Shown here: positions 1 through 64,000 of the stretch, piece by piece | How positions within the stretch are numbered: the stretch's first letter is position 1 | How the letters are laid out: each line of letters starts with the position of its first letter | DNA from: Brasilonema sp. CT11 | Lineage (GTDB): Bacteria > Cyanobacteriota > Cyanobacteriia > Cyanobacteriales > Nostocaceae | DNA: 64,000 bases | Assembly (NCBI RefSeq): GCF_017982655.1 | Contig: NZ_JABXYX010000008.1 | Span: 59,348 to 123,347 of the forward strand | Direction of reading: 5' to 3' | Notes under the pieces: generated by a model | Databases searched by the model: none | The model's input: only the letters and a program-made list of their open reading frames with translations | Told to the model about the DNA's origin: nothing | Position numbers and translations under genes: made by a program

Positions 1-1885
1 AGTCAGTTTCCTTTGGATGTTTATTTAAAATATTAAATGCTGTCTTGTAAGCTTTAATAGCTTGCTCATTTTTATTTGTTTGAGCTAAAAAACTGCCTTG
101 AATTTTGTAGAACAATACTTGAATCTGTCGTAAGTCAGCTTCTTTCGCTTTTTTATCGGCTTCTGCTATGTGTAAATTTGTCTCGCTTTTCTCAATTTTC
201 TCTTTTGCTTCTTTCGGTTTTTTCAACTGTTGATATGCTTGGGATTGAGCAGCAAATACTAGTGCTTGTTTTAAGGAATAATTATCAATGTTAAAAGATA
301 AGGCAGATAGCCTTAGAGCTTCGTTGTAATATGAATTCGAGGAATTCTGATTTTCTAATTCTCCGGCTAGTTTATTTAATTGCTTAACAGCTTTAACTTC
401 TTCCAAAGTTTCATTGAGTTGCTTTTTCGACAATAGCCCTACAGTTGCTGCTCCTAAAATTGCTACAATTACAACAACAACTCCAATACTAATTCGTCGT
501 TGAGCTTTCTTATTAGCTTCCCTAAGCATTTTATTTCTTGACTCTGCTGCTTCTTTGTCTTTCCTTTCTCTCTCCAAAGCAGCTTTTTGTTCTGACGCAG
601 CGATTTTCTCTTGAATTTCTTTCTCTTGGCTAGCAGCTAAATACTGTTTATCTTGATAACTTAAATTTTTCTCTTTCGCCCATTCAAGAGCTTCTTGTAA
701 TGCCTTGCCCCGCAATAATCGTGATTCATCAGTTCCTCCAGAATCTACCCAACCACGGAAATTCTCTGAATATGGACGCAGGTTATTTAACTGAGTTTCA
801 ATCCAATTAAGGTCAAATATTTGTTGATAAATGCGGTTATAAACTTTTAACTTTTCCTGTCTTTTAACAACTAATCCCGATAACTGCAATTCATTGACTT
901 CAATACTATTATTGCTAGCTATTTCTCCTTTTTTTCGAATTTGTTGATACAATTCCAGCAGATAACTAGCGCGTTGCCCATGTGAAAGAATCCGATCTCG
1001 TATGGTTCGCAAGTGTTCTGGATCATCCTGAGATTCCCAGTTTTCAATAATCCTCGATGTTACTACTTCCCCAACTGAACGACGATTATCCTTAAAAGAC
1101 TCCTCAACCATAAACTTACACAACTTTTGAGTCAGAAATGGTTGTCCACCTGTCCAATCTAAGATTGACTCCATGACTTGTTCGGGATTTGATACTATGC
1201 CTTGCAATCCGTTGATCAGCGGTTGGACTTCATCAATACGAAAACCATGCAGTTCAATTCCTTCTCCAATATTAAAAGGGGTTTGGGTTTTATCAGTTAT
1301 CAAATCGCTGGGAGTCGCCACCCCCAACAAAGCAAACGTCAACCGCTCAAATATCGGATTATCAACTCGTTGATTTTGAAAGAACCGAATCAGAGCAAAA
1401 AAATCATCCAGAGAAAAATCTTGACTCAGTACCCTGTCAATTTCATCGACAAAAATGACTATCGGTTGCTGAATTTTTTCCAGTAAGACTTCTTCGATAA
1501 ACAATCTCAAGCACGTGACTGGATCTAGTATTGATTGTTTTTTTTGCCACCATGTCTGCCAATCAAAATCAAATTTATCTTCCAACTGGCAACTTTCTAC
1601 CAAACCGTAAACAATGCCCCCATACCACTGTGATAGTGTTACCTTGTGCTTACCAATCCCTGTCAAATCTATCGCCGCACAGACAGTCCCTTCTGATTGC
1701 AACCGTTGCATCGTCTGCACCCGCAAGCTAGACTTACCCATCTGCCGGGAATTCAGCACGTAACAAAATTTCCCGGCTCGTAATTTTTGGTAAAACTCCT
1801 CGTCCGCTTCTCGGTGCACATAGCTCTTAGCATCAACCGGAAGACTTGCACCTAGTTGATAGAAGTTGGAACTGCTGGCTACCAC
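1..1885 (-). CDS. AAA-like (AAA_35 type) ATPase with transmembrane helix, partial at window edge
   Basis: The reading frame is open from a GTG at 1885 to the left edge, about 628 codons, with no stop seen. The N-terminal third is an AAA_35-type NTPase domain: the Walker A-like stretch is SRQMGKSSL and the Walker B is VIFVDEID. Around residues 460-485 there is one strongly hydrophobic segment rich in Val and Ile, which predicts a single membrane helix. It is preceded by a charged coiled-coil-like stretch and followed by helical, TPR-like sequence. The GTG is chosen because AAGGAG lies 9 nt upstream and an in-frame TGA sits just before it. The gene begins 13 nt after the stop of the CHAT-AAA gene, so the two are probably cotranscribed and the SD lies on that stop. 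Family knowledge: such proteins often carry C-terminal WD40 or TPR repeats, which may lie beyond the window. The exact role is unknown; a signalling or STAND-like function is inferred. Confidence 0.8.
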   Translation of the reverse strand, partial: MVASSSNFYQLGASLPVDAKSYVHREADEEFYQKLRAGKFCYVLNSRQMGKSSLRVQTMQRLQSEGTVCAAIDLTGIGKHKVTLSQWYGGIVYGLVESCQLEDKFDFDWQTWWQKKQSILDPVTCLRLFIEEVLLEKIQQPIVIFVDEIDRVLSQDFSLDDFFALIRFFQNQRVDNPIFERLTFALLGVATPSDLITDKTQTPFNIGEGIELHGFRIDEVQPLINGLQGIVSNPEQVMESILDWTGGQPFLTQKLCKFMVEESFKDNRRSVGEVVTSRIIENWESQDDPEHLRTIRDRILSHGQRASYLLELYQQIRKKGEIASNNSIEVNELQLSGLVVKRQEKLKVYNRIYQQIFDLNWIETQLNNLRPYSENFRGWVDSGGTDESRLLRGKALQEALEWAKEKNLSYQDKQYLAASQEKEIQEKIAASEQKAALERERKDKEAAESRNKMLREANKKAQRRISIGVVVVIVAILGAATVGLLSKKQLNETLEEVKAVKQLNKLAGELENQNSSNSYYNEALRLSALSFNIDNYSLKQALVFAAQSQAYQQLKKPKEAKEKIEKSETNLHIAEADKKAKEADLRQIQVLFYKIQGSFLAQTNKNEQAIKAYKTAFNILNKHPKETD

Positions 1886-1898
1886 TTTTCAAAACTCC

Positions 1899-3572
1899 TT
1901 ACAAGACGCGGCGGAAATACTCACGGTAAAGTTGGCAACGGGGTGTAACATAATTATTATGTTTTTGTACCAACCCCAAACTGTGTAATTTATAGATAAG
2001 CATTGGATCTAATTCTACTTCTACATTTGAATTAACGACTCGTTTAAAACTTGTTTGCAGTTCTGGTACTGTTTGTAAAACTCCCAATAGAGATCGTAAG
2101 TGATTATTATAAATCCCTGCTTCTGTTGTCGCCGATTGTAATAAATTTTTGAGAGCGACTTTCCCCATTGCAATTTCATACATCGCCAACCGCAACAGGT
2201 AGGGGTGTCCTCCTACCATTGTCCCTAATTCTTCTAAAACAGCATCCGCATCTTGTATTCCGTGTTTTCTTATCAATTCTCTAGTCTGTTGTTGATTAAA
2301 CTCTTCAAGTTCTACAGGTAATCCAGCATTAAAAGGAGATTGATGGACATCTAAAGGAATGTAAACTTCCGTCGAATGCGCTAGAACTAAATGTAGTTTT
2401 TTCCAAATATCAGAAGTTTTCCCTTTCTCATGCCAAGAACGTAACAATCCTAAAAAATCTTCCACCACTTCACTATAAGTAAATAATCTATCTACTTCAT
2501 CTAAACCTAAAACTACATGTTGATTAATTTTAGCTAAAATATACTTCTTAAAATAAGCTGTACAATTATCGTTGCTACCGAGAATGTTCAGATTCCATAC
2601 TTCGGAAACCTTATTTTCCAGGTTTAGCTCATCACTAACCCTGACACAAAACCAACGTAAAAAGTTATCAAGATTTGTTAATATTGCTTTGTCTATACTA
2701 CCCAAGTCTAAATAAACTGATTGCGCATTCTGTTGAGCAGCGTCAGCCATAAGCCTAGTCAATAAAGAAGTTTTCCCCATCAGTTTTGGCGCTTTAATCC
2801 GAATTAGGGAACCAGGCTTCAAGAGTGTTTCGTAAACAGACTTAATGCCATCTTGTTCTATATAAAAAGGTGAGATAAGTGGCACAGAGCCATCGGGATA
2901 TTCTAATTCCATAACTGGAGAAGAGTTATATATATTATTTCCGTCAGTTGCTCGTTCAATATGTATACTTGTCGCTGGTTCCGGTTTTGGATTCTCAATC
3001 CATTCAAGTTTTCTTTTCAAGACTGGTATCTGCCCCTGTGAAACATCTTCCATTTGAATGGCAACCAATCCTTCTTCAAAAGCCCTCTGAATAATATCAA
3101 GACTATCTGGATTTTCGTACCCTAGTCCATCATAAAATCCAATAGCAAATACAATCGCTGCTTTGTCACCAATCGGCTGATTCATGCCGATTGTATAATT
3201 AATATGTTGGCTAATAGCCACTGCCGATTTTTCGGAATAACAGGCGTTAAGTAACACACACTTAACATGATTGGCGTGTAGCTTAAATAATGCTGCTAAT
3301 GCGAATGCTGAAACAGCTTTATGATTTCCCGAGTCATCTTCTAATGCTAAGCTGCCATCCTCCATTCCATGTCCACAAAAATGCACAATTTGAGGAAGTT
3401 CTTCTGCTAAAGCCCGACGAATATCTTGGGGGCGTACAGCAGTTCTAATTTTAATTTCCCACTTATCTCTTTTGACTCCCCGTCTAATAGCTTCAACTAT
3501 ATCCCGAATTTCTTTATCCAAACGTAATCCCTCTGGGATTGCTGTCAAAATTAATACTTTATCCAAAGACAT
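1899..3572 (-). CDS. CHAT-domain (caspase-like) protein fused to AAA_35 NTPase
   Basis: The protein has 557 residues. Residues 1-195 form a CHAT caspase-like protease domain with the expected His68 in HFCGHG and Cys111 in LLNACYS. Residues 225-557 form an AAA_35-type NTPase with Walker A APKLMGKTS (261-269; the usual leading Gly is Ala) and Walker B VVLGLDEVD (353-361). The start ATG has GGGGAG 9 nt upstream. It overlaps the small upstream ORF by 14 nt and is followed 13 nt later by a second AAA_35 gene, so a three-gene transcription unit is likely. CHAT proteases are known effectors in bacterial defence and cell-death pathways; the target here is not evident. A paralogue with an added TIR domain lies at 61005-63128. 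The gene is inside what appears to be the end of a CRISPR-associated transposon and so may be cargo. Confidence 0.85.
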   Translation of the reverse strand: MSLDKVLILTAIPEGLRLDKEIRDIVEAIRRGVKRDKWEIKIRTAVRPQDIRRALAEELPQIVHFCGHGMEDGSLALEDDSGNHKAVSAFALAALFKLHANHVKCVLLNACYSEKSAVAISQHINYTIGMNQPIGDKAAIVFAIGFYDGLGYENPDSLDIIQRAFEEGLVAIQMEDVSQGQIPVLKRKLEWIENPKPEPATSIHIERATDGNNIYNSSPVMELEYPDGSVPLISPFYIEQDGIKSVYETLLKPGSLIRIKAPKLMGKTSLLTRLMADAAQQNAQSVYLDLGSIDKAILTNLDNFLRWFCVRVSDELNLENKVSEVWNLNILGSNDNCTAYFKKYILAKINQHVVLGLDEVDRLFTYSEVVEDFLGLLRSWHEKGKTSDIWKKLHLVLAHSTEVYIPLDVHQSPFNAGLPVELEEFNQQQTRELIRKHGIQDADAVLEELGTMVGGHPYLLRLAMYEIAMGKVALKNLLQSATTEAGIYNNHLRSLLGVLQTVPELQTSFKRVVNSNVEVELDPMLIYKLHSLGLVQKHNNYVTPRCQLYREYFRRVL

Positions 3573-3756
3573 TACTGCTCGCTCCCCAATTGTTAGTGGA
3601 GGGGGTAACTAGATTAGGCTGATTGGATAGGGAATCTTCGTTTTGTTTTAGCAATTGCTCAATTAGCTCAGTTATCACTTTACTCAAAATGATTCCACAA
3701 ATAGCACAGGCTGCGTGAAATATCTTTTTTATATTGTTGGCGATACTAGTATGCAT
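3559..3756 (-). CDS. small hydrophobic protein upstream of CHAT-AAA gene
   Basis: This is a 65-residue ORF with a hydrophobic segment around residues 12-35 and a polar, Asn/Ser-rich tail. It overlaps the CHAT-AAA start by 14 nt in another frame, which would suit translational coupling, and the CHAT gene's Shine-Dalgarno lies inside it. No strong SD is visible before its own ATG and I do not recognise the family. It may be a small membrane partner of the CHAT protein or only an open leader region. Position is the main support. Confidence 0.35.
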   Translation of the reverse strand: MHTSIANNIKKIFHAACAICGIILSKVITELIEQLLKQNEDSLSNQPNLVTPSTNNWGASSNVFG

Positions 3757-4370
3757 AACTTTTACAGATCTGAGGCTGCTTTGAAACAGTATCCAAACAA
3801 ATTTACAAATGTATAAAATACTATTCCAGAATTGATACTATCAATTTCAGCTTGATTTTGATAGCCTGATTCATAGAGGAATCCGGTTTGATTTGGTGAA
3901 CGAACTCGTAGGGGGAGGGAACGCTTAACAGGGAACAGGGAACAGGAAAGAAGAAATAAAGCTGTACCTAGCTTCGTCAAAACTCAAATAGGAATCCTAA
4001 GAGCGATCGCTCTTAGGATTGCTTTCCTCAGCACAATCTTGTACAAAATTGTATATTTACTCACAATTGGTAATGTTACAAAAAAATTGCCATGAAGCAA
4101 TGGGAGCGATCGCTCTGACTCACTGTAGAAACATAACTCCCTGAACCCACAATCCGTCTTAACGGACTTGCGATACGCGCAGCGTCAAGCCAAGGGCTTA
4201 TCGCCCGCGCCCCCCCAAATAGCATTTTCCGCGCCAACTGATTACTGACATTGGATACTCTCGCATCGCCACATCAATGGTCATAACGTCATACCGTGGA
4301 TCAAATGATCGCCTGTTTTTAATTGGAATTAGCACTGCCAATTGGGTTGTAGAATCTCATTTAGCTTCAA
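3757..4370. other. 614-bp spacer inside presumed transposon end, no gene recognised
   Basis: No convincing gene is visible. The stretch holds a perfect 28-bp palindrome at 3993-4020, a second GCGATCGC site near 4106, and a copy of a dispersed palindromic repeat around 4165-4205 (gcgatacgc...cttatcgccc), also seen near 16130, 31137 and 49330. An open frame on the minus strand at 3762-3980 looks like translated repeat DNA. I see no cas12k or tns gene remnant here. Confidence 0.5.
3993..4020. repeat. perfect 28-bp palindrome centred on a HIP1 site
   Basis: The 12-base arms AATCCTAAGAGC and GCTCTTAGGATT flank GATC, so the whole 28 bp is self-complementary with a GCGATCGC core. It lies about 240 bp upstream of the small ORF and CHAT-AAA genes. 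It could be a protein-binding site or simply a HIP1-nucleated palindrome. Confidence 0.6.
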
Positions 4371-4407
4371 AGTTTTTGGAGGGTTGAAAGGCGCGCCAGT
4401 TTGAAGT
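4371..4407 (+). ncRNA. delocalised type V-K CRISPR repeat-spacer (homing crRNA) targeting tRNA-Pro
   Basis: The stretch 4378-4390 reads GGAGGGTTGAAAG, which matches the 3' end of type V-K (Cas12k) CRISPR repeats as I remember them (GGGTTGAAAG). The next 17 nt, 4391-4407 (GCGCGCCAGTTTGAAGT), match the tRNA-Pro gene at 4665-4649 on the minus strand at 14 of 17 positions; the mismatches are spacer bases 9, 14 and 15. The genomic target is preceded by GGTA, which fits the Cas12k PAM (GTN). The element terminus lies 60 bp beyond that PAM. Type V-K elements are known to carry a separate short repeat-spacer of this kind for homing beside tRNA genes. The promoter and any tracrRNA are not visible in the window. 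Confidence 0.8.
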
Positions 4408-4437
4408 TTTAGAAAATTTTCATAGGTAAATTAAAAT

Positions 4438-4466
4438 GAGGTATGTGGTTCAAAACCACATGCCTC
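4438..4466. repeat. 13-bp hairpin next to the transposon end
   Basis: The 13-nt arms 4438-4450 and 4454-4466 pair completely, with one G-T pair, around a 3-nt loop. No T-run follows on either strand, so it is not a typical terminator. It sits between the crRNA-like unit and the first TnsB-like repeat and could end the crRNA transcript or be structural. Confidence 0.5.
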
Positions 4467-4483
4467 ACTCTGAACTCAGTCAG

Positions 4484-4605
4484 TGACATTAATTTGTTAA
4501 CGGCTGTCAGGAGTCACCCGACGACATTAATTTGTTAAAACGACAGATAATATGTTAATAACGACATTAATCTGTTAACGACGACAAATAATGTGTTATT
4601 CGACA
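4484..4605 (-). mobile_element. terminal TnsB-binding repeats and TGT end of a Tn7-like (type V-K CAST) transposon
   Basis: Five related 17-19 bp repeats, read on the minus strand as TTAACAxATTAATGTCG variants, start at 4484, 4522, 4541, 4562 and 4582; the last four are spaced about 20 bp. The outer edge on the minus strand begins TGTCGAATAACAC, giving the 5'-TGT terminus of Tn7-like elements at 4605, only 8 bp from the end of the tRNA-Pro gene. The arrangement and sequence closely resemble the ends of cyanobacterial Cas12k transposons as I recall them. The element must extend leftward. Its transposase genes (tnsB, tnsC, tniQ, cas12k) and other end are not in this window, so it may be complete beyond the edge or a decayed remnant. 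Confidence 0.85.
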
Positions 4606-4613
4606 TCTATCAA

Positions 4614-4687
4614 TCGGAGCGGCGGGATTCGAACCCACGACCTCCACTACCCCAAAGTGGCGCGCTACCAAGCTGCGCTACGCCCCG
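4614..4687 (-). tRNA. tRNA-Pro (GGG anticodon)
   Basis: The 74-nt cloverleaf reads 5' CGGGGCGTAGCGCAGC and ends with acceptor strand CGCTCCG plus discriminator A; CCA is not encoded. The anticodon stem is CCACT/AGTGG with loop TTGGGGT, giving anticodon GGG (Pro, CCC/CCU). The T arm contains GGTTCGAATCC. The D-stem to anticodon region (4649-4669) is the apparent target of the homing crRNA at 4391-4407. The gene itself is intact because the element inserted just past its 3' end. Confidence 0.95.
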
Positions 4688-4739
4688 CAGTCAACTTTCC
4701 AACCATAACATCAAAAACCACAATTATCAAGACCTCAAT

Positions 4740-5105
4740 TTAAAAAACTTTGAGCATCTGGGAGGCTTTCAACAAACCAGCAACAGCGGAATCATCCCAT
4801 TTACCTTCTGCACAACGCCCTGTTTTCAGGATAAAACGCAGACTATAGGCATGAGGATAACCTTCGGCTTCCATCCATAATAAATCGCTTTCAGCTTCAC
4901 AGGTAATCTTTTCCTCATCCATTAATTCAGTTGCAATTTGCCGAATGGTGTCTGCTAGTTGCGTTAGTAGCCGACAAAAATCATTCAATTCAGCTTCAGT
5001 TAACTCGATCGCCCAATCATCTGTACCCACTAAACCTTTGAACTCTGGCGCTGCTGGGTTCCAGCCGATACGCCAACCAAGTCCACTTTTGAGAACACGT
5101 TCCAT
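4740..5105 (-). CDS. DUF1818 family protein
   Basis: The protein begins MERVLKSGLGWRIGWNP and continues LVGTDDWAIELTEAELNDF, which matches the cyanobacterial DUF1818 family, a small soluble alpha/beta protein of unknown function about 120 residues long. The frame is open a further 12 codons upstream, but the family usually starts at the Met at 5105, so 121 residues are proposed. No clear Shine-Dalgarno precedes either start. It stands alone, 52 bp from tRNA-Pro, with repeat DNA upstream. Confidence 0.75.
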   Translation of the reverse strand: MERVLKSGLGWRIGWNPAAPEFKGLVGTDDWAIELTEAELNDFCRLLTQLADTIRQIATELMDEEKITCEAESDLLWMEAEGYPHAYSLRFILKTGRCAEGKWDDSAVAGLLKASQMLKVF

Positions 5106-5559
5106 AAAAAAGTTTTGAATTTTCAGTAGTAAGTAGCTCAACTTAATTAAACGTGAAATGTCATTACGAGCGGAACGGAGTGTAGCGAAGTAATCGCAAA
5201 GATTCTATTTTACGTTTTTCAATGTTGACCTACTTATCATATCAAGTCCGGTTAATCACTTATTATTCGTCATTGCGAGTGAAACGAAGCAATCGCAATG
5301 GTTTGAGATTGCTTCACTCCGCTATCGCTGCGTATGCCCAGAGGGCACGCTACGCTAACGCAATGACAACTCATCATCCGGACTTGATATCATCTATGGT
5401 TAAAATTTTAATTTCTATCCCAATTTTCCGTTGTGGTTGGAGATGCTTCACTACGCTGTCGCTCCGTTCAGCATGACATTTTTGACTTCTCAGACATCCT
5501 CTAAGCGTCCTTTGAGTGCGCCGCCTTAGGGGCTAGCTCTGAGGAATTAGGCGGTTAGC
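5106..5559. other. repeat-filled spacer between DUF1818 gene and mutY
   Basis: No gene is recognised. The spacer holds a partial GCGAGCGGAACGGAG-type repeat at about 5165-5210, the nested inverted-repeat element at 5239-5390, and a further related fragment near 5440-5480. The 3' end carries a GC-rich repeat (cgccgccttaggggctagc) that resembles one near 34065-34085. Confidence 0.6.
5239..5390. repeat. nested miniature inverted-repeat element
   Basis: Perfect 13-bp outer inverted repeats (atatcaagtccgg at 5239-5251 and its complement at 5378-5390) enclose a second palindrome, 5269-5367, that begins GTCATTGCGAG and ends CGCAATGAC. The inner palindrome is the same family as the one at 63163-63246. 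No ORF is present, so this is a non-autonomous element or one repeat nested in another. Confidence 0.7.
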
Positions 5560-6684
5560 CTAATGATAGTTCGCAAAAAGTTTAAAAACTTTGTTGTCTA
5601 ATGAAGTGGAAAGTTTTGAACCAACAACACTTCTTGGAACCCAGTCAAAAGATTGTGACAAACCAAGTTTCTGCCAAAGAACACTCTCTGTAGTGATGCT
5701 TGGGTTTTCCAACTCCTGCACGACGAGAACTTTTCCTGAAATCCGATGATGGGTGATATTGTGTGAAAATTTGCTAGACAGTTCCAAAAATTGAAGATGT
5801 TGCAGAGATTGAAGAACCTGCTTGACTTCTGAAGCTTCAGTTGCAGAGATTAATGGAAACCCGACAGTGTTGGAGAGAAATCCTTTTGTTCTGTGGACTA
5901 TCGCCACTGTATCTGTTCCCTTTCTCCAAAACACCAAAGCAAACAACTCCACATCCACCGTATCACGTCGTGGTTTTTTGGGAGGACAAATTTCAACACA
6001 ATTGTGTGCAAAAGCCAAACACTCTTTCTGTATTGGACACAAAAGACACAGAGGTTTCGATTTACGACAGACAGTAGCTCCTAACTCCATTATTGCTTGG
6101 TTAAAGTCACCAGGACGTTCCTCAGGAATCATCTGATCTACATGAGTTTGAATTGCTGATTTTCCAGAAGAACTCCACACATCCTCAGATAAACTAAGCA
6201 AACGACTCACAACTCGCACAACATTACCATCAACACAGGCAACTTTTTCATTGAAGCAAATACTTGCAATCACAGACGCCGTGTAAGATCCACAGCCAGG
6301 AATTTTCAACCACTCATGGTATGATTGTGGAAAATGACCTTCCAACTCCTCAACAATAAACTTTGCACCTTTGTTTAAATTACGGGCACGAGCATAATAG
6401 CCTAATCCTGACCAAAGTTGACGCAATATCTCTTCATCACAACTGGCAAGATCATAAACAGTAGGAAGGTGCTTAACAAATTCTGAGAACTTTGGCACAA
6501 CCACAGCCAGAGTAGTTTGTTGACTCATCACCTCACACACCCAGGTGTGATAGATGTTGATTTTCTGACGCCAAGGCAATGGTCTGCAATGGCGATCGTA
6601 CCACGCTAGGAGTTTCTGGGCACATTGATTCACTGTCCAACCTTTGTTGAGTGCAAGATAAATCCTAGCAATGTCAAAACCCAT
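5560..6684 (-). CDS. mutY: A/G-specific adenine DNA glycosylase MutY
   Basis: The protein has 374 residues. It carries the HhH-GPD glycosylase core, the catalytic-type Glu in CEVMSQQT, the helix-hairpin-helix IPGCGSYTA, the catalytic Asp in CVDGNVVRVVSR, and the 4Fe-4S cluster motif C-x6-C-x2-C-x5-C in CRKSKPLCLLCPIQKEC. The C-terminal 120 residues match the NUDIX-like 8-oxoG recognition domain in position. MutY removes adenine mispaired with 8-oxoguanine. It is monocistronic here, with a 34-residue membrane peptide gene upstream on the same strand. Confidence 0.9.
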   Translation of the reverse strand: MGFDIARIYLALNKGWTVNQCAQKLLAWYDRHCRPLPWRQKINIYHTWVCEVMSQQTTLAVVVPKFSEFVKHLPTVYDLASCDEEILRQLWSGLGYYARARNLNKGAKFIVEELEGHFPQSYHEWLKIPGCGSYTASVIASICFNEKVACVDGNVVRVVSRLLSLSEDVWSSSGKSAIQTHVDQMIPEERPGDFNQAIMELGATVCRKSKPLCLLCPIQKECLAFAHNCVEICPPKKPRRDTVDVELFALVFWRKGTDTVAIVHRTKGFLSNTVGFPLISATEASEVKQVLQSLQHLQFLELSSKFSHNITHHRISGKVLVVQELENPSITTESVLWQKLGLSQSFDWVPRSVVGSKLSTSLDNKVFKLFANYH

Positions 6685-6739
6685 CTCATAATTGAAATGG
6701 GTTTTGTAAAGTTATTTTCTAAAAATGAGAGTTATTGCT

Positions 6740-6844
6740 TTAGAAAAGATTCATGAGAGTGATGACACCAGCGCTGGTGAGCATGACCAAAGCTCCCATA
6801 ACTAAAGACTGGTTCAGTTGGTTTGGAGTTTTGGAACCGTTCAT
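6740..6844 (-). CDS. 34-residue single-helix membrane protein
   Basis: This short ORF begins MNGSKTPNQLNQSLVMG and is followed by a hydrophobic helix ending at ITLMNLF. AGGGAA lies about 8 nt before the ATG. The shape (short polar N-terminus, one membrane helix) resembles small photosystem or thylakoid subunits, but I do not recognise a specific family. Codon structure and the SD favour a real gene. Confidence 0.5.
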   Translation of the reverse strand: MNGSKTPNQLNQSLVMGALVMLTSAGVITLMNLF

Positions 6845-7071
6845 GTGTATAATTCCCTAATTTTAAAGATTTCATTAAGAGTAACAGTTTTGCTCTCATA
6901 TATGAAGAAAAACATAGTAAAACTTAAAAAAGCTTAACCTAGGTTAACAAATGCAGCAGTTTTTACTTAACTCAAGATAAAGACTTCTGCAAAACTGTCT
7001 CACATGTAAAGTTTTGTGTAGATTCTTGTAAATAACCTGTTACACATATCACCTCCCCAGTTTTCCTGTAT

Positions 7072-7182
7072 TCTCGTTCCCAGGCTACAGCCTGGGAATG
7101 CAATGCGCTTAGGCTCTGCCTGCAGTGACTCAAGAGGCGGAGCCTCCGTTGCTGCATTCCTTGTCAGAGACAAGGAACGAGA
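7072..7182. repeat. 111-bp inverted-repeat element with internal hairpins
   Basis: The ends TCTCGTTCC and GGAACGAGA are inverted repeats. Inside are hairpins such as CCCAGGCTACAGCCTGGG, a pair formed by ggctctgcc and ggcggagcc, and TTGTCAGAGACAA. It lies between the small membrane protein gene and cysH and carries no gene, so the frames open here are translated repeat. Confidence 0.65.
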
Positions 7183-7335
7183 CATACGAGACATATTTTG
7201 AGTTACTTAGACCCGTCGCCTCTTGGCAAAGGTTACCGAACATGGTATTTACTTAATTCCGACCGATGTGTGTGCCTTTGTGGTGTAAGATTGATATAAC
7301 TAAGCAAAAAAACTCATTGGACTAAAGAAGAATTT

Positions 7336-8061
7336 ATGACTGTTTCACCAGCAACTAGACCCGAAACCCCTGCTTTTGACCTAGAACAACTCAATCAGAA
7401 ATTTGAAACCGCTCATCCGAGAGATATACTGGCGTGGTCTGCAGAAAATATTTCAACTGGACTGGTGCAAACCAGTGCCTTTAACGTAGATGACATCATC
7501 ATCACGCATATTCTCTACGTTGATCTCAAGCACCCAGTTCCAGTGATATTCCTCGACACGCTGTACCACTTCCGCGAAACTCTAGAACTGGTTGCTAAAG
7601 TCAAAGACACTTACAATTTGGATCTCAAAGTTTACAAAACCCCAGATGTAGACACTCGCGAAGCCTTTGCCGCAAAATATGGTGAAGCACTTTGGGATAC
7701 AGATATCGCTAAATTCCACGAAGTCACCAAAATCGAACCATTGCAACGAGGTATAGCGGAACTCAATACCGTCGCTTGGATTACCGGACGTCGTCGCGAT
7801 CAAGCTGTTACCCGTGCTAATATGCCCGTATTTGAACTTGACAGCAACAACCGTTTAAAAATCAATCCTCTTGCAAACTGGACACGTAAACAAAGCTGGG
7901 AGTATGTCGCTGAACACGGCGTCATCTACAATCCCCTACATGACCAAGGTTATCCCAGTATTGGCGATGAACCTATCACAACCCGAGTCGGTGAAGGCGA
8001 AGATGAACGCGCTGGACGTTGGCGGGGTACTGGTAAAACTGAGTGTGGTATTCATATTTAA
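7336..8061 (+). CDS. cysH: phosphoadenylyl-sulfate (PAPS) reductase
   Basis: The 241-residue protein reduces PAPS to sulfite with thioredoxin in assimilatory sulfate reduction. Supporting sequence includes the PP-loop region near FLDTLYHF, the substrate-binding stretch ITGRRRDQ, and the C-terminal KTECGIHI with active-site Cys237. It lacks the paired cysteines that hold an iron-sulfur cluster in APS reductases, so PAPS is the likely substrate. The start ATG has AAGAAG 6-8 nt upstream. No other sulfur gene is adjacent. Confidence 0.93.
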   Translation: MTVSPATRPETPAFDLEQLNQKFETAHPRDILAWSAENISTGLVQTSAFNVDDIIITHILYVDLKHPVPVIFLDTLYHFRETLELVAKVKDTYNLDLKVYKTPDVDTREAFAAKYGEALWDTDIAKFHEVTKIEPLQRGIAELNTVAWITGRRRDQAVTRANMPVFELDSNNRLKINPLANWTRKQSWEYVAEHGVIYNPLHDQGYPSIGDEPITTRVGEGEDERAGRWRGTGKTECGIHI

Positions 8062-8331
8062 CAAGGTGGGAAGATGAGGTGATGGGGGAAAAGAAGAATT
8101 TCCCCTAACTCTCCTCCTCGCCCTTTGTTTTCCTCTGCTTACTCTGCGCCTGGTGCGGTTAGATAAAACAATTTGTCCGCAAGTTTAGCGAGTATTTTGG
8201 TTAAAAAGCTGTTCCAAAGCTGCTAATTCAGTTTGTGTTGCTGCATCAATTGGTGGTAAAGGTCGTTGCATGATTGAATAGAGCGATCGCTTCTGAAAAA
8301 TTACGACAACATTGTTATGCTGCTGGAAACG

Positions 8332-11300
8332 CTAATCATTTGGCAGCAACCAACCTTTTACAATTGCCTTTGCGACCTTAAGATACTTGTTCTCCAATAA
8401 AAATTCTTCAATTGCTGTTTCACTTCCTTGGGCAAGTGCTGAAATAACCCTCTGCTTGATTCCTGGATTAGTAGCAGCATTAACATAAGCCACCTGCTCA
8501 GCCTCAGTTGCAGTAGGATTTGTTAGCTCAAGTTGCTTTAGAAGTCGTTGAATTTCAGCAGCAGCTTCCGCAAGGGTTTGCTTTTGCTCAGACGTGTAAA
8601 TATTTTGGTTTGCTTGCTGTCGCGCATTATCGGTAACTTTATTGGCAAAGTTACCGATAATAGCTGCTCTAAAGTCATTGTTAAAAGTTTCTGACATAAT
8701 ATTTATGGTAAGTTTTGATGATGTGGGATCTAGGATAGTCACAATCTGAAGAATATCTTCTGGCTGAGGTGGTTGCCAAGTTTTACGACGAGCCAAAGCT
8801 TCTGCCTCTAATAGCCGCCAGTGTAATTCGCTTTCTAGTTCCGGCAGTTCACGGATGATTTTTCGCAGTGCATCACAAGCTTCTGGAGTTCCGCGCTGTT
8901 GAAGACGCTGCGGAATATAGTTTTTCCACATCCTGACACCATCAATTTCTCCTATTTGAGCTTGTATACCACTGAGTTCCTTCGCCTCGTGTTCACGCTC
9001 TTCAATCTCTGGGTATTGTTGGGCAAGAAAAATATACAAATCGGCTAAATATTCTTCTTTAAGCTGCTGTTCAATTTGACCTTTGGCAGCAGCTTTTAAA
9101 GCGATTGACTCTAATACTTCCCGTCCAAATTCGGGATTTTGCTGTATTACAGACCATACAGCTAACCAGGTAGGATTATCAGCATGAGTGACAAGCAAAC
9201 CGGCAGCTACAACTGCTTTAGCTCTTGCTTCCCCTGAGTAAATTACTGAAGGAGATATAAAAGAAACCGCGAAGATTCTAGCTTCATCTATTTCTTGACT
9301 GAACATATCTGCCAATAAGATTTCCAACATGCCAGCGTTCAACTCTTCATCTTTGACCTTGTTAAGTATTGGCTTTGCTAGAGGTTCATCCAATAAATTT
9401 TTAGTTAAACGATAAACATCATTGAAATCAAAACTATGAGGCTGATAATTGCGTTGAATCATCAAAACTATCAGTGTTTCTATAAACTCATTAGGAATAC
9501 TTTGATATGCTGTCCGTACTATTTCTCCACAGTGTTCATTATTTTCTTCTGTATCTCTGTCAGAAAAACTTATAGACTTAAAAATAATTGGTATCCACTT
9601 TACCCATATATTAGGATAAATAGTTGAAATGAAGTTTGGCTCTTGCTTCGATAAGAGATGAAGTGCCTGATAGCCAGCAAATGGAGGATGAGAAAAATTA
9701 TTTGTTCCAAGCCATGTTTGAGTTTTTGGCTCTCCAGCATCAAGATAAACTTTTGCTGTTTTGACAATCCTTACTTTTGTATCTGCTTCTGCTTCTTCCC
9801 ACCCAGGAAGTTTTGTTACATCTGGTTCAAAAACCTTATGGATATTGTAACGAGTGCTAGTTGGTCTAAGTGTCATTTCCCGACACACTTGCCACCATAG
9901 CTCAGGATGATCTGATTCAATCCGTTCTAAAGCTGCAACTACTCTCTGCTTTGGTGGTGGTTCCAGCAAAGGTTTTTGTTTACGAGGGTTTAACAAGTTT
10001 TGTGATTTTAGGTAGCTCACCTTTTCTTGTTCGGCTCTCGCAAATGCAAATTCTGCTTTCAAAGTAGAATTATGCTGACTAGCCGTAATAACAGCGCTCA
10101 CTTGGTCTGAATTCTTCCAATCCAGTTTCCAGCATATCAACTTGGCATAAATCTTTTGTACATGCTCAGATTTGGATGACCCCAAACTTTCAATCAGCCA
10201 CAAGAAATCTTGTTCCAAAGGGGTTAACGAAATATATTGACTATCTCCAGCTAACCACAGCGGCTCTTGCTCCGAATCTGGGAGGATTGAAATAATTGCT
10301 TGTATAAGTTGACGGCGCTTATAGTCGTCAACTTCTAACTGTTGTTTAAATGATAAATTTTCAGTTTTATTTGTGACCTCACTAATTTCGTCATAATTCT
10401 TCAGTCTTAAATAAGCGATTTTGGCGAATCCTTCAAGGATTTCTGGTTCTTCAAAATGCTCCCATGCCTTCAGCATTATGGTATCGGAAAGCTCACAAAA
10501 TGGATAATCAAGCTCATGTCTAGACGGTTGTTTATCAAGCCATTTGAGTGCCGCTGGCAAATCAGGTAACTTGAGACGCTGTGCAAATTCTTCCGCTATG
10601 AAGTCCTGATATACACCATTAATAATAGGTATAGCACCTCTTGATTTTGGTTGTGAGAGACTATCCAACAACTCCTGAACCGTCATATGTTTTGACCAAA
10701 CAGCCCGAAGACCATACCCTCTAAGATCGTCTTCCGGATCATCTCCAGCTTCGCCAAGTGCAAGAGGTTTCAACCGAGCTTTAGTTTGCTCATCTGCGTT
10801 TTCACAAATAGTAAATGCTGCGTCTACGCGAACCCAAAGATGTTGTTGAGGATCGAGAGCAACCGAAGCAAGGCTGTTCTGCACAGCTTCAACGCAACAG
10901 GCTCTTGCAATGTCAATTGCTACTCTCCGTGCATTTATATCTTTATCGGAATCTTCAATATAACTTTGAAGTTGCTCAGAAAGTTTTGGGTGATTCAGAT
11001 TTCTATACTCCCAAGTTCCACACTGATAAGAAAGCTTTCCTTCGTCGTGTAGTTTTAGCAGCGAATCAACCAAAGTAAATTTATCTGCCTCATCAGCCGT
11101 TGATATATCACTTTGAAGCAGTACATCTGGATCAGTTTTTACAATCTCCTGAAATACTTCAGGTATCATGCTTGAAAGCCAAGCTGTAGTTTCCTGTAAT
11201 TGAGGAACTACTCTGCAATCAGGATGAATAATCCATTTCAGAATTTGAGGTAAATTGACCTGATGTTGTTTCAAATACCATGCAGCCAAAAATTCAGCGT

Positions 11301-12390
11301 AGGTTTGATGTGCCCATCCCATCCGGTACAGTCCACGCGATGAAAACAAACCAGTATCCAGAACCTCTTCTATCCCTGCCTCAGTGACTTCAAACTCTCT
11401 TCCATTAGCACATTCATGTCCCCAGCACAGCTTTCGGCGCAACACATCTTCCTTTGGAACATCGCCCTGATTAATACCAGTCCAGACTGCAAAACGATTG
11501 GCAAAGACCGTCACGGCTGCAATCCGAGCCGCAATAATTAGACGCTGATCGATTTCTAGCTCGCCCTTAAGACCTGAAGCTTGACGATTTGGATTAATTT
11601 CTTCGCATAGAAGTCTACATCCGTCGAGATACAAATCACACAGGGTTTGATTTGGGAGGAATTGACCACTGTGGCGGTAAGTATTAAGCAGAAATTTAAG
11701 TGTGACTGGTTTAATAGCTAGGGGAACAACATTTTTTTTCCAAACTTCTTCCAAAAAATCTTCAGACTTGACTCCTTCACTTGCTGCGGCTAACGTCACA
11801 TCTGTACGGCGAAGAGGTGCTAATTCATATACTCCTACGCCATCTTTTCCCCAAATATGCTTCAGTTCTTCTTCAAGAGTGATCAACCTTGACCAAACAG
11901 CAGTTCGGCATGTGATACGAAGAAATAGGCGTTTTGCTTGCTCCTGATATTCTTGAAACTCATCAGCCAATAATGCTGCTAGATTATCTATCCGTAGCAA
12001 ACACTCATCAAGGCTATCCAAAAAAATATGCAGGCGGTGAGTACTTTCTACCCAAGCTTGAAATTTTGAGCTTTCAAATAATTTCTTAATCAGTCTATCT
12101 TCGCTTCCGCATGAAGGAAGATCCAAAGTAAGTTCATCATCACCCTTTGCTTTGATTGCACGGAAAATCTTTGCTTGCTCTGCCTTTATCGTCTTGGTTT
12201 TGCCAATTCCTGGTTCACCCAAAAGCACCAAACAAGGTAGATGAGAAATTTGCTCAAAACTCACCAGATCTGGATTATATTCTCTTGTCCATTTACTATC
12301 TGGGTCGTATAAATAACCACCATCGGCAAGGTTAATATGACCAGACCGAGGACACCAGAAACGCTTCCAACCGTAAACCTGCTCTGACAT
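8332..12390 (-). CDS. large NACHT/STAND-type NTPase with long helical C-terminus
   Basis: About 1352 residues are encoded. The N-terminus has an unusual Trp/Cys/Gly-rich stretch (GWKRFWCPRSGHINLADGGY), then the NTPase with Walker A GEPGIGKTKT and Walker B HIFLDSLDE of the NACHT type within the first 140 residues. The remaining 1000 or so residues are mostly helical with Ala/Glu/Leu-rich segments suggestive of HEAT-like or TPR-like repeats. The ATG at 12390 is preferred; a TTG eight codons upstream at 12414 extends the frame. No strong SD is visible. Such STAND proteins often act as sensors in programmed cell death or phage defence; that is inference. It is divergent from sbcD and no effector domain is recognisable. 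Confidence 0.8.
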   Translation of the reverse strand: MSEQVYGWKRFWCPRSGHINLADGGYLYDPDSKWTREYNPDLVSFEQISHLPCLVLLGEPGIGKTKTIKAEQAKIFRAIKAKGDDELTLDLPSCGSEDRLIKKLFESSKFQAWVESTHRLHIFLDSLDECLLRIDNLAALLADEFQEYQEQAKRLFLRITCRTAVWSRLITLEEELKHIWGKDGVGVYELAPLRRTDVTLAAASEGVKSEDFLEEVWKKNVVPLAIKPVTLKFLLNTYRHSGQFLPNQTLCDLYLDGCRLLCEEINPNRQASGLKGELEIDQRLIIAARIAAVTVFANRFAVWTGINQGDVPKEDVLRRKLCWGHECANGREFEVTEAGIEEVLDTGLFSSRGLYRMGWAHQTYAEFLAAWYLKQHQVNLPQILKWIIHPDCRVVPQLQETTAWLSSMIPEVFQEIVKTDPDVLLQSDISTADEADKFTLVDSLLKLHDEGKLSYQCGTWEYRNLNHPKLSEQLQSYIEDSDKDINARRVAIDIARACCVEAVQNSLASVALDPQQHLWVRVDAAFTICENADEQTKARLKPLALGEAGDDPEDDLRGYGLRAVWSKHMTVQELLDSLSQPKSRGAIPIINGVYQDFIAEEFAQRLKLPDLPAALKWLDKQPSRHELDYPFCELSDTIMLKAWEHFEEPEILEGFAKIAYLRLKNYDEISEVTNKTENLSFKQQLEVDDYKRRQLIQAIISILPDSEQEPLWLAGDSQYISLTPLEQDFLWLIESLGSSKSEHVQKIYAKLICWKLDWKNSDQVSAVITASQHNSTLKAEFAFARAEQEKVSYLKSQNLLNPRKQKPLLEPPPKQRVVAALERIESDHPELWWQVCREMTLRPTSTRYNIHKVFEPDVTKLPGWEEAEADTKVRIVKTAKVYLDAGEPKTQTWLGTNNFSHPPFAGYQALHLLSKQEPNFISTIYPNIWVKWIPIIFKSISFSDRDTEENNEHCGEIVRTAYQSIPNEFIETLIVLMIQRNYQPHSFDFNDVYRLTKNLLDEPLAKPILNKVKDEELNAGMLEILLADMFSQEIDEARIFAVSFISPSVIYSGEARAKAVVAAGLLVTHADNPTWLAVWSVIQQNPEFGREVLESIALKAAAKGQIEQQLKEEYLADLYIFLAQQYPEIEEREHEAKELSGIQAQIGEIDGVRMWKNYIPQRLQQRGTPEACDALRKIIRELPELESELHWRLLEAEALARRKTWQPPQPEDILQIVTILDPTSSKLTINIMSETFNNDFRAAIIGNFANKVTDNARQQANQNIYTSEQKQTLAEAAAEIQRLLKQLELTNPTATEAEQVAYVNAATNPGIKQRVISALAQGSETAIEEFLLENKYLKVAKAIVKGWLLPND

Positions 12391-12568
12391 TTGAGTAATT
12401 CGTAGAGCAAACAAAAACTTACATGTTTAAAGATAACATGACCAATGGCACGCTCGATAAGCTAAAGTCTCTAAGTATAGTCTATTGAAATGCAGACTGC
12501 TGTAAGCGATAGTATGATTAGCTTGGCAATTTAACGTCAGATAGTCAGGTAAAACTTGAGAGAAATGT

Positions 12569-13822
12569 ATGATTAAAATCCTCCACCTATCCGATATCCA
12601 CATGGGAAGCGGATTCTCCCACGGACGAATTCATCCTGAAACAGGATTGAATACACGCTTAGAGGATTTTGTCAATACTCTATCTCGATGTATTGACCGA
12701 GCCTTGGCAGAACCAGTAGATTTGGTTTTATTTGGCGGTGATGCTTTCCCCGATGCGACACCGCCGCCGTATGTACAAGAAGCGTTTGCTGGTCAGTTTC
12801 GCCGCCTTGTCGATGCAAATATCCCTACAGTCCTGTTAGTAGGAAACCACGATCAACACACCCAAGGACAGGGTGGAGCCAGTCTATGTATTTACCGTGC
12901 TTTAGGAGTTCCGGGAGTTGTTGTAGGTGATACCTTAACCACTCATCGCATCCAAACCCGCAATGGAAGCGTGCAGATTATCACCCTTCCTTGGCTAACC
13001 CGTTCCACGCTGATGACTCGCCAGGAAACAGAAGGTTTTTCTTTGGCGGAAGTCAACCAACTGCTGACTGAACGTCTGCGGGTTGTTCTAGAAGGAGAAA
13101 CTCGCCGCCTTGACCCCAATGTGCCAACTGTTCTTTTGGGTCATTTGATGATGGATAATGCAAATTTGGGAGCGGAGCGTTTTCTCGCAGTTGGTAAAGG
13201 CTTTACACTTCCCTTATCTTTACTGACGCGACCTTGCTTTGACTACGTAGGCTTAGGACACGTCCATCGCCATCAAAACCTGAATAAATCTAATAACCCT
13301 CCCGTGATTTATCCAGGGAGTATTGAGCGGGTGGACTTCAGCGAAGAGAAAGAGGACAAAGGCTACGTCATGGTAGAACTGGAGAAAGGTCGTGTTCAGT
13401 GGGAATTTTGTCCTTTACCAGTGCGAACTTTCCATACAATTGAGGTAGATGTTTCTAAAACTGAAGATCCGCAGGCGGCGATCATGAAAGCTTTAGCGAA
13501 GCGTGATATCCAAGATGCTGTTGTGCGGCTCATTTACAAACTTCGCTCTGAGCAATTAGATTTAATTGATAGCGCCTCGCTGCATACTGCTTTAACTCCA
13601 GCGCATACCTACACCATTCAACCAGAATTGGTTAGTCAGTTAGCTCGACCCCGTGTTCCAGAATTAAGCGCGAGTAATAGCATCGACCCGATAGAAGCGC
13701 TAAGAACTTACTTGGACAACCGCGAAGACCTCAAGGACATAGCAGCATCAATGCTGGAAGCAGCACACAACTTGCTAGCAGATGATATGGAAGTTTGGCT
13801 AGAATCAGCTACTCAGGAATAA
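12569..13822 (+). CDS. sbcD: SbcD-like DNA repair exonuclease (calcineurin-like phosphoesterase)
   Basis: The 417-residue protein starts MIKILHLSDIHMG and has the metallophosphoesterase motifs LSDIH, GGDAFPD, VGNHDQH, LLGHLMM and GLGHVHRH in order, typical of the nuclease subunit of SbcCD/Mre11-Rad50. The C-terminal capping region is present. GAGAG lies before the ATG. No sbcC gene is next to it, which is common in cyanobacteria. It is divergent from the NACHT gene across a 178-bp spacer. Confidence 0.88.
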   Translation: MIKILHLSDIHMGSGFSHGRIHPETGLNTRLEDFVNTLSRCIDRALAEPVDLVLFGGDAFPDATPPPYVQEAFAGQFRRLVDANIPTVLLVGNHDQHTQGQGGASLCIYRALGVPGVVVGDTLTTHRIQTRNGSVQIITLPWLTRSTLMTRQETEGFSLAEVNQLLTERLRVVLEGETRRLDPNVPTVLLGHLMMDNANLGAERFLAVGKGFTLPLSLLTRPCFDYVGLGHVHRHQNLNKSNNPPVIYPGSIERVDFSEEKEDKGYVMVELEKGRVQWEFCPLPVRTFHTIEVDVSKTEDPQAAIMKALAKRDIQDAVVRLIYKLRSEQLDLIDSASLHTALTPAHTYTIQPELVSQLARPRVPELSASNSIDPIEALRTYLDNREDLKDIAASMLEAAHNLLADDMEVWLESATQE

Positions 13823-13994
13823 AAGTATTTAGATTAACTAATTTTTTCTAAGTATAAATGTTTAGCTACCTCAACTGTAAAATTTAAGGTCAATTGCTGA
13901 TTAATCTGGGAAAATTGCAATATTCTGAACTTTGTGGTTAATTTTTATTTCCACAAAGTGATGATAAAAAATATAGTAGCCAGGTGGACTTTCT

Positions 13995-15830
13995 ATGTCC
14001 CTCTATCCACAGATTAAACAATTTTTACTTGGTAAAACGTTACCAACAAGTGCTCACGCTGAAGAGCGATTGAGTAATGCTGCTGCTCTAGCAGTGCTTT
14101 CATCGGATGCTCTCTCTTCGGTCGCTTACGCTACAGAAGAGATTCTGCTGGTTTTAGTCGCAGCGGGGAGTAACGCTCTTGGTTTGTCTTTGCCTATTGC
14201 TATAGCAATCATGGTTCTACTAGCAATAGTTGTGCTTTCTTATCGACAAACCATTCGAGCTTATCCCAATGGCGGTGGCTCTTACATTGTTGCCAGAGAA
14301 AACCTTGGTATCTACCCAGGACTGGTGGCAGGGGGTTCGCTGATGATTGACTATATTTTGACAGTCACTGTCAGTATATCTGCGGGAACAGCAGCTCTGA
14401 CTTCCGCGTTTCGATTCTTGGAACCCTTCACAGTTAGCCTTTGCTTGATTTTTATTTTCCTATTGACGCTGGCAAATCTTCGAGGTGTAAAGGAATCAGG
14501 TAAGATATTTATGATTCCTACTTATGCCTTTATTGTCAGTATTTTTGTGTTGATTGGCCTTGGGTTATTTCAACAAGCGACTGGGCGAGTTCCGACACAA
14601 TACCCAAATCTTCCTGTCAAAGAAGGACTCAGTTTGTTTTTTATTCTGAGGGCTTTTTCTGCTGGATGTACGGCGCTAACCGGAGTTGAAGCAATATCCG
14701 ATGGGGTTTTGGCTTTTAAGGAACCAGAGTGGAAAAACGCTCGCCTCACACTATTCTACTTGGGGGGTATTCTGGGGCTTATGTTCGTGGGAATTACCTA
14801 CCTATCGAACGTATATCATCTTGTTCCGGAAGAGGGACAAACAGTGGTTTCTCAGTTGGGTAGGCAAATTTTAGGTAACGGACCACTTTACTTTTTTGTC
14901 CAAGTTGTCACCCTGTTAGTCCTACTTTTAGCTGCAAATACCAGCTATGCAGATTTTCCCAGACTTTGTTACTTTTTGGCACGAGATGGATTTTTACCGC
15001 GACAATTGTCACTGTTGGGCGATCGCCTAGTCTACTCCAATGGCATCATTCTCCTCAGTGTCTGTGCGGCTATCTTGGTAGTCATCTTTAAAGGAAATGT
15101 CAATGCTATTATTCCCCTGTATGCAGTAGGCGTATTTACTTCCTTTACTTTATCTCAAGCTGGGATGGTACGCCGTTGGTTCCGTGAACGTACACCAGGT
15201 TGGCAAGCTAGTGCTTTGATGAATGGTATAGGAGCCATTGCTACAGCTGTGGTTCTAGGGGTGATCATATCAACAAAGTTTTTAGGGGGAGCTTGGTTAG
15301 TAGTGGTAGCAATTCCTGTGCTTGTTAGCATATTTTTAGCTATTCGCCGTCACTATCAATACGTAACAGAACGTCTTAGTATTCAGGGATTACCCCCTAG
15401 AGGTTATATTCCCAGACCAAAACCAGAAGTTGTCACCCACCCTGCTGTGGTTGTGGTAGGACAACTGAATCGAGGAACAGTAGAGGCTTTGGACTACGCA
15501 CGCACGATTGCTGATGAAATTGTTGCAATTCACGTAGATCTTGGTTCTGCAGGGGGAGATAAACTGCAAGAAGAATGGCGACAATTGGAGGCAGACATTC
15601 CTTTGGTCATTATCGAATCACCCTACCGTTCTGTGATATCTCCTATTGTCGAATTTGTTGGTGAGTTTGAAGAGCGTTATCACGACACTTACACAACGGT
15701 AATTATTCCTGCTTTTGTGACTCGTAATTGGTGGGAAGGTCTTTTGCATAATCAAACAACTTTGTTTTTGAAAAATGCTTTACGTGCTCAAAAGAGTCGA
15801 GTTATCACAACTGTGAGGCATTACTTGTAA
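13995..15830 (+). CDS. APC-superfamily permease, KimA-like (probable potassium importer)
   Basis: The 611-residue protein has about 12 hydrophobic helices over residues 30-460, beginning with the family-typical stretch LSSDALSSVAYATEEIL, and a cytosolic domain of about 150 residues that starts near HPAVVVVGQLNRG. Length and architecture match KimA-type K+/H+ symporters rather than short amino-acid permeases. AGGTGG precedes the ATG. In Bacillus KimA is controlled by c-di-AMP; no such riboswitch is evident in the 172-bp leader. Substrate is inferred from family resemblance only. Confidence 0.75.
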   Translation: MSLYPQIKQFLLGKTLPTSAHAEERLSNAAALAVLSSDALSSVAYATEEILLVLVAAGSNALGLSLPIAIAIMVLLAIVVLSYRQTIRAYPNGGGSYIVARENLGIYPGLVAGGSLMIDYILTVTVSISAGTAALTSAFRFLEPFTVSLCLIFIFLLTLANLRGVKESGKIFMIPTYAFIVSIFVLIGLGLFQQATGRVPTQYPNLPVKEGLSLFFILRAFSAGCTALTGVEAISDGVLAFKEPEWKNARLTLFYLGGILGLMFVGITYLSNVYHLVPEEGQTVVSQLGRQILGNGPLYFFVQVVTLLVLLLAANTSYADFPRLCYFLARDGFLPRQLSLLGDRLVYSNGIILLSVCAAILVVIFKGNVNAIIPLYAVGVFTSFTLSQAGMVRRWFRERTPGWQASALMNGIGAIATAVVLGVIISTKFLGGAWLVVVAIPVLVSIFLAIRRHYQYVTERLSIQGLPPRGYIPRPKPEVVTHPAVVVVGQLNRGTVEALDYARTIADEIVAIHVDLGSAGGDKLQEEWRQLEADIPLVIIESPYRSVISPIVEFVGEFEERYHDTYTTVIIPAFVTRNWWEGLLHNQTTLFLKNALRAQKSRVITTVRHYL

Positions 15831-16570
15831 TACTTGGTAACTCATCCCACGGCTACAAAAACATCCAGATCGCCGCCTACGGCGCGGCACTTGAACGTTT
15901 TTATCGAAAGCCGTGGGATTGGACTAGTTCCTAAGAGGAACCGCTACGCTGCGTCCCGCTGCGAATCGCGAGTCATTAATCCTTAGAGGTTTCTGCTACC
16001 ATCGCCTCAAAATAGATCTGAACTTCTGGGTTTTCTTCAAATAACGCTTTCGTCCTATCGCCCGTTTAATAGAAGTAAACAAAGGGGGGTTAGGAGACAT
16101 ATCGCCGCCACGGGCAATCAGCCAGTATGCGATACGCACAAGCTAAAGCCTGAGCGCAAAGCGCACGCTGCGCTCAGGCTTATCGCCTTAACCGAGTTAG
16201 GGTGAACTCGGTCGGTCTTACCCTTGAAATCCACAACACCCTTCGGGGAGAACCTTCGGTTCCGCTGCGCTAACGCCAGTCGCCTAGGTCGGGAAACCCT
16301 CTCCGAAGTTGCCACAACGCGGGGAACCCGCGCAAGGCACTTCTCTCTGCAGCGCTGGTCTCACCAGATGCATCAAAATGCCCCACATTGAGGGTGCTAA
16401 TCTCGTGCACCGATGCTTTCTTTGCTGCACGTTGCATCAGCGCAAAGAAAGCCCATCTTTCTGAAATTTAAAGATTTAATGAGACTTACTTTCATTAATT
16501 TTGATTTTAGTGTAAGCTTTTTTCTACAGTTGTTAAAGAAAATTCTCAACAAACTTCAGACAGGCGTAAA
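15831..16570. other. 740-bp repeat-rich spacer
   Basis: It contains a short gene fragment (15976-16064, minus), a gcgatacgc...cttatcgcc palindrome with an inner agcctgagcgcaaagcgc hairpin at about 16129-16190, the dispersed repeat cagtcgcctaggtcgggaaa near 16275-16295 with its partner agcgctggtctcaccag near 16352-16370, and a hairpin built on gctttctttg at about 16405-16452. No complete gene is recognised. Confidence 0.6.
15976..16064 (-). pseudogene. C-terminal fragment of an unknown protein
   Basis: The minus strand reads GDRTKALFEENPEVQIYFEA and then MVAETSKD before a TAA. The sequence looks protein-like, but an in-frame stop lies just upstream and no start is present. It appears to be the 3' remnant of a degraded gene whose 5' part was replaced by repeats. 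Family not recognised. Confidence 0.3.
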
Positions 16571-16777
16571 ATGACAACTTCTACACATCCGTTGTCGGTG
16601 CAGCAAGATTTGACCAACTCACCTTGGTGGGCTGGTAACTTTCGTCTCACCAATCTATTAGGTAAATTACTGGGCGCTGATGTTGCCCATGCTGGATTGA
16701 TTTTGTTATGGGCTGGGGAAATAACGCTGTTTGAGGTGTCCCGCTTCAATCCTCATCAGCCAATGTATGAGCAATAG
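16571..16777 (+). pseudogene. truncated CP43/IsiA-family chlorophyll-binding protein (N-terminal fragment)
   Basis: The 68-residue product contains [32 protein letters not shown] and the ending NPHQPMYEQ. This is the N-terminus and first membrane helix of the CP43/IsiA/Pcb antenna family. Intact members have about 340-460 residues and six helices, so everything after helix 1 is missing. A TAG follows the YEQ, and there is no remnant of later helices before the next gene 92 bp downstream. The break looks clean, as from a deletion. A hydrolase gene next to isiA is known in other cyanobacteria and is retained here. It might instead be a functional one-helix protein, but that is less likely. Confidence 0.65.
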
Positions 16778-16869
16778 CTCACAGTTAACTGCTAACTTCT
16801 TTTATTACTGTTAGCGATTCATAAGCTTGACGAGAAATTGACAACTCTAATTACTTACAGGATAAATCA

Positions 16870-17601
16870 ATGTCTAAACAACCAGAAGCCATTTGGTTGA
16901 ACACAAGCCCTAGTTTGTTATGCTTTGCTCAACCATTGTTGCGTGAACTGTCACGTTCTGTAACTATTGCCCAGTGGGAATATACACAAACTAAGGATGA
17001 ACCTAGTTCCTTAGATGTTGCAATACTGCTGCTGGATGAATATCTTCAATCAATCAAGCAACCTGTGCATCTGATTGGTCACAGCACGGGAGGATTACTC
17101 GGGCTACTATATACACGTCGGTATCCAGAAAAAGTTAAATCTTTAACCCTATTAGCTGTGGGTGCTGATGCAGCAGTTGACTGGCAAGCTCATTACTATA
17201 GCCATCGCCCATCCTTGACTCGGGAAAAAATTCTCAATGCAATGGTATATAACTTATTTGGCTATCAGACTGAGCACGCTGTCAAGCGTCTAGAGAAGAT
17301 TTTAGAACAAGACTTAGATTGCTCGCTCTCACCTCACTCCCTGTTTAAACGACAAAGCGTGGTTCCCTGTCCAGTCCCTGCGCCTTTAATGGTTTGTGGT
17401 AGCACTAACGATATCATTGTAGAACCCGACGCCCTGCAAGGATGGCGACCGTTTTTGATGGAGGGCGATCGCTATTGGGAATGTCAAAAAGGACGGCATT
17501 TCTTTCACTTCTTCCAGCCGACTCTTGTAGCAGAACAGATTCTCGACTTCTGGCAATCTCTATACCAAATCTCTAAAAAACCACTACAGATCAGAAAATA
17601 A
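16870..17601 (+). CDS. alpha/beta hydrolase (isiA-linked, IsiC-like)
   Basis: The 243-residue protein has the alpha/beta hydrolase nucleophile elbow GHSTGG (in LIGHSTGGLLG), a later Asp in the NDIIVEPD stretch and a terminal His in KGRHFFHFF, which make up a plausible Ser-Asp-His triad. AGGA lies before the ATG. It follows the truncated CP43/IsiA-like fragment; an alpha/beta hydrolase accompanies isiA in some cyanobacterial iron-stress operons, so it may be IsiC-like. Substrate unknown. A hairpin candidate terminator lies 84 bp downstream. Confidence 0.75.
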   Translation: MSKQPEAIWLNTSPSLLCFAQPLLRELSRSVTIAQWEYTQTKDEPSSLDVAILLLDEYLQSIKQPVHLIGHSTGGLLGLLYTRRYPEKVKSLTLLAVGADAAVDWQAHYYSHRPSLTREKILNAMVYNLFGYQTEHAVKRLEKILEQDLDCSLSPHSLFKRQSVVPCPVPAPLMVCGSTNDIIVEPDALQGWRPFLMEGDRYWECQKGRHFFHFFQPTLVAEQILDFWQSLYQISKKPLQIRK

Positions 17602-17684
17602 CTCTAGGGGTGTCCATAAAGACGCTCACATTGCACCAAAGTTATCCCGTAGCCAAGCGATCCGCAGTTTGCGCGATTGGGCAA

Positions 17685-17718
17685 AACCCTAAGTTCAGCA
17701 GCAAGGGAACTTAGGGTT
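17685..17718 (+). terminator. candidate intrinsic terminator after the hydrolase gene
   Basis: The 12-bp perfect stem AACCCTAAGTTC / GAACTTAGGGTT has a 10-nt loop and is followed by GTTTATT. The T-tract is weak, so termination strength is uncertain. Confidence 0.5.
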
Positions 17719-17887
17719 GTTTATTAAGAATTGTCTCTTTTTTTGTATTGAAAAATACACTTCTTGCCGCCATTTACAGAAATATTTTTAATTTCTCATA
17801 TTTATTAAAATGAGCAGTTTCTGCAAAGCTTGTAATTTAAGGTAGGAAATATTCATAGTTGGTGAAAATTTCAGTCGGACATAGTGT

Positions 17888-18697
17888 ATGAGAATTACAT
17901 ACCAAAATCAGCAAAAACAAACTGCCCTAATTACAGGGGCAGCTAGTGGTATTGGTTACGAATTAGCACACCTTTTTGCCCGTGATAGTTACAATCTTGT
18001 CTTAGTAGATAAAAATGGACAAAAACTCTCTGAAATAGCGGAAGAATTTCCAAAAAAGTTCGGCATTTATGTGATAAAGATTGTTAAGGATTTATCTATT
18101 CCAACCGCCCCAGAAGAAATTTTTACAGACTTGCAACAAGCATCCATAAAAGTTGATGTGCTGGTGAACAATGCTGGATTTGGGAGTTATGGCTTATTTT
18201 ACGAAACCAACCTCGCTGCTGAGATGGAAATGTTACAGGTCAATTTGGTATCTTTAACTTATTTAACGAAATTATTCTTAAAGGATATGGTCAATCAAGG
18301 CAACGGAAAAATATTAAATGTTGCCTCCACCGCTGCATTTCAACCAGGACCTTTAATGGCGGTTTATTCCGCTACTAAAACTTATATTTTATTCTTTTCA
18401 GAAGCGCTAGCTAATGAGTTAAAAGATACAGGTGTCACTGTGACTGTTCTTTGTCCAGGACCGACAGAATCTGCTTTTCATAAAATAACCGGGATGGCTG
18501 ACTCTGAACTGCTCAAAAACAAGAAGATGATGAGTGCAGAAAGTGTAGCCAAAATTGGCTATGCTGGTTTATTGGCGAAGGCAACTGTTGTTATTCCGGG
18601 TGTAAAAAATAAGATACTCGCTGAATTAGTAAGATTTACTCCCAGAAAGCTAGTGACAGAAGTAGTAAGAAGTATGCATGAGGGAAAAATAACCTGA
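17888..18697 (+). CDS. short-chain dehydrogenase/reductase (SDR)
   Basis: The 269-residue protein has the nucleotide-binding motif TGAASGIG near the N-terminus, NNAG in the middle (VLVNNAGFGSYG), the Ser of ASTAA and the catalytic YSATK. These define a classical SDR that uses NAD(P)H. The substrate cannot be told from sequence; best resemblance is to general DltE/YqjQ-like oxidoreductases. It appears monocistronic. Confidence 0.85.
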   Translation: MRITYQNQQKQTALITGAASGIGYELAHLFARDSYNLVLVDKNGQKLSEIAEEFPKKFGIYVIKIVKDLSIPTAPEEIFTDLQQASIKVDVLVNNAGFGSYGLFYETNLAAEMEMLQVNLVSLTYLTKLFLKDMVNQGNGKILNVASTAAFQPGPLMAVYSATKTYILFFSEALANELKDTGVTVTVLCPGPTESAFHKITGMADSELLKNKKMMSAESVAKIGYAGLLAKATVVIPGVKNKILAELVRFTPRKLVTEVVRSMHEGKIT

Positions 18698-19222
18698 AAA
18701 TTCAAATCTACGATAATCACATCCCAGTTTACAAACCTTTGAAGCACTAAAACAGACGTTGAATGAATCAGGCATGTCTAAAGACGAGTTAAATTCCTAA
18801 CCTCCCATCCTTCTAAGTGTCCTATCTCCTACAATCTCATCGGCTTGTGGGTTTTTTTATGTCAACCCATTGACACTTTTTGCATGATTACCTATACTAC
18901 ACGGTCTGTATATTATTTCATAAAGATAGCGTAGGGGATTTTCACAGGAAGAAAATATAGCAGTCGCTAAAGCCGTTAGGACAAGTCGGCGCTAGACGCT
19001 TTCAAAGCGCGTACATTGTGAATTGATGATTGTCCTAAGCAACAGTCCGTTGCTATACATCACAAAAATGAAAAGATAATGAAATAAAAGTGAATAAAAA
19101 ATGAATGGAAGAAACGCCAAAACTTTTATTTTATATAGTGTTTAATGTTTAAAACTATTCTTTGAAAATTTTAATAAGCACTTATAGTATTGTGTTTTCA
19201 TATGTTATGATAATTCTTGTTT
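18698..19222. other. spacer with a miniature inverted-repeat element
   Basis: Apart from the inverted-repeat element at 18958-19055, the stretch is AT-rich and has no recognised gene. The part from 19080 to 19222 probably carries the promoter for the riboswitch-controlled transporter transcript. Confidence 0.5.
18958..19055. repeat. 98-bp miniature inverted-repeat element
   Basis: The left end TAGCA...TTAGGACAA (18958-18984) and the right end, whose complement reads TAGCA...TTAGGACAA (19030-19055), form imperfect terminal inverted repeats. The flanks share TATA on the outside. There is no ORF, so this is a MITE-like or foldback element. Confidence 0.55.
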
Positions 19223-19411
19223 GAAGGGGAGTAGCTGCTGGTTGCTGAATAACCAGTCACCCAAATCAACATACTGGCACTTGCCTGGTTTGGGTAACAA
19301 GTTTTAATCTATGCTTAACCTGTTTACATTGAGCTAAGCATTCAAACTTGAGAGGCGAGACCTTCACTAAGTTCACATCTATATGTGAGCTTGGTGAAGT
19401 GTTAGCACACT
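19223..19411 (+). promoter_or_regulatory. yybP-ykoY (manganese) riboswitch
   Basis: The leader has the family's conserved GAAGGGGAGTAGC at 19223-19235, a downstream CAGTCACCC, and GAGACCTTCACTAAG near 19357-19371 followed by its pairing partner. This fits the Mn2+-sensing yybP-ykoY motif. It directly precedes a GDT1-family transporter, the classical gene setting for this riboswitch, and Mn2+ binding should raise expression. Exact boundaries need a covariance-model search. Confidence 0.8.
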
Positions 19412-19468
19412 CATCAGGCTCACTCAGATGCTTTGATGTCGATTCTGAGAAGTTTGGAAGCCTGTACT

Positions 19469-20047
19469 ATGGAATTAAGTCTTTTTGTTTCTACCTTTGC
19501 ACTGATTTTTGTAGCAGAATTACCGGATAAAACAGCATTTGCTGCCTTGTTTCTTGCAACTAGTCATAACCCCTTCGCAGTTTTTCTAGGTGCAGCCGCT
19601 GCCTTTGTTATTCAAAGTGTCGTGGCTGTTGCCTGTGGAAGTTTGTTGAGTCTCCTACCACCCCAATTTGTCCACATTACAGCAGGAATTCTCTTCCTAG
19701 TCTTTGCTGTCATGATGTGGTGTAGAAAAGACTCTCAGACAGAAAAACCTCAATCTGAACCAAAAGGAAAAACTATACAATTTTATAAATCGGTAGCAGC
19801 AGCATTCATGACGATTTTTATTGCTGAATGGGGAGATTTGACTCAATTAGCAACCGCCACATTAGTCGCAAAATATCAATCCCCATTAACTATTTTCACA
19901 TCAGCTACCTTAGCCCTTTGGGCAGTAGCAGCGATTGGAGTGATTGTTGGTTCTCAACTTAAGCATCGGATTCAACCACAGTTACTGCAGCGAGTCGCTG
20001 CCAGTGCTTTTGCCGTCGTTGGCATCAGCATGCTTATCAGAGCTTAA
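19469..20047 (+). CDS. TMEM165/GDT1 (UPF0016) family cation exporter, probably Mn2+
   Basis: From the ATG at 19469 (GGAAG 8 nt upstream) the protein has 192 residues and six or seven helices in two homologous halves. The two family signatures are present in variant form: ELPDKT (Glu17-Thr22) in the first half and EWGDLT in the second. The family moves Mn2+ or Ca2+ out of the cytoplasm or into the thylakoid. The upstream manganese riboswitch supports Mn2+. The frame is open 12 codons further to an ATG at 19433. Two half-size paralogues with canonical signatures lie at 31370-32136. Confidence 0.85.
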   Translation: MELSLFVSTFALIFVAELPDKTAFAALFLATSHNPFAVFLGAAAAFVIQSVVAVACGSLLSLLPPQFVHITAGILFLVFAVMMWCRKDSQTEKPQSEPKGKTIQFYKSVAAAFMTIFIAEWGDLTQLATATLVAKYQSPLTIFTSATLALWAVAAIGVIVGSQLKHRIQPQLLQRVAASAFAVVGISMLIRA

Positions 20048-20152
20048 AGTTCAAAAGGTAAAAACGTTCATTACTACTAAATAGAGAGGGCTTTCAACGT
20101 CCCGCGTGAATTACCGTAAAGTGTAGGTAGTTCAAAATTCCTCATCTCTATA

Positions 20153-22330
20153 GTGTTAGACAAATTCACACCTGAATTTTCCCCTTCGGATTCGCAGTCG
20201 CCTAGGTCGGGAAAGCCGTCATTCGCGCTGTCTCACCGTCCTCATCAACAACTACCTAACCAAAGGTGGCAAATTTATCCTCAAAAAACAGAATTGGCGC
20301 AACAGATGGGGCAGACAACTAGTTTATCGCCCTTAATCAACCAATTGCTGATAAATCGAGGTATTGAAACGCCAGAACAAGCACAAGTTTTTTTAAATTC
20401 AGGAAACCTGATATTACCTTCGCCTTTGGAAGACTTTCCTGATTTGGGAATGAGTCTGGAGTTATTGCAGAATGCAATAGCCTCTCAAGAAAAAATCGCC
20501 ATCTGCGGTGACTACGATGCTGACGGAATGACAAGCACTGCTTTACTTTTGCGTAGTCTCCGCTGGCTGGGTGCTCAAGTTGATTATGCTATCCCCAGTC
20601 GAATGCATGAAGGCTACGGTATCAATAAACGCATTGTTGAAGAATTCCACAGCGAAGGCGTAGGATTAATCCTGACTGTAGACAATGGCATCTCAGCTTT
20701 TGAACCAATTGAGCGAGCCAGAGAACTTGGTCTAAAAGTTATTATCACCGACCATCATGATATCCCTCAACAATTACCCCCAGCCCACGCTATTCTCAAT
20801 CCCAAACTAATACGAGAATCTTCTCCTTACCGAGGTATTGCTGGTGTTGGTGTCGCCTACATTTTGGCTGTGTCCCTTGCTCAAAAATTGGGACAAGCTA
20901 ACGATGACATTTTAACTTCGATGCTGGAACTGTTTACATTAGGAACGATCGCAGATCTCGCTCCCCTAACTGGTGTAAACCGCCACTGGGTAAAAAGCGG
21001 TTTGCAGCACTTACCCAAATCCAAACTACCTGGAATACTAGCTTTGATTCAGATGTCTGGGGTGCAGTTGAGTGGAGGACAAGCAGACGAATCAATTCAA
21101 AATTCAAAATCACGTAGCGTTGCGATCAAAGCCACGTCATCTCAAAATTCCAAATCGCTAAAGCCGGAAGATATTGGCTTTCGCTTGGGACCGCGAATTA
21201 ATGCAATTGGTCGTATTGCCGATCCGCAGATTATCATTGAATTGCTGACGACTGACGATATGGGGATAGCGCTAGAAAAAGCGATGCAGTGCGAAGCAAT
21301 TAACCGCCAGCGCCAGGAAATGTGCGAGGAAATTGAGAATCAGGCCAGAGAAATTGTAGAAATAGAATATCTCCCCTCTCTACAGGAAGACCGCGTGTTG
21401 GTTATTGTAAAATCTGACTGGCATCACGGTGTGATTGGTATCGTTGCTTCTCGCTTGGTGGAACGCTACGGTGTCCCGGTGTTTATTGGAACATACGAGG
21501 ATGAAGGGCAGATTCGCGGTTCAGCGCGTGGAATTCCAGAGTTTCATGTGTTTGACGCTTTAGAATATTCTCAGGATTTGCTGGGCAAATTTGGCGGACA
21601 CAAAGCTGCTGGAGGCTTTTCTTTACCATCACAGAATTTAGAAGCGTTGCGATCGCGTCTGAGTGAGTTTGCTAATCTGTGTCTGGAACCTCAGCACCTG
21701 AAACCACTTTTGAAAATTGACACATCGGCTTTACTCAATCAAATTCATCATCAGTTTTATCAACAGCTTAATGTTTTAGAGCCGTGCGGAATCGATAACC
21801 CAGATCCTGTATTTTGGACATCTAATGTTCGAGTGACTGAGCAACAAATAGTGGGCAAGGGTCATATCAAGCTGACCATAACACAAACTATTGATGATTC
21901 GGAATACAAAATTAAAGCGATCGCCTGGCGCTGGCGTGAGTACTTTCCTCTACCGCCGCGACTGGATATCGCTTACAAACTACGAGAAAACCACTTTAAT
22001 GGCAACACGACTATCGAGTTGGAGTTACTTGGTGTTAGGCTTCCAACCCAGTCTCACATTTTTTTCGCTGCACAGTCAGCGCCTTTAAGAACCACTTTTG
22101 AGTACAATCAACGCCACTACACGTGTGGGATTTATAAAAACGGTTCTGTACCAGAATTGAGAATCGGAAATCCTGACGGCAAAATTCTAGCCGTTCCCCT
22201 AGGACACAGCATCGGTTTACTCGGAAGCAGTCGTCAAGAGTCTGTAGAAGTTGATGTTTCTCAACCCCAATACAACCAGATTCTTCAAACTGCTCTTCAA
22301 GCTTTATCAGTGCTGAGCAATCAGTACTAA
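20153..22330 (+). CDS. recJ: single-stranded-DNA-specific exonuclease RecJ
   Basis: The 725-residue protein has the DHH-family motifs ICGDYDADGMTSTALL, TVDNGISA, ITDHHD, GTIADLAPL, and the DHHA1-type GGHKAAGG. RecJ degrades single-stranded DNA 5' to 3' in recombination and mismatch repair. The frame opens with a GTG at 20153. Nucleotides 20181-20237 (about residues 10-28) match the dispersed repeat cagtcgcctaggtcgggaaa, so the N-terminus includes repeat-encoded residues before the native-looking RWQIYPQ. Another repeat-like low-complexity stretch (IQNSKSRSVAIKATSSQ) lies near residues 318-335. The catalytic core is intact. Confidence 0.9.
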   Translation: MLDKFTPEFSPSDSQSPRSGKPSFALSHRPHQQLPNQRWQIYPQKTELAQQMGQTTSLSPLINQLLINRGIETPEQAQVFLNSGNLILPSPLEDFPDLGMSLELLQNAIASQEKIAICGDYDADGMTSTALLLRSLRWLGAQVDYAIPSRMHEGYGINKRIVEEFHSEGVGLILTVDNGISAFEPIERARELGLKVIITDHHDIPQQLPPAHAILNPKLIRESSPYRGIAGVGVAYILAVSLAQKLGQANDDILTSMLELFTLGTIADLAPLTGVNRHWVKSGLQHLPKSKLPGILALIQMSGVQLSGGQADESIQNSKSRSVAIKATSSQNSKSLKPEDIGFRLGPRINAIGRIADPQIIIELLTTDDMGIALEKAMQCEAINRQRQEMCEEIENQAREIVEIEYLPSLQEDRVLVIVKSDWHHGVIGIVASRLVERYGVPVFIGTYEDEGQIRGSARGIPEFHVFDALEYSQDLLGKFGGHKAAGGFSLPSQNLEALRSRLSEFANLCLEPQHLKPLLKIDTSALLNQIHHQFYQQLNVLEPCGIDNPDPVFWTSNVRVTEQQIVGKGHIKLTITQTIDDSEYKIKAIAWRWREYFPLPPRLDIAYKLRENHFNGNTTIELELLGVRLPTQSHIFFAAQSAPLRTTFEYNQRHYTCGIYKNGSVPELRIGNPDGKILAVPLGHSIGLLGSSRQESVEVDVSQPQYNQILQTALQALSVLSNQY

Positions 22331-22381
22331 GTACTGAGGCATTTCGACTTCACTCCTGGTACTCTGTTCTCAAGACTCGGA

Positions 22382-22522
22382 TTATAGGTCACCGTTGCGA
22401 AATGCCAGTACAAAAATGACTGCAGGGCCAGCTAACATAATGAGTGCAACGAAAAGTAGTTGAAAAATGACTTCCCACTGAATATTGCCTAAACCACTGA
22501 ATATATTGAATATAGCGTCCAT
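22382..22522 (-). CDS. psb30: photosystem II protein Psb30 (Ycf12)
   Basis: The 46-residue protein contains [20 protein letters not shown] and ends [10 protein letters not shown], the hallmark of Psb30/Ycf12, a one-helix subunit at the photosystem II periphery near PsbJ and cytochrome b559. The start at 22522 is set by a strong AAAGGAGG 5-6 nt upstream; the longer open frame to 22573 adds an unlikely leader. It is convergent with recJ, whose stop is 51 bp away. Confidence 0.9.
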
Positions 22523-22669
22523 TTGTCCTCCTTTAAAAATACCTATGTAATTATCAAACCCGCAATAGATCATATCCGGCGATCGCCCGTCGCCTTTAAT
22601 TTACTTAACAAAAGTATAAAAAAAACTATAAAAGCTGAAAAAATAGCACGTTCACAATAGGTTTTTGTC

Positions 22670-23020
22670 ATGGCAACTTGGCAATGTGTTAAGCAATGTG
22701 GAGCCTGCTGTCATCTTGATCCAGCAGAGCGCCCTGACTTGGATGAGTATTTATTACCAGACGAGCTGGAATTGTATCTGAGCATGGTTGGTGAAGGAGG
22801 ATGGTGCATAAATTTCGACAAAGACTCGCGAGAATGTCGCATTTACCCAGATCGTCCGCGATTTTGTCGTGTAGAATCAGAAATCTTTCTGGATATGTAC
22901 GGTATTGAGCCGGAGGAGTTAGACGATTTTGCCATTGACTGTTGTCGTCAGCAAATAGAGGGGGTGTATGGGGACAGAAGCTTGGAGATGTTGCGTTTTG
23001 ATCAAGCAGTAGGTATTTGA
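22670..23020 (+). CDS. YkgJ-type cysteine-cluster protein
   Basis: The 116-residue protein starts WQCVKQCGACC and later has the cysteines in ECRIYPDRPRFC and DCCRQQ, the pattern of the YkgJ (UPF0153) zinc or iron-sulfur binding family. The function of the family is not established. It lies alone between psb30 and the GTP cyclohydrolase cluster. Confidence 0.8.
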   Translation: MATWQCVKQCGACCHLDPAERPDLDEYLLPDELELYLSMVGEGGWCINFDKDSRECRIYPDRPRFCRVESEIFLDMYGIEPEELDDFAIDCCRQQIEGVYGDRSLEMLRFDQAVGI

Positions 23021-23609
23021 CGAAAATTAGGGTTTTTACCCAACCTCCGTGACTCCTCTTTTGATTGACGAAATTGGTAAAAGTCTTTCTCTGACTTTTA
23101 CCGCATAAACAAAGTCTTTTTCTGACTTTTACTGCATAAACGGAGTATCCCAAATTTGCAAAAAGACTCTATTGAGTATGTAATTTGCCAACAGCTTCAT
23201 CTATCTAACGAGTGATATTATAATATTCCAATGTTCTGCAAATATGACAAGCTGTCATCTGAACAAAGATGACAGTTGAAGTTCGATGATTTATACAATA
23301 TAGATACCGCATAGATCAGGCAAATTTGTATACAGACAAACTAGCGATAACCTTGCCATGATATAATTCTTAGTCTACAAAGGGTTTTAAGCTTTTCCTT
23401 TATCAGGTAGCATAACCGTTGTCCTAACGAGTTCAGGATTTATCCCATTCTATGGAACCAGCACCAGTGAATAAAGAGGGGTAATGAGAGCGGTGATTTT
23501 TTACAATACAAGCCTATGCCACAGATATCAATGAAGTTGAAGTCGTGATTAATGCAATCTTCGACACCAACTACTAATTCATCGAAACACCAAAATCTTG
23601 TCAGAAATT
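23021..23609. other. 589-bp spacer with tandem repeat and hairpin
   Basis: It contains two tandem 31-bp copies (23080-23110 and 23111-23141, two mismatches, unit starting aaagtctttctctg) and a hairpin CTGTCATC/GATGACAG at 23252-23275. The rest probably carries the promoter of the downstream cluster. No gene is recognised. Confidence 0.55.
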
Positions 23610-25343
23610 ATGAGCCACCAAAGACCAATTACTGAAAGTGGATTTGCAGAAACTGTAGCGATCGCTAAATTACCCAGTGAATTTGGCACGTTCAAAATCT
23701 ATGGCTACCGTGATACTCTGGATAATTCAGAAAACCTTGCCATCATCAAGGGAGAAGTGGAAAACTTCGACAACCCGGTAATGGTCAGAATACACTCAGA
23801 ATGCCTAACGGGGGATGCCTTGGGTTCTCTGCGCTGTGATTGTGGAATGCAGTTGCAAACAGCACTAAGGATGATTGAAAAAGCAGGTCAAGGGGTGATA
23901 ATTTATTTGGCGCAAGAGGGGAGAGGCATTGGTTTGTTGAATAAGGTGAGAGCCTATTCTTTGCAAGATTTGGGACTAGATACAGTAGAAGCAAATGAAC
24001 GTCTGGGATTCTCTGCTGATCTGCGGGACTACAGTATGGCGGCGCAAATCCTCAACGATTTAGGGGTGAAGGAAGTTCGCTTGATTACTAACAATCCTCG
24101 CAAAATTGCTCGTTTGCAAAACTACGGTATTGAGGTAGTCGAACGGATTCCCTTAGCGATTGAACCTAATGACTACAATTTTGATTATTTGACGACGAAA
24201 ACCAAAAAGCTGGGGCATCTTCTCGAATTAAAAACTCGACAATCTCTGGCAAGAAATGCGTTTAAAATTGATGACCATTTAGACGAAATTTGGTCGGCAT
24301 TGCTGGAATGCAAAGAGGCAATGAAAAATGAATCTCCCCAAAAGAATGAGTATTGGGCTTTTTTTGGTAATGCTGAAAGTCCGTGGAGTTTCCAAAAACT
24401 TTCTGAGGAAAAGATACCCAAGATTCCGGAAAGTGATTTATTGATTATCGTCGATTTGACAAATGATTTTTGTCAAAACTTAAATTTTGTAAATCAAGTA
24501 TTTTCTCAAGTACAATCTGCCATTGTATTCACATGCGGCTCCCCTTTGAAGAACGATTTTGCGCAAGATGCGCAATGTTTTAAAGGAATGTGGAGTAGCA
24601 ATGGATGGCAAACTTTTTCCTTATATATAAGGCTCTTAGTTGCTCAACGAGCAGCTTACCTGGAAAAGCGTCCATTTTTGATGGCTCACTTGGCACAATC
24701 TCTGGACGGCAGAATTGCAGCAATCAATGGAAACTCTCAGTGGCTTAGCAATGAAGCTAACTTGAAACATGCTCATCGTCTGCGTGCTCTTCATGATGCC
24801 GTTATGGTAGGCGCACTAACAGCAACACTCGACAACCCTAAACTAACAGTTCGTTTAGTAACTGGCAAGCATCCAACTCCTGTGATTATTGAAGGACAAA
24901 GCGATTTGAAGCTGGATGATTTGCAGATGATAGCAGTCCATGAAAAAGTTATTGTGTTATATCCTCAAGGAAAGCAGCATCGAGTCATACCAGAAGCAGT
25001 CAAAGACAAAATTTTGGATATTCCGATTTCTCCAAAAACAGGTTCTCAGAAAAATACCGTTTTGGCTCCCTCAGAAATATTAAACGTTTTATACGAAAAT
25101 GGCATTTCTAGTATTTTTTTGGAAGGTGGAGGACAAACCGTATCCTATTTCTTGCAAGCTGATTGCATAGAGTTACTACATCTCCATTTTTCTCCTTTGA
25201 TTTTGGGTTCTGGACGGTCGAGTTTCACCCTTCCAGTTATAGATTCCATCGACAAAGGACTCCGTTTTCAAATGAAACACTTTGATCTCGATGGAGAAGT
25301 TCTGATAGAACTTTCGCTTTTAAATAAGAACTCACCCATTTGA
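23610..25343 (+). CDS. GTP cyclohydrolase II fused to RibD-type reductase domain
   Basis: The protein has about 577 residues from the ATG at 23610 (an in-frame TTG lies four codons earlier). Residues 1-210 are a GTP cyclohydrolase II with the zinc-ligand pattern [16 protein letters not shown] and the loop [12 protein letters not shown]. Residues about 350-575 match the RibD C-terminal / dihydrofolate-reductase-like reductase fold ([29 protein letters not shown]). The 100-140 residues between have no recognised domain. The DHBP synthase (RibB) part usual in housekeeping RibBA is absent. It heads a same-strand cluster with a pterin-synthase-like gene, so a dedicated pathway from GTP is more likely than riboflavin synthesis. 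Confidence 0.85.
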
Positions 25344-25432
25344 TTTGCTCGTTAAAACTGATCAGTAGGTGATTAGAGAGATGAACCGTTGTTGCTCTCG
25401 TTTAAGACTTACGCAATTGAGATGTACAAAAG

Positions 25433-26413
25433 ATGTCTACAAATTCTACAGCTTATGCCTACTGGTTAGTCTCTCCAAGCAAGGGTGAAATTAGAGAAAC
25501 CTCAGTTACAGCCTCGCTTAAAGATCCTCTGTTTTTGGAAACGTTATACAGTGGTATTAGTCCGGGTACAGAACGGCTGGTAGGTCTAGCAAAAGTCCCC
25601 GAAGAGTGCTGGGAAACGATGCGCTGTTGGTATATGGAAGGCAGTTTTGCCTTACCTTTAAAGTATGGTTACAATCTTGTCGGTCAAGCTTATGAAGGTT
25701 CTAATCAGGGTAAACGATTTTTTGTCATGCATCCCCACCAATCGAGAGTTGTGGTGGAAAGTTCTGATGCTTTAGAATTGCCAGATTGGTTACCTAGCAA
25801 GCGGGCAACTTTAATTCCCAACACGGAAACAGCCCTGAATGCTGTCTGGGATGCCGAAGTTAGCCAAGAAAATCGCATCCTAATTGTTGGCGCAGGCATT
25901 GTTGGTATTCTCATTAGCTTTGTCCTCAGCAAAGAGTATGGTATAGGGGCAGACTTTTTGGAACAGGATCAGCAGCGAATTCAATACCTAGAACAACTAC
26001 CTTGGCTGCAAAATTCTCGCTTAGCAACCGACTTTAAGGAAGACAATTACAATATCGTTTTCCATACCAGCGCTTCTGCTTCTGGACTTCAGAGTGCGAT
26101 TAATGCCCTGACTTTTGAAGGTCGCTGTATCGAACTGAGTTGGTACGGAACGCAATCAGTTTCCTTGGAATTGGGTGGTTCCTTTCATTACCAGCGTAAG
26201 CAAATTATCGCTTCTCAAGTTTCCGCGATCGCCAAACCGATGCGAAAGCTAATGGACTATCGCCAGCGCAAAGAACAAGTTTTGCACTTGCTCGCAGATG
26301 CAGCCGTAGATATTCTCCTGGAACCTGTGATTTCTTTTAAAGACTTGCCACAATTTATGTCACAGTTATATCAGCGTCAAGTGCATCCAGTTTCACCGTT
26401 AGTTGAGTATTAA
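25433..26413 (+). CDS. MDR-type zinc-independent alcohol dehydrogenase-like protein
   Basis: The 326-residue protein has the medium-chain dehydrogenase layout: a GroES-like N-terminal half with SGISPGTER, and a nucleotide-binding half with IVGAGIVGI. It lacks the cysteine cluster of structural zinc sites. It resembles the BchC/threonine-dehydrogenase-like branch. It lies 89 bp after the GTP cyclohydrolase fusion and 5 bp before the pterin-synthase-like gene, so a redox step in the same pathway is inferred. Confidence 0.8.
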   Translation: MSTNSTAYAYWLVSPSKGEIRETSVTASLKDPLFLETLYSGISPGTERLVGLAKVPEECWETMRCWYMEGSFALPLKYGYNLVGQAYEGSNQGKRFFVMHPHQSRVVVESSDALELPDWLPSKRATLIPNTETALNAVWDAEVSQENRILIVGAGIVGILISFVLSKEYGIGADFLEQDQQRIQYLEQLPWLQNSRLATDFKEDNYNIVFHTSASASGLQSAINALTFEGRCIELSWYGTQSVSLELGGSFHYQRKQIIASQVSAIAKPMRKLMDYRQRKEQVLHLLADAAVDILLEPVISFKDLPQFMSQLYQRQVHPVSPLVEY

Positions 26414-26418
26414 AAATT

Positions 26419-26796
26419 ATGTTTTCTGTTGCAGTAAAAGACAACATCATGATTGCTCATAGCTTCCAAGGGGAAATTTTTGGCCCCGCTCAAAAGCTGC
26501 ACGGAGCAACCTATATAATCACAGCTGAATTTAAAGTACCTGAGTTGGATAAAGATGGCTTAGTGATTGATATCGGTCAGGCGATCGCAATTCTCAAAGA
26601 AGTTCTAGAACCGTTAAACTACCAAAATCTGGATACTCTTGAACAATTTAAGGGTAAAAATACAACAACGGAATACATGGGTTATTATATCCACCAGCAA
26701 ATTAGCAAACAGGTAAGCTCTTTTTTCAAAGGCGTTCTTAAAGTCACTCTGGAGGAAAGTCATATAGCTTGGGGAACATATGAAGCCGAGGTATGA
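26419..26796 (+). CDS. 6-pyruvoyl-tetrahydropterin synthase/QueD-like protein with altered zinc site
   Basis: The 125-residue protein has the T-fold layout of PTPS/QueD. The zinc ligands are only partly kept: His14 in AHSF and His28 in KLHGATY are present, but the third His of the usual HGH is Ala30. The catalytic Asp-His pair of QueD aligns with a NYQNL stretch, and the usual catalytic Cys is absent. The conserved DGLVIDIGQA and TTTEY segments remain. Thus the fold is clear but the standard reaction is unlikely. It sits in the middle of the cluster, 9 bp before the glycosyltransferase. Confidence 0.8.
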   Translation: MFSVAVKDNIMIAHSFQGEIFGPAQKLHGATYIITAEFKVPELDKDGLVIDIGQAIAILKEVLEPLNYQNLDTLEQFKGKNTTTEYMGYYIHQQISKQVSSFFKGVLKVTLEESHIAWGTYEAEV

Positions 26797-26805
26797 ACGT
26801 GAAAT

Positions 26806-27852
26806 ATGATCTACTTTATTCAGCCTAAACTAAATTTCACATCAGGAGGCTCGCTCTACAATTTAGAAATTGTCAAGCGCTTGGAGGAGGAAGGTAAAGG
26901 AGAGAATTTTTTTTATCCCTTAAATGGATCTGTTTCGTGGCTCCTTGAACAATTAAGTGCTTTGCCCTCTAATTGTATCCTTGTGATTGACGCACTCTAC
27001 TTGACAATTCCTGAGTTCAATGCTTCCTTAAAGGAATTTCTTCCCTATGCTCAACGGACTTACCTCATGCTCCACCATCTTGAGTCATTGAATATTTACT
27101 ACTCGACTCAGGAAAAGAAAGCGCTCTGGAGTGATGAAGCGCAGTGGTTAAAAGCTATGAAGGGTATTATCGTTCCTAGTTTCCAACTGCGGAATTATAT
27201 CTTAAGTGGTGGCATAGAAACAGATAAAATCGTGGTAGCATCACCAGGTATCGATAAGGCTCAAGCTTGCCATTTGCCTAATCTCAAAGAGCGATCGCAA
27301 AATGAGCCGATAACTCTAATTACCATAGGAACTTTCTATCGACGCAAAGGGCAACTTGAATTAGTAGAAATGTTAGCCCAGATGGAAACAAAGAATTTTA
27401 GGCTGCATTTGGTTGGCGACTGCGAAGAAGAAGACTACAAACAGAAGACTCTGGCGTTAAGGGAGCGTGCACAACTGCAAGATGCCGTAATTGTTCATGG
27501 GGTTGTTCCTCAAAAAACTATGTTGGAGTTGTTGTCCCAGTCCGATCTTTATATCTCCCCAGCTACCTATGAGAGTTATTCTATGGCTACTGCTGAAGCA
27601 GTTGCTCACGGGCTACCAGTCTTAGCTTATGCAACAGGAGCAATAGCTGACTGGATTGAGGATGGAGTCAATGGGATAGTCCTACCGCTAGGTAAGCAGG
27701 AACAATTTTTCATGGCACTCAAAAGGTTGCTTACAGATCGTAATCAACTTAATCAGTTACGCAAAGAAGCTTTGAATCGTACTGAGAACTTATCGTTTAA
27801 CAATTGGGATCAAACTTATAGAGATTTTTTACAAGCATTTACAAATCACTAG
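26806..27852 (+). CDS. GT4-family glycosyltransferase
   Basis: The 348-residue protein has the GT-B fold C-terminal half with ITIGTFYRRKGQLELVE, the donor-binding stretch YISPATYESYSMATAEAVAH (E-x7-E type) and ATGAIADWIEDGVNG. It transfers a sugar from an activated nucleotide sugar; acceptor unknown. Placement right after the pterin-synthase-like gene suggests the acceptor is the product of the preceding enzymes, as in pterin glycosides, but that is inference. Confidence 0.85.
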   Translation: MIYFIQPKLNFTSGGSLYNLEIVKRLEEEGKGENFFYPLNGSVSWLLEQLSALPSNCILVIDALYLTIPEFNASLKEFLPYAQRTYLMLHHLESLNIYYSTQEKKALWSDEAQWLKAMKGIIVPSFQLRNYILSGGIETDKIVVASPGIDKAQACHLPNLKERSQNEPITLITIGTFYRRKGQLELVEMLAQMETKNFRLHLVGDCEEEDYKQKTLALRERAQLQDAVIVHGVVPQKTMLELLSQSDLYISPATYESYSMATAEAVAHGLPVLAYATGAIADWIEDGVNGIVLPLGKQEQFFMALKRLLTDRNQLNQLRKEALNRTENLSFNNWDQTYRDFLQAFTNH

Positions 27853-27914
27853 TAACTAAAATTATAAGATTTCCTCAATGACTAGAATTACTAAATCATC
27901 AGGAAACAATTAAT

Positions 27915-28685
27915 ATGTCATCTTTCTCGCAGCAGGTAGGGATTCTTCGCTCATTATTAATGTACTACGGTATTCCCTTTCGCATCCGTCAGTTGTCACG
28001 CTTTTATTCACTGTTCGTTCAACCAGGCGATCTTTGTTTTGACATCGGTGCCCATGTTGGCAATCATCTTCTTGCCTTATCTCGTCTTGGTGCCCACGTT
28101 GTCGGCATCGAGCCTCAACCTCAGTGTATGCAACTGTTGAAACGCTGGTACGGCAATAATTCCCAGATTACCCTTGTTGAACAGGCTGTTGGCGTAGTTC
28201 CTGGGACGCAAGACTTATTGGTGAGCCGACGTACCCCAACTGTAACCACCCTCTCCCGTGATTGGATGCAAGCAGTTCAACAGGTTGACTCTTTCGCTCA
28301 TGTGCGCTGGGATACAACCGTGTCTGTTTCGGTAACAACCCTTGATAATCTCATAACTCAGTATGGTAAGCCCGCTTTTTGCAAGATTGACGTTGAGGGT
28401 AACGAACTCGAAGTTTTGCGTGGCTTATCGCAACCTATTCGTGCTCTTTCGTTTGAATACACTCCGAGTGCAATAAACATTGCTGTGGCTTGCATTGAAC
28501 AATTGAACCATTTGGGATCTTATGAGTTCAACTGGAAACCGGCAAAGTTCGGCGAATCGTATGAATTGCAGTCAGCTAACTGGCTTAATTCTCAGGAAAT
28601 GATCACTCAACTCAGAAGTCTGCCACCTGATGCAAACTCTGGTGATGTATATGCACGTTCTTTGCTTAGTCTTGAGAGCCTATGA
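27915..28685 (+). CDS. FkbM-family methyltransferase
   Basis: The 256-residue protein carries the SAM-binding motif CFDIGAHVGNH, the acidic follow-up VVGIEPQP and the FkbM-type FCKIDVEGNELEVLRGL. This family methylates hydroxyl groups, often on sugars or natural products. AGGAAA lies before the ATG. It is the fifth gene of the cluster. Confidence 0.85.
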   Translation: MSSFSQQVGILRSLLMYYGIPFRIRQLSRFYSLFVQPGDLCFDIGAHVGNHLLALSRLGAHVVGIEPQPQCMQLLKRWYGNNSQITLVEQAVGVVPGTQDLLVSRRTPTVTTLSRDWMQAVQQVDSFAHVRWDTTVSVSVTTLDNLITQYGKPAFCKIDVEGNELEVLRGLSQPIRALSFEYTPSAINIAVACIEQLNHLGSYEFNWKPAKFGESYELQSANWLNSQEMITQLRSLPPDANSGDVYARSLLSLESL

Positions 28686-28848
28686 AGCAATTTTTGTTCC
28701 AATAGACTCATTCATCCCAGTATAATTTTGTATCAAGAAATAATTCTAGGCCTTGATTTAATGGTTGCTAAAATTCAGCAAGCATTTGACCTGCTTTTGC
28801 GGGAATTTTTTGTTTAAAAACCAAAATCTTTTGTTTCCAAGAAGTCTA

Positions 28849-29724
28849 ATGAATAAAAACCATAAATTAGCCGAATGGCTGGAATTGCGCATCCCCTATG
28901 ATGCCAAGGGGCGTAACTCAATTGTGGAAGTAAGCTGCCAACAATACCTGAACAAGCGCAAAAGCCTTAAAATCGTTGATTTGGGAGCAGGTACGGGTGC
29001 TAACTGTCGCTACTACCTGAGTAAGATTTATCAGGAGCAAGAGTGGTTTTTGGTCGAACAAAATCAAGAACTTTTGGAAATCGCCTTTGAGAGGCTAATC
29101 GTCTGGGCGCAAGAAAATGGATATGAGTCACAATTGCAAGACTCAATATTAATCTTGAAAAATCAAGGCTATAAAATTACTATCCACAGAATTGTCGGCT
29201 CTATTTTGGATCTGGAAAATCTCATAGACTTAAAGACTTTCGACTTAGCTGTCGCCAATGCAGTGTTCGATTTATTTAGCGAAAAACAGTTTCAAACATT
29301 CCTTGAATGTTTAAAAAAGTACCAATTGCCGCTGCTAGCTACTGTTAACTATACTGGCATGAATTTTATTCCTGAAACTGAGGATGATTCTAACTTTATT
29401 AAATACTACAATCAGCATATGCAGCGCCCTCAAGACTTCGGCAGGGGGATGGGATCTGACTGCGGTTCCTCTATGTGGAAGGCAATGAAGCTTATTGGCA
29501 TGAAGGTATCACAAGGAGAAAGTCCGTGGGAAATTAGTAGCAACGATCCTGTTTTTTTTCAGCTAAAATTAAAGTTTATGGAAGAATCAATCCCAGAAAT
29601 TCTTGATTCAGCAACTTCACAGCATGAGTTAAACACCTGGTTGCAAGAAAAGCAACAGATGATTGCTCAAAACAAACTTAGTTGTAACGTCACCCATCAA
29701 GATTTTTGGGGTTACTGGGAGTAG
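28849..29724 (+). CDS. class I SAM-dependent methyltransferase
   Basis: From the ATG at 28849 the protein has 291 residues, beginning MNKNHKLAEWLELRIPYDAK, with motif I KIVDLGAGTGANCRYYL. The longer frame to 28765 starts at TTG with an atypical leader, so the inner ATG is preferred. It follows the FkbM methyltransferase by 163 bp and is probably part of the same locus. Substrate unknown. Confidence 0.75.
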   Translation: MNKNHKLAEWLELRIPYDAKGRNSIVEVSCQQYLNKRKSLKIVDLGAGTGANCRYYLSKIYQEQEWFLVEQNQELLEIAFERLIVWAQENGYESQLQDSILILKNQGYKITIHRIVGSILDLENLIDLKTFDLAVANAVFDLFSEKQFQTFLECLKKYQLPLLATVNYTGMNFIPETEDDSNFIKYYNQHMQRPQDFGRGMGSDCGSSMWKAMKLIGMKVSQGESPWEISSNDPVFFQLKLKFMEESIPEILDSATSQHELNTWLQEKQQMIAQNKLSCNVTHQDFWGYWE

Positions 29725-29792
29725 CTATAATTTAAGTATCAAGAAAAATCCTTAAGAATAAATTCTTTGAGAACAAAGATGTTTTGCTAAAA

Positions 29793-31106
29793 ATGTCTAA
29801 AATCAAAAAAACCAAACAACAGCATAAAATATTACAAAAACTGAAATGGCGGATAGGAATATTTTTTGCTATTGTATTGGGCATCATGTTGCTTTCCATC
29901 CCGCAAGCCATATCACAGGAAGTAGTAGTCCTGAATATGATGCTGAACGCGACTGATGCTGCACTTTGGAAGCAAAGCATTATCAAAGACTTTGAAGCAA
30001 AAAATCCGGGCATTCGTATTAATCTTATTGAAGGTCCAGGGATGCCAAATTTACAGGAAGACCTGCTGACTTCAGCATATATCTTGGGAGATTCTCCTTA
30101 TGACATGGTAATGATGGACGTCATTTGGACACCCAAGTTTGCTGCTGCTGGATGGTTGTTAGATTTGAGCGATCGCTTGACAAAAGAAGAGTTAGCTGAT
30201 TTTTTTCCTGCACATATAGAAGCCGGACGCTACCAAGGTAAGCTCTACAGAATTCCCATGTATGCTAGTGCTGGAGTTCTCTACTACCGTAAAGACTTAC
30301 TCAAACAAGCAGGTTTTCAACCACCAGAAACATTCGCAGATCTACTCAGAATTTCTAAGTCATTACAAGAGCAAGGAAAAGTTAAGTGGGGTTACCTTTG
30401 GCAAGGTCGCCAGTCTGAAGGACTAGTTGCCATGTTTATGGAAGTCTTGCAAGGTTTCGGTGGATTTTGGATGAATCCTGATAATTTAGAAGTAGGGCTA
30501 GATAGACCTGAGACATTAAAGGCGATCGCTTTTCTCAAAGATACTATTCAAGAAGGAATTTCTCCGCCTGGAGTCACAACATATATTGAAGAAGATACAA
30601 GACGTATATTTCAAAGCGGTCAAGCAGCATTTTTACGGAGTTGGCCTTATGTTTGGCCTTTAGCTAATGCTGATGACTCCCCTGTAAAAGATAAAATAGC
30701 GATGAAACCAATGGTTGCTACCCCGCTCAACAGTCCAGGAGGGTGTTTAGGTGGTTTTGGTTTAGGAATTAGCAAATCTTCAAAACATCCTCAAGAAGCT
30801 TGGAAAGCAATTCAATTCTTTACCAGTGAAGAAACACAGCGCCAATTTATTTTTAAATCGGGTTTTGTACCAAGCCAACGTTCACTGTTTACAGATCCAG
30901 AAGTTGTCAGCAAATATCCTCATTATCCTGAGATACTCAAGATCGCTGATAAAAGCATTTTACGTCCGTCCATTGGCCAATATGCTCAAGCATCAGATAT
31001 TTTGCAACGTTATCTGAGTGCTGCATTGACAAATCGCATGACTCCGGAGCGCGCGATGCAAGCGGCTGCTAGTGAAACCAAGCTATTACTTGCGACTAAA
31101 AGCTAA
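29793..31106 (+). CDS. ABC transporter sugar-type extracellular solute-binding protein
   Basis: The protein has 437 residues from the ATG at 29793. A basic N-terminus is followed by one hydrophobic signal/anchor helix (about residues 22-42, GIFFAIVLGIMLLSIP). The rest matches family 1 solute-binding proteins (MalE/GgtB-like), with DFEAKNPGI, MVMMDVIWTPKFAAAGWLLDL and AWKAIQFFTSEETQ. No permease or ATPase gene follows, so it is an orphan binding protein. It might serve an import function linked to the glycosylated product of the preceding cluster or be unrelated. Confidence 0.85.
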   Translation: MSKIKKTKQQHKILQKLKWRIGIFFAIVLGIMLLSIPQAISQEVVVLNMMLNATDAALWKQSIIKDFEAKNPGIRINLIEGPGMPNLQEDLLTSAYILGDSPYDMVMMDVIWTPKFAAAGWLLDLSDRLTKEELADFFPAHIEAGRYQGKLYRIPMYASAGVLYYRKDLLKQAGFQPPETFADLLRISKSLQEQGKVKWGYLWQGRQSEGLVAMFMEVLQGFGGFWMNPDNLEVGLDRPETLKAIAFLKDTIQEGISPPGVTTYIEEDTRRIFQSGQAAFLRSWPYVWPLANADDSPVKDKIAMKPMVATPLNSPGGCLGGFGLGISKSSKHPQEAWKAIQFFTSEETQRQFIFKSGFVPSQRSLFTDPEVVSKYPHYPEILKIADKSILRPSIGQYAQASDILQRYLSAALTNRMTPERAMQAAASETKLLLATKS

Positions 31107-31124
31107 TGATCTAGTCTTCAATTT

Positions 31125-31275
31125 GGGGTACCCTGCGCGATACGCGTAGCGTCAAGCCTCCGGCTTATCGCCGCAATCAAGAAGAAGGGGTGTAAGGGCA
31201 ACGCCTAGAGCGCGAGCGCGGCTCGACTGAGCGGAAGCTGAGCCGAACGTCCGAACGGTATAAGGGTGTAGGGAA
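31125..31275. repeat. dispersed palindromic repeats between the binding-protein gene and GDT1 pair
   Basis: The stretch carries a gcgatacgcgtagcgtcaag/ccggcttatcgcc palindrome and agcgcgagcgcggctcgac-type repeats that recur elsewhere in the window. No gene is present. Confidence 0.55.
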
Positions 31276-31369
31276 TAAATCAGTGGGAGTCCTCGGTTGC
31301 TATTTGTGAAAAATATTGAGAAAATGAGAAGAATATGAAAAAAACTTAACTAGCAAAAAAATACCGCCT

Positions 31370-31798
31370 GTGAAACTTGACTCCAAGCCCTTGAACCTTA
31401 CTACATCTGCAACCCAAAGCCAGCTAGAGCAAAAAGATGAACTAGATAGCAATAGTCCAACTACCTTAGTTGAGGCGTCGTCACCTTTGGATTCTGAGAA
31501 ACCGACTAAGCCGGAAACCCCAGTAGTCATCTTCGCCACGACATTTTTGACCATCTTTCTGGCGGAAATTGGTGACAAGACACAGCTATCCACTCTATTG
31601 ATGAGTGCGCAATCACATTCTCCGTGGGTTGTGTTTTTGGGATCTGGCACCGCGCTAGTCATGACTAGTCTATTGGGTGTCGCGTTAGGCAGTTGGATCG
31701 CTAGCAGACTCTCCCCAAAAACTATAGAAAAAGCAGCAGGGATAATGCTGCTGCTAATTTCCTTAATGTTATTTTGGGATTTGGTAATTACCAAATAA
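31370..31798 (+). CDS. half-size TMEM165/GDT1 family protein, subunit A
   Basis: The 142-residue protein starts at a GTG. A polar leader of about 45 residues is followed by three helices with the canonical signature FLAEIGDKTQLS. It is half the length of the fused family member at 19469-20047. It is paired with a second half 59 bp downstream, as in cyanobacterial two-gene GDT1 transporters that form heterodimers. Predicted substrate Mn2+ or Ca2+. Confidence 0.85.
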   Translation: MKLDSKPLNLTTSATQSQLEQKDELDSNSPTTLVEASSPLDSEKPTKPETPVVIFATTFLTIFLAEIGDKTQLSTLLMSAQSHSPWVVFLGSGTALVMTSLLGVALGSWIASRLSPKTIEKAAGIMLLLISLMLFWDLVITK

Positions 31799-31857
31799 TT
31801 TAGTTAATTAACTTGTGTGACTGATAAAAACTCTTAACTCTTGACTCTTGACTAACT

Positions 31858-32136
31858 ATGGATTGGCATCTTTTAGGATTAAGCTTTATTACTGTTTTTT
31901 TGTCAGAATTGGGTGACAAAAGCCAGTTAGCTGCAATTGCGCTTTCAGGTCGTAGTCAATCTCCGCGTGCGGTGTTTTTTGGTACAGCTGGCGCACTGCT
32001 TTTGACTAGCTTTTTAGGAGTTTTGGCGGGGGGAGCGGTGTCAGAGGTATTACCCACAAGGTTGTTGAAAGCGATCGCCGCCGTGGGATTTGCCATACTT
32101 GCAATACGCCTGTTATTTTTTAACAACGAGGAATGA
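31858..32136 (+). CDS. half-size TMEM165/GDT1 family protein, subunit B
   Basis: The 92-residue protein has three hydrophobic helices and the canonical signature FLSELGDKSQLAA. It should form a heterodimer with the upstream 142-residue partner, giving the usual six-helix unit with two opposed EGDK motifs. No riboswitch is visible before this pair, in contrast to the fused gene. Confidence 0.85.
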   Translation: MDWHLLGLSFITVFLSELGDKSQLAAIALSGRSQSPRAVFFGTAGALLLTSFLGVLAGGAVSEVLPTRLLKAIAAVGFAILAIRLLFFNNEE

Positions 32137-32175
32137 AGTGTTTTACCATTGATCGCACGATCATTCCTCATCGAG

Positions 32176-32661
32176 TTATCGTCGCCAGCACCAGCTCAAA
32201 AGTGTGCCACCTGCCAATAGTTTTACTGTTTCCAAAATCCAGTAACCACCATGCAGTATATTCATACTTGCTGGAATTTCAGCAGTTGTCTCAAACAGGT
32301 TCAGTTCGATTCCGAGGGCAGACATTTGCGGAGTGAACAAGTAGGTATTAATAGAAGCGATCAGAAGCAGTAATACAGACAAAATAATTGCACCGCGACG
32401 CCACTGAGATTGGCTGTTGCACACAGCTAACACGCTGGTTAATACTAAGCCAGCAGACAGCAATTCGATACGATTAAAATTCCAGAAAAGCGCATAGCCA
32501 GCTGAAGCAAAGTTGGCTTGAGTCATCATGCCAGAAACGTAAAGACTAGGCATAATTACCAAGTCAAGAAATAAGCTGGCACTGAGCCAAAAGCCTAGAG
32601 CTAATATGGCAACATTTTGCCAAATCGGTCGCTTAAGTTCGACGCTAGAAACTGCCTGCAT
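32176..32661 (-). CDS. DUF4149-like four-helix membrane protein
   Basis: The 161-residue protein has four hydrophobic helices (around residues 15-40, 60-80, 88-108 and 140-157) and the stretches GFWLSASLFLDLVIMPSLY and HGGYWILETVKL, which resemble the DUF4149/TMEM205-like family. Function unknown. It is convergent with the GDT1 pair. Confidence 0.65.
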   Translation of the reverse strand: MQAVSSVELKRPIWQNVAILALGFWLSASLFLDLVIMPSLYVSGMMTQANFASAGYALFWNFNRIELLSAGLVLTSVLAVCNSQSQWRRGAIILSVLLLLIASINTYLFTPQMSALGIELNLFETTAEIPASMNILHGGYWILETVKLLAGGTLLSWCWRR

Positions 32662-32928
32662 AATTGTGAATAATTGCGTGTGTTTATATTTTTAGTTTCT
32701 AACTTAACAAGGCACTTTGACAACACAAGTCAATAATCTTTTACAAAGTTCTTATAACTTTGCAAACTGAGTTGGGTATCTTTTGCCTAAGTGCCGTTGA
32801 ACAAGAATTCAGAGTTCAGAATTCTGACTCCTTTTTTTTATGAAAACGTAGAGCGCACAAAAGTAAATCGTAAAATTAAGTTATGGGGCAAGTTTGTCAC
32901 CTGTCATAGAGCCACCGGAAGCAAAACA

Positions 32929-33486
32929 ATGCGTGTAGCATTTTTCTTAGGTACAGCAATTGCTTGTACAGCAGTGATAGGCGGATACACTGCGGACTTG
33001 AGTCAAGCGGTTCAGTTACGAGATGGTAAAGTCTATTTTGTCCAACCACCGACCTTGCTGGGTGCAGTGACCACCTACAAGGATACTTATGTATGGGGTG
33101 CAACATACTATTTTACCATTGGCCTGCCAGAAAATGCTGGAGAACCGCTGCAAACAATTACAATTCACCAGCGTGAAGGAGTAGATCGTGTGCGCTTTGA
33201 CTTGCGACACACTTCTGCTTTTGAAGGAACACCTTCCAAAGAAGGTCCAAAGCTTGCTCTAAAAGATGTGACAAGGGACAGCAAAACCAAAACACTATCG
33301 CTCATATTTGATCCGCCAGTACCTCCAGGTAGAACTATCACACTAGCTCTCAAGCCAGTGCAGAACCCGACGGTTGCTGGTGTCTACCTATTTGGAGTCA
33401 CGGCGTTTCCGCCGGGAGAGCAACCTCATGGTCAATTTCTCGGTTATGGAAGGTTGCAATTTTACAACTTTGGTTTTCGGTTTTGA
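32929..33486 (+). CDS. DUF2808 secreted protein
   Basis: From the ATG at 32929 (GGAAG 7 nt upstream) the protein has 185 residues: a signal peptide (MRVAFFLGTAIACTAVIGG), then a DUF2808 domain with TYYFTIGLPENAGEPLQ, VRFDL, DPPVPPG and a C-terminal LGYGRLQFYNFG. The open frame extends 46 codons upstream through an atypical, repeat-like leader and is rejected as start. This family is common in cyanobacteria and probably periplasmic or outer membrane associated; its role is not established. Confidence 0.8.
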   Translation: MRVAFFLGTAIACTAVIGGYTADLSQAVQLRDGKVYFVQPPTLLGAVTTYKDTYVWGATYYFTIGLPENAGEPLQTITIHQREGVDRVRFDLRHTSAFEGTPSKEGPKLALKDVTRDSKTKTLSLIFDPPVPPGRTITLALKPVQNPTVAGVYLFGVTAFPPGEQPHGQFLGYGRLQFYNFGFRF

Positions 33487-33626
33487 CCAAAGCTAAAGGT
33501 GTAAGCGCTTCGCCTATGATGAACTCAGACAAGTTTTATCACTACAGTTGTTGTGAGTGATGCTGGCTTCGACTTCGCTCAGCTAGCCAAAGCTATAGCT
33601 GGTAAAAGCCATTTATCTAGTAACAG

Positions 33627-33665
33627 AGTGTTCCTTTCAACTTCACTCAGGGAACACTTTTTATA
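33627..33665 (+). terminator. candidate terminator downstream of the DUF2808 gene
   Basis: The stem AGTGTTCC/GGAACACT is separated by a 16-nt loop and followed by TTTTTATATG. The loop region resembles a dispersed repeat, so the hairpin may have come with repeat DNA. Confidence 0.4.
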
Positions 33666-33701
33666 TGTAACTAGAAAAGAAGCGATCGCACAAATCAATT
33701 G

Positions 33702-34079
33702 ATGGGTTATATGTATATTCTTGAGTGCGCTGATGGTAGTTATTACACAGGTAGTACCAAGAATCTAGAACGGCGGTTGTGGCAACATCAGCAAGGTCTG
33801 GGTGCAAACCACACAGCAAAACGGTTGCCTGTAAAGCTGGTTTTCTGCGAGTATTATGAGCGCGTAGTTGATGCTTTTGAGCGTGAGAAGCAGGTGCAAG
33901 GTTGGAGTCGCAAGAAGAAGCAAGCTTTGATTGTAGGGGATACAAATTTGTTGCATAAGTTAGCTGAGTGTCAAAATGAAACTCATTACAGTCGGTTGGC
34001 TGGCTTCGGTGGTGATGGCTTCGACTCCGCTCAGCCAGCAGAAGAACGCTCCCTGAGCGTTTGCGCAGCGCCCCCTTAG
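33702..34079 (+). CDS. GIY-YIG endonuclease-domain protein
   Basis: The protein has 125 residues from ATG 33702. The N-terminal 80 residues are a GIY-YIG nuclease domain of the UPF0213 type: MYILECADGSYYTGST, then the catalytic-type Arg in NLERRLWQH, and KAL-type helix EREKQVQGWSRKKKQAL. The last 25-30 residues (GDGFDSAQPAEERS onward) are encoded by a dispersed repeat (34000-34095), so the C-terminus was probably replaced or extended by repeat insertion. Function unknown; the family may act on branched DNA. Confidence 0.8.
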   Translation: MGYMYILECADGSYYTGSTKNLERRLWQHQQGLGANHTAKRLPVKLVFCEYYERVVDAFEREKQVQGWSRKKKQALIVGDTNLLHKLAECQNETHYSRLAGFGGDGFDSAQPAEERSLSVCAAPP

Positions 34080-34274
34080 GGGCTAGCCGAAGGGAGCACA
34101 TCACACCTTTGATGAGAACTTTTGATAAACTTCTACAAGTCTTATCGTGTTTTGGCTGAGGCAATTTATATATGAAGTGTAGTTATACGGAATTTTTACA
34201 GGATATTCTCAAGGAAGTGGTGCATGAAGAGGTCGAGCACCGCGCACTCAAAGACATCCTTCTCCCCTACACCC

Positions 34275-35357
34275 TTAGTTTTGATCAAGACTCAAAAGTT
34301 CTTTTGCGTGCAAGTCTTGGCTGATAATTTCGCCTTTGCGGTCAAACAATACAGTACCAACTTTCAGGGCAACATTAGCATATTTTTGCACGTAAGCAGT
34401 AGCCTTGTGACTAATTTTTTCAGCGAGTATCCCAAATACTGATTCTGCTAGTTCCAGTTCGATTAATTTTTTGTGTGCTGCATCTGCAGTCTTAGCATCT
34501 AAAATTGCCCGTGCTGTTTGTACATCACCACCAACAGCAACAACTGCTGCACTTATAATTTCTAATTTGGCATCTGCTAAATGACTAGACGTATTGAAAA
34601 TGCCACCAGCCAGCTTAATCAGTTTGCCATGATATCCCAGCAGCAAAACAGAAGTTGCTTGATATAGTCCAGCTTCTACAAGCATTGCACCAATCCAATT
34701 CCCGGTTTGCACAACTGCTGATTCTGGTATGGCTAAACGTTGTGCAACTTGCATACCATTGCTACCAATACAAAACACCAAACCAGGACAAACTTTGACT
34801 TTAGCCTGCAACGACAAACGAAATTCTTCTAAATAGTCAGCCGCCGACAAAGGTTGAGAAATTCCACTGGTTCCCAACAAAGCTAACCCTTCTAAAATCC
34901 CAAAGGCTTCATTGGAGGTACGTTGCGCCAATTGACGACCTTGAGGAAGAATAATTGATACCGTTGCGGTTTGCTCTGAAGGAATTAGAGGTAGTAAATT
35001 GGCATCAAACAGGCGACGGGCATAACTGTAAATAGCTGGTTCTCCAGAGGCTGTTTTTCCTAAACCCTCTCCTGCTTCTAAAATCAAGGCTTGGGATTGC
35101 CTTTGTGACAACCTTACCCAAGCCCAAATGGGCGTGTTTTTTGTTAAATCTAAGTTATCACCTGGATCACTGAGTGTCACAGCCAAAGCACTTTGGGAGT
35201 CTAAAGCTGCAACTTGAGAAATCGAAATTTCTGCTGTTTGAGAAAGCAGATCAATCTCAACGGAGAGTTGAGAATCTATTTTTTCACGCAGATGCATAAG
35301 AGCAGCCTTAGCAGCGGCTACTGCAAACACTGGCAGGGTATAACCTGTACGAGCCAT
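34275..35357 (-). CDS. cbiD: cobalt-precorrin-5B C1-methyltransferase CbiD
   Basis: The 360-residue protein begins ARTGYTLPVFAVAAAKAAL and has PIWAWVRLSQRQ, EAGEGLGKT, LALLGTSGI, SLQAKVKVCPGLVFCIG and LLGYHGKLIKLAGGIFNTSS, the hallmarks of CbiD. It methylates C1 of cobalt-precorrin-5B in the anaerobic cobalamin (pseudocobalamin in cyanobacteria) pathway. No other cob genes or B12 riboswitch are next to it. It lies just downstream of ssrA on the same strand. Confidence 0.92.
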   Translation of the reverse strand: MARTGYTLPVFAVAAAKAALMHLREKIDSQLSVEIDLLSQTAEISISQVAALDSQSALAVTLSDPGDNLDLTKNTPIWAWVRLSQRQSQALILEAGEGLGKTASGEPAIYSYARRLFDANLLPLIPSEQTATVSIILPQGRQLAQRTSNEAFGILEGLALLGTSGISQPLSAADYLEEFRLSLQAKVKVCPGLVFCIGSNGMQVAQRLAIPESAVVQTGNWIGAMLVEAGLYQATSVLLLGYHGKLIKLAGGIFNTSSHLADAKLEIISAAVVAVGGDVQTARAILDAKTADAAHKKLIELELAESVFGILAEKISHKATAYVQKYANVALKVGTVLFDRKGEIISQDLHAKELLSLDQN

Positions 35358-35481
35358 ATAGTTGTTAATTGACGCTCCTTACTTCTAGTAAGGATACTCC
35401 CAAACTACTTTTGAAGCGCCCAGAAAAAACGAAATCCGCCATCACATAAAATTGTCAGGCGGATTCGCGGATATTCTTTAG

Positions 35482-35867
35482 TGGATCCGAGCAGAGTCGA
35501 ACTGCTGTCCAGACTGGGTATTGACCCCCCGCTCGTTCACAGGCTTAGCCTCTTTTACCCTCAAGGCGGGGAACGTTCATTATCCCGAACGCTAGGATGC
35601 TCTGGTTAAGTCTTAGCTAACAAGCGAACCAGAGACACTTGCTAGAGCATCCGTTGGGGGTTGGTCTCTAGCCCTTAACGGAGTCAAACTAGAGACGCTC
35701 GAACCGAAAAGAGGTTATTAGGCAGCTACTACAGCTTGCTTACGAGCAAAAGGTACAATGTTGTTTGCATTTACTTTATGTTGAGCCTTGGATTTTCGAG
35801 AGACGACTCACTCTCGACCTGTTTCACAAAGTAGCTTTCGCCAACCTGTCGAAACCGTTACGGACCC
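35482..35867 (-). ncRNA. ssrA: transfer-messenger RNA (tmRNA)
   Basis: The minus strand starts GGGTCCGTAACGGTTTCGAC and ends with the tRNA-like arm GTTCGACTCTGCTCGGATCC plus A; the ends pair as an acceptor stem. The tag reading frame (35768 to 35721) encodes ANNIVPFARKQAVVAA followed by TAA TAA, with a GCA resume codon. The tag matches the cyanobacterial ANNIV-FARK pattern. It rescues stalled ribosomes with SmpB. CCA is not encoded. The 386-nt one-piece form is normal. Confidence 0.96.
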
Positions 35868-35963
35868 ATGTGTTTTACCTATAGTACGATTATAATACGC
35901 TATTTTAAAATGTGCCACTCAGGAGCCTAAATTTGAGATTTTGTTGGGATTTGGTCTTCTGGT

Positions 35964-36728
35964 TCATGCCAGTGCTGCACAGAAACATAAGGTGTCTTTG
36001 TGAGAACTTGGTTGTAGACCGTCAGTATAGTTGGCGCATAAGGTAATGTCTTTGTAACCGTTTTCCTGCAAACACATGATAAATTCATCTCGCCCAAACC
36101 AGTGCAGGGGTAACCGCTGTAACTCTGTGGCAATGAGTTCTCCGTCCTTCCACTTCTCGTAGCGAATCACACTCATGTTGAGTTGATTCAGCCAGTCGAT
36201 GTCAGAAGTGATTTGCAAAAGAATTGTTGAACCATCAGGACACTCAATAGGCGATCGCTGCCTTACGATATTCTCAGTCTTAAAATCTTCGATGGGTAAT
36301 TCCAAATCGATGAAGATTCGACCTTGGGGTTCAAGGTGTCGTGCAAAAGCTTGCAAGGCGGCGACAGCAGCATTTCGCTTCTCTAGCAACATAAAAGAAC
36401 CGAAGGACACAATGATCGCCTTGAATTTCCCAGGGAGGTCAAGGTTTTCTACAGAACCATGATGGAGAAGTGGTTTCAACCCCTTTTGCGTACAGTGCTG
36501 ACGGCAACAAGCAAGCATATCTTCTGAAGAATCGATGCCCTCAACATTCAAATCAGCTTCTAGCAGCGGGATGAGTAGTCGTCCCGTGCCAACCATCGCC
36601 TCAAGAATTCTGCCACCAATTTTAGAAAGATGTTTGATGTAGTATGGAACGTCAGGGTACTTTCCATCAATGGGCTTGGTGATATCATAAACCTCAGTAC
36701 ACAAATATCCATATGTCGTCAGTGTCAT
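35964..36728 (-). CDS. class I SAM-dependent methyltransferase
   Basis: The protein has about 254 residues from the ATG at 36728, with GGAGG a few nt upstream. Motif I is RILEAMVGTGRLLIPLL and the acidic loop follows in VEGIDSSEDMLA. It resembles generic methyltransferase domain 25 proteins. An alternative adjacent ATG at 36731 cannot be excluded. Substrate unknown. It lies between ssrA and the terminator of the ATP synthase operon. Confidence 0.8.
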   Translation of the reverse strand: MTLTTYGYLCTEVYDITKPIDGKYPDVPYYIKHLSKIGGRILEAMVGTGRLLIPLLEADLNVEGIDSSEDMLACCRQHCTQKGLKPLLHHGSVENLDLPGKFKAIIVSFGSFMLLEKRNAAVAALQAFARHLEPQGRIFIDLELPIEDFKTENIVRQRSPIECPDGSTILLQITSDIDWLNQLNMSVIRYEKWKDGELIATELQRLPLHWFGRDEFIMCLQENGYKDITLCANYTDGLQPSSHKDTLCFCAALA

Positions 36729-36761
36729 CATTAGCCTCCATTGGTGAAAAAGCCCCAACAA

Positions 36762-36809
36762 TTAAAAATAGCTAATTGCTAATTTCAACACAACTAGCAA
36801 TTAGCTATT
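36762..36809 (-). terminator. intrinsic terminator of the ATP synthase operon
   Basis: On the minus strand a perfect 15-bp stem (AATAGCTAATTGCTA and its complement, arms 36795-36809 and 36767-36781) with a 13-nt loop is followed by TTTTTAATTG, 24 bp after the atpC stop. This is a strong Rho-independent terminator candidate. Confidence 0.75.
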
Positions 36810-36832
36810 ATTCATTTGCTATGAGCAATTTC

Positions 36833-37780
36833 CTAACCTAGCGCCTCAGCACCACCAACAACCTCTAGGATTTGCTGGGTAATTGCGGCTTGCCGCGCTT
36901 TGTTGTAAGACAAAGTGAGGTTACCAATGAGTTCTTTGGCGTTGTCGCTAGCATTGCTCATTGCTGTCATCCGTGCCGCAAGTTCGCTGGCAGCTGATTC
37001 TTGCAACGCCCGCAAAAGCTGGTTACTCAGATACAGAGGTAGTAAGGAATCGAGAATCTGTACTGGATCTTGCTCGAAAATCATGTCACTGGATAAAGTA
37101 CGGGTTTGAGCGGTTACTTTCTCTCGTGTGACTTCAAATTCACCTCCACGGGTTGTTAAGCGGAAAATTTCGTCATCCTGTGCTTCCAAACCTTGAGTGT
37201 CAAGAGGAAGCAGCGTTTGCACTACCGGACGAGAACTCACCAAGGAGACGAACTTGGTGTAGACAAGCTCAATACGATCTACACTGTCTGACAAGAACAA
37301 AGAAAGCAATTCGTCAGCAATCTTGTTGGCTTCAGCAGCGGTAGGAATTTGCTCTAAACCAGTATAGGTAGCGTCTATTGGCTGTTCGCGACGTTGGAAA
37401 TACTGGGTTGCTTTGCGTCCTACGATGACAAATTTGTAGTCTACACCTTCTGCTTTGAGTTCTTTGGCGCGATTTTCAGCACGTTTGATAACGTTGTTGT
37501 TGTAGCCGCCGCACAAACCGCGATCGCCTGAAATCACTAACAGCCCTACTGATTTGACTTCCCGTTTTCTCAGCAGTGGTAAGTTTGCTTCTTCAAAACG
37601 CAGACGAGTTTGTAGACCGTACAGAACTTGCGCCAAGCGGTCGGCGAAGGGACGGGTGGACAGTACCTGTTCTTGAGCGCGACGCACACGCGCTGCAGCT
37701 ACCAGCCGCATGGCTTCTGTAATTTTTTTGGTATTTTTTACTGATTGAATGCGATCGCGTATTGCTTTGAGATTTGCCAT
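36833..37780 (-). CDS. atpC: ATP synthase F1 gamma subunit
   Basis: The 315-residue protein begins [20 protein letters not shown] and ends in the rotor helix with the conserved AMSNASDNA. It has the cyanobacterial insertion near residues 195-230 ([17 protein letters not shown]) without the redox cysteine pair of plant chloroplast gamma. It forms the central rotor stalk. It is the last gene of the operon and is separated from atpA by 284 bp of repeat DNA. Confidence 0.96.
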
Positions 37781-38064
37781 ACTCTTTTACAACAATTTAG
37801 AATTTAGAATTCAGGAGTTAGGAGGAAGCTATCTTCTAACTTCTAACTCCTAACTCCTGTTTTAGTACAATTGCCAGGAAGGTTTTTTATTCAGAATTCT
37901 AAAGTCAACACAGAACTAACATGTTTTAGCTGACTCCTGAACGCCCTTCGGGTTCGCCAGTCGCCTGCGGAGGGAAACCCTCCCGCAGCGCTGGACTCAC
38001 CAGACACCTACGGAGGGAGACCCTCCTGCATGGCTAGCGCTCCTCCTGACTTCTTACTCCTGAT
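37781..38064. repeat. repeat-filled spacer between atpA and atpC
   Basis: The spacer contains aactcctaactcctg-type tandem pieces (37825-37860) and, at about 37941-38040, two tandem copies of the dispersed palindromic repeat cgccttcgg...cagtcgcctgcggaggg. No gene or terminator-like T-tract is visible, so the operon may read through. Confidence 0.6.
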
Positions 38065-39582
38065 TTACGCTGCCGAGAAGGTTTTCTTGTATTCGTTAAT
38101 TGCGTCTTTCAAGAGTGCTTCTTCTTCGTCACCCAGTGCTTTCTTGGATTGAATTCCTTTAACGTACTCAGCTTTGCTGGTCTTTAAGTACTCGCGCAAT
38201 CCTTTGGTGAACTCAGTAACTTTATTGACTGGGACGTCATCTAAATACCCGTTGATACCAGCGTAAAGAAGAGCGACTTGCTCATACACCGATAGCGGCG
38301 CGTTTTGTGGCTGTTTCAATAGTTCCCGCAAGCGCGCACCGCGTGCGAGCTGGTCTTGAGTTGCTTTATCTAGGTCAGAAGCAAATTGTGCGAAAGCTTG
38401 CAATTCGTCAAACTGTGCCAATTCCAGCTTCAATTTACCAGCAACTTTTTTCATTGCTTTGGTTTGAGCAGCCGAACCCACCCGTGATACGGAAATACCA
38501 GGGTTGATGGCGGGACGGATACCAGAGTTGAACAAGTCAGAAGACAAGAAGATCTGACCGTCTGTAATCGAAATTACGTTGGTGGGGATGTAAGCAGATA
38601 CGTCACCTGCTTGGGTTTCGATGATTGGCAGGGCTGTCATGCTACCTTTACCCAATTCATCACTCAGCTTAGCTGCACGTTCCAACAGACGTGAGTGAAT
38701 GTAGAACACGTCTCCAGGATAAGCTTCCCGTCCGGGAGGACGACGCAGGAGCAAAGACATTTGGCGATAAGCCTGAGCTTGCTTGGAGAGGTCATCGTAG
38801 ATAACCAGAGTTGCCTTACCCTTATACATAAAGTACTCGGCAATCGAAGCACCTGTGTAAGGAGCCAAGAATTGCAAGGTAGCTGGGTCACTGGCGTTAG
38901 CTGCGACAATGACTGTGTAGTCCAAAGCGCCTTTGTCTTGTAACGTCTGCACAACGTTAGCTACGGTGGAAGCTTTTTGACCGACTGCGACGTAGACGCA
39001 GATCACGTCTTCTTCTTTTTGGTTGATGATGGTGTCTACGGCGATCGCAGTTTTTCCTGTCTGACGGTCACCAATAATCAATTCCCGCTGTCCACGACCG
39101 ACGGGAATCATCGCGTCGATAGCTGTGATACCAGTTTGCATGGGTTCGTGTACGGAACGACGCGCCACAATACCTGGTGCTGGAGATTCAATCAAACGGG
39201 TTTCTTCGGTCTTGATTTCTCCCTTACCATCAATTGGACGACCTAAAGCATCGACGACTCGTCCAACCAAGGCTTCTCCCACGGGTATTTGAGCAATTCT
39301 ACCAGTGGCGGTTACGGAGCTACCTTCTTGAATATCACGACCTTCGCCCATCAGCACCGCACCAACGTTGTCTTCTTCTAAGTTTTGGGCGATGCCAATT
39401 GTACCGTCTTCAAATTCCAGTAGCTCACTAGCCATGGCCTTGTCTAGACCATAAATACGAGCAATACCGTCACCTACTTGCAGAACGGTTCCAACGTTAG
39501 CAACTTTGACCTGTTCGTCGTATTGTTCTATTTGTTGCTGAATAATGTTGCTGATTTCGTCTGGTCTGATGCTAATTGCCAT
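38065..39582 (-). CDS. atpA: ATP synthase F1 alpha subunit
   Basis: The 505-residue protein starts [20 protein letters not shown] and has the Walker [11 protein letters not shown], the Arg-finger region [17 protein letters not shown] and the family signature [11 protein letters not shown]. It alternates with beta in the F1 hexamer. AtpB/beta and epsilon are encoded elsewhere, as usual in cyanobacteria. Confidence 0.97.
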
Positions 39583-39684
39583 TTGTCTATCTTCTCTTGA
39601 TTGCGAGACTAAACATTTTACAAGAACTGCTTTAACAGTTATCAGTTATCAGTTATCACTGTTGACTGTTCACTGTTCACTGAT
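39583..39684. repeat. cagttatcagttatc-type tandem repeat between atpD and atpA
   Basis: At 39637-39680 short tandem units (cagttatcagttatcagtt, then gttgactgttcactgtt) resemble those at 41478-41550, 42057-42085 and 49440-49555. These are typical cyanobacterial short tandem repeats. Confidence 0.6.
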
Positions 39685-40239
39685 TTAAGAGCCACTTAAA
39701 CGCAAGGAGATACGGCGCAGCTGGCCCCGTAAGCTGGCGTCAATGACTTGAGAGCCTACCTTAATAATCACACCACCAATTAACTCGGGGTCAATTTTTG
39801 TCTCTAATTCGACCTCGCGAGCTTTTGTCAGTGCGATGACTTTATCTTTTACTGATTGTTGCTGCTCCTCTGTCAGGGGGACAGCAGAAATCACTTCGGC
39901 CAGAGCAATTTGTTTGAGTTGCCGCAACAGCACCAAATATTGCTGTAAAACTGGTTCCAGCAATGAAATGCGCCGTCTATCTACCAGCAGCAATAAAAAA
40001 TTGCGGAAGTATGCGTTAGCGCCGTCACCAAGGACACGGTTGATGACTCCCTTTTTGTCATCTAGCGACACAAATGGGTTCTCAAGAAAATTTTTCAGCT
40101 GCTCACTTTCAGAAAGCAAGCTTAGCAAAGAACGGACATCTTCGCCGAACTGATCTGTTAGATTTTTGGATTGTGCGACTGACATCAACGCCTGTGCGTA
40201 AGGCTGGGATATTTCCGCCATTGCGATATTACTTTTCAT
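39685..40239 (-). CDS. atpD: ATP synthase F1 delta subunit
   Basis: The 184-residue protein has ISQPYAQALMSVAQSKNL at the N-terminus and VDRRRISLLEPVLQQYL and GSQVIDASLRGQLRRI later, typical of delta/OSCP, which links F1 to the b-b' stator. It starts 2 nt after the atpF stop; a second Met six codons in is an alternative start. Confidence 0.94.
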   Translation of the reverse strand: MKSNIAMAEISQPYAQALMSVAQSKNLTDQFGEDVRSLLSLLSESEQLKNFLENPFVSLDDKKGVINRVLGDGANAYFRNFLLLLVDRRRISLLEPVLQQYLVLLRQLKQIALAEVISAVPLTEEQQQSVKDKVIALTKAREVELETKIDPELIGGVIIKVGSQVIDASLRGQLRRISLRLSGS

Positions 40240-40241
40240 CC

Positions 40242-40790
40242 CTAAGCTCCCAATAGCGCTATGCTGCGGTCAATTAATTGCTGTTGAGCGTCGTCGGCAA
40301 TGCCTGTCTGCAGTTCTGACTCAACTTTTTGCAATGCCTTAGACACTACATATTGTTGCAGTTCGGCGATCGCCCTGTCTCTTTGTGTGTCTAAATCCTT
40401 AACAGCGGTTTGTTTCAAACGTTCCACATCTTCTGCTGCTCGTGCCAAAATGGCTTCACGAGTTGCCTGTGCATTTTCTTCAGCAGTTTTACGGATGCGT
40501 TGCGCTTCTGCTTGAGCCTGCGTCAACTGTTCCTGTGCCTTAGACAGGGCAACTGCTGCCTCTTTTGCCTTTGCTTCTGCTTCTTTGATTACCGTTTCAA
40601 TACTTGAGCGTCGTTCGCTGAGGATATTGCTAAGAACTTTACGCCCAAAGTAGAATAGTATGCCAACCAGAATCGCCAGGTTAATCAAATTGGTTTCAAA
40701 AATGTCTATGTTTAGACCGAAACCGCCTTCTGAGTGACCATTCGCTACCGCTTCTGTGGCAAGTAAAAAACTACTACCAATGATACCCAT
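40242..40790 (-). CDS. atpF: ATP synthase F0 subunit b
   Basis: The 182-residue protein has one N-terminal membrane helix (FETNLINLAILVGILFYFG) and a long Ala/Glu/Gln-rich coiled coil. It pairs with b' (atpG) to form the peripheral stator stalk typical of photosynthetic F-ATPases. Confidence 0.94.
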   Translation of the reverse strand: MGIIGSSFLLATEAVANGHSEGGFGLNIDIFETNLINLAILVGILFYFGRKVLSNILSERRSSIETVIKEAEAKAKEAAVALSKAQEQLTQAQAEAQRIRKTAEENAQATREAILARAAEDVERLKQTAVKDLDTQRDRAIAELQQYVVSKALQKVESELQTGIADDAQQQLIDRSIALLGA

Positions 40791-40943
40791 CTACAACTGC
40801 GCTGCTCCCTTGCTTAGTAGGTTGAAAATTCCCTAAGGGAAAAAAAGTGCCAGTTTTGACACTTATTTAACCGTTGTGGGACGACTTGCGCCCCGCTACG
40901 TATATACTTATCGAATTATTGTGAGATCGCGCATTCAGCTACT

Positions 40944-41375
40944 CTATTTAGCTAAAGCAGGTCCCAATAGTTTTTCTAGTATCTGCCTGCTGAGAGCATC
41001 TACCTGTTGATCTAAGGAACTCAAAACTTCCTGCTTTTGCTGTTCTATTTCAAGTGCCGCTTGTTCTCGTTGAGCTTGAGCTTCTTTTTGCGCCTCAGCG
41101 ATTTTCTGATCAGTGGTTTTCTGAGCTTCTGCTTGAGCTGCAGCGACAGTCGCTTGCGATTGTTTACGAGCTTCTGCTAATTGTTGCTCATATTCTTTAG
41201 TTAATCGCTCAGCTTTCGCCAAGCGTTCACGAGCATCAAGGTTATTCGTTCGGATATAGTTATCGCGATCGTCTAGTGCCTTGGTCAGTGGCTTATAGAA
41301 AATAACATTCAATAGAGCTGCCAACAGCAGGAACTGCACTGCCATCAAGGGCAAGGTTGCATCGAAATCAAACAT
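40944..41375 (-). CDS. atpG: ATP synthase F0 subunit b'
   Basis: The 143-residue protein begins [20 protein letters not shown] and then continues as a coiled coil rich in Glu, Gln and Ala. It is the diverged b' stator subunit found in cyanobacteria and chloroplasts. It lies between atpH and atpF in the standard order. Confidence 0.94.
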
Positions 41376-41678
41376 TTCTCTCCTCTTTGGCTACAACAGC
41401 ACTTTTCACGGGCGAAAAATCATCTTACTTTTGATCATCGTCGAAACCCCATAGCTATGAGGAGCCAACATTTTTAAACAGTTATCAGTTATCAGTTACC
41501 AGTTCTCAGTTCTCAGTCTTCACTGTTGACTGTTTACTGTTGACTGTTTACCCTTTGGGTTCGCCAGTTACCTACGGAGGGAAACCCTCCTGCAGTACTG
41601 GTCTCACTGTTCACTGATTGACTCAGCTATAGAGACGTGAACATTCACGTCTCCAAAACTAAGGAAAAGTTTTAGGTT
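41376..41678. repeat. repeat-rich spacer between atpH and atpG
   Basis: The 303-bp spacer contains short tandem repeats of the cagttatcagttacc type (about 41478-41550) and one copy of the dispersed palindrome (cgccagttacctacggagg...agtactggtctcac, about 41561-41612). No gene is seen. Confidence 0.65.
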
Positions 41679-41975
<297 letters not shown>

Positions 41976-42109
41976 TTAGATTTTAGATTTTGCATCGAAA
42001 TTGAAAATTCGAGCATCCAAAATCTAACATGACATCAACTGAGTGTTCTAAGCAGTGATCAGTTACCAGTTATCAGTTATAACTCTTTCTTGATAACTCT
42101 TCACTGATT

Positions 42110-42868
42110 TTAATGTGCCTCTTCATGCTCTTCGCCACCATGTCCCTCCATCGCCTCATGAATGTATGCCGCTGCTAAGGTGGCAAAAACCAAGGCTTGA
42201 ATGGCACTGGTAAACAAACCTAAAGCCATCACTGGCAGAGGTACAAACAGAGGAACCAAAAGAACGAGCACTCCTACAACTAATTCATCCGCCAAAATGT
42301 TACCAAATAGACGGAAGCTTAGGGAGAGGGGCTTGGTGAAATCTTCTAGAATCGCGATCGGTAATAGGACAGGCGTTGGCTCTATATACTTTTTGAAGTA
42401 CCCCAAACCACGCTTGCTAAAACCTGCGTAAAAGTAAGCTAAAGAAGTCAACAACGCCAGTGCTACTGTCGTATTAATGTCATTGGTTGGAGCAGCCAAC
42501 TCTCCCGATGGAAGTTTGATCAGCTTCCAGGGAATTAAAGCACCCGACCAGTTGGATATGAAGATAAACAAAAATAGTGTGCCAATAAACGGCACCCAAG
42601 GACGGTACTCTTTCTCTCCAATCTGGTTTTTTGTGAGGTCTCGAATAAATTCCAAAGCATATTCCATTAAGTTTTGGATGCCATTGGGAATTTTTTGGAT
42701 GTTTTTAGTAGCAGCTAGTGAAGCTACGACCAAAAGACCAATCACAAACCAGGAGGTGAGGAAGACCTGTCCATGCAGTTTTAGATTGCCTAACTGCCAG
42801 TAGAAATGATGACCTACTTCTAGTTCTCCAAGGGGAACAGAAGTTAGGGCATTCAGAAAATTCACCAT
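42110..42868 (-). CDS. atpI: ATP synthase F0 subunit a
   Basis: The 252-residue membrane protein has the conserved proton-channel helices: [18 protein letters not shown] with the essential Arg, and the C-terminal [18 protein letters not shown]. It ends with a His/Glu-rich tail. It precedes atpH by 185 bp, including a short tandem-repeat stretch. Confidence 0.96.
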
Positions 42869-42989
42869 TTTCCTAACCTATCTATCATTTCTCCAATCTT
42901 ACCTGGAGAAGTGGAGCGGGTTCGCGGGGTGGATTTTCCTCTTGGAAAAGTTCCGTCCTCCCGCACAGTTTGCGTTTTGCTGTTTATGG

Positions 42990-43481
42990 TTACCGGAGCT
43001 TTGGCAAGTCAGAGGCAAATGCCCCTCTAACTACATAAAAGAGGAGTGTTGCTTTATAAGTAAGAAATCCCAAAAAGATGGGTAAGATTTGCAGTTGATT
43101 CCATCGCGATGCTAGTAGAATAACCGCTACTAATAACGCAAATCGAGTTTTACTCAACTGTTTTTTTTCTCCACTCAAACCCTCAACATCTTTTGCCAAC
43201 ATCCTCAAGTAAACCACACCTGTACATGCTCCGAGCAAATAATTTAAAGCAATGTTCAGGGAATAAGATATCCAAACAGAGATAAATATAATCCCTGTCA
43301 AGACAAGAGTGATGAGCAACAACTCTTGGTAGAGTCCATAGAACTCATGCATCGAGTTGTCTGGTTTTGTGTCCTCAAAACCAGGTCTTGAATCTTGTCG
43401 TGTTGTTGGTGTGGGATCAGTTGATTCGTTTGACAAGCTCACGAGACTTGAAACCAGTACAGCTAATTGTGTTGACTGCAT
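42990..43481 (-). CDS. atp1: ATP synthase protein I (operon leader gene)
   Basis: The 163-residue protein has a polar Ser/Thr-rich N-terminus and four hydrophobic segments with [17 protein letters not shown]. It occupies the first position of the atp operon, as the UncI/Atp1 gene does in cyanobacteria, where it may help c-ring assembly. It probably has the operon promoter upstream in 43482-43779, where I see no other gene. Confidence 0.85.
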
Positions 43482-43779
43482 CTTCAGCCAGCTGAATCAT
43501 ATCACGATTGGGTAACAATACTTTAGAAAAAAACAATTAACTTATTGTCACCAAACAAAAGACACCAGGTAGATGCACCAAGCACAAAAAGGATAATTGA
43601 CACGGAAAATATGGATGAACAGGACAAATCTTTACCAATCCGTCTATCCTGAAATTCCGTGTTGACAGCTGTGGCGAGATGAGGAGTCGCAATCAACTTG
43701 AAAGGTAGATATCCTCTTAATTTCTATTCTACCTTTTCCCTCGCCGCCTGCTTTGTTGGGATTTTGGCAATTTGTTTGG

Positions 43780-44992
43780 TTAACTTGGTATCAACAAAAT
43801 CAGCAGCTGTTGCAACAGCCGCCTTCTCACTCCATCTAACCCCAATGATGAGTCGGTTAAAATCTCCCCTACTGTTGAGAGACCATTGCAGCTTTGTAAA
43901 AACTTCAACTCTTGTGGTGATAAATTCACAATCTGGTAATCGTAGTTGAAGACACATTGACTGGGAAAACCATCCATGCAAGGATTTCGCTCACAAATTG
44001 CCGTTAATAAATCATTATCCGCTGACCAATCAGCCTTCGGTAAAGGTGGGCGACTCAGAAAAAACTCGTAGTGAGTGACTTCTGGGTCTAATAACTCTAT
44101 CAAACGATAACGCTGGATCTCACCTAAGTTAGCTACTCGTTCCATTAACTCTGGCGCTTTGCCCAAAAGTCTGCCTATCTGCCAAAAACCCGGATTTGAG
44201 AAACCAACAAAATCCAATCCTGAAGCAGAAATCAGTTCAAACAACGTCTCAATGTTATAATCTATCTCCTGGGGATGCACATACATATCAGCAAAGCACT
44301 CATCCCGTTGATTTTCTAAAGACCAACGTTCTCTTTCTCGCTTGACAAAACGGTTATTTTCTGCTACTGAAGCGAAGATTTGCCGACCAACCTGAACACC
44401 ATCACGGTAATCACCGCGCTTGTCATTTTGAAGGAGGGCGCTCTGCGCAGAGCGCAGAGCGCGAAGCTATCGCCTTTTGCATAAGTTGAATTTCCCAGCG
44501 TCCTAACTCCCCATAAACAAAAATGTGCATCAAGCCGCCTGGGGCTAACTTTTTCGCCAAAGCTTGAATACCGCGAATCGGGTCAGGTAAATGGTGCAGC
44601 ACACCAACACAGTTGATAAAATCAAACTCACCCGACAACTGTTCCACATCATATAAGCTCAGGTGATGGAACTCAACACGCTTTGCACCGGAACGTTTAC
44701 AGCATTCTTGAGCAACTTCCAGCGCCCCAGCACTAAGGTCAATGCCGACAACAGAAGCCGTAGGATTAAGATGGACGAGGTATTGAGTCCCTACTCCCGT
44801 ACCGCAACCAGCATCTAAAATGCGGATATCTTGCTTTTGGGGTTTTTGACCAGTACAGAAATTATAGGCTGCTAACCAATTCCAACGCCAGTTGTAACCA
44901 GGAGGCGGTTCATCCAGTAAAGGTTCTGGTGGGAAGGGGTAGGTGTTGTAAAGTTTGGCAACAGCAGCGCTAATCGTTTGAGAATCGGACAT
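43780..44992 (-). pseudogene. SAM-dependent methyltransferase gene split by a short repeat insertion
   Basis: Two adjacent frames (44992-44423 and 44286-43780) are parts of one gene. The first gives motif I ILDAGCGTGVGTQYL and stops after QLMQKAIA plus repeat-encoded residues. Reading on in the shifted frame from about 44433 gives LLQNDKRGDYRDGVQVGRQI and runs in frame into MYVHPQEIDYNIETLFELI of the second part. A GC-rich palindromic insertion of about 28 bp (gcgctctgcgcagagcgc, around 44438-44465) causes the shift. The whole protein would have about 400 residues. A methyltransferase with a C-terminal extension is expected; the substrate is unknown. The frameshift inactivates it unless it is suppressed or is a sequencing error. 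Confidence 0.75.
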
Positions 44993-45089
44993 ATGGCAGT
45001 TCCCAGGTGTTATCAGAGTTTACAGATTTTTATACACCTGATGATCATTTCTCTTGCCAACTCTGAAGATATCAACAAGCAAATTTTCA

Positions 45090-45470
45090 TCACCGAACCA
45101 CCTGCACATCCAAAGATAAACCGAGCGTTGTCCAAATGCGATCGCTCGTCAAAACCGAAGCATTGAGACGCATTCCCAAACTCAAGCAAGCGCTATCGCC
45201 CAAAGACAAACCAACCTGTCGAGTTTGCAACCAGAGTCTTCCCGCCATCTCGGCATCTTCAGGAGTAAAGGGAGCGCAGATCAACCCCAACGCCTCCAAA
45301 TCCTCTCGCATTCCATCTATCACCACACCCGCAGCCACAGATTTCTGCACCACCTCCGCCCAATTCACACTCGAAATCACCGACTCAGCCAGCACGACTT
45401 CAACCGCTTCACCCCCAGGCTCATCCTGCAAATAGGCTAGCATTGCTGACGCATCCAAAACCACCGTCAT
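45090..45470 (-). CDS. PIN-domain toxin (VapC-like), module 1
   Basis: The 126-residue protein has the PIN acidic residues in VVLDASAML, an Glu in SSVNWAEV, and Asp residues in LGDSACLSLG and LTSDRIW. It overlaps the antitoxin gene by 4 nt (ATGA). PIN toxins cleave RNA. Antitoxin first, toxin second is the usual order. Confidence 0.88.
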   Translation of the reverse strand: MTVVLDASAMLAYLQDEPGGEAVEVVLAESVISSVNWAEVVQKSVAAGVVIDGMREDLEALGLICAPFTPEDAEMAGRLWLQTRQVGLSLGDSACLSLGMRLNASVLTSDRIWTTLGLSLDVQVVR

Positions 45471-45733
45471 GCGCCCACTTCCCGCTTGGCTTCCTCACGT
45501 CGTTCCGCTATCAACTCATCTGCCAGACTTCTCTGTTTCGGCAATTGCGAAAACCGAGCTTTCAGCCGCTGTTTAATCGCCTCCTGCTTTTCCAAAATCA
45601 GCCGCCCGTCTTCAGGACGAGCGACTAGCGTATCTCCTTCCTCAAAACCCAACAGCCGCCGCAGAGCAGCAGGAATAACCAAACGTCCTTGGCGACCTAA
45701 ATGAACTTCAATATGTTTAGATGATTCGACCAT
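45467..45733 (-). CDS. AbrB/MazE-fold antitoxin, module 1
   Basis: The 88-residue protein has the SpoVT/AbrB DNA-binding stretch GRQGRLVIPAALRRLLGFEE and an extended charged C-terminal tail that should bind the toxin. It is expected to repress its own operon through the divergent spacer 45734-45932. Confidence 0.88.
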   Translation of the reverse strand: MVESSKHIEVHLGRQGRLVIPAALRRLLGFEEGDTLVARPEDGRLILEKQEAIKQRLKARFSQLPKQRSLADELIAERREEAKREVGA

Positions 45734-45820
45734 AGATCCACTCGTTATGTCACATCATCTCTATATGTGCCACAAAAATGTCCGTGGCAATATAGTAGTA
45801 AGCAGTAATTTGTAGATGAA

Positions 45821-45874
45821 CACTGTTGATTAATGACAAAGACAATTGCAAGGTGGACAAAGTGCCGACTCTAC
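45821..45874. repeat. 54-bp direct repeat, left copy
   Basis: It begins cactgttgattaatgacaaa and is 50/54 identical to 46596-46649 in the same orientation. The two copies bracket the second AbrB-PIN module (45933-46561). Confidence 0.85.
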
Positions 45875-45932
45875 ATTGGATTCTAAACTTTTTCTTTAAG
45901 TCTTATCACCAAAACATTGCCCTCTGAACACC

Positions 45933-46160
45933 ATGAGAATCAACACCGACGGACAAATCACTATTCCCCCCGACATTCGAGAACAGCTTGGTCTGCTACC
46001 TGGCACAGAAGTCCAGCTTGAAGTTATCGATGACACTGTTCAAATCCGTAGGCGATCGCCTCTTAACCGAGGAGTACAACTCGTGGCTGCTATACGTGGC
46101 AAAGCCACCAGAAGTCTGAGAACTGACGAGATTATGCAACTCACCCGCCAAGATCCATGA
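45933..46160 (+). CDS. AbrB/MazE-fold antitoxin, module 2
   Basis: The 75-residue protein begins MRINTDGQITIPPDIREQLG, the typical AbrB-type beta hairpin. It overlaps the downstream PIN toxin by 4 nt. It is divergent from module 1 and enclosed by 54-bp direct repeats. Confidence 0.88.
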   Translation: MRINTDGQITIPPDIREQLGLLPGTEVQLEVIDDTVQIRRRSPLNRGVQLVAAIRGKATRSLRTDEIMQLTRQDP

Positions 46161-46561
46161 CCGACATCTTGGTAGATAGCAACGTGATTCTGGATATTCT
46201 AACCGAAGATCCACAGTGGTTTGAGTGGTCGGCTCAAATCCTTACCAAATACGCCAACCAGGGAAATTTGGTGATTAATCCAATCATTTACGCTGAAATC
46301 TCCATCGGGTTCAACCAACCCGAAGAACTGGAAGCCCCTCTACCTCAACAATACTTTCGTCGTGATCCACTCCCTTATACAGCAGCATTCCTAGCAGGAC
46401 AAAGCTTTCTGGAATATCGCCGTCGCGGTGGTGAACGCCGCTCTCCACTGCCTGACTTCTATATTGGTGCTCATGCTGCTGTTACAGATATGCCCCTACT
46501 AAAGCGCGATATCAATCGTTACCGCACTTACTTTCCATCAGTTCAACTGATTACGCCCTAG
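46157..46561 (+). CDS. PIN-domain toxin (VapC-like), module 2
   Basis: The 134-residue protein has the PIN acidic motif ILVDSNVILDIL, Glu in YAEISIGF, and the late Asp residues in LPDFYIGAHA and KRDINRY. It is a probable RNase toxin. It differs clearly from module 1 in sequence, so this is a second, independent system rather than a recent duplicate. Confidence 0.88.
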   Translation: MTDILVDSNVILDILTEDPQWFEWSAQILTKYANQGNLVINPIIYAEISIGFNQPEELEAPLPQQYFRRDPLPYTAAFLAGQSFLEYRRRGGERRSPLPDFYIGAHAAVTDMPLLKRDINRYRTYFPSVQLITP

Positions 46562-46595
46562 CCAGCAGTGCCCAATACGATTCGGATAAGCAGGG

Positions 46596-46649
46596 CACTG
46601 TCGATCAATGACAAAGACAATTGCAAGGTGGACACAGTGCCGATTCTAC
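46596..46649. repeat. 54-bp direct repeat, right copy
   Basis: Same orientation as 45821-45874 with four mismatches. It lies 22 bp past the stop of the first haemagglutinin-type exoprotein gene. Confidence 0.85.
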
Positions 46650-46671
46650 GTTTAATTCGCGCTCCAGAGTC

Positions 46672-49386
46672 TCAACGCGCAGCACAGTTACTAGTAGGTG
46701 CTGGCTGCTCACGCACCGGACCCGTTTTCGTAGGATCATAACCTACCAACACCACCTGACCTTTTTCGTTATATATCCAACCCTGTGCTGGTATTATCTT
46801 CTTGACTCTTGGCTGTTGAGATGGCTGCTTTTGTGTTGTAGTTGTTGAATTCACTGTACTTGCAACAGGTTGAATTAAATCAACCAGCACATTTTCATTA
46901 CTGATAATGTTATTGGGGTCAGTTGGAAGTCCGCCACGTCCGGTGATGGTAAAGCTACTACCAGAACCTTTTATACAGGGATTTTGGGCAATCTGCTGTG
47001 CGGGGTCGATGACAGTTTCTGATAATTCAAACAACCCACGGGTGGGGTCAGTATCGGGTGTGTTAAATTGCACAGTCCCATTGAACTGTGGACCAGCTTC
47101 AGAAGCAGCAGAGATGACGCTATCTGGTGAAAGAAATCTGCCTCCTTTTGTTGTAATGCTTACCTTCCCCCCATAACCTTGTTGGGCATTAGCTGTGATT
47201 TGGCTTTTTTCTATGGCAACTAGGTTGTCAGTGTTAATCTTAATATTGCCTCCATCAGCCGTAGCTGTAGCATTGGTGGTGATTTTGCCGTTCTGGCGCA
47301 AGATAAAGTCAAAAGAATTCACGCTAATGTTGCCTTTTCCCCCACGAGTGTTGGCGTTAAGCGAACTGTCATCAAGCTTAATGGTGTCAGCCACAATCTC
47401 CAGATCACCAGCATTACTATTGCCAGTACTGTTGACTTCCAATCCTGTTTGAGCAAGAACTAGGGTTTTTGCTCGCACCTTTAAGTCTCCAGCATTGCCA
47501 CTGCCCGAGTTATTCGTCCGCACGCCTGCTGCGTTAATCTTAAATAGACCTGCAGTAATGTTGATTTCTCCAGCGTTACCTGTACTATTTTCCGTTGTAC
47601 TGCTAGAGACTTCTGAGCGTTCCACTAGAAAAGAACCTGCACTAATGTTGATTTTTCCAGCGTCACCTTTACCATAAGTGGTTGTTGTTATACCTGCACT
47701 TTGCGGTAATTCCAAAGTACCTGCGACGGTAATGTTGATTTCTCCACCTTTAGCTGTGCTATATTCCCGCGCCTCGCTACGAACACCTCCATTTTCAAGC
47801 CGAAAAGAATTTGCATTGATATTAATTTTTCCAGCGTCACCCATACGATAAGTGTTAGTACTTATAGTTGAGTTGTTGCTGGTAAGAGAGTCTGTGACAT
47901 TAAAGTTGATTTCTCCGCCTTTACCAGTGTTGTATAGCGCACGGCTATAGACACCCGAGGTGTCTATCTGCAAAGAATTTGCACTGATGTTGATTTTGCC
48001 AGCATTACCCGTCCCAGAGGTGTCTGTTTCTATACCTGCTTTCTTGAGCACCATTGGACCGTTGACACTCATGTTGATGTCTCCAGCAAAACCAGTGCTA
48101 CTTCCTGTCGTTATGCTCACGAACGCCGAGGAGCCTTTAATCTCCAAAGAATTTGCACCAATAATGTTGATGTCTCCGGCTTTACCCTTGTCCCATGTCT
48201 GAATGCTTACACCACTGCCATTATCAAACTTGATGTTGTTGGCATTGAGTTTTATTTGTGCGCCATCCCCTGAACTGAAGGTGTTAGAGAGGACGCTGGA
48301 GCGATTGAAACTTATAGAGTCACCAACAATGCTAATTTCTCCCCCATTTTTATCAGCAAGGGTATCAGCTAATAAAACTGATTTATCGGTGAAATTGATA
48401 TTTCTACCAATAATAGCAATAGAACCGCCGCCATCTCCTGTGACATTTGCGAACGCTTGACCAGAAAATTGGATGTCTCGAAAACTGGGGGTACCTTGAT
48501 AAGCAAGTGAAAAACCTTCAGATTGTGCTGGGACGAGATTGACAACCTGATTGCTATCAAAACTGCCGATTTCAATACGTCCTCCTTGTGACTTGAGTAC
48601 ACCACCTTCAACAGAAACATTTCCTCCCACGAGTGCTAAAGTTTTTCCGGGTTCGACTTGTAATCCTGTAACCGTCGAGTCAAATTTGTCACGGGGTCCT
48701 GACTCCACCTTATAATCAATTCCGCTCCCTGGTCCTCGTACTTGAATTTCCCCTGGATTATCCCGATACCTCAACCCAATCGGAACATTTATCGTTAACA
48801 GTGGGGGGGCTTGCGGGTTAGTCGCACTAAACTCAAAATTATTGTCAAAGATAAAACTATTCGCCGTACTCCCCAAAAACGAACCACCAATATTCAATCT
48901 GGCATTTGGTCCAAAGATAATCCCGGCTGGATTGAGCAAAAACACGTTTGCTGCGCCATTGGCTTTTATCAAACCATCAATATTAGAAATAGAACCACCT
49001 GTGACGCGGTTGATAATATTTTGCACATCAGCTGCATTCTCAAACACAGCCGAACCACCTGTGGGTACAGAAAATTCTTTAAAGCTGTGAAAAAGATTTC
49101 CTCCCCTTCTAGTGCCATCATTGATAGTGAAGTTTTTGCCGTCACGAGTAATAACTGTGGTAGATACAGTTCCATCTGAAGTCACTTGTTGGGCAACTGC
49201 AGTGGTGAGTGGTGCAAGACTGCCTATGATACATAGGGGTAAGGTGAACCAGAACAGCGATGGTAGCAAAGGGAGCCGCATCGTGAGGTGCGAGGCTGTT
49301 GCCGCCGCCTGAGCGCAAAGCGCACGCTCCGCGAACGGCGATAAGCCGGAGGCTTGACGCGAAGCGTATCGCCTAAATTTTTTCAT
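46672..49386 (-). CDS. filamentous-haemagglutinin-type exoprotein (TPS substrate), copy 1
   Basis: The frame has 904 codons. After a signal peptide the TPS secretion domain has NPAGIIFGPNARLNIGGSFL. A long repetitive beta-helix region follows with many GDINI/AGKINI-like rungs, and the C-terminus has ITGRGGLPTDP and a YNEKGQVVLVGYDPTKTG motif. The TpsB partner is not in the window. The N-terminal residues 4-35 are encoded by a dispersed repeat (49283-49376), so the natural leader may start at ATG 49281 or be disturbed. The C-terminal 110 residues are nearly identical in layout to the paralogue at 49559-52126. Confidence 0.85.
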   Translation of the reverse strand: MKKFRRYASRQASGLSPFAERALCAQAAATASHLTMRLPLLPSLFWFTLPLCIIGSLAPLTTAVAQQVTSDGTVSTTVITRDGKNFTINDGTRRGGNLFHSFKEFSVPTGGSAVFENAADVQNIINRVTGGSISNIDGLIKANGAANVFLLNPAGIIFGPNARLNIGGSFLGSTANSFIFDNNFEFSATNPQAPPLLTINVPIGLRYRDNPGEIQVRGPGSGIDYKVESGPRDKFDSTVTGLQVEPGKTLALVGGNVSVEGGVLKSQGGRIEIGSFDSNQVVNLVPAQSEGFSLAYQGTPSFRDIQFSGQAFANVTGDGGGSIAIIGRNINFTDKSVLLADTLADKNGGEISIVGDSISFNRSSVLSNTFSSGDGAQIKLNANNIKFDNGSGVSIQTWDKGKAGDINIIGANSLEIKGSSAFVSITTGSSTGFAGDINMSVNGPMVLKKAGIETDTSGTGNAGKINISANSLQIDTSGVYSRALYNTGKGGEINFNVTDSLTSNNSTISTNTYRMGDAGKININANSFRLENGGVRSEAREYSTAKGGEINITVAGTLELPQSAGITTTTYGKGDAGKINISAGSFLVERSEVSSSTTENSTGNAGEINITAGLFKINAAGVRTNNSGSGNAGDLKVRAKTLVLAQTGLEVNSTGNSNAGDLEIVADTIKLDDSSLNANTRGGKGNISVNSFDFILRQNGKITTNATATADGGNIKINTDNLVAIEKSQITANAQQGYGGKVSITTKGGRFLSPDSVISAASEAGPQFNGTVQFNTPDTDPTRGLFELSETVIDPAQQIAQNPCIKGSGSSFTITGRGGLPTDPNNIISNENVLVDLIQPVASTVNSTTTTQKQPSQQPRVKKIIPAQGWIYNEKGQVVLVGYDPTKTGPVREQPAPTSNCAAR

Positions 49387-49558
49387 ATAGCAGGGAACAG
49401 GAAACAGTGAACAGTGAACACTTCGACAAGCTCAGTGCATCGCAGTGAACAGTAAACAGTAAACAGTAAACAGTGAACAGTAAACAAGGGGTGGACTTTG
49501 TCCGTTTCCTACCTGATAACTGGTAACTGATAACTGATAACTGATAACTGTTAAAGTT
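49387..49558. repeat. short tandem repeats between exoprotein genes
   Basis: The spacer is mostly tandem units of the types cagtaaacagtaaacag and gataactgataactg. It has no gene. Confidence 0.7.
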
Positions 49559-52126
49559 TTATCTTGTTGCAGCACAGTTACTAGTAGGTGCTGGCTGTTC
49601 CCGTTGTGGACCAGTTTTGGTAGGATCATAAGCTACCAGCACCACTTGACCTTTTTCGTTATATATCCAACCCTGTGCTGGTACTATCTTTTTGACAGGT
49701 GGCTGTTGAGATGCTTTCTTTTCTGTTGCAGTTGTTGAACTTACTCTACTGGGAACAGGTTCAACTAAATCAACCCGCACATTGTCACTACTGAGGATTT
49801 TATTGGGGTCAGATGGCAATCCGCCACGTCCGGTGATGGTGAAAGTACTACCAAAACCTTTGACACAGGGATTTTGGGCAACCTGCTGTGCAGCGTCGAT
49901 AACAGTTTCTGTCAATTCAAATAATCCTTGGCTGGGGTCTACATATTCAATGAACAACTGTGGACCTAGCACAGATGTGGCAGTGACATCGCTGTCTGGA
50001 GAGCGAAAAAAGCTTTTAGCTCTAACAACTACGTTTCCATTTAAGCCTGATTCGGCACTGGCACTGATGTCGCTATTTTCTTGAGTAACTAGGTTACCTG
50101 TGTTAATGCTTATGTTGCCTCCATCAGCCGTGCCTGTGGCGTTAGCAGTGATTTTGCTGTTGTTGCGCAAGATTAAATCATCAGAATTAACGCTAATGTT
50201 GCCTTTTCCCCCACGAGTGTTGGCGTTAAGCGAACTGTTATCAAGCTTAATGGTGTCAGCCACAATGTCCAAATTACCAGCATTACCATTACCACTACTG
50301 TTGACTCCCAATGCTGTTAGACGAATATCTAGGGTTTTTGCTCGCACTTTCAAGTCTCCAGCATTACCACTGCCCGAGTTGTTTGTCTCCACGAATGCTG
50401 AGTTGTTGGTCTTAAATAGACCTGCGGTAATGTTGATTTCTCCGGCGTTACCTGTGCCACTTCTCTCCGTATTGCTGCTAGCGACTCCTGAGCGTTCCAG
50501 TAAAAAAGAATTTGCATTGATGTTGATTTTTCCAGCGTCACCTTTACCAAAAGTTTGTGTAGATATAACTGTGCCATTTCCTGGAGTATCTAGGACTTCC
50601 AGAGAGTTTGCGGTAATGTTGATTTCTCCACCCCGACCTGTGCTACTTACCCCCACCTCGCTAAGAATTTGTCCTTTCAACTGAAAAAAATTTGCATTAA
50701 TATTGATTTTTCCCGCGTCAGCCGTGCCATAGGTGCTGGTTTGTATACCTGTTCTGTTGGTCGTAAGAGAGTCTGCGACTTTAATGTTGATTTCTCCACC
50801 TTGACCTGTCTTGAACGTACGGCTTAAGACACCCGAGTTGTCACTCTGGAAAGAATTTGCATTAATGTTGATTTTGCCAGCATTACCCGTCCCAGAGGAG
50901 TCGGTTATTATACCTGTATTGGCGATCGCCATCGGACCATTGACAGCAATGTTGATGTCTCCGGCTTTACCAGTGCTAGTTCCTGTCGTTGTGCTCACAA
51001 GGCCAGTTCCGCCTTCAATTCCCAAAGAATTTGCACGAACGTTGATATTTCCGGCATTACCCCTGTCCGATGTCTGAATGTTTACACCACTGCGATTCTC
51101 AAACTTGATGTTGTTGGCATCCAGTTTAATTTGTCCGCCGTTCCCGGAACTGGAGGTGTTGGAGGTGACGCTGGAGTTATTGAAACCTATAAAGTCACCA
51201 ATAATGCTAATTTCTCCCCCATTTTGATTACCAAGGGTATTAGCTAATAGAGCTGAATTATTGGTGAAATTGATGTTCCTCCCGAGTATGGCAATAGAAC
51301 CGCTGCCATCTCCGGTGACATTGGCGGATGCACCCTTAGAAAACTGGATGTCTCGAAAACTGGGGGTACCTTGATACAAGAGCGATAATCCTTGTTCTAC
51401 TGGGACGAGATTCACAACCTGGTTGCTGTCAAAACTGCCGATTTCAATACGTCCTCCTGGTGCATACAGTACCCCACCATCTAAGGTGACATTACCGCCT
51501 ACTAGTGTTAAGGAGTTTCTTTGTCGAACACCAAGACCAACAATCTTGCCACTATTATCAACGGCTGTAGACTGATTAACGATATTTTGAGGATTATCCC
51601 GATACCTCAACCCAATCGGAACATTTATAGTTAACAGTGGCGGTGCTTGTGGATCAGTCGCACTAAACTCAAATTTATTGTCAAATAGGAAACTGTTGGC
51701 TGTACTTCCTAAAAACGAACCACCAATATTCAAGCTGGCATTTGGTCCAAAAATAATCCCCGCTGGATTGAGTAAAAACACGTTTGCCTTGCCGAGTGCT
51801 CTAATCGCACCATCAATATTAGAAGCAGAACCACCTGTGACTCGACTAATAATATTTTGCACACTATCGGCATTGTTGAAATTAGCCGAGCCACCTGTGG
51901 GTACAGAAAATTCTTTGAAGCTGTGAAAAAGGTTTCCTCCTCTTCTTGTCCCATCATTGATGTTGAAATTTTTCCCATCAGGAGTAGTGACGGTGGTAGA
52001 TACAGTTCCATCAGGAGTTACTTGTTGAGTGACTTGTTGTGCTGTGGCTGTATCTAGAAAAGTTAAACTCCCTATGGCGCATAGGGGTAAGGTGAATAAA
52101 ATTAGTGGATGCCAACCCTGTTTCAT
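49559..52126 (-). CDS. filamentous-haemagglutinin-type exoprotein (TPS substrate), copy 2
   Basis: The protein has 855 residues from the ATG at 52126, chosen because GGAG lies 7 nt upstream (a TTG four codons earlier is less likely). Signal peptide, TPS domain (NPAGIIFGPNASLNIGGSFL), beta-helix repeats and the C-terminal ITGRGGLPSDP/YNEKGQVVLVAYDPTKTG match copy 1. Both should be secreted to the outer surface via a TpsB pore. The two lie head to tail with 172 bp between, so a tandem duplication is likely. Confidence 0.88.
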   Translation of the reverse strand: MKQGWHPLILFTLPLCAIGSLTFLDTATAQQVTQQVTPDGTVSTTVTTPDGKNFNINDGTRRGGNLFHSFKEFSVPTGGSANFNNADSVQNIISRVTGGSASNIDGAIRALGKANVFLLNPAGIIFGPNASLNIGGSFLGSTANSFLFDNKFEFSATDPQAPPLLTINVPIGLRYRDNPQNIVNQSTAVDNSGKIVGLGVRQRNSLTLVGGNVTLDGGVLYAPGGRIEIGSFDSNQVVNLVPVEQGLSLLYQGTPSFRDIQFSKGASANVTGDGSGSIAILGRNINFTNNSALLANTLGNQNGGEISIIGDFIGFNNSSVTSNTSSSGNGGQIKLDANNIKFENRSGVNIQTSDRGNAGNINVRANSLGIEGGTGLVSTTTGTSTGKAGDINIAVNGPMAIANTGIITDSSGTGNAGKININANSFQSDNSGVLSRTFKTGQGGEINIKVADSLTTNRTGIQTSTYGTADAGKININANFFQLKGQILSEVGVSSTGRGGEINITANSLEVLDTPGNGTVISTQTFGKGDAGKININANSFLLERSGVASSNTERSGTGNAGEINITAGLFKTNNSAFVETNNSGSGNAGDLKVRAKTLDIRLTALGVNSSGNGNAGNLDIVADTIKLDNSSLNANTRGGKGNISVNSDDLILRNNSKITANATGTADGGNISINTGNLVTQENSDISASAESGLNGNVVVRAKSFFRSPDSDVTATSVLGPQLFIEYVDPSQGLFELTETVIDAAQQVAQNPCVKGFGSTFTITGRGGLPSDPNKILSSDNVRVDLVEPVPSRVSSTTATEKKASQQPPVKKIVPAQGWIYNEKGQVVLVAYDPTKTGPQREQPAPTSNCAATR

Positions 52127-52138
52127 GATCAACTCCAA

Positions 52139-55977
<3,839 letters not shown>

Positions 55978-56667
55978 GTGAAATAGTTAATCGTCAATAG
56001 TCATGTAGTGTTGAAGTTGGGGTGTAAGGGTGTAGGGATAAAAACAGAAGCAGGGAGCACCGGAGTAGGGAGAGGACTAGTTCACGTGAACTAATTTGCC
56101 CCAGCACCCAAGCCAAGCGTGCTCCCTACTTCTTCCCCCTTACACCCTTACACCCTTACAACGCCAGGTGCTAAGAAAGCGGGAAGCCGCCAAGGGCGTC
56201 TACAAGTCGGGAAACCCTTTCGGCAGTTCCTCATGGGGAGCCAGTACTGAAGGAGGGTTTCCCTCCGTAGGTATCTGGCGTTGGAAACCCCCAAGACCGG
56301 ACTGCCTCACCAACGCACTGGCTCCCCTTACACCCTGCCCGTAGGACTATTGACTCGCAAAAGGTATTCTAAGCTTTGCCAACATTAGCTTTTGTGACTG
56401 TCAGTAGAGCAGTAAACATGAAAAGCAATGTTACAAAGTATTAAGAGGAGTCATAATTGCTCAACAGAATGCCCGAAAATAATTCCGGAAGGTAACTGAG
56501 TTTATGAGCTTATGTACTAGCCATTACGCAAGCGCACTCGTTTAAGTATTAGTTGCACCAGTTGTTTGGCTGTTGTATCTAAAAGATGAGAAAATAAGCT
56601 TAGTTAACCAATCAAAGCCGCACCAGTTTAAGATTCTGGTTTTATTTAGTACTGGAGGAATCCATTA
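55978..56667. other. spacer between apcE and apcA with dispersed repeats
   Basis: The first 360 bp contain repeats (agggagcac...gtgctccct hairpin near 56054-56125; dispersed palindrome near 56215-56320). The part from 56345 to 56667 is free of recognisable repeats and probably carries the apcA promoter and leader. GGAGGA lies before the apcA ATG. Confidence 0.55.
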
Positions 56668-57153
56668 ATGAGTATCGTCACGAAGTCCATCGTGAATGCT
56701 GACGCAGAAGCGCGCTACCTCAGTCCTGGTGAACTAGACCGGATTAAGGGATTTGTTACTAGTGGTGAAAAGCGTCTCCGCATTGCTCAAGTTATCACCG
56801 AGAACCGCGAGCGTATTGTGAAGCAAGCTGGTGATCAACTGTTCCAAAGACGTCCTGATGTTGTTTCTCCTGGCGGTAATGCTTACGGTCAAGAAATGAC
56901 CGCTACCTGTTTGCGCGATTTGGATTACTACCTCCGTCTCGTCACCTACGGCGTTGTCGCTGGTGATGTCACCCCCATTGAAGAAATTGGCCTTGTGGGT
57001 GTTCGCGAAATGTACAAGTCCCTTGGTACTCCAATTGAAGGTGTTGCTGAAGGTGTCCGTGGTTTGAAGAACGCTGCTGCGTCACTGTTGTCTGGTGAAG
57101 ACGCTGCTGAAGCTAGCTCTTACTTCGACTACGTAGTCGGTGGCTTGCAATAG
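56668..57153 (+). CDS. apcA: allophycocyanin alpha subunit
   Basis: The 161-residue protein has the phycocyanobilin-binding Cys81 in [14 protein letters not shown] and the family start [20 protein letters not shown]. It pairs with ApcB to form the trimeric discs of the phycobilisome core. ApcB follows after 66 bp. Confidence 0.97.
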
Positions 57154-57219
57154 GGTGAAGTTATTTCCCTGCTGAAACTGAAATAATGCAATAAGGTTGG
57201 AAATAAGGAATTAACTAAC

Positions 57220-57708
57220 ATGGCTCAAGACGCAATTACCTCTGTCATTAACTCTGCAGACGTTCAAGGTAAGTACTTGGATACTTCTGCTCTTCAAAAG
57301 CTTAAGAGCTACTTCTCAACTGGCGAGCTGCGCGTACGTGCTGCTACCACCATTGCTGCTAACTCATCTGCAATTGTCAAAGAAGCTGTAGCTAAGGCTC
57401 TGTTGTATTCTGACATTACCCGTCCCGGCGGTAACATGTACACCACTCGTCGCTATGCTGCTTGCATCCGCGACTTGGATTACTACCTCCGTTATGCTAC
57501 CTACGCTATGTTGGCAGGCGATCCATCCATATTGGATGAGCGTGTCCTCAATGGCTTGAAAGAAACCTACAACTCCTTAGGTGTACCCGTCGGTGCTACC
57601 GTGCAAGCTATCCAAGCTATCAAAGAAGTGACTGCTAGCTTGGTAGGTCCTGACGCTGGTAAGGAAATGGGTGTTTACTTGGATTACATTTCCTCCGGCT
57701 TAAGCTAA
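57220..57708 (+). CDS. apcB: allophycocyanin beta subunit
   Basis: The 162-residue protein has the chromophore Cys82 (81 in mature numbering) in [14 protein letters not shown] and the Asn of GGNMY that is methylated in this family. It is cotranscribed with apcA and apcC. Confidence 0.97.
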
Positions 57709-57940
57709 AAGCTAGGTTGCACTTGAGAACTTAAGTGCTGCTTTATTAAGTAAGGTCTGGAAATCAGTCGTGAGTGCTAGAACTTTTAATCGCTTATCTT
57801 GCTAAAGATGTATGTATGATGAGTGTTAAAAGTCTAGTATTGATGCTTGATTTCCAGCCTTTGAGTGATTAGATAAAATATGCACTCATAATTCTTTGAA
57901 ATAAAAAAGTTTCCATTTCACTATAGGGAGATATCAAAAC

Positions 57941-58147
57941 ATGGCAAGGTACTTTAAAATTACTGCTGTTGTTCCTAGCAAAACCCGAACTCGTACTCAG
58001 CGTGAGCTGCAAAACACTTATTTCACTAAGCTTGTTCCCTACGAAAACTGGTTCAGTGAACAACAACGGATTCAAAAAGCAGGCGGCACAATTGTCAAGG
58101 TAGAGTTGGCTACTGGTAAGCGAGGAACTAATACTGGTTTGTCTTAA
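57941..58147 (+). CDS. apcC: phycobilisome core linker, 7.8 kDa
   Basis: The 68-residue protein begins MARYFKITAVVPSKTRTRTQ and contains VPYENWFSEQQRI, as in ApcC. It caps the core cylinders. The 232-bp gap after apcB is normal for this locus, where transcripts often end or are processed before apcC. Confidence 0.96.
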   Translation: MARYFKITAVVPSKTRTRTQRELQNTYFTKLVPYENWFSEQQRIQKAGGTIVKVELATGKRGTNTGLS

Positions 58148-58311
58148 TCTCACTTATCTAAGTAGCCATTTTGAATTAAATATAAAATGTAGTGCTGGCC
58201 AGAAAACCGGCGTTGGTAATAAAGTAGGGAGTTTTCCGGTTCCCACTACCGCTATCTACAAATTAATTATGGCTACCTACTTATGTGAATACGACTTGTA
58301 GGAAGTTGTCA

Positions 58312-58337
58312 AGAGGTCAGGTAGACCTCTTTTTTGT
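58312..58337 (+). terminator. intrinsic terminator of apcABC
   Basis: The stem AGAGGTC/GACCTCT with a 5-nt loop is followed by TTTTTT, 165 bp after the apcC stop. The same hairpin lies only 36 bp from the end of the convergent Spy-like gene. Confidence 0.8.
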
Positions 58338-58372
58338 TTGCGCAAAACGCGGTTAAAAACCTAATTATTCTG

Positions 58373-58891
58373 CTAGCTTGATGGAGGTCGTTTTGGCATG
58401 TTCTGGTGAAATTTTTCCAGTTGTTGTCGCTGTTCATCAGTGAAAACTGATTTCACTTGTTCATGAGATGATTGCATAATCTCCTCAATTTTTGCTTTTT
58501 GATCATTACTAAGATTCAAGTCAGCAAAAGGACTTTTTCCCCCTGCTTCTAGGGGAGGCATAGGAGGCATACCAGGACCACCAAAGCCACCGTCCATCCC
58601 ACCTCTACGGTTTTTCATTTGAGCGAATTTTTCTTGTAATTTCTGCCGTTGTTCTGATGTGAGAATGGCATCAATTTTTTCTTTGGTTTGTTTGTCAATT
58701 TCGTCCAAACGTTGTTTTTGGTCATCACTCAGGTTTATATTTGGAGGTTGACCTGGTGGCCCTGATTGGGGAAAGTTTTGCGCATGGAAAGCTGGACTTG
58801 ATGGGAAAGGTAAAGCTTGTGCGCTTAAGGGAACAGCTATCAAAGTCAGCCCAATCACTAGAGAGAACATCTTGACAAGTTTGAGTTTCAT
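58373..58891 (-). CDS. Spy/CpxP-like periplasmic protein
   Basis: The 172-residue protein has a signal peptide ending in SAQA, a Pro-rich stretch, and two LTxxQ-like helical repeats (LTSEQRQKLQEKF and FTDEQRQQLEKF) split by a Gly/Met/Pro-rich linker. That is the layout of Spy/CpxP-family chaperones. It is likely periplasmic; a specific role is not known. Confidence 0.75.
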   Translation of the reverse strand: MKLKLVKMFSLVIGLTLIAVPLSAQALPFPSSPAFHAQNFPQSGPPGQPPNINLSDDQKQRLDEIDKQTKEKIDAILTSEQRQKLQEKFAQMKNRRGGMDGGFGGPGMPPMPPLEAGGKSPFADLNLSNDQKAKIEEIMQSSHEQVKSVFTDEQRQQLEKFHQNMPKRPPSS

Positions 58892-59385
58892 TATGACCTC
58901 GTTGCCAATTTATTGAGTTCAACATCAAAATCATAAGAATTTGCATGATTCTTTGAGATGGGGGAAAAGTCCCAAATCTCACTTTTTTGTTGTAGAGAAA
59001 AAGTACTAAATTCAAACAGGACTTTTCTCCTACTTGATCGGGATAGAGGCAAAACAAGTCAAAAGTATCAAGTCAAAAGTCAAAATTAATACTTTTGACT
59101 TTTGATTTTTGACTTTTGACTTCCCTGAAAGGGCGGGGGTGTAGGGGAAATCTGGCGGTATTTTATTTCGATGGGTAAAATCTGGGTTGACAGCGTAATA
59201 TTCTTCTCATACCTGTCGCAAGGTTTGAGTACTGTAATGATCGCCGCTGCTTGGTGGGAGTTCTCAGTTTGCTCAAGTTTGATGCTGAAACACAGAATCA
59301 ACAACTTAATCCCTTTTGAGTGCAAGTTGGTATCATTAACGTCAACTCTAAACGATCGCACCTTACAATCTAAATTTTATTCATC
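58892..59385. other. 494-bp spacer with tandem repeats, upstream of ftsW
   Basis: At about 59056-59125 there are units of the type caagtcaaaagt and tttgacttttgac, which form an imperfect palindrome. The rest has no recognised gene and probably carries promoters of the two divergent genes. Confidence 0.5.
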
Positions 59386-60636
59386 GTGAATCTACGCCGC
59401 CTGACTTTATTATTTGATGACTCCGTGTCCAGCTGGGCATTAGAGGCGCGTTTATTGCGCTGGTTAACGCTGGTTTGGCTGTTTGTGGGATTAGTGATGC
59501 TATTTTCGGCATCTTATCCCGTAGCTGATGTTCGTCAACATGACGGACTTTACTACTTTAAACGTCAACTTTTGTGGGTACTAGTCGGTTTAATAGTATT
59601 CAATATTGTTGTTCATTTGCCTTTGCATAAGATTTTAAAGATATCCCATTGGTTTGTGATACTGTTTTTGACGTTGATTTTCGTCACCCTAGTACCGGGA
59701 TTAGGAAAGAAGGCTTTTGACGCATCCCGGTGGATAGCTTTAGGACCGATTCCAATTCAACCTTCTGAATTAATTAAACCTTTTTTGGTGTTGCAAAGTG
59801 CCCGACTTTTTGGTCAGTGGGAAAACCTGAGTTGGCGTGTTCGCTTCTTTTGGCTGGGTATTTTTGGTCTAGTCCTGTTAGGTATTTTGGCACAGCCCAA
59901 CTTGAGCACAACCGCACTGTGTGGTATGACGATTTGGTTTATTGCCCTTGCTGCTGGATTACCTTACAAGTACTTAGGAGGAACAGCATTGGGGGGAGTG
60001 TTGTTGGCAGTACTCAGTATCAGTATCAAGGATTACCAGCGTAAGCGGGTGTTGTCATTTCTCAACCCTTGGGCTGATGCAACTGGGGATGGTTATCAAC
60101 TAGTGCAACGTGACCTGATATACCATCTGTGGTATCAAAACCAAATCAGCACAAGAAAATTTTTTGCTGATACTTACACCTTATTTTATAGAGAATGGGG
60201 TGCTGGGTTTGGGCTTTCTCAACAAAAGCAGTTTTATTTGCCAATTCAGGATACTGATTTTATTTTTGCTGTGTTTGCTGAGGAGTTTGGCTTTGTTGGT
60301 GGTGTTGTGCTGTTGTTACTGATTGCTTTATACGCCACTTTAGGATTAATTATCGCTCTCAAGGCAAAGCATCCAGTGTATCGATTGGTGGCGATCGGTG
60401 TGACAATTTTGATGGTGGGACAATCTTTACTCCACATTGGTGTGACTACTGGTGCTTTGCCAACAACGGGTTTGCCATTGCCCATGTTTAGTTATGGTGG
60501 AAATTCGATGATTGCAAGTTTGATGGCATCTGCTTTGATTATTCGGGTTGCACGCCAAAGTAGTGAAGCTGAGGTGGTACCGTTGCGAGAGGAAGGTGAG
60601 AAGAGGCGCAAACGACGGCTATTTCAGAAGAAGTAA
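59386..60636 (+). CDS. ftsW: FtsW/RodA-family peptidoglycan glycosyltransferase
   Basis: The 416-residue protein starts at GTG 59386 and has about ten membrane helices with the SEDS motifs KAFDASRWI, IQPSELIKPF, GDGYQLVQ, and the catalytic-type Asp in IQDTDFIFAVFAEEFGFVGG, then the C-terminal TTGLPLPMFSYGGNS. It polymerises septal or lateral lipid II. The periplasmic loop between GYQLVQ and WGAGFGLSQQK is about 28 residues longer than in typical members because an 84-bp repeat (60112-60195) is inserted in frame. FtsW is preferred over RodA by overall feel; the distinction is not certain. Confidence 0.85.
   Translation: MNLRRLTLLFDDSVSSWALEARLLRWLTLVWLFVGLVMLFSASYPVADVRQHDGLYYFKRQLLWVLVGLIVFNIVVHLPLHKILKISHWFVILFLTLIFVTLVPGLGKKAFDASRWIALGPIPIQPSELIKPFLVLQSARLFGQWENLSWRVRFFWLGIFGLVLLGILAQPNLSTTALCGMTIWFIALAAGLPYKYLGGTALGGVLLAVLSISIKDYQRKRVLSFLNPWADATGDGYQLVQRDLIYHLWYQNQISTRKFFADTYTLFYREWGAGFGLSQQKQFYLPIQDTDFIFAVFAEEFGFVGGVVLLLLIALYATLGLIIALKAKHPVYRLVAIGVTILMVGQSLLHIGVTTGALPTTGLPLPMFSYGGNSMIASLMASALIIRVARQSSEAEVVPLREEGEKRRKRRLFQKK
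60112..60195 (+). repeat. 84-bp repeat inserted in frame in ftsW
   Basis: This stretch is 81/84 identical to the reverse complement of 60884-60967. It encodes residues DLIYHLWYQNQISTRKF and onward to FYRE within the large periplasmic loop, adds exactly 28 codons and keeps the frame. The three mismatches lie in the first 16 bp. Confidence 0.9.
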
Positions 60637-60660
60637 GAGTCACCTCGATACGGTTCGGTA

Positions 60661-60840
60661 ATGTTCGGTTATCTCAAAGGAGATCCCCCCAACCCCCCTT
60701 AAAAAGGGGGGCTATACTGACCAACTCACGCCAGGTACTTCAAGTCGGGAAACCCGCCCAACGCCTTAAAAAGGGGGCTATCTTACTTACCCATTTACCC
60801 CCTTTTTAAGGGGGTCGCCGCAGGCGGGGGGATCTTATCC
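60661..60840. repeat. GC-rich palindromic repeat between ftsW and the CHAT-TIR-AAA gene
   Basis: The stretch begins ggagatccccccaacccccc and ends with its approximate complement gggggtcgccgcaggcgggggg, with a run of A/T (ttaaaaaggg) near each side and a partial copy of the dispersed palindrome in the middle. It forms a long hairpin and could also stop ftsW transcripts. Confidence 0.6.
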
Positions 60841-60883
60841 GAACTGAGCGTCACCTCTAGTTGTGCATAAGTTAATTTTGGTT

Positions 60884-60967
60884 TTCTCTATAAAATAAGG
60901 TGTAAGTATCAGCAAAAAATTTTCTTGTGCTGATTTGGTTTTGATACCACATATTGTATATCATGTC
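60884..60967 (-). repeat. inverted intergenic copy of the ftsW 84-bp repeat
   Basis: It is the reverse complement of 60112-60195 with three mismatches. It lies 37 bp before the start of the CHAT-TIR-AAA gene, so it probably supplies part of that gene's leader or promoter. Confidence 0.9.
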
Positions 60968-61004
60968 AATAATTTAAGCTCTCATACTTCTTGCATCTGC
61001 CGCT

Positions 61005-63128
61005 ATGAGTGAAAACACCCGTGTCAAAACAATTTTGCTCTTGGCGGCGAATCCAAGAAACACTTCTGCGTTGCGGCTGGATGAAGAGGTACGGGAAATT
61101 GATGAAGGATTGCGACGCGCAAATAAGCGGGAACAGTTTAAGCTAGAGCAAAAATGGGCAGTGCGATCGCGCGACTTTTATCGAGCAATTCTCGACACTC
61201 AGCCGCAGATTGTTCACTTTTGTGGACATGGTGCTGGGGAAGATGGAATTGTGTTGGAGGATGAAACGGGGCAAGTGGCGCTTGTGCAGGCAGATGCGTT
61301 GGCGAGTATGTTTAAGCTATTTGCTAAAAAGGGAGTTGAGTGTGTTCTTATGAACGCTTCTTACTCCCAGGTGCAAGCAGAGGCGATTAGCCAACACATT
61401 GAGTATGTGATTGGGATGAATCGGCAGATAGGGGATAAGGCTGCGATTAATTTTGCTGTGGCGTTTTACGATGCTTTAGCGGCTGGGGAAGAGATGGAGT
61501 TTGCTTATGAGTTGGGTTGTTCTCAGCTTTTTGGTTTGAAGGAAAACCAAACTCCTGTGTTTAAAAGAAAATTGCTGAATCATCCCGTTGCACAGAAGAC
61601 GACGCGCCAGCGTATTTTTATCAGCTATAAGCGTGATGTTGAGCCAGATGAACCAGTGGCTTTAGAAGTTTTTCAAGCGCTGTCGCAGCAGCACGACGTT
61701 TTTATCGATCAACGAATGCTCGTTGGGACGCGCTGGGCTGAACGCATTGAAGCGGAAATTCGCCAAGCAGATTTTCTCATCGTTTTCCTTTCGTCTCGTT
61801 CAGTTTACAGCGAGATGGTGGAGCAAGAAATCCGGATGGCGCACGAGATGGCGCAAGTGCAGGGAGGGCGTCCCGTAATTCTCCCGGTACGTTTGGGATA
61901 TCGCGAACCGTTTCAGTATCCTTTGAGTGCTTACCTGAACAATATCAATTGGGCTTTCTGGCAAGGTGAAGAGGATACGCCACGGCTGATAGCAGAGTTG
62001 ACACAAGCTGTCTGCGGCGGCGAGTTACCGATTGATAAGGTGCAAGCCAAAGCTATTTTACTTGAGGTGAGCGAACCTTCACCTTTACCTCGACCTTTTG
62101 CTTCAGCGCAGCCAGTAAGGTTGGAAATGCCAGAAGGAACGATGGACAGCGAATCTGCATTTTATGTGGAACGTTCATCGGATGCGATCGCCCTCACGAC
62201 AATTGCTCAACGAGGAGTCACCATCGTTATCAAAGGACCAAGACAAGTTGGTAAGAGTTCGCTGTTGATTCGCGCAATTGAAGCTGCGGTGAATGCAGGT
62301 AAGCGAGTTGCTTTTTTGGATTTTCAACTTTTTGACAAAGCCGCCCTCACAGATGCTGAACTTTTCTTTCGGGGGTTTTGCAGCTGGCTGACTTATGAAT
62401 TGGAAATGGAAGATCGAGTGGAGGAGTATTGGAAGACGCCACTGGGAAATAGTCAACGTTGTACGCGCTATGTTCAACGCCATATTTTAAAAGAGTTGGG
62501 CAAGACGCCGCTGGTTTTGGCAATGGATGAGGTGGATAAGGTTTTTGATGCTGACTTCCGCAATGATTTGTTTGGGATGTTGCGCAGTTGGCACAATAGC
62601 CGCGCCACAATGCCCATTTGGAAGCAGCTTAGTTTGACGCTGGTGACTTCCACCGAACCTTATGAGCTGATTGACGATCTATACCAATCACCTTTTAATG
62701 TGGGACAGGTGATTGAATTACAAGATTTTACACCAGAACAAGTGATTGACCTCAACCGCCGTCACGGTTCACCTTTCAACTCCAGTGAAGAAAGACAATT
62801 GATATTGCTGTTAGGCGGACATCCTTACTTGGTGCGGCGGGCGCTTTATCTTGTCGCGAGTCAGCGAATTTCTACGGCTGAGTTATTTGCCAATGCAACT
62901 GCTGGTAATGGTCCTTTTGGTGATCATCTGCGTCACCACATTTCACTACTGCATAAAAAAACAGAGTTGATTCAAGGGTTGCTGCAAATTATTCGCCAGA
63001 ATACCTGTGATGATCAGCGCGTCTTCTGGCGGCTGCGGGGTGCGGGTTTGGTGCGCGAACAAGGACGAACTGTTTTGCCACGCTGTCAGCTTTATGCCGA
63101 GTATTTCCGGGAGAACTTGCGTGAGTGA
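61005..63128 (+). CDS. CHAT-TIR-AAA_35 multidomain protein with Ser in place of the CHAT cysteine
   Basis: The protein has 707 residues. Residues 1-195 are a CHAT domain with His75 in HFCGHG, but the catalytic Cys position (NACYS in the paralogue at 1899-3572) is Ser119 in MNASYS, by a TCT codon. Residues 202-335 are a TIR domain (RQRIFISYKRD, DVFIDQ) with Glu275 in MVEQEI at the place of the NADase glutamate. Residues 375-707 are the AAA_35 domain with Walker A GPRQVGKSS (411-419) and Walker B LVLAMDEVD (503-511). A TIR-linked NTPase suggests a signal-triggered NAD+-depleting or oligomerising switch; the CHAT part may be a non-protease sensor. Its last 12 codons are duplicated at 63360-63396. 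Confidence 0.88.
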   Translation: MSENTRVKTILLLAANPRNTSALRLDEEVREIDEGLRRANKREQFKLEQKWAVRSRDFYRAILDTQPQIVHFCGHGAGEDGIVLEDETGQVALVQADALASMFKLFAKKGVECVLMNASYSQVQAEAISQHIEYVIGMNRQIGDKAAINFAVAFYDALAAGEEMEFAYELGCSQLFGLKENQTPVFKRKLLNHPVAQKTTRQRIFISYKRDVEPDEPVALEVFQALSQQHDVFIDQRMLVGTRWAERIEAEIRQADFLIVFLSSRSVYSEMVEQEIRMAHEMAQVQGGRPVILPVRLGYREPFQYPLSAYLNNINWAFWQGEEDTPRLIAELTQAVCGGELPIDKVQAKAILLEVSEPSPLPRPFASAQPVRLEMPEGTMDSESAFYVERSSDAIALTTIAQRGVTIVIKGPRQVGKSSLLIRAIEAAVNAGKRVAFLDFQLFDKAALTDAELFFRGFCSWLTYELEMEDRVEEYWKTPLGNSQRCTRYVQRHILKELGKTPLVLAMDEVDKVFDADFRNDLFGMLRSWHNSRATMPIWKQLSLTLVTSTEPYELIDDLYQSPFNVGQVIELQDFTPEQVIDLNRRHGSPFNSSEERQLILLLGGHPYLVRRALYLVASQRISTAELFANATAGNGPFGDHLRHHISLLHKKTELIQGLLQIIRQNTCDDQRVFWRLRGAGLVREQGRTVLPRCQLYAEYFRENLRE
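63090..63126 (+). repeat. 37-bp direct repeat, copy 1 (3' end of CHAT-TIR-AAA gene)
   Basis: It is identical to 63360-63396, begins ctttatgccgagtatttccg, and ends just before the stop. The offset between copies is 270 bp. Confidence 0.9.
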
Positions 63129-63162
63129 TGCTAATACTAAGTTGCAATCAAAGGTACCATCT

Positions 63163-63246
63163 GTCATTGCGAGCGGAACGAAGTGGAGCGAAGCAATCGC
63201 AACGGTTTGAGATTGCTTCATTCCGCTCCGCTCCATTCGCAATGAC
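63163..63246. repeat. GTCATTGCGAG-type palindromic repeat
   Basis: The stretch starts GTCATTGCGAGCGGAACG and ends ATTCGCAATGAC, so the whole forms a long hairpin. It belongs to the same family as the inner palindrome at 5269-5367. Confidence 0.8.
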
Positions 63247-63250
63247 AGGC

Positions 63251-63355
63251 GTAGGTTGGGTTGAGGAACGTAGACGCCCGGAGGGCGGCTTCCCGGAGGG
63301 TAACCCAACAATATTAAGCGTCTGTTGGGTTTCGCTTACGCTCTACCCAACCTAC
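63251..63355. repeat. GTAGGTTGGGT-type palindromic repeat
   Basis: It starts GTAGGTTGGGTTGAGG and ends CTACCCAACCTAC, giving inverted ends. It is a common cyanobacterial foldback repeat in my memory. It fills the rest of the insertion between the two 37-bp copies. Confidence 0.75.
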
Positions 63356-63359
63356 CATT

Positions 63360-63396
63360 CTTTATGCCGAGTATTTCCGGGAGAACTTGCGTGAGT
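63360..63396 (+). repeat. 37-bp direct repeat, copy 2 (5' side of truncated AAA gene)
   Basis: It repeats 63090-63126 exactly. Here the sequence continues CGTGAGTAA, which gives both a TAA stop for the upstream reading frame and a GTG start for the next gene. Confidence 0.9.
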
Positions 63397-63912
63397 AACC
63401 CAAGCATTTACACTGTTGGCGGAACTGTGCAAGCCAACCAAAATGGTGTCTACATTCCCCGCAAAGCAGATGAGGAATTGCTGGCGCTGTGTCGGGAAAA
63501 TAAGTTTGTGTATATCCTCACCTCACGCCAGATGGGTAAATCTAGCCTAATGGTGCGCACTGCTGAACAATTGGCAGAAGAAGAAATTCAGACGGTTGTG
63601 ATTGATTTGACTCAGATAGGCGTGCAGGTGACTGCTGAACAATGGTATCTGGGGTTACTCACGATTATTGAAGGAACTCTGATGCTAGATACAGATGTGG
63701 TGCAGTGGTGGCAAGAACGCTCACATCTGGGGTTTACGCAGCGGTTGACTTTATTTTTTGAGGAGGTGTTGCTAAAAGAAGTTGCCTCACCTGTAGTCAT
63801 TTTTATAGATGAAATTGATACGACACTCAGCTTGGATTTTACTGATGATTTTTTTGCTGCTATTCGCTACCTCTATAGAACCCATTTGACATCTTTTACA
63901 GTGTTGAAGTAA
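63391..63912 (+). pseudogene. AAA_35-type NTPase gene truncated by IS insertion
   Basis: From the GTG at 63391 the frame encodes SNPSIYTVGGTVQ, a Walker A-like TSRQMGKSSLM and Walker B VIFIDEIDTTLS, closely like the AAA gene at 1-1885. After DFFAAIRYLY the sequence becomes RTHLTSFTVLK and stops, where the homologue continues with the rest of the NTPase. The change coincides with the left end of an IS5-type element. The original protein would have run several hundred residues further; any remainder lies past the window. The GTG start overlaps the ancestral stop of the upstream gene, as also suggested by the second 37-bp copy. Confidence 0.75.
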
Positions 63913-64000
63913 AGTTACGGCAAAAGCCTTATCCAGCAACCATGCCATACTCCAGCAGCCTAACAGACGAAGAGTGGGAAATTCTTGAACCTCTACTGTT
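63880..64000 (+). mobile_element. left end of an IS5-family (DUF4096-type) insertion sequence
   Basis: The boundary is placed where the AAA protein diverges (about 63877-63880). The transposase starts 60 bp later. Terminal repeats and target duplication cannot be verified because the right end is outside the window. Confidence 0.65.
63942..64000 (+). CDS. IS5-family transposase, N-terminal fragment (cut by window edge)
   Basis: The ATG at 63942 opens MPYSSSLTDEEWEILEPLL, the characteristic start of IS5-type transposases with a DUF4096 domain. The gene runs off the right edge. Confidence 0.85.
   Translation, partial: MPYSSSLTDEEWEILEPLL

Follow-up and report, generated by a model that had tools for sequence, protein, structure and literature searches.

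Layout of the tRNA-Pro(GGG) site

The window, the 64,000-nucleotide stretch of Brasilonema sp. CT11 DNA that was analysed (genome G000, contig C22, positions 59348 to 123347; window position 4343 is C22:63690), carries an intact tRNA-Pro(GGG) gene on the minus strand (4614-4687), the attachment gene of the feature described here. A tRNA-side transposon end with a truncated CRISPR repeat and an anchor spacer spans positions 4343-4605. The truncated repeat (R*) is a 12-nt guide handle, GAGGGTTGAAAG, on the plus strand at 4379-4390, identical in the congeners G001 and G002; its last 10 nt, GGGTTGAAAG, occupy 4381-4390. It is followed on the same strand by a 17-nt homing (anchor) spacer, GCGCGCCAGTTTGAAGT (4391-4407), which matched tRNA-Pro at 14 of 17 positions. 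The protospacer, GCGCGCCACTTTGGGGT, lies inside the tRNA gene (4665-4649, minus strand), with a GGTA PAM (GTN, here GTA) at 4669-4666 on the minus strand, a position which we take to be the D-loop of the tRNA.

The end itself covers 4484-4605 on the minus strand and begins at 4605 with TGTCGAAT... (TGTCG; terminus TGT at 4605-4603), 60 bp from the PAM. It contains five repeats that resemble TnsB-type repeats and are putative TnsB binding sites; their starts on the minus strand, set by sequence and converted from contig coordinates, are 4599, 4578, 4558, 4538 and 4500. A target-site duplication would be expected at 4606-4610 (TCTAT), for which no partner copy was found. On the other side of the unit, positions 4343-4349 (plus strand) aligned with the 3'-most 7 nt of the last CRISPR repeat of G001 and G002. 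All coordinates in the first-pass annotation were correct, and recomputation returned the solitary repeat end, the spacer with its match to tRNA-Pro, the PAM, the TGT terminus and the five repeats as it had described them.

In type V-K systems a truncated repeat-spacer guide directs Cas12k to a tRNA gene, and TnsB, TnsC and TniQ insert the element downstream. According to an excerpt of PMC9938897, the V-K left end lies downstream of the tRNA gene and points at it, the truncated repeat measures about 12 nt, the spacer is usually 17 nt long, the PAM is GTN, and the distance from PAM to end is 46-82 nt, with one exception of 147. In the naming of that excerpt, the end in the window is a left end. 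An excerpt of PMC11406308 describes V-K attachment sites as mostly tRNA genes and the guide as nearly always truncated and set apart from the others. Features that mark a V-K left end were present at the site: a repeat of about 12 nt with a 17-nt spacer, a tRNA protospacer with a GTN PAM, a spacing within 46-82 nt, and a TGT terminus with TnsB-type repeats. With its 12 nt, 17 nt, GTA and 60 nt, the window is like the V-K CASTs with an anchor spacer in the PMC9938897 excerpt, but it differs from them in having no array, cas12k, tns genes or far end, and in three guide mismatches. It likewise resembles the Tn7-CRISPR-Cas12k units of Hsieh and Peters (2021, as cited in the PMC11406308 excerpt) in a guide that is set apart from the array and aimed at a tRNA attachment site, but the window holds a remnant and not an element.

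Between the guide and the end lies a 14-pair hairpin (4437-4467; z -7.5 and -7.1), with CATTTT after it on the minus strand. Its sequence suggests that it would act as a terminator for read-through from tRNA-Pro, and it may replace a tRNA terminator that the insertion would have separated from the gene. By a stricter test, which counted uninterrupted pairs, the stem was 18 pairs long in both G001 and G002, as against 8 in the window. The hairpin was considered as a general CAST feature and this was rejected: the 18-pair stem occurred in G001 and G002 only, of 32 loci (30 plus L003 and L004), and in the other 29 the stem had at most 10 pairs, no more than in shuffled sequence (up to 12). A search for promoters in 4200-4800 found weak matches to the consensus.

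Surroundings of the end and other CASTs of the genome

The first-pass annotation had looked to V-K machinery or a second end nearby; neither was found on C22 by the gene, array and opposite-end searches. In the whole genome, cas12k was found on contigs C256 and C368 only, and both TniQ and Mu-transpos_C (TnsB) on C296 and C368 only. The TniB profile (TnsC), which also had matches in 13 of 14 control genomes, gave five matches, namely C296, C368 and long frames on C376, C380 and C11, and none on C22. With tnsB, tnsC and tniQ from each of the two resident CASTs as queries, together with the cas12k of one of them (CAST#1), tblastn returned zero matches at E<=1e-3 on all of C22. No CRISPR array was present on C22, where a scan for the handle gave only the unit in the window and one GTTGTTGAAAG at 91408. 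A search of C22:50000-63700 (13.7 kb) with four site models, allowing up to 3 mismatches, found no opposite end, and C22:30000-64100 contained no convincing TCTAT+TGT partner; when the whole contig was scanned for exact copies of the end motif, a single isolated one turned up at 87253, beyond the possible element. Of the parts of a complete element, the site has neither cas12k with an array, nor tnsB, tnsC and tniQ, nor an opposite end with a target-site duplication. A complete but unseen element on C22 was rejected since the searches for machinery and opposite end were empty, and the feature is called a remnant because both are missing nearby.

The homology to G001 and G002 stops at about 4342/4343, inside the last CRISPR repeat of these relatives, which by alignment carry at that place a longer repeat ending TTTCAACAACCATTCCGGCTAGGGGTGGGTTG. 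On this sequence evidence, the boundary was taken as a putative deletion junction. To its left, C22 continues with unrelated DNA and then with chromosomal genes shared with G004, G002 and G001, to C22:58271. A CHAT-AAA_35 gene and a neighbouring AAA_35-GUN4 gene are found at window positions 1-3572 (L154:669-4920). PADLOC assigned chat to the CHAT-AAA_35 gene and PD-T4-6 to the GUN4-like part of the second gene, and the two are a possible defence pair at a tRNA island. They were considered as cargo of the element. A piece of the chromosomal flank of G004 and G002 recurs at C22:63242-63346 (78% over 106 bp), between the pair and the remnant, and cargo status is thus unsupported.

Two CASTs reside elsewhere in the genome. 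CAST#1, on C368, has a homing unit directed to tRNA-Thr(TGT) (15/17, PAM GTC, end 66 bp off), with cas12k at 37406-39277, an array, and tniQ, tnsC and tnsB about 25 kb further. It is inserted in an older CAST-like end beside the same tRNA-Thr(TGT) (L014:7610-7659 and L107:2050-2080; G000:C368). One of its flanks ends GTTAACAGATT and the other begins ACAGATTAATGTCGTCG, with ACAGATT common to both, and jointly they make up one TnsB-like repeat. This nesting is a sign of repeated use of one tRNA site, and such reuse would be expected if an insertion leaves the protospacer intact. The guide of CAST#2 matches tRNA-Arg(CCG) at 16/17 on C245 (PAM GTG, end 61 bp off, repeats present), its cas12k and like repeats are on C256, and tnsB, tnsC and tniQ are on C296; we infer that the three contigs form one element, to which C296 probably belongs. 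GGGTTGAAAG is common to the repeats of both resident CASTs. The site in the window is like them in layout and in the last 10 nt of the handle, and its spacing is 60 bp as against 66 and 61 bp, but they keep cas12k, tnsB, tnsC, tniQ and repeats, which the site lacks.

Other ends of this kind were also seen. On C237 (L016:7824-12515) the distance between a CAST-like end and the GGTA of tRNA-Pro(CGG) is exactly 60 bp; no TTGAAAG guide handle was found in the 1500 bp inside that end, and a gene for an nSTAND1-WD40 protein of 1315 aa follows. C109 (L021:1182-1350) has an end beginning TGTACAGTGACTAATTATCTGTCG... at 9 nt past tRNA-Val(GAC), of a type unlike that in the window. C330 (L018:7921-8157) holds a 237-bp mini-element whose CAST-like ends are in inverted orientation (TGTCGAGTAAC... 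and ...GTTACCCGACA), and end pairs in opposite orientation spanning about 240 bp also occur in G177, G145 and G011. These mini-elements may form a MITE family that TnsB-type transposases mobilise.

The end in congeners and in the family

A query made of the tRNA and the gene behind it matched 59 of 59 genomes. Thirty loci were fetched, and the tRNA was present in 29 of them (L040 was the one without). The end directly adjoined the tRNA in three of the fetched loci, those of G000, G001 and G002, all of one genus. Window positions 4343-4610 were 97% identical in G001 and G002, whose spacer, GCGCGCCACTTTGGAGT, matches tRNA-Pro at 16/17. By alignment count, G000 differs from the agreeing G001 and G002 at six positions in 4343-4605, two of them in the spacer. 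In G010, from another genus, a similar end was placed 90 nt further out, and G028 has an apparently worn end, judged by eye. As for related genomes without the element at this tRNA, to which the first-pass annotation had pointed as a comparison, no such end was found in the 150 nt beside the tRNA in G004, G005 and G006, but neither a target-site duplication nor an empty site with matching bases was found (the G004 flank reads ACCTT vs TCTAT in the window). The G003 contig breaks off 16 nt beyond this position, and that much of it resembles G004.

The copy in G002 (G002:C80, L053:4195-19830) links the unit to a V-K system. There, at tRNA-Pro(GGG), the unit is joined to V-K CRISPR repeats and to CAST genes, of which cas12k is intact and tnsB, tnsC and tniQ are broken. 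The L053 order toward the tRNA is tnsB (4195-5046, residues 289-574 of 576), tnsC (5166-5942, residues 17-276 of 281, with an open frame of 229 aa vs about 280), tniQ (5960-6175, residues 2-73 of 168, cut after 73 beside type I restriction genes), the type I restriction-modification genes (N6_Mtase 6180-6992, Methylase_S 8514-9806, HSDR_N 10309-12996), a HerA/FtsK-like ATPase gene between HSDR_N and Cas12k (weak matches, below cut-off), Cas12k (16663-18585, 640 aa, 942.9 bits vs a cut-off of 150), the repeats, the homing unit and the end. The order of tnsB, tnsC and tniQ is that of a CAST. The presence of the unit beside V-K genes in this copy shows that its counterpart in the window is of V-K CAST origin. 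Its broken genes suggest that the G002 copy is itself decaying, and a full ancestor is only inferred because even this copy is without half of tnsB and tniQ. G002 has two further cas12k genes, and the L053 Cas12k could in principle use the transposase that goes with them.

G001 has the guide and a possible second end, without cas12k. That second end (~18983, reverse complement of L054) is not put forward as the partner, having no matching target duplication and resembling the end of the C330 mini-element. The three congeners vary in what lies to the left of the unit. Together, these genomes form a decay series at one tRNA, from G002 (guide, repeats, cas12k and broken tns genes) through G001 and G000 (three mismatches) to the absence of an end in G004, G005 and G006.

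A survey of 217 genomes of the family was performed with window positions 4331-4610, the tRNA excluded, as the query. The end, often only part of it, matched in 133 of the genomes, and the 30 loci with the best matches, the window, G001 and G002 included, were examined. A tRNA gene was near the end in 28 of these 30; Pro(CGG) was the commonest, and Pro(GGG), Thr, Val, Ala and Gly were also found. The first-pass annotation had held that finding the repeats at non-tRNA locations in relatives would speak against tRNA homing. Its reading was mostly borne out, but two of the 30 best loci were without a tRNA. A guide with a match of at least 14/17 was present at 19 of the 30, all 19 with a GTA PAM, and their spacing measured 54-61 bp, where the end could be placed to within a few bases. 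By the same test the other 11 best loci had no matching guide, and at L086 the guide is apparently shifted by an inserted base.

GAGGGTTGAAAGGCGC, the handle plus GCGC, occurred in 36 of the 217 genomes and its reversed form, used as a control, in 0; cas12k was above the cut-off in 121. Units without a detected cas12k, each matched to the tRNA-Pro of its own genome, were found in G001 (16/17; listed as without), G115 (17/17) and G232 (16/17), the latter two not being among the cas12k matches listed. In G182 a 17/17 unit with repeats is present, and both cas12k genes are more than 1 Mb away.

Probable origin of the remnant and its significance

We consider the feature, with high confidence, to be the decayed remnant of a V-K CAST that probably reached this site, 60 bp from a GTA PAM, through RNA-guided homing. 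The first-pass annotation had proposed an RNA-guided transposon beside tRNA-Pro(GGG). The V-K homing signature in this proposal holds, by virtue of the G002 copy, but no element is at the site now, only one broken end and a guide. In the sequence of events envisaged, Cas12k with a guide from the unit would have bound the tRNA-Pro gene, and TnsB, TnsC and TniQ would have placed the element just past the 3' end of the tRNA, leaving the tRNA intact. A later deletion would have taken the array, tracrRNA, cas12k, the tns genes and the far end, and the guide may then have decayed to its present match (14/17 vs 16/17 in the relatives). The mismatch alone is no proof of decay, because the guides of both resident CASTs are mismatched too. 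Because it has one end only, the remnant is predicted to be immobile.

A chance likeness, made up of a lone 10-mer, a partial tRNA match and AT-rich repeats, would fit a match of only 14/17 and the absence of machinery nearby. The binomial probability of at least 14 of 17 matches is 1.1e-6 per fixed comparison. There are 27 17-mers preceded by TTGAAAG on the two strands of the 123-kb contig, and among these the window spacer reached 14/17, whereas the other 26 reached at most 7/17. All contig 17-mers on both strands, with target and spacer excluded, included one at 13/17 and 16 at 12/17. The unit is also kept in G001 and G002, where it matches the tRNA more closely. The 27-site control and the congeners led to the rejection of chance, which has a negligible probability and had already been called unlikely in the first-pass annotation. 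Equally hard to credit is the end of another Tn7-like element, directed to the tRNA by TnsD/TniQ, with the guide match being secondary. Protein-guided tRNA targeting is described for type I-B2 and I-D CASTs in the PMC11406308 excerpt, and ends at a nearly fixed place past the tRNA would agree with it; against it stand the matching guides with a GTA PAM at 19 of the 30 best end loci, and it was rejected as contradicted by the G002 copy, in which the neighbours of the end are a V-K guide, repeats, cas12k and tns genes like those of V-K systems.

In a further reading, the remnant would still function as a non-autonomous unit, with its putative guide used in trans by the Cas12k of CAST#1 or CAST#2 with their TnsB, TnsC and TniQ. 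Two cas12k genes and tns genes do exist elsewhere in the genome, GGGTTGAAAG is also found in the repeats of CAST#1 and CAST#2, and G001, G115 and G232 retain guide units without a detected cas12k. With no opposite end in 13.7 kb, however, there is nothing by which the remnant itself could be moved, its guide has drifted to 14/17, and the DNA to the left of the unit varies among the three congeners. We regard this reading as improbable. Its wider form, in which orphan tRNA-side guides of dead V-K CASTs would be a trans-acting stock of the genome, with resident Cas12k steering new elements by them and the remnant being a guide-carrying landing pad, is speculative and we think it unlikely to be true.

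The preferred reading, a decayed V-K CAST, places the feature among systems of a known kind, as V-K homing to tRNA genes by truncated repeat-spacer units is already described in the excerpts of PMC9938897 and PMC11406308. New are the instance in the window, the series of decay stages in a single genus and the nesting of CAST#1 at tRNA-Thr. Among the papers listed, none was recognised by title or abstract as a description of guide-only or remnant V-K CASTs, and no claim to priority is made.

If it is true that orphan guides work in trans, the view of CAST target choice would change. The remnant in the window is useful mainly as part of the decay series. The homing geometry of a V-K CAST was recognisable from about 260 bp after the machinery had been lost, and since this geometry outlasts the machinery, past RNA-guided insertions can be mapped from such fossils.
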